Shown: piece by piece, positions 1-64,000 of the stretch
Numbering within the stretch: position 1 is the first letter of the stretch
Layout of the letters: each line of letters begins with the position of its first letter
Source of the DNA: Boletus sp. NGJ
Taxonomy: Eukaryota; Basidiomycota; Agaricomycetes; Boletales; Boletaceae
Length of the DNA: 64,000 bases
Assembly (NCBI GenBank): GCA_019096195.1
Contig: JAGTXK010000050.1
Span: forward strand, 911,987-975,986
Direction: 5' to 3'
Program-made: the position numbers and the translations under genes
The notes under the pieces: model-generated
What the model was told of the DNA's origin: nothing
Database searches by the model: none
Seen by the model: only the letters and a program-made list of their open reading frames with translations

Positions 1-558
1 CCCATCATCATCAGGCGCTATCCGATATTGTGTTTTAAGAAGATGTGACGAGACATAATGAATCCCATCGCGCGACCACATCGTGCATTCTTGGGACTGC
101 GCAAATTCATGCACAATGCGTGCATCATTCTCGTTCGCGTGCCTGCGTCGACTGACCCTTCTACTTTTGCGACGTTGCTCGAAGACGAACACGAGATCAG
201 ACTCGCAAGGTGCATTACATTCATGACGGCGCAGTTCTTCCACGAGCCGATTCTTAGGCCAGCGTCGACTAAAAGGAACATGATGAATCGAAGCGACACT
301 CTCCAATGCAGCGACAGTGAGGTACGGAAAGGAATGAACCAGTTGCGTCAGCGACTGAAACTGAACGAGTACACGAGGACCCGCTGGCCACAAACGCACT
401 GTCGGGAGCGGCATGTGACGAACACCCACAAAGTCGAACGCATCGCCAAGTCTGCGCGAACTGACAACGCCGTTCGCTACGTCCACATCACACTCAACGT
501 CCTCTGAAACGGCCAAAACGACCTGCACGTCCGATTCGTTTACGACCAAGCTCGACAT
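1..558 (-). CDS. Partial unrecognised ORF running off the window edge
   Basis: A reading frame of 186 codons is open without a stop from an ATG at 558 down to base 1, so the protein continues outside the window. I do not recognise it. The translation has an acidic start, then a central stretch with LTQLVHSFPYLTVAALESVA and RRWPKNRLVEELRRHECN, and a Cys pair (HECNAPCE) that could bind metal or be structural. The style resembles N-terminal regions of large transposon-associated proteins in agaricomycetes, but this is an impression only. The opposite strand is also open at 58-507, which weakens the coding argument. I prefer the minus strand for its more protein-like composition and because the frame continues off the edge. 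Confidence 0.4.
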   Translation of the reverse strand, partial: MSSLVVNESDVQVVLAVSEDVECDVDVANGVVSSRRLGDAFDFVGVRHMPLPTVRLWPAGPRVLVQFQSLTQLVHSFPYLTVAALESVASIHHVPFSRRWPKNRLVEELRRHECNAPCESDLVFVFEQRRKSRRVSRRRHANENDARIVHEFAQSQECTMWSRDGIHYVSSHLLKTQYRIAPDDDG

Positions 559-1278
559 GATAAAATCGTAGTACTGTTGTTGTAGATAATGGAGTGTTCA
601 GATGATGGAGTAGAGTGCTGGGGCAGTTTATGTCGTTTACGTTCGTTCCGGGAACATTTACGTTTAGACGGCATTGAGTTATGATACGTCCTGACCGTTG
701 CAGAACACTGTGGCAAATTTTCAAGAAGAGTCTGGGATTTGGATATTCCTGGGGCAAGTCCGAGAACGTCTTTGGATAGGAGGCGTATGTCAGCCAGAGT
801 CTGAATTGCCAGCCAACCGCGCGGAAGTAAGCCATAGTATTCGGAGCTGTCACTGGCTCTGACGTTTTCAACGACTTCAACGTCTTGACACATGCATCCT
901 CAGTCCCCTTTAATACCCGAGAAATAGTTCACGTATGAGGCCCAATTGAAACAGTCGCTCCGTCTTGATGGACGCGATCCGCTGGAACTACGGACACCGA
1001 CGCTCACTTTCGGGTCAGAACTAGTAGGCTGGGACTGCCACGTCAACCTGAGCAGATTAAATTTCTGCGCGCGTGGACCCGAGCGCTGTAGAACCGGATG
1101 ATCACGCTTTCCACAGGTTGGTTGTTATCTCTGAGTCCCAGAAGGGAATGATTGCGAAGTGAATAATTTCTAGGATTTCAAGCAGACAGCGAAACCGCTC
1201 GCTATACCGTATGTACATATATGAATCAGGGACTCGGCAGACGGACCCACGGCGTATGGCGTATATCTGGAACCATGA

Positions 1279-3047
1279 CTACAACCACAGCACCCTTAGG
1301 TCCTCTCTCACCTCGACGTCCGTCCGGACAAAGAGTAGTTCCTTCGTCTGCGCTTTCTCCCATTCCGCATAAGGGTCAAAAGGGTCTGAGTGTAGTAGCA
1401 AGCACAAGTGGTCTTGCTTAGGCACCAAGACTCCCTTTCCACTGGTGTCGAAACACCAATAGTCCACAACACAGACCGTACACCTCCCGTACCGTGTGCA
1501 TTCCATGCGCTTTTCTCCTGACCCCTCAAATAAATGCATAGAAGGCGATGGGAGATCCACAAGAAGCAGTTTGAGTTGTAGACCTCGCTTGGTCATGACA
1601 AAGTGCCTGTCGCCTCGCCATGCCCGCTGCGTAAGTCCACTGTCTCCGCTTACGCTGCTTTCCGTCGCAGCGCGAGCTTCGCCGAGCGCCTTGTAACAAC
1701 GCGGTGATTCTGGGATGGCGGCACTATCAGCGGATGGACTCCCTGCCCACGCCATAATTTCCCACTCCCCACACCTATTGATGATTGCCTCCATTAACCT
1801 ATAGAAGGCGCGTTGCCCCTCACCATATGCGATCGTCAGGCTCACGTCGAAGACTCCAATCAGACAGTACGCGATGTCTTCCACTCGAGTTGTCGTCCGG
1901 TTCGCCGCCCACATCATCTTTTCGTGAACATTTCGCGTTCCAGGACGGAAAAAGCGCAGGTCATGATGAGAGGATACCTGTTGCTCGCGAAAGTACGTCC
2001 AGCAGCCCCCCATCTTGCTTATCGTTGAGGCTGTTGCTGAGAAGGTACCCAATTTTTACCATAGAATTTCATCATCCGAGGAGCCAGCAGCTCCTGCAGA
2101 GTCCACCCACGGGTGAACCAAACGTCCTTCCAAACGTCATCGAGTGACGTCGCCTCGGCCAAGTATGCGATGCAAACGTGAGCGTCGCGGTACCACTTGA
2201 ACATGGATCGGATAGCTTCCTCAAGCTCAGTGCTGCTGTCCTTATTGATGCAAACACGTATCTGACCAAGCAAGACTGCATCCATATTCCGCAGCTTTTC
2301 CGCAGAAATTCACGAGTTTGCTGTATCCCGCAGGTTCGAACGACATCATGATATCGCGGAAAGTCGGTTCGCCTCGTTCGATCCATCGGTGGGAGAACGT
2401 GGCGTACTTGAGCTTCCCTCTCATGAGGGCCCTAATCGCTTCATCTCTCGTAGGCACCGAACGACCCGCTGCCTCCTCGACAACCTTGGCTATGTCGGCT
2501 TCTGTAACTGCCTATCATGTCGCGGCGGAACATCTTCTTCACCTCTTGGCGAGAGACGAGCTTCTTCTCTGGGACGTGTACAAGGTAGGTGGGGAGTTCG
2601 TTGTTCACATAGGTCGCGAAAACCTCCATGACGTCTGGCAATCCTGTTCGTCCAAGCTCCTACACAGCAGGTGAGCAAAGGCGAGGCGGATCAACCTGGT
2701 GCACCTGCATCAGTGATATCCCCCGAGACGTCCCCCGTAGGTCTGGGCGGTAACCTGATCTTGATACCCCTGCCACTGCTCTCAGGCTGACCAAATATTT
2801 GTTCAAACCGACGCAAATCTATCGCTAGAATAGTATGCGTACCAGTATCTGTCCATGAGGAAAAACATGACGGACGTCCTCGATCACTTCTCGCTTTAGC
2901 TTGTGAAACTTGGCCTGCGTGCATTGGCGGTGAACATGCGAGTAAGAGCAAGCACCACATGCGCCGCACCTTCAGAGCAGTTTGCTCTTCTACGGTCAAC
3001 GTAGACTCTAGCACAGAGTGAGCGAGGTCTTCGAAAAAGTTGCCCAT
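1279..3047 (-). pseudogene. HET-domain (heterokaryon incompatibility type) pseudogene
   Basis: The pieces read in order as one HET-family protein of agaricomycete type: an N-terminal part from an ATG at 3047 (MGNFFEDLAHSV, later LAIDLRRFEQIFGQ), LPDVMEVFATYVNNELPTYL, YATFSHRW (the HET-domain opening motif), GYSKLVNFC, CINKDSSTELEEAIRSMFKW, GWTLQELLAPR, and the downstream block MMWAANRTTTRVEDIAYCL and YGEGQRAFYRLMEAI. HET proteins control self/non-self recognition and cell death after hyphal fusion. The blocks lie in different frames with no plausible intron between them, for example at about 2670, 2500-2530, 2245 and 2050-1985. I count at least five single-base frameshifts, so no full-length product is expected. 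Only the last about 250 codons form a clean ORF (1279-2052). Confidence 0.75.
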
Positions 3048-3868
3048 CACCCGTACTTGCAGGAGTGAAGGTCTTGCTGGGGGGACGGTCACCCTATACC
3101 TTACCCCACCCCTGACAGCATCCCTTTTATAGGCTCGAAACCGTGATAGGGCTCGAGGTATGGTTTCATTATCTCCACTGCAACGTGTTGCCCCCATGCC
3201 TGTGCTGTGCTGTGACTTTTGCGAAGTCGGGAACCCAGAGAACCCTCGTTCCGGCGCAACTTGATTACCCCGATCATTCACCTCATCACCCTATGCACCA
3301 TCCACCACGTATGGCTGTGGTACGCGTCTTTCGTCTTCTCGTATACGCGCCCGTCATGGTATTGCCGACCTCGGGGAGTACGATAATGAAACAGCACTCA
3401 GGGTACTGTTTGATTTCGTTGCATCGCATGTGAACAGCCACCGGTCGGCGTCTCGACAGCAACACACTCAAAGGCTGTGTCTCACTGCTTGTAGTTGACT
3501 TCACGTATGTACCATGGGCGAGGTTAGTGCGAGGATGGGTCTAGACGCGAAAACGCCACGTGGGGTGAAGGGCCACGATGATGTAGCGTGTATGATCAAC
3601 TGGCTTTTCCATGGAAAAAAGGCATCTGGCTCGACGGAAGTTAGGGAGTACCGCACCGTTCGAGACTCGGAGTAGTCGCACCGCTTCCGATTATGAGTAC
3701 TAGCCTTCATTCGACTCCCAACAATCCCCCCGCACATCAAAAAGGTTTCATTCGATTTAGATCGTTCCGTCGTTCCAAAGTACAATAATCATCATCCGCA
3801 TATACGAGATAGCAACATCACCAGCCCGCCATAATCTCAAGACAAGCAAACACCATACAGTAATACAC

Positions 3869-6800
3869 CTAGGATAAGCCATGCGATAAATCGAGTACCT
3901 GGATCCGCTCCTCTCGCGTAGCATACAATAAGATAAATGGGTGTCCTTCGGCCTTCCTTTTGGCTACCGCTTCGCGCAGTTGAAACGCGTACGCCGTTTG
4001 CAGTGTCGGCATGGATGACACGATCGTCTTCCATACGTCGTCGTCGTGAATCCAGTTCGGGCTTCTGACTAGGCTGTCGTATACCGCGCTGGGCACGTCG
4101 ATCGCGAGCATCGGTATGCCACTGGTTATCGTAGCCTTGAGATGCGCACCGCGCTCATAAGCTATCGTTGGAGAGAGAATCAGGCGTCTGGGAAATGTAT
4201 CTAATGCGTGCCAGATTCACGCGCAGACCTCGATCAAGCAAGATCTGTTTCACGTGTTTTCGCTGCTTCTTCGTATCGAGAGGAAGCATAAGTTGAACGT
4301 CGCCGCCGCCCGACGTATCTTTACTGCCAACGCTGGCTGGAATAGTACTTGGATAGTCAATCGTTCCCGACGTGGACGAATCGATACGCTTCTGTTCCGC
4401 AATTTGTTGATGCAGCCAACTGACGAGGTCCTGACGCGATACTAGATGTCTTATCTCAGTACAGACCCAAGACTGGGTAGTCTAGAGTCTCTCACTTTCA
4501 TCCTCTGTCCCTCTGAGAATGCTCTTGACCTTGAACGCTGCTTGCTCACGACGAAGCGGGCGCGGCCTCGGGTACAATGCGAACCTGGGTAGATCCCTTT
4601 AAGTGGTCGATATATCACAAGCAAACCGACAGCTTACAGAATTCCTTCGCGAGCACAGAGATCAACGTGGCTTTCGTTCTCCGCTTCGGCCAGCGTAGCG
4701 TCGTACATGATATCAGCACTGATATTATTCTGCCAGAGCAACGCCGCAACCTCGAGCCTATCTTGAAGGTACCCTGGCTGATACGACATGATATACACGT
4801 CGCACCTGCGAGGACTCCAGAAGCCAAAAGATCGCTGTTCCTTTACGAGAGCCTTCACCGCCGTGCTTTGAAATGCTGCGAGAGTAACGGTGATCTTGTC
4901 AAAAGCTATTTGAACGGCGAATGCACAGATTGGGTCACTCTTCGGTTTGGTAGCAGAACACTCAGCAATCAATTTGTCGTATCTGTACAGGCTTGTAAGT
5001 CATCTGGAAGTAGATAAAAGGATAAAAGGACGAAACCGACCAGCGGCTGCGAGGACGTCTTGACGTCTCGTACGCCGTACGACCTCCAGACGAAGTCCGT
5101 CATTGAAATGCGCATGGTGTGTAGCCCACATTAGTGGACGAAGGTATATCGGACCATTGAAGCCTGCAGACGTAGCGTATTGAATACTCCGCTTGATTTC
5201 CTCTATGGCGGGCTTCATGATGGTGGGTAAGGTGGGTGAAATCTTTTCGAGTTTCATCAGCAGCCCATCGATATCTTCATCAATTTCTGCGAATATTTCT
5301 AGTTCATCTGCAGTGCTCCGTAAGAGTCCTTTCTTCAATAAAGCTGCTCGCTTCTGGGATGAAGAAGATTTAGGTTGATTGATGATATCCATGATTGATG
5401 GTCGCAGGTCGTCCGGGACTCGGCTGAGGGCTAGTTCGACAACTAGGGCAAAGTTAAAGCAACTGATGGAGATCAAGAAAAATGACTCACTTCTGGAATG
5501 AGAAATATGTATCTCATAACTGTGGGAAAGGTTTGGGAAGCTACGAAGACAATCGTTGAGAAGCAGTATTATCTCTGCCCCCGCAGCAATCATGCCGTTT
5601 TTCATATCGGGGGTGATAATATCCAGAACGGCAGCTTTCACCATTATGGGATGTCCGGGAACGGCGCTGTAGAATCGATGACTCAACAGGGAGGTTTTCC
5701 AATACACAAAGTTGAGTTACCTAGGACGATAGGTGTTCATGATATGAAAGCGTTTAATCCGTTTCACACCATTCCTCGCAGCCAGCCTCGCGAACGGTAT
5801 CAACGCTTGATTGGGTAGAAAAAACAACATCACCGTGTCTGTCAATGAACGTAGCCCGCGGTTCATTCTCTTCCGGATCCGTTGAAGGGATCAATAAAGG
5901 CGGTTCAATGTCAACAGCTCCGTGAAGACGAAATATGGTTTTTATTCTGTCTTCGACGATAGTATTCAAGTTAGCATGTTCGGGAATATCAGCTTCGAGA
6001 TCATAAAGCAGATTCCTCGTAGGGCTAATTTGGCTAGCTGGTCGTTTGAAGAGTTCTGAGAGCAGAGTCTGGTAGTGTGTCGAATCTGGTGTGGCTGTGG
6101 AGAAAAAAGAGATTCAGAGGAATAGAAATCACATCAATGACAATGCTCACATATCATCCTTAAAGCTTCCTTGAAGTATTCATCTTCGACCCTGGGTGGC
6201 AGCAACGAGCTTTGTGAGAGTTCCAAAGCGCTTGGCCGCTTTGCAGGGTCATGGCGAAGGAGCCACGAAATAACTAAACAATGTGAGATGAATACCACTA
6301 CTCCCTCGAAAACTACCCACTTTCTTTCTGTTTTGTGCGATGTGTTTCCCAATCACGAGGAAAGTAAACTTCGGGTTTCCGTAGATCCTCAATGACGGCA
6401 ATGCGCTCCGCTCCCGTGGAGAATGGGTAGTTCATTTCAAAGAATACTATCTAGCAGACTTTGGGCAGGAGTTACAGAGATGGTGATATCAAAACTCACC
6501 CCCAGACTATACATGTCAGCCTTGTTATGATTCCTGGGCCCCTTCTTCCGCGATAAGACCTCGGGGGCGATGTACAGTTTCGTTCCTACCTCTGGGTGGG
6601 GGTTAGCTCACGGAGGCTGTGACCGCCAACAATGTTGCGCTTGCCTAGAGTGAGGTCTGAGTCCGACTGTGCTACTTGTGGGGATAAGTCCGAGGGATCG
6701 ACAGCCGCAAGACTCGATGTAGCTAGACCAAAGTCTCCGACTTTATAGGAGAGTGTGTACATTAGTCAATGCTAGATATATTCATTCATGTAATCGATCA

Positions 6801-8067
6801 CCTTTGCAGTCGCCTTTCCCATCTAGATATATGCCGTTTGAACAATTAGCAGATCCAATCAATCGAAATTGGAACCTACCGATAAAGATATTTGTCAATT
6901 TGATATCCCTGTGCAACTGAGTGGGTGGAAGGGGATCAATGGTGGACACTATACATAGAACGAAGCAACTGACTATTCCCATGCTGCCCATGTGCACCAA
7001 TGCCTCCAAGGTTTGATTGAATAGACGCCAGGCCTCCTCTTCCGACAAACCCTCGGCCACCCTCTGACAAAAAAGATCAGCCAACATCATAGTACAAGAG
7101 CTGTATCGTACTCGCTTCTTTCAAAGTCTGGCGTTCTACGAACTCCTGGATACAAATATGGCATGATTCAGAAGGGTCAACATCCAGAAGTCAAGGTACA
7201 CACCATTTGGATGTACAATGTCCTCGGCACGACGGGTGGTGGTTTCAGAACGACGTCCTCCGCATACTCTGACGTAAAAAGGTCTGCAAACCCATCGTCG
7301 CTGTCATCCTCGTCCTCATCTTTCTCATCGTTTACATCAGACCTGGTGAAGTGGATGCTCGGGAATGAGGACCTGCTCCCAGAGCCTCCGTAATCGTCCA
7401 AGTCGCGCAAATCGATGCTAAATGGGTCCGATTTCTCGTGTCGTTCAAAGGAGTGAGGGACGGAAGTCATGTTGCCTTCTGTGCCCGCGCCAGAAGCAGT
7501 TTCGGAGTCAGAGGATAAGCCAGAGCTGACAACCTCGGTAGTCTCAACCCATGTTGTATAGTACCCGCACAATGAAGCGGTGAGAAAGCCTGCTTAATGC
7601 ATTTACCTCGCGGAAGATTTTAGTGTCACGCTGATTGGAAGCGGATCTTCTTCACTGTAAACGTCGCTGAGGGTGTACTTGTAGCTTTAAAATGCTGTCA
7701 CCAACCGGCGTATATGCGAGAATCAATCCTATTGCGTGCTTTCACGACTGACCCGAACGCACCTCTCCCCTACAGATCATTGGCATCAATGCACATCTTA
7801 CTCAAGAGCTTTGTTTCGCACCAGTAACTCCAGTTCTTCCCAATCCTCCTTCCACCTACTTGCTTGTCTGGGTGGAGTACGGAAATACTCTTTAACTGGT
7901 GAAGTCCCAGAATGATTCCCATTTCCCACTGGTGTCCCCGGACCCGGTACTGGGATCGACGACGTATTAATACGTGTCGGGGAGGTAAGAGACATCGATG
8001 CTAGATCTGCAAGAAGGCTCAAGCAGGAGATCTGGGACTTTTTGCTGGAAGAGAGCATGTTCAACAT
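3869..8067 (-). pseudogene. GCN2: Truncated, frameshifted GCN2-like eIF2-alpha kinase
   Basis: Spliced by eye, this reads as the catalytic half of GCN2, the sensor kinase for uncharged tRNA. Visible parts are RWKEDWEELELL then GRGAFGSVVKARN (glycine loop), VKKIRF, REVNALSRLSHRF (helix C), YYTTWVE, an acidic insert, LYIQM, LHRDIKLTNIFI (catalytic loop), VGDFGLA, YIAPEVLSRK and NKADMYSLG. Then follow the HisRS-like domain (VEDRIKTIFRLHGAVDIEPP, LPNQALIPFARLAARNG, RCDVYIMSYQPG, WQNNISADIMYD) and the C-terminal domain ending at the stop at 3869. Three single-base frameshifts break it: about 7640 (between VKKIRF and DTKIF), about 7567 (before YYTTW) and 5819-5824 (a run of six T before LPNQ). The RWD domain and pseudokinase of full GCN2 are missing. 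Only 0.47 kb separates the start at 8067 from the divergent phosphatase gene. The likeliest reading is a decaying partial copy with a functional GCN2 elsewhere. Confidence 0.8.
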
Positions 8068-8537
8068 GGTGACGGCCGGGTGATCGACAACCCGGGCGCC
8101 GGGACTCCGCTATGATGGCATGACCGAGGGTGAGCACTGACTCGCCACCAATATGTCTGAAAAGTGTGGTAGAGACACCTGCCAGAGGCTGGTAAGGTTA
8201 TATAATTACTTGCGCAGTTCGTAGACCATTTATAAAGCCAGTGTGGGCTGAGGGCCATGGCATCAATTACTATATATACTAGTACAATTTGTGTGATGAG
8301 AGCTCTCCGATTGGTCGTGTTTTCTTGAACGATCTTGACTAGCGACTCTTGTCCACGACGACGGATCATGGAACCATGAATAATGACACAACGTGTGTCT
8401 CTGACTCCGGCACCCTGGCACGCACGTTCGTTGTTCGCCGCACTCTCAGCGCAGTTCACACCAACAGTTCGCATCATTCAAAATGCTGATCACTCGCACG
8501 GAATCCGGCCTTGAGCCGTGAGTCACCCATCATCGTG
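8068..8537. promoter_or_regulatory. Divergent intergenic region between GCN2-like copy and phosphatase
   Basis: This 470-base gap lies between two divergent gene starts. AT-rich stretches at 8198-8208 (tatataat type), 8230-8236 (tttataa) and 8268-8282 (tatatata) could serve as TATA-like elements for the phosphatase on the plus strand. I looked here for the RWD domain expected upstream of a GCN2 kinase and did not find it in any frame. Confidence 0.3.
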
Positions 8538-10683
8538 ATGCTACAACTCACCCTTCTCGTGGCAGTTGCAACCGCCTTCCTCGGCGTTGACGCCCAGTTC
8601 ATCGACCTCACCAACAGTTCCACTCCCTGGTCGTGTCTTGCAGAGTCCACTGGCGTGCACGTTCCTGGATCTGTTCCCTGCAATCCTTATGAACCCCTCC
8701 AGCAGCACCTCGCCTTTGCTGGCCCGACCGGTATGACCGTCAGCTGGAGCACTCACGCCCAGCTCGATACTCCGCAGGTCTGGTACGGCAAGTCCCCCAC
8801 CGCCCTCACCAACGTTGCCACCGGAAGCTCGAGTACCTATCCTACCTCCCGTGTGTGGGATAACCACGTTAAAATTACCGGACTCAAACCAAACACGAAA
8901 TACTGGTACCGTACCTCTTACCAGTTGAGTTCTTTCTCCATCCATGTCTGTTTCTGTTGTCTCACCACCCTTTTGGCAGAAACTGTGCTGGGTGTGCATA
9001 CAGAGCCACTGACACCTTCACCACTGCTCGCGAAGCGGGTGATGAAGCTCCCTTCACACTGGCGGTCGTCGTCGATCTTGGTTTGATGGGTGCTGATGGC
9101 CTCAGCACCAAGGTAGGCCCATATGGCGGTGCAGCGAACCCACTCGGCCCCCACGACCTCAACACGATCCAGAGTCTCATCGAGAACCAGGAGTATGTCC
9201 TTCTTTCAACTAGTATACCACTCTTCTCGCTCATCCCTTTCTCAGTACTTATGAATTCATCGCTCATCTCGGTGATATTGCTTATGCCGATTACTTCATT
9301 AAAGAGAGTTGGGAAGGCTACTTTGGCAACAACAGCCTTATCCCAAACACGACGAGCGTCGTCGAAGGCTATAATGTCTTGCTCGAGCAGTTCTATGACC
9401 AGATGACGCCTCTCACTAGCGCAAAAGCCTACATGATTGGTGTAGGAAACCACGAGGCAAGTCTCCCCGTTCTGACCCCCATCCTTATGCTCATCATGTA
9501 TACACATTCAGGCTAACTGCGATAACGGGTAAGCTTCGCATACATGTACTTGTATCTCAAGATTCGACTCAGCCCACTCTTAGTGGAACCAAGGATTCCG
9601 TCCACAATATCACTTACACCACCTCCATCTGTGTTCCAGGCCAAACAAACTTTACTGGATATGGTGAGTCCAACCATCGTCATCCCGTTTTCCTCTCCTC
9701 GTGAACGAATCCGATTTCCATACCACAGTCAACCACTTCCGTATGCCCGCTGACGAATCCGGTGGCGACGGCAACTTCTGGTACTCCTTCGACTACGGCC
9801 TCGCCCACTTCGTCGTCGTCGATACCGAAACTGACTTCCCTGTTGGTATCCAGTCGCCAGACGAAATCGGGGGGACCGACACCGGCGCGAACAGCGGTCC
9901 GTTTGGATACCCGAATCAGCAATATGACTGGTTCGAGAACGATCTCGCCTCTGTCGACCGCAAAAAGACACCTTGGGTGGTCGTCGGTCTTCATCGGCCG
10001 TGGTACGTCGGCGGCGGGAAAGGCTCGGCCTGCTTGCCCTGTCAGCAGGCGTTCGAACCATTGATGGTCAAGTACGGCGTCGACCTTTACATGCAAGGAC
10101 ACATCCACGTGAGTTCCTTTTTTTTTTTTTTTTCCGAGGTCGAACACAATGTGTCTTTTTCGATGCTGACGCTACTCTGGCCATCCACAGCTTTACGAGC
10201 GCAACGCCCCGATCGCCAATTGTAAGTACCAACCTACACATGGACGCCGGATCCAAACTGACTCGGTTCCTGTTTCCAAGACTCGATCGATCCCGCAGGA
10301 CTGAACAACCCGACTGCACCCTGGAACATCGTCAACGGTGCCGCAGGTCACTACGACGGTCTTGACCCATTGGTGGCTGCCCCGTACTACTCTGTCAAGG
10401 CTTTGGATACGTGCGTTTTTCTTCTTCCTCCTCGTCCTCGTCCTCGTCCGCGCATCCTTTCTTTCTTTCTTCCTTGCCTCGTTGGCATGATCTCTTCTTT
10501 TTCTGTGGTGGGTCGTACATGGCGCTGACGATGACGATGATGGCGCTCCGCGTACACAGTGCCTACGGTTGGTCCCGACTGACGTTCCACAACCGAACGC
10601 ATCTCACGCACGAGTTCGTCGGGAGCGCAAACGGAAGCATTCTCGATACCGCGACCTTGTACAAAGCGCACGATTTCTCTTAA
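8538..10683 (+). CDS. Secreted purple acid phosphatase (metallophosphoesterase)
   Basis: Nine exons join to 524 codons with every phase matching: 8538-8923, 8980-9192, 9246-9456, 9512-9528, 9584-9663, 9729-10108, 10191-10221, 10281-10410 and 10560-10683. The ATG at 8538 opens a clear signal peptide (MLQLTLLVAVATAFLGVDA), so the enzyme is probably secreted or vacuolar. An N-terminal fibronectin-like domain (WSTHAQLDTPQVWYG, ITGLKPNTKYWYR) precedes the metallophosphoesterase domain. All metal-binding motifs of the purple acid phosphatase family are visible: VVVDLGLMG, GDIAYADY, GNHEAN, VVGLHRPWY and GHIHLYER. The family hydrolyses phosphate esters at low pH using a binuclear iron centre, usually to scavenge phosphate. 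Exon 4 is only 17 bases and is preceded by a GC-AG intron. Intron 6 carries a run of 16 T (10118-10133). The gene appears intact. Confidence 0.92.
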
Positions 10684-11065
10684 CGGAGATGGTCAAGGAA
10701 ATTAGGATACGACGCGAGGCGTCGTCCACAGTGTCTGTAAATAAGATGGCAATTGGAAACACGTATATTGTTCTCATGCACGTGTGCGGATGGTGGTGTG
10801 AAGCCAATTCACAACATCACAGGGTACCTGGTACTCAATATGGCAAGATTCACGACGTTGTTACCCCGCTGCAAGGACGTATGTGACCAAGTACAAGATG
10901 ATATTGTCCAACGATCTCGTCAAGGTCTTCTTCTCGGTTACTGTCACATTTGAGATATAGAAAAGAGGTATGGCATATGGGTGGAGGATGATGAAAAAGC
11001 ATAGGTACATAGATGACAAAAATAGCGGTCAAAGATAGCAACAAGGTGTGCGTCAACACATTCAT
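10684..11065. other. Convergent intergenic region, nothing recognised
   Basis: This is the 3' flank between the phosphatase and the convergent long minus-strand gene. Short ORFs here are shadows with no recognisable motif, and I see no RNA gene or repeat. Confidence 0.4.
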
Positions 11066-14000
11066 TCATGCGCGGATGGGCCTCACCGACGCCGGCATCG
11101 GTCGTCCTCTCGGCCTCGGTCGATTCAGTCGCAAACCATCCGAAGGCCTGTACCAATTCAATCACCTTTCAGTTCACGCCATAGCCCGGGCCAGAAAACA
11201 ACACTCACGTCATCATGGCTCCTTGCGAGACGTTTGTTGCAGCTGGGGCTCCAATGTTGATGTTACCAATGGTCGTGTTGTTCTCCTTATTCTCAATGCC
11301 GTTCCGGCCCGTGCTCTTCTTTGACCATCCAAATGCGCCACGCCGTGTCGTCGGTCCAACACAAGGCCGAGCCGGAACACCCAAGATACGTCCAGGCTTG
11401 TCTGGAGAGATGACACATTCCTTCGACTCCGCAGACACCGTCGACTGTATATTCGGATTGACCGTGATTTGTTGCAATGCGGTGGAACCTGGAAAAGGTC
11501 GACGAGGTGCGGCGTTGTCGATAGATGTGGCGAGAGAAGCCGCAACCGTCGCCCGTAGATGTTCCGCACTGGGGGAGGATGTGAACGATGTCTTGATGGT
11601 TCGAGGGTACGGCGAGGGCCGACTGTTGACCCGTGATCGCACGCGATGAGGGCGGAGGTCAGACGGAAGTGGACCAAAGGTTTGTAGCGAATGGTCTAAC
11701 ATCGCTTTTATTCCTGATGGATGCCGCGGAGGGTCAAATGCTAGCAAAGGTGTCAACACCAAAAAAATCCAGCACGCGAACAACTCACATTGAAGCGCGA
11801 AAACTGAAAACGGCGTGTCCAGCCACGTACGTTTGCTCTCCGTGACCGCATCCTCGGCTTCGTCCCGGAGAGCATAATACCTTCTGAGCGCTGTGATCCC
11901 TCGTTCGTCATCCCACAACGAATACGACTCCACGGACGACGTTTCGGGATCCATAACATACACTTGAGGCGGATCCATTGTTTTCGCCTCAACTTTAGCG
12001 AGCTTGATCGTATTAGGTGTGGACCCCAGGGTCGACTGTTCAGGAGAACTCATATGTGACAGCGGCGAGGTGAATTCCTCCTCTATTGTTTCGTACACGG
12101 AGGTTCGTGACGCGCGAGCTTGGGATATACGTCGGCGGTGGCCGTGACCGCGTACGTGAGGGCGGGCACGATCAAATGTGGCATTGGATAATGGTTGTGT
12201 GGCGTTTGAAAGCAAGACATTCAGTTGCGATAAATCGATACTAGACAACGATCCTTCCGAGAACGAAGAGTAACCGTCCGAAATGGAGAGTGGGGGTGTT
12301 TCTGCCCCTGAACTCGACGTACAGGTACTCGACCGGGAGCGATTGGCGCGCTTGGGCCGAGTGAAAACGGGCAATCGGACTACAGCATAAGGTGAGCACC
12401 ATACCCCATGTGTCGCATGTGACACTTACACGAACCTGAGAAGTCCTCGCCGTCTCCCATCAATGCAGTGTTCTCGAGGCTCTGGCGCTCGAGGAGACCG
12501 TGCTTTGCGCGAATCATGCGTTCGTCGCCAAATTTAAACGAGTTCACGGTGGAGGCGATCGAAGGTTTCGTTTCGATAACGCGCGACATCACCGGGGACT
12601 CGTGATCCTCCGGGTGGGCGCTCTTGATGCGACTGAATACTGTTTCAGGAGGGTTGGCGAGAATGTTTTTGCGTCGCTCTGCTTGGATGCATGGCGAAGC
12701 ACCGATCATTGATGTCACGGAACGGCGCCGTACGTGACCACCACCCAGCATCTGATCATGTATTAAATAAAAATATTGAATGAAGAGTGAAAACGTACAG
12801 AGATCATCGTGTCGTCCTCCTTGGGCGGGCTATGCACGCTCTGGACGCTCAGGCTTGAAATAGGGCGATAACGGGGAGGCTTCGCGGCATCGTTGTCCGA
12901 ATGTTGTTCAAAGAATGTCGAATCAGACGAGCAGACCGAGTTTCGACACCCAGTCTTCTCGAACAGCGAGTCGGTCTTTTGAGACTCACACCGACTGTCC
13001 ATAATCGAGTCGTACGACGTCCGATTGTCGTACTCCTCCGAACGCTTTCGTTCTCCGCGTACACTGCCAGCTCGACTGGGGGGAGGCGATGCAGATATGG
13101 ATGTCAATGGTGTACCATGCTCCAGAGCAGAGTCGAGCATCTTGTCCCCCAGACCAGGTCGTCCAAGCTGCGTTCCCGAAAAGTCACTGACCACGGATTC
13201 GACCGAAAAATTTGATCGATGTCGAGTCCAAGAAAATCGTTGGCAGTTGGTATATGAGGGGGCAACGCTGCCTATGCTCGTGCTGGAGTCGCCACGGCGG
13301 TGGTAGGTGGAGTTGCGGTGGTTGAAAAGACTAACGGGTGGTCCGACAGACACGCCAGAGTCCTGTCGACGGTGACCGCGGCTGTAAGGGTGGACGAGGG
13401 ATGTGCGGGGGTAGTAGCTTGAGGCATCACTATCCACTCTACGACGAAGCGGCTGTCGACGGAGGAAAGAGAAGGTATCGTCAACCGAAGTCGACATTGT
13501 AAATGAAAAGTCATCTGATGAGGGCCTCTCTCGCAAGCTTGGTAGAGGGACGACAGAGCCATAATCGAAAGGATCGGCAGAACCTCCATGAAGAACATTG
13601 CCGTAGGACGACACCGAAGCGATACTGTAGAAGGATTCGTGTTTGCGATGTCGCCTATCAGACGTTGAGTTCGGCAGGGGATAGAACCCGGGGCGACTGT
13701 CATTAAACTCGAAACCTCGTCGCACCTCCGCAAACGAATCAAACCCTACGAAACTCAACACGGAAGGATTGCGTTGATGACCAGCGATCACATGGGAATT
13801 CCGAGCGGCATTGCGAGTCTCGCGCTGAGAACTGGCACCAGAATCGAGCCGAGGTCGCTTAGGTGGCGACTCAATCTCAATGGTGTGGGCAAGGATCGAC
13901 CCCATCAACGAGTCTTCATCACCAGGAAATGATGCCATGGAGAGAGATCTTGCAATCTCGGGGGGTGGAATGATATCCGACAGCGTGAGCGGCAAAGTAT

Positions 14001-17000
14001 CTTTCTTATTCGATGAGGAATGCTTTCCACCAAACTTGAAATCACGGTTGAGCTGTCCGTCCGAGGGTCGAGACGCAACGGATGGAACATTTCGTAGGAC
14101 CTCAGGCGCGATGATGTTGAGCAGCTCCTCCTCCTCCTCCTCCTCCTCCGCAGTTGTGGCAAAACTATCCAAGCCGGAGCGTAAAGACGGCTCCGCGTTG
14201 ACACCGATCGGGAGGCTAAAGGAGCTCTCACCCGCCCGAGACAACTCATCCTGTAGCGTGTTGAGTTGAGGTATGGGTGGTAGATCCCCGAAGTCGCAGC
14301 GGAGGTCAACCTTGGCGGGAGTACGGAATGCGTTCTCGAGCTGCTCTATGAAGCTACGGCGATCAGATGCACCAGATTCGTTTAGCTTTTGCAACTCCCC
14401 AGTGAAGTCAAATGACCTCTTAGTGTCGTCCTCAGATAATGTCTCCTCAACGTCATTGTGGTGGTCGTCCCCATTGACCACGGCCGCTCGGAAGCCAGGA
14501 ATCTCAGATAGTGAGCTCCTCGGAGACGGGCTGTCGAGTACCGGTAAAGGCATCTCGGGGGGCAAGCCTGGAGAAGCGGGCGGGGGCGCTGGCGCACGAT
14601 CGAACGAAATGGTATCGTCTCCCTCTTGATCTGAATTTGACAAGATAACCTGGAGCTCATCGGGGATGTCAGAGTCTGGATCGCTCCCGTCGTAGTCCTG
14701 CTCAGCAATACTGCCCACAGAACCACCCATGGTACCAGCGAGCCCAAGGTTGCGACGAACCTCGGGAAGGATAGGTAGATTATCATCATCAAGAGCCGCG
14801 CGAGGAACCAAGGAAAACGTCTTGCGAGCGTAGCCTTGGGCCTTCTTGAACACTGGCGAGACAGAGAGCGTTCCTCGAGACTCTGCCTTGGAATGACCAG
14901 AGCCGAACGTCTGCGTTGATGGGGAGCGGTCTGTCATGCTGGTGACGAATGGCGAGATGCCTGTAGAAGCACCCACCACCGTCGTAGGGAGACGAGTAGT
15001 CGCGGGACGAAGTGCTTTGAAGACGGGCGATGGATCTACAGCCGGCGCGGGCGTCAGTGTTCGCCTGTGCTTTCGGACGGTCGCCATATTATCCTGGAAG
15101 TTACTCATCGTACTGGGGGAAGGTTTTGAGGGAGAAATGCCTGCGTTTAATGTGGACCATGGAGCGATGTTCTGACCGAGCTGTACACCAACGCTCTTTG
15201 AACCTAATTGCACATAGGGTCTGAGAGAGGTCATGGACGAATTTGTGCGTCGTAAACCCTTCACTGGGCTCTCCCCTGTCAATCTATTGTTGGACGACGA
15301 ATTTGCGCACGGCTCCAGGAAGAACTGGGAACGATGGCTCATCGGCGTCATTTCGACACTTCCTGGAGTTGCCTCGAGATCAAGCCTGTTGATTAATTGG
15401 GCCAGGTCGTTCGTCGCCGCGTCCAAGAGTGACATGACCGCGTTGTCTGGGATGCGTTCAGTTATAGTTCGGATGGTGGCAAATAAGATCTCACCATCAT
15501 CCCCTTCGCAGGATGGTTTGGGTCGATTCCGCGCAAGAGGTTGGTCTGAAACTGGTCGGTGACGTACATACTTTACGGGAGTTTCCATTGGCGAATTCCC
15601 TACATCGGCTTCATGTCGTCCAAGTTCGTGCCCGTCCACTGTCGCCTCCTCGATTGCAACGACGGGCGTTACCGGTGGCCGTTCCCTCTCGTCGCGCTCC
15701 GATACAACCCCTGGGAATATCGCTGCTAGGGGAGACCTCTTCCAACTGTCTGATGATTTCCGGGTAGAATCCTTCCCACTTTTGGATTTCTTGAGTTTCT
15801 TCTTCTTCTCCTCCTTCTCCTTACTCCTCGTCTCCTTCTCCTTCCGGCGGATTTCCTTTACCGTCTGCAACCCCGCTTCATCCCATTTCACAGAGGCCAC
15901 TCCCGAACTACCCGACGACTCGCGAGAGCCACAAGACTTAGTCGACATCGGGCGGAGAGAAGAGGCGGCGGACATTGTTGAACCAGACCGTCCCCTTGCA
16001 AGAACTCCACCCCCTAACAAACACGCAGAGTCCACCGACAAACGATGATTGACGGTGTTGGATGCGACGACTGACGATGCCGTCGATCCACTGCGAGAAG
16101 AAGGTAACCGTATCGTCGAAGGCAGGCCGAGCCCCAATATGCTTGCCTTCTTTTTCCCGAGAGATTTAGACTCATTCTTGGGGGCAGCGGGGCTTGCACT
16201 CAATGCGCCCGCTTCGAAGCTGCTGCCTGAGTAGCGATTCGTTTCCTTTGCCTTGTCCTTCTTCTTCTTCTTCTTCTTCCCGTCGGACTCCTTATCCCTG
16301 ATAGTTACCGCAGCGGCGTCGGGATTAGGTGTGTTCTTGAGTTGAGCCCAGCTACCAATACGGGCGAGAGAACGGACAGAGCGCATAGCCCTGATGGCAA
16401 CGGAATCCTTGCCACTCCCTGATGCCGCAGCACCAGGCGCTACCGGCGGCGGAGTGGGGACACGTACGTGTTCCACAGGAGACTTGGGATGCTCTGCGTG
16501 AACCGGATTCGTGAGCAGAATCCCCGAGTCTAGCGAGTTGAATCGTGTGCGTGTGTCAGCAGGTTTGTCAGTTGGTTGAGGAGCTAAGGAATAACTCAGC
16601 ACGACGACTCAGTGAATCCAATCTGAGTGACTCACATTTCGCGCGACCTTTATCTTTTACCTTCTCCTTCTCCTTGGAGTCCCGCCTTCCGCGCCCAATG
16701 CTCCACCACTTCTGATTCTCATCCACCTTCACCTTCTTCAAACTCACCTTCTTCCCTCCTTTCTCCTTTGGTATCATAACAGACGGAACATTCGTCACTT
16801 CCCCCAACGTCCCCCATTGCATCCCATCCAATGCCAGTCGCGACTTCTTCTTCTTCACCATTAAAATCTCGCCAATGTCGGGGTCGTTGGCGGGATCGAC
16901 ATAAATTTCAAATCCGTTACTCCCATTCTGGACTGACGCGCCTGCGACGCGTCTGACTACGTCAGAAAAATCTTGCTCGCGGGCTTTTGCCGACGAGGAT

Positions 17001-17278
17001 GACGACCCAAGAAGGTTGAGCTTTGACTTCTTGGGAACGAGACGCTTCCGTGATGTCTCTCCACTTGTTGGCTTTGGCGCGATCAGAACATGTGATGCCT
17101 TGGAAGTTGTCCACGGCGCGACTTGGCTAACGCCATTTGTTGAATTTGCGTCGCAAGGGGTAGCAGTTGTCAAGCAGATGGTCGGAATCTGTGGTTTGGA
17201 TGCAGGTGTAGCGAGTGGGGATGGGGGCCGTGAGAGAAGAGTATCCGTCGCTGGTCGTGAAAGCATTTGCAAGGGCAT
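11066..17278 (-). CDS. Very long Ser/Pro-rich conserved basidiomycete protein, function unknown
   Basis: Six exons on the minus strand give a protein of about 2,000 residues: 17278-16635, about 16588-12799, 12751-12433, about 12382-11793, about 11745-11208, and a short last exon ending at 11066. All junctions are GT-AG and keep frame. The chain is mostly disordered, rich in Ser, Pro and charged residues, with a Lys run (16256-16280), a Glu run from CTC repeats (14126-14150) and many RSGS-like patches. The most ordered and conserved-looking segments lie near the C-terminus (ITALRRYYALRDEAEDAV, TWLDTPFSVFALQSFDPP, FGPLPSDLRPHRVRSRV) and at the end (GLRLNRPRPRGRP, last exon). I know no catalytic domain for it. 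A scaffold or signalling role is possible but unproven. If the last intron is not spliced, the protein ends at 11205 instead. Confidence 0.8.
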
Positions 17279-18958
17279 TAGTCAATAGCAAAGAGGTCGT
17301 TATGTGCACCGGTAAATTGTAGGACCGTGTCAATCGTAGGGTCGTTATGGAACAAAGCGGTTTTCGAAATTTGGAAGCGATTAGACAAGATGGAAAGCGA
17401 GACGGGAACGGGAAATATGTGCAGTCGTCAGATCTAATTGTCGTTCGTTATTTTGAGTGCGTTCGACTGCTGAGTCGAATAAACCTTGTTGGATCGCGAG
17501 CGTTGGCAAGCGCGAAGTTAGCTTGTTAGAATCAGTTAGATGTTGAAAGCGGGTCGTGAGCTGGTAAAAAACGTTAATTCCTTGCGTTAGCAGGCGGAGT
17601 CTCTGCGAGTTCTCTCCATAAGTAACTGAGCTAACATGCAATCGAACGCCGGTGACTGACCTGGAGCGACGAAGCAAATAACTTACGGTCGTAAACGACA
17701 AGGCTTGCGAAAGCAACGACGACGGGGTCGGCGATGGCAAGCACTTGTTCTCCTTGACGTCGTTGGTTGCGGCGGCGCAGGGAAGAGAAACGATGTTTGG
17801 CTTCTTCCCGAGTCGAGCATGAACTCGAACTTGTTTGTGCTTGTAGGCGCAGGTGCAAACAACGCGTAAACAAAACGCGTCCCGAAAAACCACCGGCACT
17901 GCATCCTCGTGCCAATGCGTCAGAGCGCACGGGTTCTTCAATGGAATAGGGAAGGGATTGTACTAGTCACAGAACCTATCCCCTATGGTAACCACCCAGC
18001 CCTTGTCGAATCCCTCATCATTATTCGCGGGCCTCCCCAGAAGAATGTGGTGTCGACACCACGATTTTGCGCGCCGCTGAACAGGAAGCTAAGCTGGCAA
18101 GAGAAAAGCTAATGTTACCCCCGGAGACGCAAATGTTCAAAACCAAGGTCCCGAAGGCAGAACCTGCGGCCGAGCAACCCACACCTCCGGCTCCCAAATC
18201 CGTGATCTCACTCATTTTTCCTGCTTCCCGGCTTCTCTCCGAACTCCCCGCTTGTCATGCGGTACGTGGTTGTCCTGCATATTATGTTGAGAAGCACTGT
18301 ACTTGAAGACTTGCGGTGCATCATCGCTGAAGGTATTGTCCCCGAAGGCCATATTTATGCATCAGCAAATTTGTTACGACCACGCTTGACATTTGTACAC
18401 TTCAGTACACTTTCGTACACCAAGCCATGAGACAAACCCTTCACCTTACGCCATGCTCCCGCACACCTGGGTCGTACAGTTACACGGGTGGATTTGAGCG
18501 GATTCCAAATTCCCGGAACACTACCCAGGAGGCATACGTACAGTCATCCTCGATCGCCAGCCCAAGGCATGGAAAAACCGACACATATATACGATCACGC
18601 TTTTCCACCAGCTCGAGTGTCCGGGCATCATCGATGCATGCATCTGTCAGTTCTCGCGAGCTGCCGTCTCGGCCCACGAAGCCTGCATGAATTATTTGCG
18701 CCAGCCAGCTTTGTGCAATATCAACATGCAAGAATAGAACATTCAGTCGACCCAACAGGAAAGGCTGAAAGAGAGTATGACGTTGTTCGTCAGGATTGGC
18801 GAAGCTGCGTCATGAATCATGTACATAAGAGGTGCTCGTCGTCGTCGTCGTCGGACCCATTTCTGGTGCGCTTATTCTCAGGCTGTTGCCCATCTGACGA
18901 CCAGCTTCGCCTCCCAGGTTCAAGGGCGACTAAGCACCCTGTCGCCGTGGTGCCAGAC
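17279..18958. other. Intergenic region with a small orphan reading frame
   Basis: This stretch is mostly the 5' flank of the long minus-strand gene. At 18057-18306 on the plus strand an open frame reads TTILRAAEQEAKLAREK and then a Pro/Ala-rich tail. It looks like the end of a degraded gene but I cannot identify it. A perfect 16-base palindrome (GTGGTGTCGACACCAC) sits at 18047-18062. A GTC repeat occurs at 18838-18853. Confidence 0.3.
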
Positions 18959-21023
18959 ATGACCCTCACCTGCTGGGTGCACGGTGACACGATTGATAAC
19001 GTCTTCCCCGTCGAAACTTCAAGCACTAAGACTGTCGGAGACCTCAAAACAGTCATCAAGAACAAGAACCAGGTGGACTTTCGAGAAATCGACGCGCGCT
19101 TCATCCTTCTTTATAAAGCTTCCATCCCTTGGGGCGAAGACACGCCAGAGATACTTGATGGCTGGAAACTCGTTCCTAAAGATCGTCTTCCCTCTATTGC
19201 ATTCCTTTCTGATATTTTCCCCGACCATCCCCTTCAAAGGCATATCCATATCATTGTTGACGTTGAGTCCCCGCCATTCAGTGTGTCTCATTAGTGTGCT
19301 TTGTGTTGCCCAGGTTGTCACGACTAAGCATGATTCTGTCAGATCACCAAAAAACTCAGCTGGAAGTAGGAGAACAGGACGATATCTTAACTGCGATCAC
19401 TAAATGTGAGAGCTTCGTTGTTTTAACTTGCAAGAGGGAGTCATTGATCAATGTTGTCCAATCAGCATTCAAACGCACTACCACCATGTCGCATAATCTC
19501 ACTCCTTCCAAAGCTGCAAAATTGAGCGAGTATGTCAAAATTTAGGCCGGCGATCGGAGGATATTAGATTGCCGTTGTGCTGCGGCCGAACCTGCCAACA
19601 CAGTGACTTCTGCTATCCAGCTGTTCAGCCCGGCGTTCGCATACTTCTCCAGCAGGGCATTTGATCCTAAATATGATCTACCTGATGACTTCGCCCTCGA
19701 CATCCAGATTCTCATGACTCGATTCGCTCTAATATACACTAGCGAGCAGGATCGTCGAAATCATCTCCTAACATTGTCATCGGTCGCCCTCTCGAGGCCA
19801 TCATTGGCACTGATAAAACCGCTCCAGATTTCATCGCGCTAAGTTCATGCGAAGACTCATCAGCGTACCTGATCATTATCATTGGCGAGGAGAAGAACGA
19901 GTTTGGTGACGGAGGGTCCGACCCAGTCCAAGCCGCCTTCTCGTTTCTGCATATATTCCGCCAAAAGAAGGTAATGACATCTCCAACATGTATTTTTTTG
20001 CTGAAGGTTCCTTCGCGTAGAATGCGGGACTCCTCATGAGATGCTGCTGTCCCACTTTCATCGTTGCCCATGCTGGACCATGGCTTACAATTATGGGTGG
20101 TATCATCACCGATAAGTGCATCGTCTAGCGACTCACGGATATTCTCTGGCTTCCTGTCCACTCTATCCATGACCACGACCAGTACTACCGAGTTGCTCGC
20201 GTCTTCTATGCTCTCAGAGAGTCAACCCAGCGCCTAGAGTTGTGGTATAAAACCATCACTTGACATTTCGACTCGTCTTATCCACTCTCGATTCCTCCCA
20301 ACTCCCAATATCACAAGAACACCCCAGTCAAGTTTGCATATCGAGCACCGCTCGAACAAAGTGATTCGTGTGTAACGTATCCCGCCAGTACCATCGAGGA
20401 CAAGCCAAAGGACATTATCGTCAAGTTCGTCACTGGTACCTCATATGGTAAAGACGCGCACGAGAAGATGGTATCGCTCGGATTCGCGCCGGAACTTTTT
20501 TACTGCGGACCGATCAAGGTGACCGATGACATGCCGTCGTATGACAAACTACATATGGTCGTGATGGGATACGTGGAAGACTGACGCTCGAAGCTGCATT
20601 GCAACAAAGAAAAGTTCCGCCAAGATTTAAAGATGACCTCGCCCGGGCATTCGAGGAGCTTCATGGTGCCAGTGCAGGTTACGTGTTTGGTGACGTTCGG
20701 GAGCCGAACGTCAACGTCACACCAGATCTAGAAGGGACATCCACGGCGCAACTGATCGACTTTGACTGGGCTGGAAAGGAAGGCAAAGCCAAGTACCCGA
20801 TTTCGATTTCAACCTCTATCAGCTGGCCGGAATGGGTGAAAGGGCTGGGGCTCATTCTGAAGAAACATGACAATGGTATGTTGGACATTTTAGCATCTCG
20901 CTGCTCTCAATAGCAGCCTGCTGATCCCAAAGGGAAGAGAAGGGCCATTGACACTCTGTCTGGCCAATCTTCCTTCAAGAAGACTGCAGCAGGCGATGAG
21001 GACATGGAAGTTGATGATACGTA
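18959..21023 (+). pseudogene. Crinkler-type N-terminal domain joined to a kinase-like domain, broken
   Basis: From the ATG at 18959 the protein opens as a Crinkler (CRN) N-terminal, ubiquitin-like domain: MTLTCWVHGDTIDNVFPVE, STKTVGDLKTVIKNKNQVDF, LLYKASIPW, LSDIFPDHPLQRHIHIIV. A middle region follows (about 19490-19790: SPSKAAKLSEYVKI, AIQLFSPAFAYFSSRAFD). A kinase-like domain comes next at 20325-20913: FVTGTSYGKDAHEKMVSLGF, ELFYCGPIKV, LHMVVMGYVED, then GYVFGDVREPNV, QLIDFDWAGKEGKAKYP and WPEWVKGLGLI. CRN proteins were first described in oomycetes, and fungal members often pair this N-terminus with enzymatic C-terminal domains. The copy is broken: a stop interrupts the middle region at 19543, and one base is missing near 20582 between the two kinase halves. 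The tail KRRAIDTL to DEDMEVDDT (about 20930-21023) may belong to the same gene after an intron. Confidence 0.7.
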
Positions 21024-21259
21024 ATGTCCGGCTTTTTTTTTGTTGGCAAGGCAGAAAGGCTATCGCTATCACAATCAGAGTCTGTACATATCAACTCGCA
21101 GTTGTACGACTATTATAAGCTACAAAATTACAAAGCAACATTGTATACTAGCAGCAACAAGGTTCCGATAAAACGACTGTACAGTGGGTAGATAATGAAT
21201 AAATAACGAGCGAGCGAATCAATGATCATTAGATGTCAAGAATATATACTTCCCCAAGT
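21024..21259. other. Short convergent gap
   Basis: AT-rich 3' flank between the Crinkler-kinase locus and the metacaspase 3' end. Nothing recognised. Confidence 0.3.
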
Positions 21260-23136
21260 TCATAATAATTCACAGGATAAATCGAAGGCTAGTGTCCTGT
21301 AGAAATTACAGTATGTCATCTTCAAACCGCAAACGCATCCAAGAAATACGCACAATGTAATGTCCACTCGACAATTGCGCTTTCTGCTGAAAATGTGGTT
21401 GCACAATATCACGAATAGATAACAGTAACTCCAAATAGCTCTGCACTGGTTTCCGGGCTGTGACGCGCAAGATAAGAATGATTCCCCCGTGCGTACGCAA
21501 TACTTACTCAAAACCGTCAAGAACGCCTGATATTGATTTAGATTAGCGATTCTCGTGGACTACAAAGGTCTAGCCACCCACATAACTCATCGCGCCAACG
21601 GCTACCCCTCCCTGGACAGTGTCAGCGCTCGTCTGATCATCCCTACATGCCGCGAATGATATAACGTCTGCCGAACTCATTCTCTGCGACCGTGTACGCT
21701 CAGCGATATGGTTTTCTTTCAGTCGCCCATCATGGTGGTACTGTCAAACCGAAGGTCGTACATTTTCAAGAGAAAATGATATTTCTGACACACCATAAAC
21801 GGTAAGTCTAGTCAATGAACACGATCAGTCATCATTTCGCATGCAAGACTGCGTGTACGCACCAAGCGTTGTGCCAGAATGGCATGACTGAAAGCTTATG
21901 AGCACGAGAAGGGAATCCCCATTCAGAGAATAAATCTTACATCGAAAACAGCCTAAATTGGTATAAAATTGGTATATTTAATGACACGGAACCCAGAGAA
22001 CTGCATAGAATCTCACCGTTAGCCGGCACCCAGGTGGAAGTGGCTTCACCTTTGTTATGAAATCAGTCAGCAGCACTTCCGATCAAAAAACTCTTGCAAA
22101 CCATAATTCGGTGCAGTTCCTGTCCACACATCATTATCGCAAGCGTTATTTTAAGATATCCCGACTCACGTCGTCTATGATAACCCCCGCTGTCTTGTAA
22201 TCCACCGGGTATATCACTAAAACAACCCACTTTAACTGACAACGTTCGTAACAGGAGAAGGATTAACTGACCCTCATCAAATCCATCCGTCTTGTCACCG
22301 TGGGTATCGGGTATTTGGCCTCCGTGGCCAGAATCTAAATGAATAACAAATTGCAGCCATGAACAATAACGATGGCAATCATCCCTACAATGAAAAAATA
22401 ACGAATCGTGTGGTTTGGCGTCCTTTACAAGCCATCTCATAGCGTCAATCATGTTCTTTCTTGTAGGTATCTGTCGAGGGTTCGTAGTCTCATCCATCAA
22501 CATGACGATATCCCCCTCTTTGAAACCCCATGAGCCTAAACGAGCAAGGGATCAACGCAGTTTTGAGTGTGACAACAAAAAACTCACGGGTAAGGAACCG
22601 CTTGACGTTCTTGATATCGTTGATGCACCCGCGAAGCTCACGCTTCTGACCTGTGTAGTTGATACCGATCTGGATACCAACCCAATTGCACGATCGTCTC
22701 AGCATTCCTTACGTCGATAATATTATTTACTCACACACAGTGCCTTCTTCCGGCCCGAACACCTCGAGTATTGATGTCCACTGGTTCTACTGGTTGTACG
22801 AACTTGCTGCTGCGACTGGGATGGTGTGAAATTGAGAACCACAGGTGCAGCAGCATTTCCACTAGAGTGTGCTCGGCGGCGATGTCCCTGGGCTGGCTGC
22901 TGAGCAACATTCGGGTGCAGATAGCGAGATGTTGTAGCGACGGGAACGAGACCGGGCATCTGCGAACTCTGAGCGGATATTTGTCGTGAACGAGGTTGAG
23001 ACATCTCATCCGCATAGTGAACATGACGTGTTGCCGCTGATACACTACGATGTCGCGCTGGCTTGTTGGAATGATGGTGATGGCCCGGCTGATGGTGTGA
23101 AGGAATGTGGGCCGGAACAGGTCGCGGGTTTGCCAT
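21260..23136 (-). CDS. MCA1: Type I metacaspase
   Basis: The minus strand encodes a fungal type I metacaspase in about ten exons. An N-terminal low-complexity prodomain rich in Pro, His, Gln and Ser (from the ATG at 23136) leads to KKALC, then IGINYTGQKRELRGCINDI, KNVKRFLTR, VMLMDETTNPRQIPTRKNM, AMRWLVKDAKPHDSLFFHY and SGHGGQIPDTHGDKTDGFDE. The last contains the catalytic His. After VIYPVDYKTAGVIIDDELH and KPLPPGCRLTAVFD, a small exon carries SCHSGTTL with the catalytic Cys. Further exons give DLPFM, YHHDGRLKENHIAE, ISFAACRDDQTSADTVQGG and VAVGAMSY. Metacaspases are calcium-dependent proteases cutting after Arg or Lys, linked to stress responses and protein quality control. Both catalytic residues are present and all junctions I traced are GT-AG in phase. 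The exact 3' end is uncertain; SYLELLLSIRDIV and QQKAQLSSGHYI are the last convincing blocks. Confidence 0.85.
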
Positions 23137-26100
23137 TCCGGGCGGTGGTCCGGAGGCGCCACGGGGAAGAGAGTTGCCCGCGATAACTTTCGGAGCGATA
23201 GTGGAACGCGGAAAAGTGTGGTAGGGCGCACTGAAAAACGGGAAATGAAGATCATCCCGTTTTCAGCCGAAGGTCCCACTTACTGGGTACTGCGAGACAC
23301 AGCATTCAGTGAGGTGTTTCTATAGTAACGAAAAAGGAGTGAATCACTTTGGAGCAGACCTCCCTGGTGGAGGCGCAGTGGATAAATAGAGAGGGTTGGA
23401 TGGTGCCCGGAATGTCGGGGCTACTTGCCTGTCGATGCGATGCGATTGGTATCGTACAGACGAGAATAACACGATGTGCGCTCACCTCATCTGTGGTGGA
23501 AATCCAGGGCTATTTGACAATGGTTAGTAGGTATCTCCGGATTCTAGTTCCGATAAACACACTTGGGCGGCGCTGGGAATCGTGGACGCGAAGACATCGG
23601 TTCTTGCGCAGCATGGTTACCCCGCATATCCCACGTCATCGTATTGATCTGTGTATACGATTTATAGCGCGGGAAGCAAGAAAAAATGGGACACCCTGGC
23701 ATGATGGAAACATGGGGCGGAGAGATCAAGTCGTGAGCCTTTTATAGTGTATAATGGCCCTAACGGGCGGGGGACTTACAGGAAGCGGGGCAGCCGACAA
23801 AACCTAGTAGAGGATGGTGAGACAAGGGAGGCTCTCGGAGCGCTGCATTTCGACGGCAGCATCGGCTTTATTTGACCGCTGACTGTGATGCTGGCATTCG
23901 CCTGTCATCCTTGCGAAACCACTACACTCTCCAAAAAAGGGCATCTTAGCTAATCGAAGCGGACCCCAACTTGGACTCGGAATCGGATTTACCTGCTGCT
24001 CGTCCGCGTCAGCTGCCACCATGGGAGTCATTAATATTGTGGTGTCAAAGTGGCTGGCATAATGACCCCTCCGCGGATGCGAGAACATGTCCAAACCCTA
24101 CAATGTGCTCCGGCAGCCTACACAGACCCATTCGTAACTTTCCCGTCTGCCAGTGCTGGAGCATAATCTCATTGGTCAGACCATAGCAACCTCATGATCA
24201 TTGGCATGCTGTGGTCTTCATTTATCAGGCCATCAGCATAGCTTCCCTCTGCGGAGTATGCGCTCAGCGCTACAGGGTTTTGTAAGGCAACTTCCCACCA
24301 TCACAGCTTGGGCGCTCTGCTTATCAATTCAATCTGGAGCTCATCTATGCGCAACCACCTCCACACAACCTACCATCGTGATTTTTGTATCAAAAATGTC
24401 AGCCGATAAATGGGAGGCAACGACTGCGATCGCGGGTCAAGTTTTACACACATATCCTGGGCTCTTTGTCATCGAACCAGAGGACGTACTCTAACCTAAT
24501 TTCAAGGTTAAATTAAACAAGCGCTTAGCGGGCGGCGTACAAACCGAGCAGTGGGAACACTCACACTGACGGAGTCTCTGACCAGGAAGTTTCAGTACCT
24601 CGATGATCAGATCTCCGTGAAAGTGAGGGTGAAAGGGCTCAGATTCTCTCCTGACAACAACGCAGTTGAAAAATACTTACTTCTTGAACTCGAGAAGTGG
24701 CCCTTTTGGTAGACCCAAAGGTCGCAAGAGATCGTGCACGGAGGATCAATGCCCTCTGTGACCCATTCCACCTCACGCATGTTCAGGTCAATGCTGATCG
24801 ATGCAATGCGCCTATGATTATCTCACTGACCATTACTAGGTACCTTCAATCACCCGAGAGGTGCGCGCCCTTGAGACCCTCGCTCATTTTCCATTGAATT
24901 GGGTGAAGACCTTGGCCAGCGGAGTATCGGGTCGCTCTTCTTTGAGTACGAACATAAGTCGTTCCAAGCCCAAGTAAGGCTTAATTAACCGAGTCGGATG
25001 TCTAGCGTCTTCACCGTACTTGCTGGGCGTTCGAACGCAGGAACGAACATTCTACAACCTCATTTGATTTTCGAGTATCAACAAAATGACAACGGGAAGT
25101 GATTCTGGAAACCCTTGTGCGTGATCGTATTGTGGTCAAAATGTTCATATAAATCGCGGACAGATGTCTACTTTGATTCATTCACACCTCCCGTGAACCG
25201 AACCACTCGTAAGAAGCAATGGTATCGCCATCGTGTGGGATCCCTGAATGCAGGTCACGAAGTCGTCGCTCCCTCTGCGCTACGAAACTAGTGGCCGCGA
25301 CTCTGGAGATGTCCTAGAGAGATTTGAGTCCCATTGTCGGACTTCGTTCCTACGCTCACCAAACAAGGTGTGACTCTAGATGCGAATGGCTGCCAAAACA
25401 CCTATCTGCCGCGAGAAACTTGATGAAATTGCGACATAGCGACGATCTCTGTTCCTTGCTTCGAATCCAAATTGGCGGGTTGCGTTCCAGGTTGAAGCAT
25501 TTTGCATAATGGCGTTGCAAACACGGCGGTACTCATGGAACTTCGTCCACAAATTGAAGACCTGATTTATTCTCTTGGGGATGTACTAGTCACGCAGCGG
25601 GTGACATCATGCGGTACTTCGTGGAAACTGCTGCTCGTCGTCCTCTGGGGTCGCCTGTATTCGAATGCTTCGAGAGCGTCCTAAGGAAAAGAACTCAGTG
25701 CCTGCGAATTTCGTCTTTTCGCAGGGGTCGCTATCTATGTCACCACTTCACGTTCACACCAACCCCGGCTGCTTTTGGGTCTTAACAATCTAATCGAGTC
25801 ATACGCGAATATAAAGGCTACGAGGACCATTTCCTTCGTGTCGACTTTAATAACGAAGATCGCCTTCAATATAGTGGGATGCCAATGGGATCGGGACGTC
25901 AATAGGGCATCTTACCAACAGGAACGTGTAGGTATGCTGCTGAAAAGGGGTTTTTGCCTCGCTGGGAGACACGCCGACTTCTGGGATATTCATTATCGAC
26001 TCTGAAGGAACTCGCCTATGGTATGGCCCTCAGCCTATTTCAGCACCCAGAAATGCGGAGTACCTGTGATTCCCTCGGAGCGGAGACTTCGGCGAGGTTG

Positions 26101-26699
26101 CAATGAGTCCATCCAGTATGGGGCACGGATGGTGGTGGGCTGAGGCCGCTGATCTCGATCGTCATTTACTGATGTCATTTTCCAACAAGCCTTCTCTGGA
26201 ATAAACCCTTCCATCCGCATCGGAAGGGATCTGTGGTCGAATGTCTGACATTATAGAGAATGGCATCAACTTTACTCAGGCTGATTGGCGTTGGAACGAT
26301 ATCACCGGGGTACGACAAACGGCGCTCCACACTCCCTCTCCATATCACTCAACGCCCGTTCCGCACGCACCCTCCTCGTCCTCTCCGCCCTCAACTCTGC
26401 TTCCAATCGCAACAGCTCTGTCAACATCACATCACGGGTTGGCGCAGCTAGTCTGTGAGGCCCTATGCGAGAACAATCTGGCAGCTTCGGTCAATTACAT
26501 TATGCCAACTGCCGTAGATTTTAGATTTAATAATTGACGCTCGCTAGTTATTTTCTTGAACGGTGTTCTTCAAATCTATACCGTCAGAGAATATTCATTG
26601 CAGGTAGGCAGCTATCGTAGACTAGTACAAGCTGTAACCCTAGATGGGAGCACATCTTTACCTTTGTATACACAGGATCCAGGAGAAAGGTTTTAGGTA
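23137..26699. other. 3.6 kb region without a supportable gene
   Basis: No recognisable protein family, tRNA or repeat array was found. Between about 24590 and 25140 on the plus strand there is a protein-like stretch (ISVKVRVKGLRFSPDNNAVE, LGEDLGQRSIGSLFFEYEHK, ILQPHLIFEYQQNDNG) interrupted by several in-frame stops. It may be the relic of an old gene. The remaining ORFs (for example 23349-23747, 25775-26005, 26241-26537) show no motif. Confidence 0.35.
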
Positions 26700-28571
26700 T
26701 CAGATAGAATCAGGCAAGTTCCTTGCAACATGTTCGCCTCCTCCCATAGACGTCCGCTTCTTCGTATAACCCTGGGCAAGGATGTCGTTAACCTTGTTCA
26801 GTATATCCGAACTCGAGGAAGAAGCCAAGGCAACCGCAAGACTCGTTGGGGACAGCGACCCAAGCGAACAGATGCCCGTTGTGCTATCTCGACTGGTTGC
26901 ACTAGTAGAAGGGCCCTTCGGCTTTGGAGAACCGGGGGAAACGTACCGCCGCTTGGTATTGGCAGAGGTGGAACGCTCTTTCGGAGTTCGCTGCGCATGA
27001 ACGTGATCGGGGTATGAGGGGTAAGGCAAGGGGGGCTCTGGCCTGCTGGGCCGCAGCCTTTTCGTTGCCTTTGTCTTAGATGGTAACGGGAAAAGAGAAA
27101 ACTCGGGCGACCTGTCTACATGGTGCAGAGGTGAGGAATTGATGGCAGCAAGCGTATTCATGCGGTTTGCGAGAGACGCACTCGAGCTCGACAACGAGGA
27201 AGTGAAAAAGAGAGACTTTTCGAGAGGGGGTGACATCAACGATGGGGGGCTGAGAGGTAAGACGGATGCGTGCGTATCAGGAGCTGAAGACCGCCTGGAA
27301 GCACCACCGGTCGATGACCCTCTGTGGGGTGTTCGGGAATGACGACGTTGAGGTGCCTTCGTGTAAATGTCAGGTCGTTTCTCCTCCTCGATTTCATTCC
27401 CCCTACACGGATTTATTGACCGGTCTTCGCTGTACGTTGACTCTTTCGGTGACCTTTTGGTTTCCGAGGTAAACGGAGTCACCTTGGGCGGCCTCCTCGT
27501 TGTTTCACTCTGAGTGGGTGAAGATAACGTGTCGTCCTTGAGACGATGGGTTACTGGGGGGTCTATAAGATCTTGCTTTTCATCCTGCGAGCCAAGCAGC
27601 CCGAGTGCATCCTCCACGTCGCTGACGTAAAAGACACCATCCGAAGAACGGTGCACGCTGCGGGGACGACTGTCGCAAGCAAGTGTAACCATTTTCGTTG
27701 TGTTTAAGCTGCTAACCCGACGGACCCGGTTCGTAGGGGTTTTCTCAGCAGGTTCATCGTCCGGCGCGAGGACGTTATACTCCGTGCGTCCACTAGGGAC
27801 AGGGCGGTAGAGGCCTTTGAGTTTCAGGATGTCAAACATGCTGCGTCGGAATGGCTTCGGTAAATCGGTAGCTTGTGCTTTGTGATGAGTGGAGTTGGCT
27901 CCAGAGGCGGCGTCTGGTAACGATGATGAAATACATATCTTTGGCAAAAAGACATCGTCCATTAGTTTGGGAGATTGCTGTATAACCATCGGGGATGTGT
28001 TCAGGAATGGATCGTCTTGTGTGACCACCGTAAATCTCTCCCCATCACTCGAGGGAATGATAGTCTGAGTGTAGGTCGGCTGAGAAAAACGTGGAAGAGT
28101 TGCGTCAAGAGTCTGCCACGCAAGCGTTCGCTTGGGTATGTATTGCGAGCCATGGATTGTAAATTTGCTAGGGGTACCAGCAGCGAAAAGGGACACCTGT
28201 TCCATACTCGGATATCCATGAACAAGCAAACGGTCTTCGATGTCGTTTTCTGGTGGGACGTACGGAGGTCCAGGTAGGAGAGTCGAAGTACGAAGCAAAC
28301 GACGACGGCTTTCTCGCCATTTGAGTATAATTACGATGGTGATAGCACCGAGCACGACACCGAGTGCAATAAACAAAGGGATGAGATAGAGTATGTTCAA
28401 CTGGCGATGGTACGGAAGCTTCGGCAAGACAGCTTGGGGTGATGTCGTCGCTGGGGGTAACGCAGTGATCTGAATTAAAGAAGCGGTAGGAATGCCGCTT
28501 GAGATAGCAACGTCCTGAGCACTGGCGACTACATCTGAAGCGGCGTCCGAGGCCGTAAGCAAAGGAGCCAA
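26700..28571 (-). CDS. Single-pass membrane protein with long disordered cytosolic tail, function unknown
   Basis: An open frame of about 620 codons has one strong membrane segment near its start (residues about 55-80: LNILYLIPLFIALGVVLGAI), directly followed by a basic stop-transfer patch (KWRESRRRLLR). The long Ser/Pro/Arg-rich tail suggests a type I protein with a cytosolic C-terminus. Short motifs such as FRRSMFDILKLKGLYRPVP look conserved, but I do not recognise the family. No ATG lies near the start. The same frame stays open upstream to 28769 and includes a hydrophobic stretch (LLLPLIALPTSIHPGVV) like a signal peptide. The true first exon is therefore missing from this call. The C-terminus (NKVNDILAQGYTKK) is intact. 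Confidence 0.75.
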   Translation of the reverse strand: MAPLLTASDAASDVVASAQDVAISSGIPTASLIQITALPPATTSPQAVLPKLPYHRQLNILYLIPLFIALGVVLGAITIVIILKWRESRRRLLRTSTLLPGPPYVPPENDIEDRLLVHGYPSMEQVSLFAAGTPSKFTIHGSQYIPKRTLAWQTLDATLPRFSQPTYTQTIIPSSDGERFTVVTQDDPFLNTSPMVIQQSPKLMDDVFLPKICISSSLPDAASGANSTHHKAQATDLPKPFRRSMFDILKLKGLYRPVPSGRTEYNVLAPDDEPAEKTPTNRVRRVSSLNTTKMVTLACDSRPRSVHRSSDGVFYVSDVEDALGLLGSQDEKQDLIDPPVTHRLKDDTLSSPTQSETTRRPPKVTPFTSETKRSPKESTYSEDRSINPCRGNEIEEEKRPDIYTKAPQRRHSRTPHRGSSTGGASRRSSAPDTHASVLPLSPPSLMSPPLEKSLFFTSSLSSSSASLANRMNTLAAINSSPLHHVDRSPEFSLFPLPSKTKATKRLRPSRPEPPLPYPSYPDHVHAQRTPKERSTSANTKRRYVSPGSPKPKGPSTSATSRDSTTGICSLGSLSPTSLAVALASSSSSDILNKVNDILAQGYTKKRTSMGGGEHVARNLPDSI

Positions 28572-28769
28572 AGTTGGGGTGTCTGCTGGTGCATCATACG
28601 GCCACCAGTAATCGTATAAAGTGGTCGGTACCGATGGGATTGCTTGATTGATTCTGTACCGCTTGACAACACCTGGATGGATCGATGTAGGTAAAGCAAT
28701 TAAAGGAAGTAGTAGATCTGATACCCAATGACTGTATATACACCATGCTTTCCTGCAGGGGAAGACTCG

Positions 28770-29448
28770 CTATCGTGGATTGTAGTCGGGGCCAAGCAAG
28801 ATGAATTGCACCCGTGATTCAACGCCAAGAGCAGATAGGTCCGCCTCAGGCTTGTCTAATGAAAGACCAGCAGCAATGAAGGTGGACCGACGAATAAGAT
28901 GTGACGATGGAGAGTATGAGGCGCTTGCGACACCTGACCGTTTTGTCCTTCGCCAAAACGTAGTCGGACGAACTGTCAAGATACATTGGAGCATCCGTCA
29001 CTTGGAAAACATGCATGCACTCACATAGTGGGGGAGGTGGGCGAGAGATTTCGCGCCTGTGTGTCGACGTAGATGGTGAGAAAGCACGCCTGGGTACGTC
29101 TGCTATGGGTGGAGGATCAAGTAATTCCAAGGAGGTTGGCAGAACTGTGAGAGGAGGAGCTGAAGCAGGCCGCTGGGGAGGTGAAGACCTCGATGCCTTG
29201 TATGTCCTCCTTGGGGGTGAAAGAAATTCCGCGTTCAGATTGGACACTTCAACAGGCGAACGAGGTCCTTCTTCGTCTGAGTCAACGCTCTCGAGAGTGA
29301 CCATGACCGGCCTGGTTAGATCATTCTCATTTCGACGGGCGAAATTGAAACCCAACGAGTTCTGTTTGGGATACAATGGCGTGGGTGAGACGAGGACAGT
29401 CAGATCCGACATCAGCTCTTGGCTGTCAGTATAGAAAAGGCCTGACAT
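28770..29448 (-). CDS. Pro/Ser-rich protein, function unknown
   Basis: Two exons join in phase: one ending at about 29027 (RREISRPPPPL) and one from about 28978 to 28770, ending VQFILLGPDYNPR. The intron has a GTGAGT donor. The first in-frame ATG is at 29448, although the frame is open to 29529. The protein is mostly disordered, with acidic (VDSDEEGP) and Pro-rich patches and a more regular C-terminal block with RSTFIAAGLSLDKPEADL. I do not recognise it. It lies head-to-head with the glutamyl-tRNA synthetase gene at a 130-base spacing, so the two may share a promoter. The downstream membrane-protein ORF lies in the same frame after the stop. Confidence 0.6.
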
Positions 29449-31774
<2,326 letters not shown>

Positions 31775-31894
31775 CTCCCCCTCTTTCCATACGACGAAGC
31801 TCTTTTCACTCCAAGCGCTGCGTCCGTAAAATACATAAATATGTGACCTGTAAGATGTCAAATGCAAAAATGGCAGTCACGGATCACCATCGCT

Positions 31895-34800
31895 TCACAA
31901 CATCTCCCATCCACCGCTGTCGACCGTGCTCTCCAGCTTCCGCGCAACGGCCGTCGGAATACCATGGTTGAGCCACGTCTTCCGTATTTCCTCCCACCGC
32001 GGACTATGGATGTATTGTCGCCGCCCCCGTCTATCATAACAAAACGTTCGCAGTTGAGTACCCAAACGCGCAACCGAAAACACGGGGAAAGCAAACGTAC
32101 CTCATCGAAATATCGACTTCTCCATGAACGTCCAGGTAAGGCGACTGGGCAAACGACCCATTGTTGGCGTAAAGATAGAGCAGCGAGCATCGCTTGACAA
32201 TGAAATACAACCCTATCGCGCCGCCGCACCTGAAACCGCCACATGGGTATCAGCCATCGATCAAAGCGACGGTGGATGGGGTAAGGGATTCGACGTACTC
32301 TCGCGTGTGCATGTTACACTCCCCTCGCCCGTTCGAGTCAATGTCCATGCAACAATGACTGAGCATACAACACGTCGTACCACATATCAGACAAATAGCC
32401 GCATCGGTCGGTACGGTATTGCACCGCGCACACCGCATCACCTTGTCCCTTCCATTGAACAAATTGTCGAGCACGATCGGAAGCCTTGCGAGGCGATAGA
32501 CGGCAGGATAATCCAGGACGACACCACAGTTGAGTTGCGATGCCGCATGGGAATGGCCATAGTGTGCACACCAACCCGAGAGCGCGTTTTGAAGCGTGTC
32601 TTGGTTGGGTAGATCCGATAGCGGGGGAATGTGTAGCAACGTGAGAAGACGCCGGTATTCGTTATCGTCTGCACTACCCGACAACGGTGTCGCAAATGCG
32701 TTCGGAAGGACGGAACGGCAGAGAATGGCTGCGCGCCGGAGGAAAGGCAGCGTGAACGCGTACAGCAACTTTTCGATCCGAGCTTCGCCAAACATCTCGA
32801 ACACAAGCGTCGCGGTATGTTCAAACACAGGCGAGTGACGGACGACAGACATGAAGAACATCCGCACGTCGCCAAATAGGTCTGCATGGCTTCGCGACAC
32901 GACCGGAATGGAATTGCAAGACCGCGCCTTGTTCAAAACGTAGACCATTCCAATGACGGTGCGTGCCAGGCATGCATAGTAACATAGCACGAGAACGTGC
33001 TGGAGCATCTCTGGGGAGACAGCAGCCGTCTCGATGAGAACCGTAAATGGATCACGGAGGAGCAAGGGATATGAATATGACGTGAGAGATGTCCTGCTCC
33101 ACTCTGGCAATAGGCGTTTGATAATGGCCTGCTTTACCCCCTCCTTCCCTCCGTCTGGTCGACCTTCAAGCTCTATCTTCGCCAAAGAGGCCATACATCC
33201 GAGCAGAGACCGTACCATCCGCACTTGCGTCTCCGTTAAGCCGTCTGCGACGTTCCCGCTCGAATTCATACCTGTCCCGCGCCTCGCCACCTCGATCGAG
33301 GCGATCGTGTACCCGATGAGCTCCTCCGGTAAATAAATCCCTGAACCTCTCTCACCCGGATCAGGCTCCGGTCTCTCCCGTAGATGACGCGTCTGCTGCG
33401 AGGCGGTCTTGGCCACATTCACCACACTGTCCAACATCTTGAATATCTCAAAGTTTTCCCCGCGCCGAATCTGCACGGCATAGTTGGGATCCTGCGCGCT
33501 CCAAAAGACGAACTCGCCCGTGCCGTTCCGGAACTGCAATGAATCCATTACCGTATCGGGTTTAGACTTAAGGATCGATATTCCCACTGCCCGGATCCAG
33601 TCGGGGAACGGGACGGTTGTAGTAGGGAGTGTCGATGGCCGAGAGATAGGGAGAATGATGTTGCCCAGGCTTTTGCACAACGGACAAATGTATTCCTTGC
33701 GTAGAATGTTCTCTGGATGGTTTCGGGTTGCATGTGATCGATGTCGCTGACGAACGGACGTGTTGTAAACTTGGAAACACTCCATATGCATCATGTGGCC
33801 ACACATGGAGGTGTGCAAGCCAAAGCGAGTATGCTGCGTCGGAAAACCATCGAAGTTGGGCGCGAACTGGGTGACGTCCTCGTGGTGGTTCACGTCTACA
33901 GGCGGGAAGGTTGATGGGGGTGGTTGACGGGAACTGCGATCGAGTGAGAGCTGCATCCCCATCAACTCGTTGAGATACGCGCTGTGGCTATCGGGATGTT
34001 TCCGGAGTAGACGGCTGGACTGGACGAGCCCAAGCATGCCCCACGGCTTCGAGTCGTTGAGATCCTCCTGACACACAATACACGAACCGTATTGCACCAG
34101 CTCTTCTGGCTTTTCCTCCATCTCTTCGTCTTCGTCTTCGTCCACATCCTCGAAGTTGATCGCAAAACTCGCTTGTTGCGCCTTCATCTGAGCCATGATG
34201 GCCTCCTGACGCGCCTTTGCCGCGCGTTTCTTGAGCGTCTCCGTGTCGAGGCCAGATTTTACGACCGTGACAATCTTGCGACGAGCCTGCACCTCCTCCG
34301 GCACAAACTTGAGCATCTTCCCTAAAATCCATCCTACCCGAGCCGTGTAGGGCCGGAAGTGTTCCGAATGCTCCATCGTACAAATGATATCGATCAAATT
34401 CTTGCCGTCTTCAAAGACCTTGAGCGCAGACAGATGGCTAAACACCGACGCACGCTCCACGAGCGCGATCATGACAAGGTAAAATGCTTGATCGAGTATC
34501 GCCTCCGCGGACGGTGGCGTCGTCCCCGCCGCTTCCGTCAGCACGAGAATGTTGTGAATCGCGTAAAACATCACTTGGAGAAGCACCTCCGATTCCAAGA
34601 GGGACGGCAAAATCGAGAATGGACCTGTCTCAATGGCAATTGGTTTCGGCACGATCACAGGGTCCGTCTCGCCTGTGCTCTTCTTCAACTGCGCCTTGAG
34701 CACCGCTTCGACTTCTTCACGTCTGTTTCGAGCATAGTGGTAGTAAAACGGGTTGACCTCATCGTAGAGTGCATCTTTGAGCTCGTAGGTACCCGTATCT

Positions 34801-37668
34801 GCGGTTGCTTCTGGCGCTCTAAAGTTGGCGACTTGCCGGAGGACGTGTTCGAAGCAGACGTCGTCTGCCATGCGCTCAGCAACACGTTTCACGAGGTCGG
34901 TGTAAGAGCACGGTCCAGCTGCAAGTGCATGGATGATCTCGCGCCGGACAGCGACCGGAAGAGGCATCTTGGTCGCACTGCCCTTCTCAGTCAAGAGGGT
35001 GATAATGACATACAATGCTTCCTCGACCATGCTAGACAGCTGAGTGCCCTCGTAGGTCGGATGGATCACTGCCCCGCGGAAGAATTGGAGGAGCTTAAAG
35101 CGGTCAAGGATGCTCACTATGACCGTGTTTGGGTCGAGGATGATGAGGGATGTTTGGAGGATGAACAGATCTTGGTCATAGCACAGCTCGCGAAGCATGA
35201 AATCGCGGTAATGCAACAATTGACCGCGTATCGGGAAGCCGTTGCGGACCCAGAGTCCAGAGCGGATCTGGGCGACTATCGCGAGCACTACAAGACCAAG
35301 CTAAACTCCTGACTGGAACAAGGGCATCGTGAAGCTTACCTCGCAAAGGGAAATCGATCAGCGTGAGAATATCATCCTCTGTCGCGATTCGCATGAACAT
35401 GTCCCGCACGCTCGCAACGCCCACTCGACCCAGCGACTCTTCTGAAAGAATGTCGACATTCTTCAAGAGCTCCGCCAAAAGCCAGTGCAACGAGTGGTGG
35501 AAACTGACCCAGCCCTCTAAGACATCGAACTCCACAATTGTGTAGTCGACATTTCCAAAAAGAACGTCGTGGTATGCCGGCTTTGAGAACTTGTTCCTGT
35601 CGAGCTTGTCGTTCTCCAACATGCATACTGAGAGAATATCTTTTATGACTATCGAGATGGCGTTGATGAGCTGTGATGGCGTCGCCCAACTGAAGGCCTC
35701 TCCGTACACCTTGATGACGCGCGACAGAGAGAGCGTGACGTTGAAGACACTTATCCAAGCGTCCGTCTCGTACTCGACATGATTTGTGGCCGCACGTTTA
35801 TTCGGATGGACGCACATGAAGAGTTGGCATACCTTGGCAAACTTGCGAATGAAGGAAGGATTCTTGGAGATGAGTTGTTGGACAGGTTCATTGTGGCAGA
35901 GGTATCGCAGGTCACTAAAGATCGGCATGAAACGCTTGGATTTGAACGGAAAGCTATCCACATCCAGTTCTGCAGCCTCGGATGCATTTTCTGGAGCGTT
36001 GAGGATACGTTTGTCGACGATTTGGTTCGTGAAGAAGTTGATGATGATGTCGAGTAAACGTGTGACAAGATCATGGTAACGCACAATATGACTTGCGACA
36101 GATGGGACAGTAAAGAGCTGGAGGGCAAAATATTTGATGGATGTTTCCGCTTCTCTGTCGACAAGGAGATAGGCATCCACGATGCGCGGGTACACGGCCG
36201 CGAAATGGCTTCCTAAGAGTGAACTTAGCTGTTAGGAATGTTTGATTAGGGAGATGCCGAACCTATGGCGAGCTTGTGAGGGTGGGATAGTATGAGGACA
36301 GATGCGTATATCTCCTTCAAGCTGATACGCGGTTTCTTCCAGAGTCGAGCATGATATAAAAACATCCAATCAATCCTACATGGATTGGAAATCTCATTGG
36401 AGAGTTCGGGAATGTGGGATCCAGAACCGTAGATGTTGCTTTCGCGGCGTCTAGGTGAGAGCAATTCTGCTGCGATGACCTCGCGGATGATGAGCGTATC
36501 TGCTCCGAGTCTACTGCGGGTGAGGTCAAGGAGCCATTCAATGATAACCACGACGACCTGCTCTCTGAAGGTGTCGTATGCGCGCCGAATGGTGACGCCG
36601 ATCTCGATTTTGGAGATGACCTGGGCTACCTCTAGGAGACGAGGAACGTTGGTGTTCATGTCGATGATCTCACGACCATGCTCGTCGATGGCGTGTGCCA
36701 TAGCGGTGGCTTCTTTGCGATCACGATTTGTTGTATCGCAGATGAGCTGAATGACTTCGTCGAACGAGTGTTTGTCGTCGTTCCAAATGATAACCGAGTA
36801 CTGGTCTTTCTGCATGGGATCCCCGGTGGGCTGAAGGCGAAGGTCAGCTTCATTCGAGGGCACGCTCGGATCGTCTGGCGAGCAGTCGATGGTGTCGAGA
36901 AGAAAATCAAGGGCATAACCGATGGTACGACCCATGTTATCCCTGAGATCTGGAGGGAAGGCAGCGCGGAATGGAAAATGGGGGACGGGAGGGATGTCTA
37001 CGTCATTGATAGACCTCGGAAGTACTCTTGGAGTTGTGTCAGGCGCGTGGACGGACGAATCAAAGACGCGATCGGCATCATGGAGGAGAGGGTGGAAAGG
37101 ACATTGAATGTTGTGACGCCAGGCTTCGGCATCACCGCAGTCGCAGCAACCGCCCGACTGCTGTGCGATGAAGAAGCTGACGTTGTGATCCTTGTGAAGG
37201 CTGGTGCGGAAGCAACGACTACAAAGAACACAACTTTCGTCTAGCGCACAGTCCCTGAAAGGAGTGAATGAGAATTGAAATGGAGAAATGAGAATTCAGC
37301 GGTGCTCACTTGCATCGGAAGCAGCTCTCTCCTTTGGTGAATATGTGACCACAAGGCCGACCTGGCACCACAGGGTCTTCTGAACCCGCGCCTGCAAAGC
37401 CAAGTTCTGCTTGAACCTGGCCGAGAGTGGCGTGCATGGGGAGACTGGAGTTGGAGAGGGGAAGGAAGAGGTGGGCGTACGGCCCCCAGAAAGCGTCGTA
37501 AAGTTCTGAGAGGATCTCTGCGCGAGTCGCGGGTGTGAAAACATATTTACGCGAGCCAGGCATTGTTTCGAGGGCAAAGCGGAGACGAGACAGAGGATCT
37601 GATGGACGATCGCGAGGGTTCATTGTCGGGGGGAACTTGGAGTTGAAGAAGCCCATAATTCCAGACAT
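31895..37668 (-). CDS. UBR1: E3 ubiquitin ligase UBR1 (N-recognin)
   Basis: Six exons give a protein of about 1,800 residues, close to yeast Ubr1 (about 1,950). It recognises destabilising N-termini and ubiquitinates the substrate with an E2 partner (the N-degron pathway). From an ATG at 37668, the UBR zinc box is at residues about 108-180 (PCGHIFTKGESCFRCKDC, CVLCSRCFRTSLHKDHNV, GGCCDCGDAEAW). The ClpS-like domain that binds bulky N-termini follows (SVIIWNDDKHSFDEVIQLIC). A long helical region includes PRIVDAYLLVDREAETSIKY. The RING-type zinc module comes next (CIVCQEDL, CGHMMHMECFQVYN, YICPLCKSLGN), then the UBLC region with HYGHSHAASQLNCG, CARCNTVP, CLICGTTCC and the terminal RRGRRQYIHSPRWEEIRKTW to STVDSGGWEML. 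No frameshift was found. It converges on the tRNA synthetase with a 120-base gap. Confidence 0.95.
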
Positions 37669-37909
37669 TATGATGTTTGCGGATGTAGTATTCAACGACT
37701 ATGGCGACGACGACGACGACGACGACGATGAGGGCGGGGATGCGTTCATGTGATGAGCTCGACGTCGGACTCGGTGGGACAGTCCGAACAAACTTCTGAT
37801 AAAGGGGTTTGCACTTTGAGATACGTGGGAAGTAAATACCGTACAAGGTAAGCTCCCATGAGTCATACTTCGGTCCCTCGTCCGAGCCTTGTTTACAGTA
37901 AACCCTAGT
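37669..37909. promoter_or_regulatory. Divergent UBR1/TRS33 promoter with a GAC repeat
   Basis: A 241-base divergent intergenic region. It carries a GAC trinucleotide run (about 37704-37728) close to the UBR1 start. A possible GT-AG intron in the TRS33 5' leader runs from about 37848 (gtaagc) to 37898 (tttacag). Confidence 0.35.
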
Positions 37910-38847
37910 ATGACATCCCGACCTTCCCTGCAATCGCCTGCTTCCCCATCGCCACTCGCGCTTCTCGCTGACCCGCCCGTCCGTTTCGTCGATGGTGCCG
38001 CAATGGACTATCTCCTCATCGAGGCCGTCAACGCCCTCCGCGCATCCTCCGCTGTAGCAGCCGCACGCGCCAAAAAGATCGAACAGGAAATGACAGACGC
38101 TGGCCTACTCCCTCCCCCTCCACCCTCGCCCGGTACGAAACCCCAGCAATCTCACCGCGACAGCGTTGGGAGCACGACCTCACGCACACAGGTTGCATCC
38201 ACAGACGACGACGAAGGCGTACGAACCCGCTTGGAAGCCATCGGGCTCCATGTGGGTGGAAATTTCGTGGAAAGGTGCGACTTCTCCAGCCATCTGGATC
38301 ATTTTTGATTCGACCCGACTTTCCGTTTAGATTATGTCGTGATAGACCCTTGTTTGGTGACTCTCTCGACGCGATCAAGTTTGTCTGCAAGGAGCTCTGG
38401 GTATCTTGTTGGGACAAGCAAGTAGACAACCTCCGCACGAATCATCGCGTCCGTTCCCTGTCTACTCTCTCCGTATCTCACTGCTGATACAGTCGGTATT
38501 TAGGGTGTATTCGTTCTACAAGACAACACCTTCAAGCCTATCTCGCGCATATCTTCACGGCAAGGTCGTCCTGAAGCTCTCAAACGTGCTAGAATAGTGT
38601 GTATCCCGTCTCACCTCTAACTCTAACTACCTCGCGTTATTAACCTCTTACATCTAAAGTACGTCGCCCTTCCGGCAGGACTCATTCGCGGTGCTCTTGC
38701 TCGAATCGGACTTCATGGAACCGTGACCACAGAAATTGCCTCATTACCTCATTGTATGTTGACAGAACTTTGCTCAACATTGCGCGGGCATCTTACTCTA
38801 TATTTATCCCAGGTACGTTCCAGATCAAACTACCTAAGAATTCTTAG
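37910..38847 (+). CDS. TRS33: TRAPP complex subunit of the TRAPPC6/Trs33 family
   Basis: Five exons give about 230 residues of the Bet3-like TRAPP fold. Blocks in order are MDYLLIEAVNALRASSAVAA, an inserted Pro/Ser-rich loop, RTRLEAIGLHVGGNFVER, LCRDRPLFGDSLDAIKFVCK, ELWVSCWDKQVDNLRTNHR, GVFVLQDNTFKPISRIS, YVALPAGLIRGALARIGLHG and TVTTEIASLPHCTFQIKLPK. Trs33 is a core subunit of the TRAPP tethering complexes that activate Rab GTPases (Ypt1/Ypt31) at the Golgi. The ATG at 37910 was chosen as the first in-frame Met; the N-terminal Ser/Pro stretch of about 20 residues is variable in the family. All introns are GT-AG and in phase. It is divergent from UBR1. Confidence 0.92.
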
Positions 38848-39932
38848 GTCTGCGCACCTTTCCTGGATCTGTTCTGTGATCGCTCGTCAGTCGCGAGCTC
38901 CTCCGCACTTCATTAGCATTCATAGACGCGAACCGGACGGCCAGTACACACACGCCCTCACGCTGCACATTTCGCCGTTGACCCCGAGATCATTCGTCTG
39001 AGCTTCTATGTAATTTATGTCCTGCTGCGCGTTATTGCCGTCGACAAAAAGCATAGCAACACGTTTCGCTCGTGTGCAACAAGCGTCTAAACGAGAGTGT
39101 ACTTTTTCCTCATCATGTGCAACGCTGGCGATGGTAGAGTTTACGGGCGCTATGGCACCGATTCGGTTCCCGGTGGGGTCACTGGGGTATGTATCTCAGT
39201 CATTCATTCTCTTTCCTACCCATCCCAGCCCTAGTGGGCAATACATTATGCCATTGAATGGCCGGTTAGGAATCCCGGACCTCGAGGATGCACATCAGAT
39301 GGACAAGCCTATCAAGCTTAATCGAGTGAGAGCGATTCGATTAACAGCCTGGCTCCAGCAGTCAACACTGCCAGCAAAGTGGCGAAATCAAACGCTACGA
39401 TGAGCAAAGACGAACTAGCGAGTCTCTTGCATCAGTAGTGACGAGCTTGAAGCTTGATGAGTCGACGATACCTACCCTGACCGCGGGCATGATCACTGCC
39501 GCCATCGACTTGTCACTCATTCAGCTCACTGCGTCCAAGTTACCAGCATGACGCCTTGGGTCGGTCGTGAAGCACTCGCATAATGACATCCCTGGCAATG
39601 AAGCGTCATTATTACATTACATAAATCATAAGATATAGATATCGTTCAATGGTGGAAGAGTAAGTACTGCGACTATGATACACTAGATTCAGGTATATAC
39701 ATACAGCACAGTGATATATATATATGCAGTGGTTGAGCACTCGGCACTAGCAAGTTGGTGTGATAACCGAGAGCGTACATATTTGCGTCCGGTACGTGTT
39801 CGACAGATTGCAACGAAACGGTGCCAAACGCCGCTCGTGGACGAACCAACTTGGCATTGGATATAAGAATATTGTATGATAGGCTTCCAGATAGCGTGGA
39901 ATCGATCGACCGGCGTCGGGCGTGCACCGTGT
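38848..39932. other. Intergenic region with fragmentary open frames
   Basis: About 1.1 kb with no gene I can name. Around 38960-39180 on the plus strand an open stretch (PEIIRLSFYVIYVLLRVIAV, later RVYGRYGTDSVPGGVTG) is interrupted by a stop. Bases 39600-39730 are AT-rich with a short TA run. This may be TRS33 3' flank plus old debris. Confidence 0.3.
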
Positions 39933-41661
39933 TCACATCCCAGGACGTATGCCACCAGATCCTATCGCCCCAACACCACGTAGTACGTCTGCGATGACAT
40001 GCCGTGAACTGGAAAGCGACCTATTCGTATTCGGGGAGGCCGATATAGTGGGCGAGGTCGATGGTGAGAACGATGGTATAGTCGACGACAGCGTAGGGGA
40101 GAAGTCTGCAGAAACAGAACGTTTGGAGCGCCATGGAAAACGTATGGGTGTGGGTGAATGATGGGGAGAGGTGGACGGCTGCGAGGGGGGCGGTGATATT
40201 GTGATGCGGCCAAATTCGGACACGGGCTCGTGTGATCGGGGTGTCTTGGGTAGGGTGCTGTCTGTAGCAGGGGGAAACGTGTCTGTTGGGGTAGGTGGGA
40301 CGCACGAAATGCGAGGCGAAGGCGACCGGGTACGAAGGCGACCAGAGAGGGAGGGCACTGCGGATAAGAGACGGGGTGATGGTGCACGGGGTGGATTTTC
40401 CAACAAGGTCAGGTCCGTGGTCGACTCGCAGAGCTTGGGCAGACTAAGGGACGAGCAGGATGAATAAGGTGGTGGCGCGAGAAAGTGTTGCTTGCTTGGG
40501 TGCTGGCCAGCAGAGTCTCCTGAACAGGTCGAAGGCGTAGGACTGGTCACGGAACTTTGATTGACTTGTGCGACAGTGAGGGAGGACAGAGATCCCGCAG
40601 GACTTGGTGCTGGCGATGTCGTGGGGGTTCGCTTTGGAGATGGGAGTGGAAACAACTCGTCCTCGTCCTCGTCATCATCCTCTTCTGGAATGCGTGGTGT
40701 AGCGGGTGTTATACGAGTGGGTGAAGGCGGAGAGCGAGCATCGGCGAGAGTACGACAGAGGATTAACGGCATCCTGCATTCCGTGGTTTTACCATCATGC
40801 GTCTCCGGGTTGATGGTCGATGGTGCAGTGTCGCTCGCACGCCGACGCTTGTCTATTTCATCCACACTAATAGAGACTCCTAGATCGCCATATGAGGCAG
40901 AGGCAGTACTTCCTGCAACGGTAATTGTACGGGAACGACCATCCGCACTCAGGCTACGACGCCTTGAGGCAGCACGCGAAAAATGCTCTGGCCACGCGTC
41001 ACCATCGGCAAGAGCAGCCTCCGTGACGGACTGGCATGCTGCACAACACGGACGCAAGGGCACTGTAACAATGTCTGAGTGCAACGGAGAAGGGGAGGGT
41101 TTCCGTGGGATACGGGCATGTCGAGTCAGTGAGGAAGTGGTAGGACAAGAGGGACCAGAATGCTGAGGACGATGTACGAGACAAGGCGGGAGAGGCTTTT
41201 CATCAACGGAGCGAGCCATCGAGCGAAGTTTGAGTGAAAAGCTGAAGCAAAGTTGGGTGCACGATAACATCTACCAGTGAAGAGACGTACGTTGGAACGG
41301 GAACTCGCAGGACGAGGTGTGACTGATTCTCTTCAAAAGAGGCATCTTCTGGTGGAGGATAAGCAGAATGATCCGCGGACGACGTCCGTCTCTTCCACAG
41401 CGGGAGCGCATACGACTTTGTGACGACCCTTGGCCGCCTCGAACGATGCGCAAAATCTGGAATGACAACACATTGAGGCTCAAACCGTACAGCGCTGCCA
41501 CGCTCGTCGAGGGGCTCGATGGTGGATCCGGGTGTACTGGTCGCTAATTCTACCGCCGACATCGACGAGAACTCGGGACGGTGAGAATAAGGATGGATGT
41601 GAGGGAAATCAGAGAGAAGCGACAAGGCTAGTTTTCGAACGACCCTCTCGCAAAATGTCAT
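39933..41661 (-). CDS. Pro/Ser-rich conserved basidiomycete protein, function unknown
   Basis: Two exons join in phase through a GTACGT-CAG intron at about 41236-41290: the first starts with MTFCERVVRKLALSLLSDF at 41661, the second ends at 39933 with RSLSSSRHVIADVLRGVGAI and GSGGIRPGM. The total is about 570 residues. The middle is disordered, with an acidic run (EEDDDEDEDELFPLPSPKR), many SP and TP sites suited to proline-directed kinases, and Pro-rich patches. The first exon has a more ordered segment (VRFEPQCVVIPDFA, VVTKSYALPLWKRR). I do not recognise a domain. The long ORF on the opposite strand (40561-41166) is its shadow. Confidence 0.7.
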
Positions 41662-44039
41662 ACGATCTCCACATGAGCCATTTTCGGCTAAGGCACTAAC
41701 TCTTAATCTTACCTTTCTTGTTTACATCAACGTGATGCGCAGACACAATTGTCAACGTGCTCTCACGTCCCGCTGCGGCACTGGCAGTGTGCTAGCTGCA
41801 TTTTCTCTCTTTCCTCCACTTTCCTCTTGAATGAATTTGCCTGGCGACTCGGACACTTCGTCGGATGGGCGGCACTCGCGGTCGACCGGTCATGCATTCA
41901 TGCCTTAGTTCCGTGTCGCAACGGCACGCAAAAATGACAATCATGATAATTCTATTCAACGGTCCGAATCCAATGGACTTGATCCGGATGAACTTTCACA
42001 GGTCAATTGCTTGGTACTCACGCAGGCTTCTAGTATTGCGGACGCGATATAGTCTATCAACTCACGGTCTCACGTCCATTGCACACAAAGCATATACTTA
42101 CAGCACCATGTCAATGCACCTGACCCCGGACGTGATCTCGCACCGGGCATTTAATGGTAAGTCCCGTCGAGGATTTCCTGAACAAGTAGTTTCTATTCAT
42201 GCTGGTATCTAGGAGGTCGGCACATGATGCGAACCGGCTTCCCGAGTCTCGGCATAAATGCAACCCTCCGAGAGTGTACTTAGGCTTGCCAGTGCAGATC
42301 GCAGCACCTGGGAATAAGCCTCTCCCTTGGGAATTCGTGACCTTATCACTGACGTAACTTCTCTCTCGCTAGATTCACCTATCTAGATCAACATACGCCT
42401 CCGCCAGAACGGAGGTGTATATTGATAGCCCTACCGTGCACATGGTCAGATATGAAATGATGATCGCTATATCAAGACCTCGCAAACAGCCATGCACCCA
42501 AAAATACGGGATTGTGCCTTACTCCAGGAAGGGAACGACTGCGTGTGTTTACAGCTGATGTACTGTATATCAATGTCCCTGTTGCAGAGCTGCCAGCTGG
42601 GGTGCCACTTCCATGATTTGAACCCGCAGACAGCAGGAACAGTTTCTCCCGATCGTTGGGGTATATTTTGTATACATACGTTGTGTCGCGACTCGCCATT
42701 AGTAATTGGTTAAAATTTTGCTTGCCGCCCTGTCAGTTCTTCAGCATCCGGTCGCCACTAGTGATTGAGTGGGCATGATGCGACTCTTCCACGTTTCACA
42801 AAGCTACTGTATCATCGGCGGCGAGGAGCTGACTCACTTAGCTTTGCTCGGGATCAGATCATATGTCATCGCCAATCATGATAGATTCAGAGATACCTGG
42901 CCCTGTCTCCACAGATAAGGGATCCTGCAAGATAATGGTCAGTACTTCAGTGCTTGCCCAACCCCACATCGTACAGAGAGCCCTAATGTATATTATTCCA
43001 TTAGTAGGTATCGATTCCAGCAGACACTCCGAGTCACGCCGATACTGTCATTTCACAACGAAGCCAACTGACCATCAAACGAACTTCTAGTAAGTACAAG
43101 CTGGCCCTGCAAGTTACAACGTCGACTGCTAATTTACATATGATTAGCCTCCGAACTACGTTTCCAGTCACTCGGGCCACCCCGCTTGAGCAGCAGTTGT
43201 ATGCCAGGTACTCTTAAGCAATGAATTCACCCAAGCAAGAACCCCGCCACTCGGATCCATCCTCAACGCCTCTCACGCAATCAGAGCTGGTGGCGGTGGT
43301 GTCCTTCGCTCTCGCACACGCCTTGGCCGCTGCGCTTGATAACACGGCCCGAGTCTGAGAAAATGAGGAGTTCTTCGCCGAATCGCACGTACAGCTTCTC
43401 GAGGCACCCGCCACGCACCAAGCCTTTGTTCCTTTTCATTAAGCTGACATATAATTATACCCCGTACCGCGATCATGATGGCGACTGATGGCAGATGAAC
43501 GCCTCGAGCATGGCGCGACAGCTATCCAACCAAGGGGGTTTGTTCGAGTTGGTGCTTAGGGTTTCCGGAAGTTTGTTCCCCCAAATTTAAATGTGCGTCA
43601 GCATTCGGTGATGGCGGAACTGTACAAACCATTGATTGCGAACATGTCGACTCCGTTGATATGGATATTGAAGCTCGTCATAGGTATCATTCGCATCAGC
43701 TAGTAGGTGCACTGCGGCTGCAGCTGCATCAGAGATTTGGATACCGCCCTTTCTGATGGCACTCTGTACTAAAGTTGCCAACCGGCTACGCGTGGTCAGT
43801 TCTCCAACTACATACATTTAGCAATTCATCACCAAAAGACATCTGACCCAAGTAGATAAGGGTTTCGCCAGACATTGGTCGGAGTTTGCCTGCCATTCAT
43901 TTCTGAACTTAATCTTGCCCAGGCACGGCAGCTTATCAAGCGCCCGCCGAACGGATCCTTCGCTTCTCTACGGGCGGGTAACAAAATCTCCACAGCATGG
44001 CCCGAGCACTGGATACCTCCTATACACGATCTACCATTT
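41662..44039. other. 2.4 kb region without a supportable gene
   Basis: Only short ORFs occur. One of 45 codons at about 43221-43358 on the plus strand (MNSPKQEPRHSDPSS to LDNTARV) and one at 43587-43817 on the minus strand have plausible composition but no recognisable motif. No RNA gene was found. Confidence 0.3.
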
Positions 44040-45805
44040 ATGTCGGGCTCAAGCCGTCTTCGATTGAGGAATACAAGCATCGCAACCCCACCTGTCGCTA
44101 GCAATTCGCAGTCCTGCAAGTGCCACTCTCGCATGGCTCAGGCAACAGTGACCTTGGTCCATCACAAACACACTTCGCCGTCGAAGGCGAAGCGAGATGT
44201 ACTTGTGCGTTTGACGTCGGTGGATATTGTCTGTTTGTTCGCAGTTTGTTAACTGTACTTACGGTAGTTTCAGTCCGAACGAGGAGGATCAGGCAACAAT
44301 CGACATTCGAAAACCTCCACTCATTCCGAGCGGTCTCCCGATCCGCTTGTCCTTCATCCTCGCGAACGTCAAGGTACGTCCACCGCAGACAAAGTACGTC
44401 TTTTCTTTCGACCCGCGTGTCCAGAGCTGCCCGCTGAACACCATGATTTCGAACAAAAACAGTTCATGTCCAGCGGGCGAGGGGGCTCTGGAAACATCCA
44501 ACCATCGATGTCTAGTTTGGAGGCCCACCCGCTGACGGCTTCCATTCTCAAGCAACACAGCGCCATGCAGGCGCAGTACGAACAACGAGTGAGAAAAGCC
44601 CATGCGGAGTCCAATGTGGTTGTGAGTCATCTCACTCTACAGCTTGTCCACGTGCATTGTTGATGGTGTCACTTGCAGCGCTCGACCGGGCGGGGCGGGT
44701 CTGGTAATATATCTGATCCGCGCCGGCGGAGCCGTTCGCAAGAGCCCAAGAGTATGTCAAAGAGGCATTTCTTTACGAAAAAGGGTCGGGAAAGAGGTAC
44801 AAGGTGCGATGGCGTCATGCAGGCACACGACGGGGAAAATGGAACCTCTATTATAAGTGACACGGAAAAAAGGTGCGGTGTAATCCGAACTTCTTCCTGT
44901 GACCAGCTCGTTCTGGTGTTAGCTCAATGGATAACGTTCCGTTCCTAGAACAACCGTGTGCTCTTCAGAGAGCTCCAGTGCCAGGGTCGCCCGACAGAGT
45001 GAAGAGAGCCATGTCAGCAGCGCCATGACGTTGAGCAGTGACGTGACATCAGACTCTTTGTCCAGCGGGGAGGCGATAACGGGTCACCGAAGAAAGAGAG
45101 GGAGTTTCCTGATCCGCCGCAGTAGGCCGCCATCGTCAATGAGCGTGGCACCACCCGGATCGCCATGTTCATCACTGCCCACGACGCCAACGTATCCTCG
45201 AAGCTGGCACACTGGCAGCCCTGGCTTGAGAGCACGTTCGTCCACGTCAGTCATCTTGAAGGACCGAGAGTATGTGTCTTTCTTGGAGTTAGTATGATCA
45301 TCCTGCTTTTTTTTATCTTCTTTGATGTTATCCGAGTCTGCCTCATAATATCCATCCGCAATAGTTTATGTTGGTTTCCTTTTTGCAATACATTATGGAT
45401 TGCTCAAAATGTTGGAAATCCCAGTCATGCCCCTGAATATGCAGGTGTGACGCCATAGGCACTCGTGGGATCGGCATCGTCGACGTGGAACAGGAGGAAT
45501 CGTGCGATGCCGACTATCGCGCTCGTGCACGCTCGGCTGTGGGTGCACTTGACCTATTGACAATGCAGGATGCTCTCGCGAACGACACAACAGTGGATGG
45601 GATAATACCCATGTCCTGGATAGAGAGCGAGGTACCAACAGAGTCGCGAGCACGAGCACCTTCGCGGGCGGGGTCAGTGAAGAAGACACCCTCCTCGTCC
45701 GTAAGGGCGAAGCGTGGGTCGATACCGACACCGGTGACGGCCTCGGCGAGGGGAGCGTTCGTTGACCATGTGATCAAGCTTCCCGCAGATGACGACGAGC
45801 ATTAG
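44040..45805 (+). CDS. DUF3602 / PAR32-like protein with GRGGSGN repeats
   Basis: A multi-exon gene contains three copies of the DUF3602 signature: SERGGSGNNRH (after the acceptor at about 44275), SSGRGGSGNIQ (about 44470) and STGRGGSGNISDP (about 44690). The exons between and after them splice in phase. They include LTASILKQHSAMQAQYEQRV, SKRHFFTKKGRERG, a Ser-rich stretch ending in SVILKDRE, and a last exon EQEESCDADYRARARSAV to KLPADDDEH, ending at 45805. In yeast the family member Par32 is a phosphorylated, rapamycin-responsive protein that restrains ammonium uptake. Whether that role holds here is unknown. The start is uncertain (ATG at 44040 or 44133). The last intron is long for this window (about 175 bases). 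It is the last core gene before the transposon block. Confidence 0.72.
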
Positions 45806-46217
45806 GAAAAAGCAAATAAGCCGGTAGTCACTAGGGTTACTATGTAGTGCTCAACGATACATTCGCAAAGTACATATAGCGGCTGGAAACATTGGCATCG
45901 GCCGGGCTCATGGCGAACGAGATCCCAGTTGTGGAACTGGCTTTGGAAGGCTCGCCTGACATTATGTATGTGTCACTTTGCTCAGCACTCGGCTTTGATG
46001 GACAATGCTCAAAACAAGAACAAGGGGGAGTCTATGTTAAGAATCTCCAATAGAATACCATCATATCTGTTAACCAAGTCAGCGAGATGATAGGACGGTG
46101 AAAGCAGACATACATACACCAACTTTGCACCGGCCGGGATGTATATTTTGTGATAGTAACTGTGTGCATGGGCAATTAGTTCATATTATTGATATGACCA
46201 ATGCAGAAAGGCTTACC
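45806..46217. other. Boundary region between core genes and transposon block
   Basis: No gene seen. CpG dinucleotides, frequent up to here, become rare within this interval, which marks the edge of the repeat-rich domain. Confidence 0.4.
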
Positions 46218-47640
46218 GCCCACCCACCACCTCCACCATAAGCATAAGATCTCAGATCACTCATGTAGCCTATACTGTTCAAAAATTGTGAGATTAATAT
46301 GTCTGTTGAGATAAAAGTGTTCAGTGTCAGCTAAGGCATAGCCATGCAACCAATTAGGGTGAACCATGCCCCGAGGAAACCAAGGTATTAAATGACAGTG
46401 TTGAATGATCTGATGGACTGGAATAACTTCAGTGTTGGGAAGCCACTGCCTTGTCAAACAGCTAACATGAAACATCTTGACATTGTTGTCATACGCTTGG
46501 AGAGGTTTGAACCAATGAATGTAAGCCAGTGGCTGAGGATAGTTCCTGAGGTGTGGTGGCAGCCTAAAGATAGCATGGACTTCAGTGACACGCAAACCTA
46601 CAACTTAATTTACTTAGTAGTCATCCATGGCAAACATCACCACATACTGTACCATGCAGCCCACCCTGTTGCTGCTGCAGTTTGGTATCAACATCCACAA
46701 GGACAGTATCAAACCAGGCCAATATAGGCCGCTTGCGAGTTCCATTAGAGTGCTGGGGATGGGCACGAATCCTTGATCTCATGGGCATTGTGTGCTCTAG
46801 TTGAGGGCCACACAAGACCAGATCACCATAGATGTCAAAACAGTCATTGGTGTTGGGTTCGAAGTGCTGCAGCCTTTGAGGGAGGCTACCAACGAACATC
46901 TTGAGTGCATCCAAAAAGCAAATCACACTGTGATGTTGTTTCAAATATTGAACCATCTTCTTTGGAAACTGAGGTTGATGAGAGATCCTATGAGATCTAT
47001 GATGTCTTCCTGGCATAGCGCTGGGAGATGAAGCAAGATACTGATGCCGGTGTTCTGAATCACTAGAAAGTGTACTAGTAGCATCCACATCAGCAGGGGT
47101 AGCAGAATGGCACTGCCAGGCCTGATAACAGCCAAACTACATAATGGCTTCCTGCTGCTGGAGCCACTTGGTCATTTGAATGGTATAATCCTTTCAGCTG
47201 GTTGCAGAATAGGCCTTCTTGGCATAATCAATGTGTAGGCGTTCTGAGATCTCCATATTGAGTTCATCCAATGCTTCTAGCACTTGTATTGTATCAGTGT
47301 AATGAATGAGAGAGTGGAGTTTCAGAATGTTAAAATGATCATGGCAACCAAGGTCAATGAAAACATCCTTCAAATGGTGGAAATCCCCAAGAGCGTGTTG
47401 CAAGGCTGCAAGTGTGTCGTCTGTATGTGAGCGATATTGTGCGAGTTGGACAAAATCCACAAGATTACATGTGGCCCAGATGACACGTGGATCAGTGTTA
47501 GTACCAACTAGTGTGCCAACATCAGTAAAAACAGGACTAACTGTCCAGTGCTGTCCAGTACTGGACAGTAACATAATGCTCATAGTGAGGATCCAACTGG
47601 ATAGTGGTTTGATAGTACTATGACAGTGTCTCATACTCTG
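46218..47640 (-). pseudogene. C-terminal part of a Plavaka-type (CACTA-like) transposase
   Basis: Minus-strand fragments read in order as the end of a Plavaka transposase: DPRVIWATCNLVDFVQLAQY, SHTDDTLAALQHALGDFHHL, HFNILKLHSLIHYTDTIQVL, ERLHIDYAKKAYSATS (the most diagnostic block), then IRAHPQHSN, FDTVLVDVD, VTEVHAIFRLPPHL, YIHWFKPLQAYD, EVIPVHQIIQHCHLIPWFP and HGYALADTEHFYLNRHINLT. Frameshifts and stops separate them. The N-terminal two thirds, which would lie at higher coordinates, are absent. The homology stops near 47580, before a short repeat tract and the edge of the palindrome. The other side of the palindrome does not continue the gene. Confidence 0.75.
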
Positions 47641-47712
47641 TTCATAGTATGGCCATAGTCTGTCATAGTATTCTCATAGTGTCTCATAGTATTCTCATAG
47701 TACTGTACTATG
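47633..47712. repeat. Degenerate 10-11 bp direct repeats (ACTATGA type)
   Basis: On the minus strand the unit ACTATGAGAAT / ACTATGAGAC and variants recurs at least six times with drift. The tract lies between the Plavaka remnant and the palindrome edge. Subterminal repeats of this kind occur near the ends of CACTA-like elements, which would fit a Plavaka terminus. A simple satellite is the alternative. Confidence 0.6.
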
Positions 47713-47715
47713 ATA

Positions 47716-49325
47716 CAGTGACTCCAAAAACCCTTTCCATGCTAACCCTCAATGTGGTGCGCTTCACGCACCACCACACACCGTGGGAATTCTGCTTAGC
47801 TTTGGTGGAGTTATAAATAGTACATACTCTTGGCTACGAGATTGCTCCCTAGGTCATGTGATTTGGTCCACAGGCTGTGGAGATATGATCAATGTGAAAC
47901 AGTAATACCATAAAAAGGGTTTTTTCACTTTTGAACTGATGACTAGGATTTTAGTCAAATCATATCATATTTGCCATTGTTTGTTTATGCAAACAAAGAT
48001 ATACATATAAATAGCATGTCTGAGCTTAAAAAAGTTCACACACTTCTTGATTCTCAACCACCACCATGGTCAAATCCCTCTTCCTTCCCTAACAAAGCAC
48101 TATTCTCTTTTTGCTTGATTCTGGCTGCTCTGGTGAAGCCATTGCCAAGCAAACTGGTGTCAGCCCTTCTGCCATATCCAAGCTTCACTCCAAAGAGTGT
48201 TCTGCCCTTCCCAAAGCTCCTGGGGGTCATTTTTCCAAGCTTTCTCCCACCAACATTCATCATGCCCAACATCTAATCACTTTTGAGAAAGCTGAAAATG
48301 CTGTCCAAATAACCAAAGCCCTCACCAATATCATCAACCAACCCCTCTCTGCCAATGCTGTCTGCCTCCACTTGAAGAAAGCTGGTATGAAAGCTGTGGT
48401 GAAGTCCAAACGTCCCCTCCTCTCTGCTAGGCATTGCAAGGCTCATTTGGATTTTGCCTATACACATAAGGATTGGACTATGGAGGATTGGAAGAAGGTG
48501 ATATGGTCTGATGAGACCAAAATCAATCACCTAGGATAAGATGGGTGTAAATGGGCATGGAAGAGGGCAGGTGAGAGGCTTAGTGATAGGCTGGTGAATA
48601 GAACCCTCAAGTTTGGAGGAGGTTCTCTGATGATGTGGGGCTGTATGACTTTGGAGGGAGTTGGCTTTGCTACCAAGATTGATGGTAGGATGGATGGGGA
48701 CCTCTACCTTCAAATTTTGAAGAATGAGCTTAAGCAAACCCTGGAGTATTATGGTCTCAATCCTCCTAACATCATCTTTCAGTAGAACAATGACCCCAAG
48801 CATATCTGCAGGGTCAAGAACTGGCTAGAGGAGCAAGAATTCAGTACTATGATGTGGCCTGCACAATCTCCTGACCTCAACCCTATTGAACATCTCTGGA
48901 GTTGTCTAAAGAGGAGCCTTGCAAAGCATGAAAACCCCCCTAATGGAATTCATGAATTGTGGGAAAGGGTTCAAGTGGAGTGGGATAGGATACCAGTGGA
49001 GGAGTGTCAGAAATTGATTGAAAGCATGCCTAAGAGGATTTAGGCAGTGCTTAGAGCAAAAGGAGGCTATATCAAGTACTGATAATATCCAAATACCCTT
49101 TTCAATTCAAAAGTGAAAAAACCCTTTCCATGGTATTACTGTTTCATATTGATCATATCTCCACAGCCTGTGGACCAAATCACATGACCTAGGGAGCAAT
49201 CTCGTAGCCAAGAGTATGTACTATTTATAACTCCACCAAAGCTAAGCAGAATTCCCACAGTGTATGGTGGTGCGCATTGCACACCACATTGAGGGTTAGC
49301 ATGGAAAGAGTTTTTGAAGTCACTG
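47716..49325 (+). mobile_element. Tc1/mariner element, left arm copy
   Basis: A 1,610-base element starts CAGTGACTCC and ends with the reverse complement of the related CAGTGACTTC, flanked by TA on both sides (47714-47715, 49326-49327) as expected for Tc1/mariner insertion. The terminal inverted repeats are about 220 bases (47716-47937 and 49106-49325) and differ at scattered sites, mostly C/T. The transposase gene inside is broken. Confidence 0.9.
48066..49082 (+). pseudogene. Tc1/mariner transposase with four premature stops, left arm
   Basis: A continuous frame of 339 codons, the normal length for the family, starts at an ATG in strong context (48066) and ends with TGA at 49080. It contains an N-terminal helix-turn-helix (LDSGCSGEAIAKQTGVSPSA), a second DNA-binding segment and the DDE domain: VIWSDETK (first Asp), FQ-stop-NNDPKH (second), and SPDLNPIEHLWSCLKR (Glu). 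Stops occur at codons 9, 158, 240 and 326; the last two look like CAG to TAG changes. The second catalytic Asp appears as Asn (GAC to AAC). The enzyme is dead, and the pattern is C-to-T decay with no indels. Confidence 0.9.
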
Positions 49326-49464
49326 TATGACATTACTGGCCTTGTCAAAGCATGATATGGCTTACATGATGTTACATAATATTATGTACCATTACAAAAA
49401 TGAAATCTTAGCTATGTATTCACATATAACACCATACTGAGCTAAGTACTTAGCAGTGATGAAC

Positions 49465-49870
49465 TTACAGTACAATCACTACTGCCCAAAATGAAAGATT
49501 GCTCATGGTCAATGGATAGCACACATTCCCTTCACTTTGGTTGTAGCAGTAGGTTGGACTCTTGGAGCCTTTTGAATGCATCTTGCATGTCCATCTTTGT
49601 TGGAGTTCTTGGATCAATTCTATATGTTGGTCTGATTCATTCCTTGGATTATGGTGATTATTTGATGATGACGACTTCTATTGGGGTATTCTCTGAGATC
49701 CTAAACCTCTCACACTCTAGAAATGGCATGTGAGTGATTGAACAACATATAATAATAATACTTACACCTTTGCTACTATTTCCAGACTGACTTGAACCAC
49801 CACTGTTGCTATCACCAACACCTGCATCCTCAAAGCAAACAAAGGAGTTCTTAGATGCACGATCTGACAT
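49465..49870 (-). pseudogene. Fragment of an unnamed TE-associated gene (QQRW...CYN type), left arm
   Basis: A first exon (MSDRASKNSFVCFEDAGVGD and a Ser/Gly-rich end with a GTAAGT donor) is followed by ELIQELQQRWTCKMHSKGSK, SPTYCYN and YPLTMSNLSFWAVV before a stop or donor. The block with Trp, a Cys/His pair, CY and a terminal aromatic is recurrent in uncharacterised agaricomycete repeat-associated proteins. I know of no function. An in-frame stop lies between the pieces. A second, different member of the same family sits at the palindrome axis. Confidence 0.5.
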
Positions 49871-50348
49871 ATTTCTACTTGGAAGATGTGTAACAACACA
49901 TAGAGGTCGCATTCACCTTTTAAATAAGTTGAGTTTATCTGTTGTCTATACTGAAATTAGCCCTTGTTTTGGCTTGTCACAATTCAGTTGATATTGGGGT
50001 CTGACTAGATTAGGAAATCATGCAGTCTTCTCTCCAATATAGTTGCAAAGCTTCTCAAAGGTGAGAGTGGATTCTATGTTAAATGGTGTGTTTGAGCCAT
50101 CTGATTGGTGAACCATGCATTGTATGATAAATGCTGTAGTGGTATACAAGAATGAGAAATAAAAATAAACATTGATTTGACACAAAAAGATGGGGCTTAT
50201 AGTGATTGTTAGGATCCTCAGAGCCGTCAGGATTGTTGAAATTAACAGATTTTACATGAGGTAATCCACTATCCTGAGTTGAATTCACTTTTGCATTGGC
50301 ATGCTAGCATGATACCAGTACAGGCTTAGGCTTCGTTATATTTTGACA

Positions 50349-51193
50349 TCATTCATATAGTAGTTGCATGTTGAGACTGACCTCATCATTATCATCTCTA
50401 TGATCATCACTGGCACCTGAGACATCCATATTGAAATCTTTACTGCACTCGCTTTCATATGCCACCATATCAGCCTCTCCTGGGTCATCAGGAGTGAAAA
50501 TGCTGGTGTATGTTTCTGGGTCCCTCATCAGTGCAACTGATCCAAATAAAACCATCTGGGGGATGTGATTGTCAGCTTGATTATTCCAGTCATAGTGTTG
50601 GATGGATTCATCAACTTCTTTATATTCAGCAATGGAATACAAGTCTTCATATGTATATACAGAGACCACCACTGGAGCATCTGCAACTGCATATAACACA
50701 ACATGTTCTTGTAATCCTGAGTCAAGGCTATGAAGGCCACAGGCCATATGCATCATGAGAAGTTAATGATCATATCATTTAGGTTTGTGTACATACCAAT
50801 AGTTGTCCATTGAGTTGAAGGACATGAAGGGTTGAAACTTGAAGATGTAGGTTTCCTTAATCTAAGGTCTGCTGGTGGGATGCTGTTATCATGTGATGTG
50901 TGAGTACAACTGGTGGGAATTTTAACAAGTTGACATGCCTTAGCCTGTCCATGGTCTAAGCATTTGCCACAAGCAGCAGCTCTAGAAAGAAACTTGCAAT
51001 GTGTCTTGAGTAAATGGCAGAGTTTGCATGCCTTAGACTTCTTTGTAGCATCTGGTTTGACATGTGAGCAATGCATCTTTAAATAAATTAGTAGAGATGT
51101 ACTTTTAGCCTGAGGATGTCTTTTGAAGGCCTGAACATGTGACATCTTAGTGTCACTTACTATATTGAGCTGTTTTTGCTTTCTGGGAGACAT
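50349..51193 (-). CDS. Zn2Cys6-type zinc cluster protein, left arm copy
   Basis: Two exons join in phase to 251 codons. Exon 1 (51193-50797) starts MSPRKQKQ and carries a zinc cluster with spacing CX2CX6CX8CX2CX8C (CKLCHLLKTHC, then ACGKCLDHGQAKAC), within the range of fungal Zn2Cys6 DNA-binding domains. An 89-base GT-AG intron leads to exon 2 (50708-50349), an acidic region (EYKEVDESIQHYDWNN, FTPDDPGEADMVAYESECSK, SDDHRDDNDEVS) that could act in transcriptional activation. Unlike its neighbours it has no premature stop. No Zn2Cys6 middle homology region is present and the protein is short. It may be a transposon-encoded regulator. The role is inferred from sequence style only. Confidence 0.55.
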
Positions 51194-51995
51194 GTTATTT
51201 GTCTGACTTATGGCTATTCAAGATGTGAGGAATCTCGCATCTAGAATTTATAACCTTCAGCCTTGTGTCAATTATATTACATAGGATCCCATACTACTTA
51301 TGAATGTCACATTGAGATATAAATGTCCAAGTTTATGCAACAAGAAGACAGATATGATGTGAATGGCTGCATGAGCCTGAGTGAGTTGATAATGTGACAA
51401 AGATGCAACAAGGTACTTGACAAATCATGGATTAGATCGAAGTTTAGATCTGCATCAAGGATATTGAGCACAATATAAAGGGTTGATTAGTTGTTGCCAA
51501 AACCAATGATGTTGCCATCACAGATGACAAGAATTATTTTTCTGTTAGTTATTATATTTCAGCTGCATAAGCAAGTCAATAGTGTGAGACACTGAGGTGT
51601 ATTACAAGAACAGACCTAGACACCAGGGCAAACTTTGGTTGTCAACCATGCCAATGCCAGTGGGGCAACTTCACTACTTTGCACCTGGACAGCAGGACTT
51701 CAGTTGATGTACTAGTTTGTCAGATTATAAATGAGATCATCATAAATGTCAAGGAAGTGACCCAGGATCACCAAGCTGGATATTTCTACAAGGGTGTAAT
51801 CAATGTAGCCGATATGGTTGTTTCAATGTTGGGACATGAATTATTGGTTGGGTTATAGATGACTGGTGTGACTTCAAAGTATTCTAAGAGGTCATGTGTT
51901 CTATTAGATTGGATACCAAACATATCATACACATTGAGTTGCACCATGAGTACAGTACATGTTGCAAAAAGCACAGTACATTATAATACAATGTA

Positions 51996-53244
51996 CTATA
52001 CATAGCCACAATGCACATACCATCCATGCACATCCTGGAGTGTGATCACATACAAAGCCACAAGAAGTGCAACAAAAATGTCTTGATTAGCCATCTCAGT
52101 CATTGTCATATGAGTGTAGTCACTATTCCTATAAAGGTGATATTTCATTGCTGAAAAAGCGAGTTCAATCATGTTGAAATCAGGAGAATAGGGCAGTAAG
52201 AATTCACAATGCATTCCACTGTATAAGATGATCAGCTCATATTCATGAGATCAAGTGATTATATTACCAAGCTTGAATGAGTTCCTGAATGTCAGAATGC
52301 TTGTGAATTTAGCAATTATCCATCACAATAACAGAATTCAGAGAAGAGAATGGCTGCATAAATTCAAGTAATTGCTCAATAAAGTTCTTGAATGTTGCCA
52401 TGTAGAAAGACTCTCATAGTGTAGGATGCCTTTAATAAGTGAGAGTGTAGGCAAAATCAAAAAAACTGTGCCATTGTTAGTAAAGATAAATATATTGATA
52501 ATAAATTATGACTTACTGTCACCTGTGCACAAAGAACACTTTTCACTATGCCTTGGTGTTTCAAATTGACCATGCATGATCACAATAAGTCATTCATTGA
52601 TCTACTGTACAGAGCTTTGATTTACAAAGACCAACTAGTTTGCCTCATATAATCCTATTCTAGCCAAGTATTCTAGTCATTTTTCTGCAGATCTTTCTAT
52701 AGTGACAGATATGACCTAGATAGATAAGGGGCAATCAGCTGGTATCACAATTATAAATCAAAACACCAGCATATTTTTTTCATTGTGAATCCTATATATT
52801 GAAGTGTTCTTCAAATAGTGGAGTATAAAATCTGAACATCGCAAGACATCACCAACATTTCTTGGAGCTTGTCCAAGTACAGATTGGGAGTTTTCTGAAT
52901 GCAACCTAGATGAGACTGAATAATTTTATATGTTATCTTATCAATGATCAATACTCAATTCCAATTACTACCTCAACATCTTTACTGTGGAGGTGTGTTC
53001 CTCTCTTCAACAGTGGCTGCTGGATACATTCACCTATTGGATTGCAGACTGTGCCATATCTATAGAAGTGTAATAGGACTTGTTTGGCTATGCAAGTTGA
53101 TATATTGACACATATAGCAATGTGCTCAAAATTGAGGAATTTAGAGAGCCATACTGTCATCCATTGAATTTCAGGGGTAGTTTGTTGGCCTTGCAGCATG
53201 TCTGCAACATATTTTCCAGCTCTGAAATGCAGAAGGGAACACAA
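51996..53244 (-). pseudogene. Second DDE transposase (Tc1/IS630-like), decayed, left arm
   Basis: Fragments follow the order of agaricomycete IS630/Tc1-like transposases: a helix-turn-helix part with CIAKQVLLHFYRYGTVCNP, FIEQLLEFMQPFSSLNSV, IVMDNC (second catalytic Asp), and LLPYSPDFNMIELAFSAMKY (final Glu) ending in DVHGWYVHCGYV at 51999. Many stops and frame changes separate them. It is a different lineage from the Tc1/mariner element at the arm edge. I could not define terminal repeats for it. Confidence 0.7.
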
Positions 53245-54595
53245 AACTTACTGTATGTACAAATCTCAATACTCTAGATTTTTTTTTCCTCCTCTAGTTG
53301 ACACAAATAGTATTCTCTAGCCTCTTCTGAGTCAAATGGTATTGTTTGCACTGTGATCCAGTTTGTTTTCAAGGCGTAATGGTTGAATGATGACAAGAAG
53401 AAATTTTTTACATATATAATTTTCTTATGGGATCAAGTCATGTGAAAAATACAGTAAGCATAGCAATTGCCACAATTTTCCCACTCACTTTGGTCAACAG
53501 CCATCTCTTTTAACTGACCATAACATTAGGGAATTGGTGATAGTACAATTGGATCACCAGGTTAGCAATGGTAACTATCTCTTCTGATGATGATTCCATT
53601 GATCAGGCCACAAGCTCAGGAATCAAGCAAAGCAGCTCACGAAACACCATATATTCTTGTCTTTCTCTGAAGAAGGATTGTGGATGAACCAACAGATCTA
53701 TATTAAGTTTACTCATGCAGCTGTCAAAGACTCCTGCTGTTCTTTATCACCCATAAACAAGAGGCCATTCATTGGTGATGAGGGTTTGAATGTTGCAAAA
53801 TGCATGCACAGACTGCCCAAAGTATCTCCTATAGTGAATGAGTGAATCCTGGATTATTTTAAAATGAGTTCAGCACCAGTGTCATTGTGTCATTAAAAGC
53901 ACTCTCACAGTTTTTTCCTAGGTCCAAGCTGCAAAGCTCTAGAGTGCATGTGCTTCTGGCCAGTTGCTGCATCAGATGATGAGCTATGTATCGCAGCAAT
54001 CATACTGCATGATTAGTATGAGATGGTAGCAGTAAATTGACTCAGAAATAAAAGGATGATTGTTCACTGCAGCCCAAGGAAGGAGAGGGCAGTGCATTTC
54101 TTATTTTATAGTGGTTTTATATACCAACAATTAGCTTAGAAGAGCCCATGACTGAATGGCTTTTGCCAAACTCTCTGCTGATCTTTCTAGACTTATAATG
54201 CTTCTACAAACTTGAATGGAGATTCTCATTCCTGATATTGTCACTTCATGCTGCAACTTCAAGTTCTAGCTCAGACTCAGATACTATATATTTTGCCATA
54301 CTCTAGTCTGCTTGGACTTCCTATTTCTGCAAATGGAGATTGACACTTCTGGAAACTATGTCCTAAAACCATGGCCTTTATCAGTCATCCATGCTATAGT
54401 TCTGTTCACATCCTTATTGAGTAATCTTGTAGTACTACTAAAACTGCTACTAATCTGCACCTCCCGAACTCCCTAGTGGACCTACTGTACACAAACAATG
54501 AGTTCCAACACCCCAGCTTACAAATATAATGCTGAAAGAGTCCCTATTATCTAATAGACAACAGGACTTCTCAGTTCAGTGATACAGTTCTCCAT
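53245..54595. other. Arm-internal AT-rich sequence, left arm
   Basis: CpG-poor sequence with one unrecognised ORF on the plus strand (53657-53845, MSFSEEGLWMNQQIYIKFTH) that may be a relic of another element. Nothing else was identified. Confidence 0.35.
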
Positions 54596-55725
54596 GTGAA
54601 GTGTCAACATTCCTTGTCTCTGCATGAGCCTGTAGATGTTGGTGCACACAGCCTACTAGCTACTGGCCTCACTTCCATCCCTAAAAGGCTTGATGGATTT
54701 GATAATTCTTATGGCACAGCACACTTCAATGATCAGACTGTCAAGTTTGGTGATCTGGTTGAGCTCATGAGTGTGGTTATGGATGGTGGACCTATTGACT
54801 TTGACTTTGAGTTAGAGGTAGAGATGGTAATGGGACAAGAAGCCATAAATATTTTAATCTGGAGCAGATAATAACAGGCTCAAGCAACAATTTCAATCTT
54901 GGCGGTTCAGATCCAGACAATGGCTTGAGTGCTCTCATTGAACAACAGTGTCCCCACCTACAGCCACTAGCCAAGCCTGTGCATATCAAATGCCTACCAT
55001 CAGCCAAGCCTGCTAGCAAGGAAAAGGTCTTGATGAAGCCTTTGTATGACTCAGCAACATGTAGTAGGTTGTGTTCACATGTGTTTTGAGTTGATGTATA
55101 TACTGATCCATTTTTTTCCACTAGTTTTCAAGATCTGATGTGCTGTGCTTCAATCTCAGGGAATAAAGATGTTGCAGATTCAGTTCCAGATATCATCTGA
55201 TATTACTCTTGATGAACTTCACACTGTCATTGCAGAGAAACTATAATGGTTTCCAGGGCTTGTCAAACTTCAATATCAACTTGATTGCAAGATGAAGACA
55301 GCCTTTATTTCCATACAGTCAGACAATAAACTTGAAATGTTTGTAGAAACAGTGCAACCACTCATTGTTCCTCCCTGTCTTGCCAACAGAAAAGCCATCA
55401 ACTCAACCAATGAAGCCTGTGACAGTTTACTTTGATGATATAGCATCAGAGAATAAGTGAGCTGATCCAGCACCCACTGGGAATTATAATAAAGCAGTAT
55501 ATTGAACATTCAGTTGCATATTTATTATTTATTCTATTCTCTAGGATGCAAAAAGCTCAGGATCATCATCTGAATAGAAGCTATTGTTATCATCAAACCC
55601 TAAAATGGATGGAATGGAAATGCAACAGGAGTTTATCACAGCACTCCATAAGCAGTAAAAGTGTGATGTGCACTTGAAGAACTCTGACAACCCTGTCTAT
55701 TGCTACAATCTGCCTGGTAGCACAC
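54596..55725 (+). pseudogene. TE-associated gene cut by the palindrome axis, left arm
   Basis: Plus-strand pieces read SLHEPVDVGAHSLLATGLTS and FDFELEVEMVMGQEA (54596-54871), then ITLDELHTVIAEKL, WFPGLVKLQYQLDCKMKTAF and NKLEMFVETVQPLIV (about 55190-55380), and finally KCDVHLKNSDNPVYCYNLPG right at the axis. The last block belongs to the same family as the fragment at 49465-49870. In that relative a further block with a terminal aromatic follows, and here the sequence turns back instead. Several in-frame stops show it was already dead. The part beyond the axis is missing from both arms. Confidence 0.5.
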
Positions 55726-55740
55726 GTGTGCTACCAGGCA
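55711..55740. other. Symmetry axis of the palindrome
   Basis: The axis falls inside GCACACGTGTGC (55720-55731), a short natural palindrome with no unpaired loop. There is no spacer, adaptor-like or linker sequence at the junction. Confidence 0.95.
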
Positions 55741-56855
55741 GATTGTAGCAATAGACAGGGTTGTCAGAGTTCTTCAAGTGCACATCACACTTTTACTGCT
55801 TATGGAGTGCTGTGATAAACTCCTGTTGCATTTCCATTCCATCCATTTTAGGGTTTGATGATAACAATAGCTTCTATTCAGATGATGATCCTGAGCTTTT
55901 TGCATCCTAGAGAATAGAATAAATAATAAATATGCAACTGAATGTTCAATATACTGCTTTATTATAATTCCCAGTGGGTGCTGGATCAGCTCACTTATTC
56001 TCTGATGCTATATCATCAAAGTAAACTGTCACAGGCTTCATTGGTTGAGTTGATGGCTTTTCTGTTGGCAAGACAGGGAGGAACAATGAGTGGTTGCACT
56101 GTTTCTACAAACATTTCAAGTTTATTGTCTGACTGTATGGAAATAAAGGCTGTCTTCATCTTGCAATCAAGTTGATATTGAAGTTTGACAAGCCCTGGAA
56201 ACCATTATAGTTTCTCTGCAATGACAGTGTGAAGTTCATCAAGAGTAATATCAGATGATATCTGGAACTGAATCTGCAACATCTTTATTCCCTGAGATTG
56301 AAGCACAGCACATCAGATCTTGAAAACTAGTGGAAAAAAATGGATCAGTATATACATCAACTCAAAACACATGTGAACACAACCTACTACATGTTGCTGA
56401 GTCATACAAAGGCTTCATCAAGACCTTTTCCTTGCTAGCAGGCTTGGCTGATGGTAGGCATTTGATATGCACAGGCTTGGCTAGTGGCTGTAGGTGGGGA
56501 CACTGTTGTTCAATGAGAGCACTCAAGCCATTGTCTGGATCTGAACCGCCAAGATTGAAATTGTTGCTTGAGCCTGTTATTATCTGCTCCAGATTAAAAT
56601 ATTTATGGCTTCTTGTCCCATTACCATCTCTACCTCTAACTCAAAGTCAAAGTCAATAGGTCCACCATCCATAACCACACTCATGAGCTCAACCAGATCA
56701 CCAAACTTGACAGTCTGATCATTGAAGTGTGCTGTGCCATAAGAATTATCAAATCCATCAAGCCTTTTAGGGATGGAAGTGAGGCCAGTAGCTAGTAGGC
56801 TGTGTGCACCAACATCTACAGGCTCATGCAGAGACAAGGAATGTTGACACTTCAC
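55726..56855 (-). pseudogene. TE-associated gene cut by the palindrome axis, right arm
   Basis: Mirror copy of 54596-55725 with the same reading frames and stops, reading away from the axis on the minus strand. Confidence 0.5.
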
Positions 56856-58206
56856 ATGGAGAACTGTATCACTGAACTGAGAAGTCCTGTTGTCTATTAG
56901 ATAATAGGGACTCTTTCAGCATTATATTTGTAAGCTGGGGTGTTGGAACTCATTGTTTGTGTACAGTAGGTCCACTAGGGAGTTCGGGAGGTGCAGATTA
57001 GTAGCAGTTTTAGTAGTACTACAAGATTACTCAATAAGGATGTGAACAGAACTATAGCATGGATGACTGATAAAGGCCATGGTTTTAGGACATAGTTTCC
57101 AGAAGTGTCAATCTCCATTTGCAGAAATAGGAAGTCCAAGCAGACTAGAGTATGGCAAAATATATAGTATCTGAGTCTGAGCTAGAACTTGAAGTTGCAG
57201 CATGAAGTGACAATATCAGGAATGAGAATCTCCATTCAAGTTTGTAGAAGCATTATAAGTCTAGAAAGATCAGCAGAGAGTTTGGCAAAAGCCATTCAGT
57301 CATGGGCTCTTCTAAGCTAATTGTTGGTATATAAAACCACTATAAAATAAGAAATGCACTGCCCTCTCCTTCCTTGGGCTGCAGTGAACAATCATCCTTT
57401 TATTTCTGAGTCAATTTACTGCTACCATCTCATACTAATCATGCAGTATGATTGCTGCGATACATAGCTCATCATCTGATGCAGCAACTGGCCAGAAGCA
57501 CATGCACTCTAGAGCTTTGCAGCTTGGACCTAGGAAAAAACTGTGAGAGTGCTTTTAATGACACAATGACACTGGTGCTGAACTCATTTTAAAATAATCC
57601 AGGATTCACTCATTCACTATAGGAGATACTTTGGGCAGTCTGTGCATGCATTTTGCAACATTCAAACCCTCATCACCAATGAATGGCCTCTTGTTTATGG
57701 GTGATAAAGAACAGCAGGAGTCTTTGACAGCTGCATGAGTAAACTTAATATAGATCTGTTGGTTCATCCACAATCCTTCTTCAGAGAAAGACAAGAATAT
57801 ATGGTGTTTCGTGAGCTGCTTTGCTTGATTCCTGAGCTTGTGGCCTGATCAATGGAATCATCATCAGAAGAGATAGTTACCATTGCTAACCTGGTGATCC
57901 AATTGTACTATCACCAATTCCCTAATGTTATGGTCAGTTAAAAGAGATGGCTGTTGACCAAAGTGAGTGGGAAAATTGTGGCAATTGCTATGCTTACTGT
58001 ATTTTTCACATGACTTGATCCCATAAGAAAATTATATATGTAAAAAATTTCTTCTTGTCATCATTCAACCATTACGCCTTGAAAACAAACTGGATCACAG
58101 TGCAAACAATACCATTTGACTCAGAAGAGGCTAGAGAATACTATTTGTGTCAACTAGAGGAGGAAAAAAAAATCTAGAGTATTGAGATTTGTACATACAG
58201 TAAGTT
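56856..58206. other. Arm-internal AT-rich sequence, right arm
   Basis: Mirror of 53245-54595. The single unrecognised ORF is at 57606-57794 on the minus strand. Confidence 0.35.
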
Positions 58207-59455
58207 TTGTGTTCCCTTCTGCATTTCAGAGCTGGAAAATATGTTGCAGACATGCTGCAAGGCCAACAAACTACCCCTGAAATTCAATGGATGACAGTAT
58301 GGCTCTCTAAATTCCTCAATTTTGAGCACATTGCTATATGTGTCAATATATCAACTTGCATAGCCAAACAAGTCCTATTACACTTCTATAGATATGGCAC
58401 AGTCTGCAATCCAATAGGTGAATGTATCCAGCAGCCACTGTTGAAGAGAGGAACACACCTCCACAGTAAAGATGTTGAGGTAGTAATTGGAATTGAGTAT
58501 TGATCATTGATAAGATAACATATAAAATTATTCAGTCTCATCTAGGTTGCATTCAGAAAACTCCCAATCTGTACTTGGACAAGCTCCAAGAAATGTTGGT
58601 GATGTCTTGCGATGTTCAGATTTTATACTCCACTATTTGAAGAACACTTCAATATATAGGATTCACAATGAAAAAAATATGCTGGTGTTTTGATTTATAA
58701 TTGTGATACCAGCTGATTGCCCCTTATCTATCTAGGTCATATCTGTCACTATAGAAAGATCTGCAGAAAAATGACTAGAATACTTGGCTAGAATAGGATT
58801 ATATGAGGCAAACTAGTTGGTCTTTGTAAATCAAAGCTCTGTACAGTAGATCAATGAATGACTTATTGTGATCATGCATGGTCAATTTGAAACACCAAGG
58901 CATAGTGAAAAGTGTTCTTTGTGCACAGGTGACAGTAAGTCATAATTTATTATCAATATATTTATCTTTACTAACAATGGCACAGTTTTTTTGATTTTGC
59001 CTACACTCTCACTTATTAAAGGCATCCTACACTATGAGAGTCTTTCTACATGGCAACATTCAAGAACTTTATTGAGCAATTACTTGAATTTATGCAGCCA
59101 TTCTCTTCTCTGAATTCTGTTATTGTGATGGATAATTGCTAAATTCACAAGCATTCTGACATTCAGGAACTCATTCAAGCTTGGTAATATAATCACTTGA
59201 TCTCATGAATATGAGCTGATCATCTTATACAGTGGAATGCATTGTGAATTCTTACTGCCCTATTCTCCTGATTTCAACATGATTGAACTCGCTTTTTCAG
59301 CAATGAAATATCACCTTTATAGGAATAGTGACTACACTCATATGACAATGACTGAGATGGCTAATCAAGACATTTTTGTTGCACTTCTTGTGGCTTTGTA
59401 TGTGATCACACTCCAGGATGTGCATGGATGGTATGTGCATTGTGGCTATGTATAG
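58207..59455 (+). pseudogene. Second DDE transposase (Tc1/IS630-like), decayed, right arm
   Basis: Mirror copy of 51996-53244, with the IVMDNC and SPDFNMIELAFSAMKY blocks and the same stops. Confidence 0.7.
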
Positions 59456-60257
59456 TACATTGTATTATAATGTACTGTGCTTTTTGCAACATGTACTGTA
59501 CTCATGGTGCAACTCAATGTGTATGATATGTTTGGTATCCAATCTAATAGAACACATGACCTCTTAGAATACTTTGAAGTCACACCAGTCATCTATAACC
59601 CAACCAATAATTCATGTCCCAACATTGAAACAACCATATCGGCTACATTGATTACACCCTTGTAGAAATATCCAGCTTGGTGATCCTGGGTCACTTCCTT
59701 GACATTTATGATGATCTCATTTATAATCTGACAAACTAGTACATCAACTGAAGTCCTGCTGTCCAGGTGCAAAGTAGTGAAGTTGCCCCACTGGCATTGG
59801 CATGGTTGACAACCAAAGTTTGCCCTGGTGTCTAGGTCTGTTCTTGTAATACACCTCAGTGTCTCACACTATTGACTTGCTTATGCAGCTGAAATATAAT
59901 AACTAACAGAAAAATAATTCTTGTCATCTGTGATGGCAACATCATTGGTTTTGGCAACAACTAATCAACCCTTTATATTGTGCTCAATATCCTTGATGCA
60001 GATCTAAACTTCGATCTAATCCATGATTTGTCAAGTACCTTGTTGCATCTTTGTCACATTATCAACTCACTCAGGCTCATGCAGCCATTCACATCATATC
60101 TGTCTTCTTGTTGCATAAACTTGGACATTTATATCTCAATGTGACATTCATAAGTAGTATGGGATCCTATGTAATATAATTGACACAAGGCTGAAGGTTA
60201 TAAATTCTAGATGCGAGATTCCTCACATCTTGAATAGCCATAAGTCAGACAAATAAC

Positions 60258-61102
60258 ATGTCTCCCAGAAAGCAAAAACAGCTCAATATAGTAAGTGACA
60301 CTAAGATGTCACATGTTCAGGCCTTCAAAAGACATCCTCAGGCTAAAAGTACATCTCTACTAATTTATTTAAAGATGCATTGCTCACATGTCAAACCAGA
60401 TGCTACAAAGAAGTCTAAGGCATGCAAACTCTGCCATTTACTCAAGACACATTGCAAGTTTCTTTCTAGAGCTGCTGCTTGTGGCAAATGCTTAGACCAT
60501 GGACAGGCTAAGGCATGTCAACTTGTTAAAATTCCCACCAGTTGTACTCACACATCACATGATAACAGCATCCCACCAGCAGACCTTAGATTAAGGAAAC
60601 CTACATCTTCAAGTTTCAACCCTTCATGTCCTTCAACTCAATGGACAACTATTGGTATGTACACAAACCTAAATGATATGATCATTAACTTCTCATGATG
60701 CATATGGCCTGTGGCCTTCATAGCCTTGACTCAGGATTACAAGAACATGTTGTGTTATATGCAGTTGCAGATGCTCCAGTGGTGGTCTCTGTATATACAT
60801 ATGAAGACTTGTATTCCATTGCTGAATATAAAGAAGTTGATGAATCCATCCAACACTATGACTGGAATAATCAAGCTGACAATCACATCCCCCAGATGGT
60901 TTTATTTGGATCAGTTGCACTGATGAGGGACCCAGAAACATACACCAGCATTTTCACTCCTGATGACCCAGGAGAGGCTGATATGGTGGCATATGAAAGC
61001 GAGTGCAGTAAAGATTTCAATATGGATGTCTCAGGTGCCAGTGATGATCATAGAGATGATAATGATGAGGTCAGTCTCAACATGCAACTACTATATGAAT
61101 GA
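60258..61102 (+). CDS. Zn2Cys6-type zinc cluster protein, right arm copy
   Basis: Identical mirror copy of the left-arm gene: exon 1 60258-60654, intron 60655-60743 (GTATGT to TTACAAG), exon 2 60744-61102. The two copies read towards the outer ends of the palindrome, back to back around the axis. If they are transcribed, both give the same protein. Confidence 0.55.
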
Positions 61103-61580
61103 TGTCAAAATATAACGAAGCCTAAGCCTGTACTGGTATCATGCTAGCATGCCAATGCAAAAGTGAATTCAACTCAGGATAGTGGATTACCTCATGTAAA
61201 ATCTGTTAATTTCAACAATCCTGACGGCTCTGAGGATCCTAACAATCACTATAAGCCCCATCTTTTTGTGTCAAATCAATGTTTATTTTTATTTCTCATT
61301 CTTGTATACCACTACAGCATTTATCATACAATGCATGGTTCACCAATCAGATGGCTCAAACACACCATTTAACATAGAATCCACTCTCACCTTTGAGAAG
61401 CTTTGCAACTATATTGGAGAGAAGACTGCATGATTTCCTAATCTAGTCAGACCCCAATATCAACTGAATTGTGACAAGCCAAAACAAGGGCTAATTTCAG
61501 TATAGACAACAGATAAACTCAACTTATTTAAAAGGTGAATGCGACCTCTATGTGTTGTTACACATCTTCCAAGTAGAAAT

Positions 61581-61986
61581 ATGTCAGATCGTGCATCTAA
61601 GAACTCCTTTGTTTGCTTTGAGGATGCAGGTGTTGGTGATAGCAACAGTGGTGGTTCAAGTCAGTCTGGAAATAGTAGCAAAGGTGTAAGTATTATTATT
61701 ATATGTTGTTCAATCACTCACATGCCATTTCTAGAGTGTGAGAGGTTTAGGATCTCAGAGAATACCCCAATAGAAGTCGTCATCATCAAATAATCACCAT
61801 AATCCAAGGAATGAATCAGACCAACATATAGAATTGATCCAAGAACTCCAACAAAGATGGACATGCAAGATGCATTCAAAAGGCTCCAAGAGTCCAACCT
61901 ACTGCTACAACCAAAGTGAAGGGAATGTGTGCTATCCATTGACCATGAGCAATCTTTCATTTTGGGCAGTAGTGATTGTACTGTAA
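61581..61986 (+). pseudogene. Fragment of an unnamed TE-associated gene (QQRW...CYN type), right arm
   Basis: Mirror copy of 49465-49870, with the Ser/Gly-rich first exon, GTAAGT donor and the QQRWTCKMHSKGSK block. Confidence 0.5.
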
Positions 61987-62125
61987 GTTCATCACTGCTA
62001 AGTACTTAGCTCAGTATGGTGTTATATGTGAATACATAGCTAAGATTTCATTTTTGTAATGGTACATAATATTATGTAACATCATGTAAGCCATATCATG
62101 CTTTGACAAGGCCAGTAATGTCATA

Positions 62126-63735
62126 CAGTGACTTCAAAAACTCTTTCCATGCTAACCCTCAATGTGGTGTGCAATGCGCACCACCATACACTGTGGGAAT
62201 TCTGCTTAGCTTTGGTGGAGTTATAAATAGTACATACTCTTGGCTACGAGATTGCTCCCTAGGTCATGTGATTTGGTCCACAGGCTGTGGAGATATGATC
62301 AATATGAAACAGTAATACCATGGAAAGGGTTTTTTCACTTTTGAATTGAAAAGGGTATTTGGATATTATCAGTACTTGATATAGCCTCCTTTTGCTCTAA
62401 GCACTGCCTAAATCCTCTTAGGCATGCTTTCAATCAATTTCTGACACTCCTCCACTGGTATCCTATCCCACTCCACTTGAACCCTTTCCCACAATTCATG
62501 AATTCCATTAGGGGGGTTTTCATGCTTTGCAAGGCTCCTCTTTAGACAACTCCAGAGATGTTCAATAGGGTTGAGGTCAGGAGATTGTGCAGGCCACATC
62601 ATAGTACTGAATTCTTGCTCCTCTAGCCAGTTCTTGACCCTGCAGATATGCTTGGGGTCATTGTTCTACTGAAAGATGATGTTAGGAGGATTGAGACCAT
62701 AATACTCCAGGGTTTGCTTAAGCTCATTCTTCAAAATTTGAAGGTAGAGGTCCCCATCCATCCTACCATCAATCTTGGTAGCAAAGCCAACTCCCTCCAA
62801 AGTCATACAGCCCCACATCATCAGAGAACCTCCTCCAAACTTGAGGGTTCTATTCACCAGCCTATCACTAAGCCTCTCACCTGCCCTCTTCCATGCCCAT
62901 TTACACCCATCTTATCCTAGGTGATTGATTTTGGTCTCATCAGACCATATCACCTTCTTCCAATCCTCCATAGTCCAATCCTTATGTGTATAGGCAAAAT
63001 CCAAATGAGCCTTGCAATGCCTAGCAGAGAGGAGGGGACGTTTGGACTTCACCACAGCTTTCATACCAGCTTTCTTCAAGTGGAGGCAGACAGCATTGGC
63101 AGAGAGGGGTTGGTTGATGATATTGGTGAGGGCTTTGGTTATTTGGACAGCATTTTCAGCTTTCTCAAAAGTGATTAGATGTTGGGCATGATGAATGTTG
63201 GTGGGAGAAAGCTTGGAAAAATGACCCCCAGGAGCTTTGGGAAGGGCAGAACACTCTTTGGAGTGAAGCTTGGATATGGCAGAAGGGCTGACACCAGTTT
63301 GCTTGGCAATGGCTTCACCAGAGCAGCCAGAATCAAGCAAAAAGAGAATAGTGCTTTGTTAGGGAAGGAAGAGGGATTTGACCATGGTGGTGGTTGAGAA
63401 TCAAGAAGTGTGTGAACTTTTTTAAGCTCAGACATGCTATTTATATGTATATCTTTGTTTGCATAAACAAACAATGGCAAATATGATATGATTTGACTAA
63501 AATCCTAGTCATCAGTTCAAAAGTGAAAAAACCCTTTTTATGGTATTACTGTTTCACATTGATCATATCTCCACAGCCTGTGGACCAAATCACATGACCT
63601 AGGGAGCAATCTCGTAGCCAAGAGTATGTACTATTTATAACTCCACCAAAGCTAAGCAGAATTCCCACAGTGTGTGGTGGTGCGCTTCATGCACCATATT
63701 GAGGGTTAGCATGGAAAGGGTTTTTGGAGTCACTG
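62126..63735 (-). mobile_element. Tc1/mariner element, right arm copy
   Basis: Mirror of 47716-49325 with TA at 62124-62125 and 63736-63737. Its inner terminal repeat is identical to that of the left copy. The outermost 67 bases (63669-63735) differ from the left copy at eight sites, so this end derives from another member of the family. Confidence 0.9.
62369..63385 (-). pseudogene. Tc1/mariner transposase with four premature stops, right arm
   Basis: Mirror copy of 48066-49082 with the same four stops and the same loss of the second catalytic Asp. Confidence 0.9.
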
Positions 63736-63737
63736 TA

Positions 63738-64000
63738 CTTCAATTCAGTTTCACATATACTAATGGTACTGTATCTGCAAAGTGTTCTCCACACAGTCAC
63801 ATGCAAGACCTGAGTACTATAGGATGCTTATAACATTTCTTGGAGTTCATCTACAGAAAAAAGTGTCCCAATGTTTGGCTATTTTGCAAAGACTTGACAT
63901 TTGCAAAAGAACCAAAAGGTATTAGCCCTAACCCTTGCTGGGCCATTGATAGCCCTAATCCTTGCCCTGAAGATGAGCCCTTAGTCATGTGAGTTGGTTG
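63738..64000. other. Right flank of the palindrome, unidentified AT-rich repeat-like DNA
   Basis: It shares nothing visible with the left flank and does not continue the Plavaka gene. A loose duplicate (agccctaaccc / agccctaatcc) occurs at 63923-63962. No ORF of note. Confidence 0.4.

Follow-up and report, generated by a model that had tools for sequence, protein, structure and literature searches.

A 16 kb spacer-free palindrome at a contig end of Boletus sp. NGJ: facing foldbacks, a transposon boundary and a likely origin as an artefact

The terminal part of a contig from Boletus sp. NGJ carries a palindrome of 16 kb, which raises the question of whether such a structure is maintained in the cell or arose as a foldback artefact. 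The stretch analysed in this study, referred to as the window, comprises the final 64 kb (64,000 bp) of contig C73 (911987-975986 of 975,986). The palindrome was confirmed in the assembled sequence, and recomputation from the arms agreed with the original prediction in the position of the axis (between 55725 and 55726), the coordinate sum of 111451, the zero spacer, and the absence of indels. The two arms are as follows, both from arm-to-arm comparison.

47714-55725, plus strand: left palindrome arm (W-X)
55726-63737, minus strand: right palindrome arm, the reverse complement of the left

While the arms had been described as identical over 7.9 kb, each is 8,012 bp long and their identity is near rather than full. 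Eight mismatches (47754, 47761-47766, and 47782) all lie within the outer 69 bp (47714-47782), and the inner arm from 47783 to 55725 differs from its mirror at none of 7,943 positions. The length of the arms puts a chance origin of the palindrome out of question.

The outer boundary of the palindrome was examined together with the left flank, which closely resembles a part of another contig of the assembly, C7.

202-47713, plus strand: left flank, allelic or redundant to contig C7 (sequence comparison of partial stretches)
8072-8073, no strand: junction where C73 is without 18,607 bp of C7 (C7:114213-132819), with 2 bp, AC, common to both sides
47714-49327, plus strand: decayed Tc1/mariner-type transposon, left arm copy, with inverted ends of about 226 bp and TA at each border
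62124-63737, minus strand: the same Tc1/mariner-type transposon, right arm copy, the outer TA of which is the palindrome boundary
47783-47788, no strand: interval in which the C7-type Tc1 switches to the palindrome's Tc1 copy (comparison with C7 and the mirror arm)

Right of 8072, the left flank shows no differences to C7 in the 11,940 bp compared (8072-9951, 25252-25311, and 37700-47699). The match at 202-261 is exact, and the offset to C7 shifts by 201 bp somewhere between 261 and 6300. From 6300 to 8073 identity rounds to 100%; the alignment pairs 1,774 bases with 1,772 of C7 and scores lower than an exact match would, and this interval must therefore contain a few differences. The left flank is the C7 locus, where a Tc1 of C7 occupies the same TA. 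The transposon in the arms is recognizable as Tc1/mariner by TA at 47714-47715 and 49326-49327, inverted ends that are 93-94% complementary, and a DDE_3 piece, and it has many copies elsewhere in the genome. In the outer 75 bp, the left arm differs from the Tc1 of C7 by one indel and the right arm by six columns. Past this point, the left arm differs from the C7 element in 74 of 1,547 columns, whereas it matches its mirror arm perfectly. The eight outer mismatches between the arms are therefore explained by a left flank that switches from the Tc1 of C7 to another Tc1 copy. As this switch accounts for the sole arm differences, which are confined to the outer 69 bp, homogenization by gene conversion is not needed.

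Palindromes of the Y chromosome are long, nearly identical inverted arms that are kept alike by gene conversion. In contrast to them, the palindrome of the window has no spacer and no recognized intact gene, and, lying at a contig end, it is bounded by a switch between transposon copies; its outer arm differences track the Tc1 copy of another locus and not the edges of conversion tracts. The perfect inner arms and the location of both outer borders at Tc1 ends with TA would fit an old palindrome held identical through gene conversion or, alternatively, a composite Tc1 element of 16 kb that has giant inverted ends and moves as a whole. The divergence of the arm transposon would fit as well; it is about 5% from its nearest copies among the matches listed, which makes the arm sequence old in itself. 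However, at the left TA the C7 locus holds a solo Tc1, so this TA is not the insertion site of a 16 kb element, and the outer mismatches come from the copy switch. In addition, the unique part of the window arm (W) was found in the two window arms only (both of the 2 candidates), and stops interrupt the transposase frame. We regard both versions of this explanation as highly improbable. The composite Tc1 element, whose ends would be 8 kb long, was rejected on the ground of its left border, which coincides with the position of the solo Tc1 in the C7 locus.

On its other side, the palindrome stops 263 bp short of the end of C73.

63738-64000, plus strand: right flank to the end of C73, including a repeat at 63857-64000

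This repeat has at least 39 further copies, with the best 40 of 273 candidates scored. A second, larger foldback with arms of about 26-33 kb was found on contig C79, where it has its axis at 32907 and takes in the contig start. Both palindromes thus sit at assembly breaks and neither lies between long unique flanks, with 263 bp of flank at C73 and none at C79. Both also have near-identical arms and a minimal center: C73 has 0 mismatches in 7,943 bp and 0 nt, and C79 has 26 kb mirrored around a 1 nt center with two further indel sites. The C79 arms are unequal, as the right one has 4.07 kb that are absent from the left, and they also diverge in the outermost 1.2 kb. Neither the window nor C79:1-70000 contains a run of two or more TTAGGG units. 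Mirrored repeat pairs on contigs C35 (coordinate sum 394814) and C107 (97710), considered as further palindromes and serving as controls, are not palindromic at the center (301 bp each).

The two foldbacks share, at high identity, essentially one segment alone, denoted X. We use W for the window arm and C for the right arm of C79.

55281-55719, plus strand: segment X, 439 bp, common to C73 and C79, with two 1-base indels between the contigs
55720-55731, no strand: window axis center GCACAC/GTGTGC, with the axis at the slash (comparison with C79)

X lies in facing order, with the axis of C79 at its left end and that of the window at its right end, so that the axes are about 445 bp apart. Apart from 72% fragments, X matched C73 and C79 only (all 4 candidates scored), and the first 1,256 bp of C beyond X matched only the two arms of C79 among the best 40 of 72 candidates. 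From the shared segment and its facing order, C73 and C79 look like neighbors, W-X-C, each reflected at X. An unfolded W-X-C allele was not found in the assembly in searches with X, the unique part of W, and C; absence was never concluded from long queries, as a query of 19.7 kb missed the window itself and C7. A single palindromic element at two loci with one common axis was ruled out, because the axes lie at opposite ends of X.

Inspection of the axes provided further details of how the sequences turn. At the window axis, GTGTGC(TA) is the unfolded C79 sequence just beyond X, and GCACAC is its mirror, which replaces the unfolded TCAAT. The axis has 2 bp (TA) plus mirrored filler only (a 6 bp insertion). 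The C79 axis has a 5 bp inverted-repeat stem around a 1 nt center; as background, 86 of 33,436 positions have a stem of at least 5 bp with a center of 0 or 1 nt. Both axes bear short snap-back signatures, which fit replication or repair in the cell as well as in the tube. Neither these signatures on C73 and C79 nor the coincidence of the palindrome ends with transposon ends had been accessible to the original prediction.

From these relations among the sequences we infer, with a probability of about 0.56, that the 16 kb palindrome is a contig-tip foldback plus a transposon-mediated join, turned back outside the cell, and not a structure maintained in it. The true locus order would be R'-Tc1-W-X-C. 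DNA ends or reads reversing at the right end of X would have given W-X/X'-W' on C73, and those reversing at the left end of X would have given C'-X'/X-C on C79. During library preparation or amplification, the 3' end of a strand may have snapped back at each turning point on a short inverted repeat and copied its own strand. In a poorly resolved repeat region, the assembler may then have taken both foldbacks as contig ends. A flank of the C73 type would next have been joined to the palindrome via Tc1, which is present in many copies, giving an apparent boundary exactly at a transposon end. This reading is favored by the position at a contig end, by the second foldback that faces the first from C79, and by the Tc1 copy switch that sets the outer boundary. 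Of the two outcomes named in the original prediction, a palindrome tolerated and homogenized by the cell or a foldback artefact, the evidence favors the latter as the more likely one.

Published accounts of similar artefacts bear on this reading in both directions. The passages of PMC12870357 on foldback reads describe a known long-read artefact that may have no sequence between the arms, may appear repeatedly at one site, and can leave assembly graphs tangled. In the data on amplification chimeras in PMC1855051, most were inverted, and more than 70% were primed at 2-21 nt. These accounts count for the artefact. Foldback artefact reads (PMC12870357) and amplification chimeras (Pacasus, PMC6218980; Lasken and Stockwell 2007, PMC1855051) resemble the window in having a near-perfect mirror and almost no spacer. 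The same sources indicate that the chimeras prime at few complementary bases and that palindromic artefacts disturb assembly. In contrast to artefact reads, the foldback here lies within a finished contig, faces a partner on another contig at a distance of about 445 bp, and is known from the assembly alone. Counting against the artefact, the rates quoted in PMC12870357 depend on the platform: foldbacks amount to about 0.55-0.6% of nanopore genomic reads and are virtually absent from PacBio HiFi. Moreover, other reads cross the foldback site unbroken in the example from that paper, which also counts against it.

Several features of the two contigs count against the artefact as well. The axis signatures are equally compatible with in-cell replication or repair, and the 4.07 kb arm difference of C79 together with its divergent outermost 1.2 kb indicates that the C79 arms are not copies of one molecule. 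For rare and random artefact reads, two facing foldbacks within about 445 bp would be a coincidence, and normal W-X-C reads should have let the assembler join C73 and C79, which stand unjoined. Finally, X differs by two 1-base indels between the contigs despite the symmetry of each palindrome.

A different explanation is that the giant palindromes are real and occur in one fungal nuclear lineage. Converging or broken forks would have turned back at each end of X to give reciprocal mirror chromosomes, and the outer Tc1 of one arm would later have recombined with the Tc1 of the C7 locus. In fission yeast, inverted chromosome fusion at stalled forks gives dicentric and acentric mirror chromosomes. 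The reciprocal palindromes of C73 and C79 face a common site in a similar way; here the pair is seen at the level of the assembly. Two facing axes about 445 bp apart, each with a short inverted repeat or templated filler, are consistent with this explanation, as is the 4.07 kb segment by which the C79 arms differ. The flank identical to C7 over the 11,940 bp compared starts at the 18.6 kb deletion with its 2 bp join, as a recent rearrangement would leave it. However, joint persistence of dicentric and acentric products is not expected, long unique sequence does not flank either palindrome on both sides in the assembly, and the unfolded W-X-C allele, which should be present in a mixed culture, was not found in the assembly. 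Reciprocal mirror chromosomes are an unlikely explanation. More doubtful still is a single in-cell event in which converging forks passed each other by about 440 bp at X before both reversed, with one of the reciprocal products, C73 and C79, rescued later by Tc1 recombination. The two axes would then be a base-level record of a reciprocal foldback, an event that to our knowledge is known mainly from engineered yeast loci. If real, the two contigs would represent a natural case of reciprocal foldback in which both junctions can be read, and models of palindrome formation could be tested on it.

The layout of the junctions also brings to mind small inverted triplication (SIT, PMC13334657) and ODIRA inverted triplication (PMC10766183), in which oppositely facing inverted junctions bound one segment. 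In C73 and C79, two opposite inverted junctions do bound one segment, as the axes lie at the ends of X on two contigs, with the 5 bp stem at the axis of C79. Unlike SIT and ODIRA, however, the contigs have no contiguous X-X'-X but long mirrored arms, so that the DUP/INV/DUP order is not present in one molecule. The values given for SIT in PMC13334657 are medians of 148, 160, and 148 bp with 30 bp spacers, compared with 439 bp for X and centers of 1 nt and 0 nt, and most ODIRA repeats described in PMC10766183 span 40-80 bp. If W and C were separated by a genuine small inverted triplication, X-X'-X, this could account for both contigs turning at X. Its inverted junctions would be real, and the long arms would result from a mis-walk in which the assembler left X' for W' on C73 and for C' on C79. 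The two oppositely oriented inverted junctions around 439 bp have the DUP/INV/DUP layout described in PMC13334657. On the other hand, C73 passes the second expected junction straight into W', and a triplication of 1.3 kb is easily spanned by long reads. The two 1-base indels between copies of X that are symmetric within each palindrome would need a consensus error, and the near-absence of spacers differs from the 30 bp median in that source. We consider such a triplication rather unlikely.

If the palindrome is an artefact, as we favor, it illustrates that an assembly can produce a perfect mirror of 16 kb bordered neatly by transposons. Such a case may be recognized by two signs, a foldback that faces it from a different contig and a change of repeat copy at its outer edge. 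C73 and C79 are accordingly flagged for checking, and perhaps for breaking and rejoining.

The content of the arms determines what their duplication means. Scans of the window for Rfam families (gathering threshold) and tRNAs were empty. RIP-type mutation was rejected as the cause of the low GC content, as C-to-T and G-to-A changes between the arm Tc1 and the C7 Tc1 show no clear dinucleotide preference. The Pfam scan of the left arm covered nine reading-frame pieces, i.e., seven of the 12 ORFs of at least 80 amino acids (or cuts of them) and two shorter transposase frames. Two of the nine were recognizable, both as decayed Tc1 transposase, in a scan without intron models that could miss spliced genes. 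The DDE_3 match scored 37.7 bits, above the cut-off of 28.6, and the HTH_Tnp_Tc3_2 match scored 31.1 bits, just under the cut-off of 31.5. The predicted mirror ORFs are present, e.g., 50349-50756 (minus strand) and 60695-61102 (plus strand), the ends of which sum to 111451. The doubling of genes over 8 kb that had been predicted is formally true, and its importance seems small, the sole recognized content being decayed transposon DNA.

An inverted repeat occupies the end of the window, its arms (47714-55725 and 55726-63737) meeting at an axis between 55725 and 55726. The original prediction of a spacer-free 16 kb palindrome with identical 7.9 kb arms was right as to coordinates, zero spacer and lack of indels, but each arm is 8,012 bp long, with eight mismatches that all fall within the outer 69 bp (47754, 47761-47766 and 47782); from 47783 inward, none of the 7,943 positions differs between the arms. 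The GC content is mostly 0.36-0.42 within the palindrome and 0.47-0.55 outside it. The window is the last 64 kb of its contig, C73 (975,986 bp; the assembly comprises 32.8 Mb in 141 contigs), which ends 263 bp past the palindrome. Its final 144 bp are part of a repeat present in at least 39 other places among the best 40 of 273 candidates scored. A UBR1-type protein at 32250-35288 matches proteins of two Boletaceae, Lanmaoa asiatica and Imleria badia, at 87% identity, and unnamed proteins at up to 92%; judged from these identities, the source fungus is near the Boletaceae.

The outermost part of each arm is a mobile element:

47714-49327 and its mirror: decayed Tc1-type element bordered by TA, its inverted ends about 226 bp long

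Tc1 copies are numerous in the genome (at least 120 matching stretches, inverted ends included, among the best 40 of 356 candidates scored). Contig C7, which is redundant or allelic to the left flank, has its own Tc1 in the same TA, and the flank at 8072-47713 shows no differences from C7 in the 11,940 bp compared. The first 75 bp of the left arm are one indel away from C7's Tc1, and those of the right arm 6 columns; past 47788, 74 of 1,547 columns separate the left arm from C7, and it matches the right arm perfectly. Because the similarity of the left arm changes in this way from C7's Tc1 to the mirror arm, a Tc1 copy switch lies within 47783-47788. Whichever its cause, this switch explains the neat boundary of the palindrome and the sole differences between its arms; it may be an assembly join through the repeat or true recombination. 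The Tc1 ends also contain a small hairpin (GGTGCGC...GCGCACC type; 47754-47770 and mirror, and the ends of Tc1 loci L015-L044) whose loop of a few bases is very variable and, in some copies, seemingly turned round (TTCA versus TGAA types), as if flipped.

On sequence comparison, C7 and C73 seem to represent the same region in two versions. At window 8072-8073, C73 lacks 18,607 bp of C7 (C7:114213-132819), with 2 bp common at the join; the gap is either a deletion in the heterozygous state or a stretch skipped in assembly. In 8.1 kb of the missing stretch (C7:124700-132819) the ORFs appear genic by eye, with predicted lipoyl-transacylase-like and methyltransferase-like frames. Left of the join there is near identity only, 1,774 bases (window 6300-8073) matching 1,772 of C7 at a rounded 100% and scoring below an exact match. 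The offset between the contigs shifts by 201 bp somewhere in window 261-6300, and the first 2,000 bp of C7 gave no match to C73.

The palindrome had also been expected to double gene counts over 8 kb. Even were the doubling real, no working gene is shown to be affected by it: two of nine left-arm reading-frame pieces matched Pfam, both as Tc1 transposase, and seven had no Pfam match at E up to 0.1, in a scan of unspliced frames that covered, whole or in part, seven of the twelve left-arm ORFs with at least 80 aa, plus two shorter transposase frames. About 4 kb of the arm (49471-53461) has decayed relatives at 82-83% on contig C18 and, in part, C127, and a short sequence at about 53400-53460 is repeated inverted beyond the other end. 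This suggests a larger DNA transposon, roughly 5 kb in length.

A second, facing foldback starts contig C79 (422,432 bp) and is larger, with 6873-58938 mirrored at 99.987% around a 1-nt centre at 32907. Past 58938 the right arm carries 4.07 kb absent from the left arm, after which mirror identity resumes for about 5.4 kb with three 1-base indels. The outermost 1.2 kb (C79:68400-69600 versus C79:1-1400) has 87 substitutions and 32 small indels and appears to be either a different repeat copy or badly called sequence; the substitutions are AT-shifted on the right arm, and all 32 indels are bases missing there, 19 of them only G or C. The two palindromes overlap at high identity only in X, a 439 bp segment (window 55281-55719) with two 1-base indels relative to C79; the remaining similarities are Tc1 relatives, fragments at 64-76% and the contig-end repeat. 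The C79 axis is the left end of X, its rightward continuation being absent from the window, and the window axis is the right end of X, its leftward continuation being absent from C79 at that place. Each contig therefore displays unfolded sequence past the other's axis. On the simplest reading, this arrangement is a single locus, W-X-C, mirrored to either side, where W-X is the left arm in the window and C the right arm of C79 past X. In searches of the assembly, X was found only on C73 and C79, apart from 72% fragments (four of four candidates scored). The unique part of W was confined to the pair of arms on C73, and among the best 40 of 72 candidates scored for the first 1,256 bp of C beyond X, matches lay on C79 alone.

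The axes themselves bear signatures. At the C79 axis the unfolded version, seen in the window, is ATCAA-C-TTGAT, a 5 bp inverted repeat around a single central nucleotide. This is exactly the point where the foldback turns, and in it the central base is complemented; stems of at least 5 bp with a 0-1 nt centre occur at 86 of 33,436 background positions. For the axis in the window, C79 supplies the unfolded sequence, CCTGGTATCAATGTGTGCTATCAATTG, and the foldback reads CCTGGTAGCACAC up to the axis and GTGTGCTACCAGG beyond it. Here a snap-back on TA may have left an 11 nt loop, which would then have been opened internally, its 6 nt end GTGTGC being filled in and fused with the mirror copy of itself. 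Such a filled-in, mirrored end resembles the P nucleotides of hairpin opening. Signatures of this kind speak for a molecule turning back on itself and against run-on by a base-caller; they do not separate an origin in the cell from one in the tube.

We favour a foldback artefact, at a probability of roughly 0.56, because both foldbacks sit at contig tips, each contig terminates inside a high-copy repeat or no more than 200 bp from one, and one boundary is a repeat-copy switch. It is also favoured because long-read foldback reads are a documented artefact that may be without a spacer, may come up repeatedly at the same site and can entangle assembly graphs (PMC12870357), and because amplification chimeras are mostly inverted, over 70% of them primed at 2-21 nt (PMC1855051). 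Counted against it are the virtual absence of foldbacks from PacBio HiFi reads (also PMC12870357), should such reads underlie the assembly, the distance of 445 bp between the facing foldbacks, which rare reads would produce only by a strange coincidence, the fact that the arms of C79 are not copies of one molecule, and the failure of the searches with X, W and C to find an unfolded allele. We consider palindromes really present in the cell unlikely, and an old palindrome kept alike by conversion, or a composite element, very improbable. A real small inverted triplication at X, with false long arms, would account for both contigs turning there (PMC13334657; compare PMC10766183); however, X-X'-X, with X' the reflected copy, is not present in C73, and the copies of X differ between the contigs, yet each palindrome is symmetric, and we consider the triplication slightly less likely still than palindromes in the cell.

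Mirrored repeat pairs also occur on contigs C107 (30915-32206 and 65542-66795, constant coordinate sum 97710) and C35 (190472-190731 and 204083-204342, sum 394814). No palindromic centre was found for either pair, and each is either an inverted duplication with a spacer or a mirrored arrangement of repeats due to chance.
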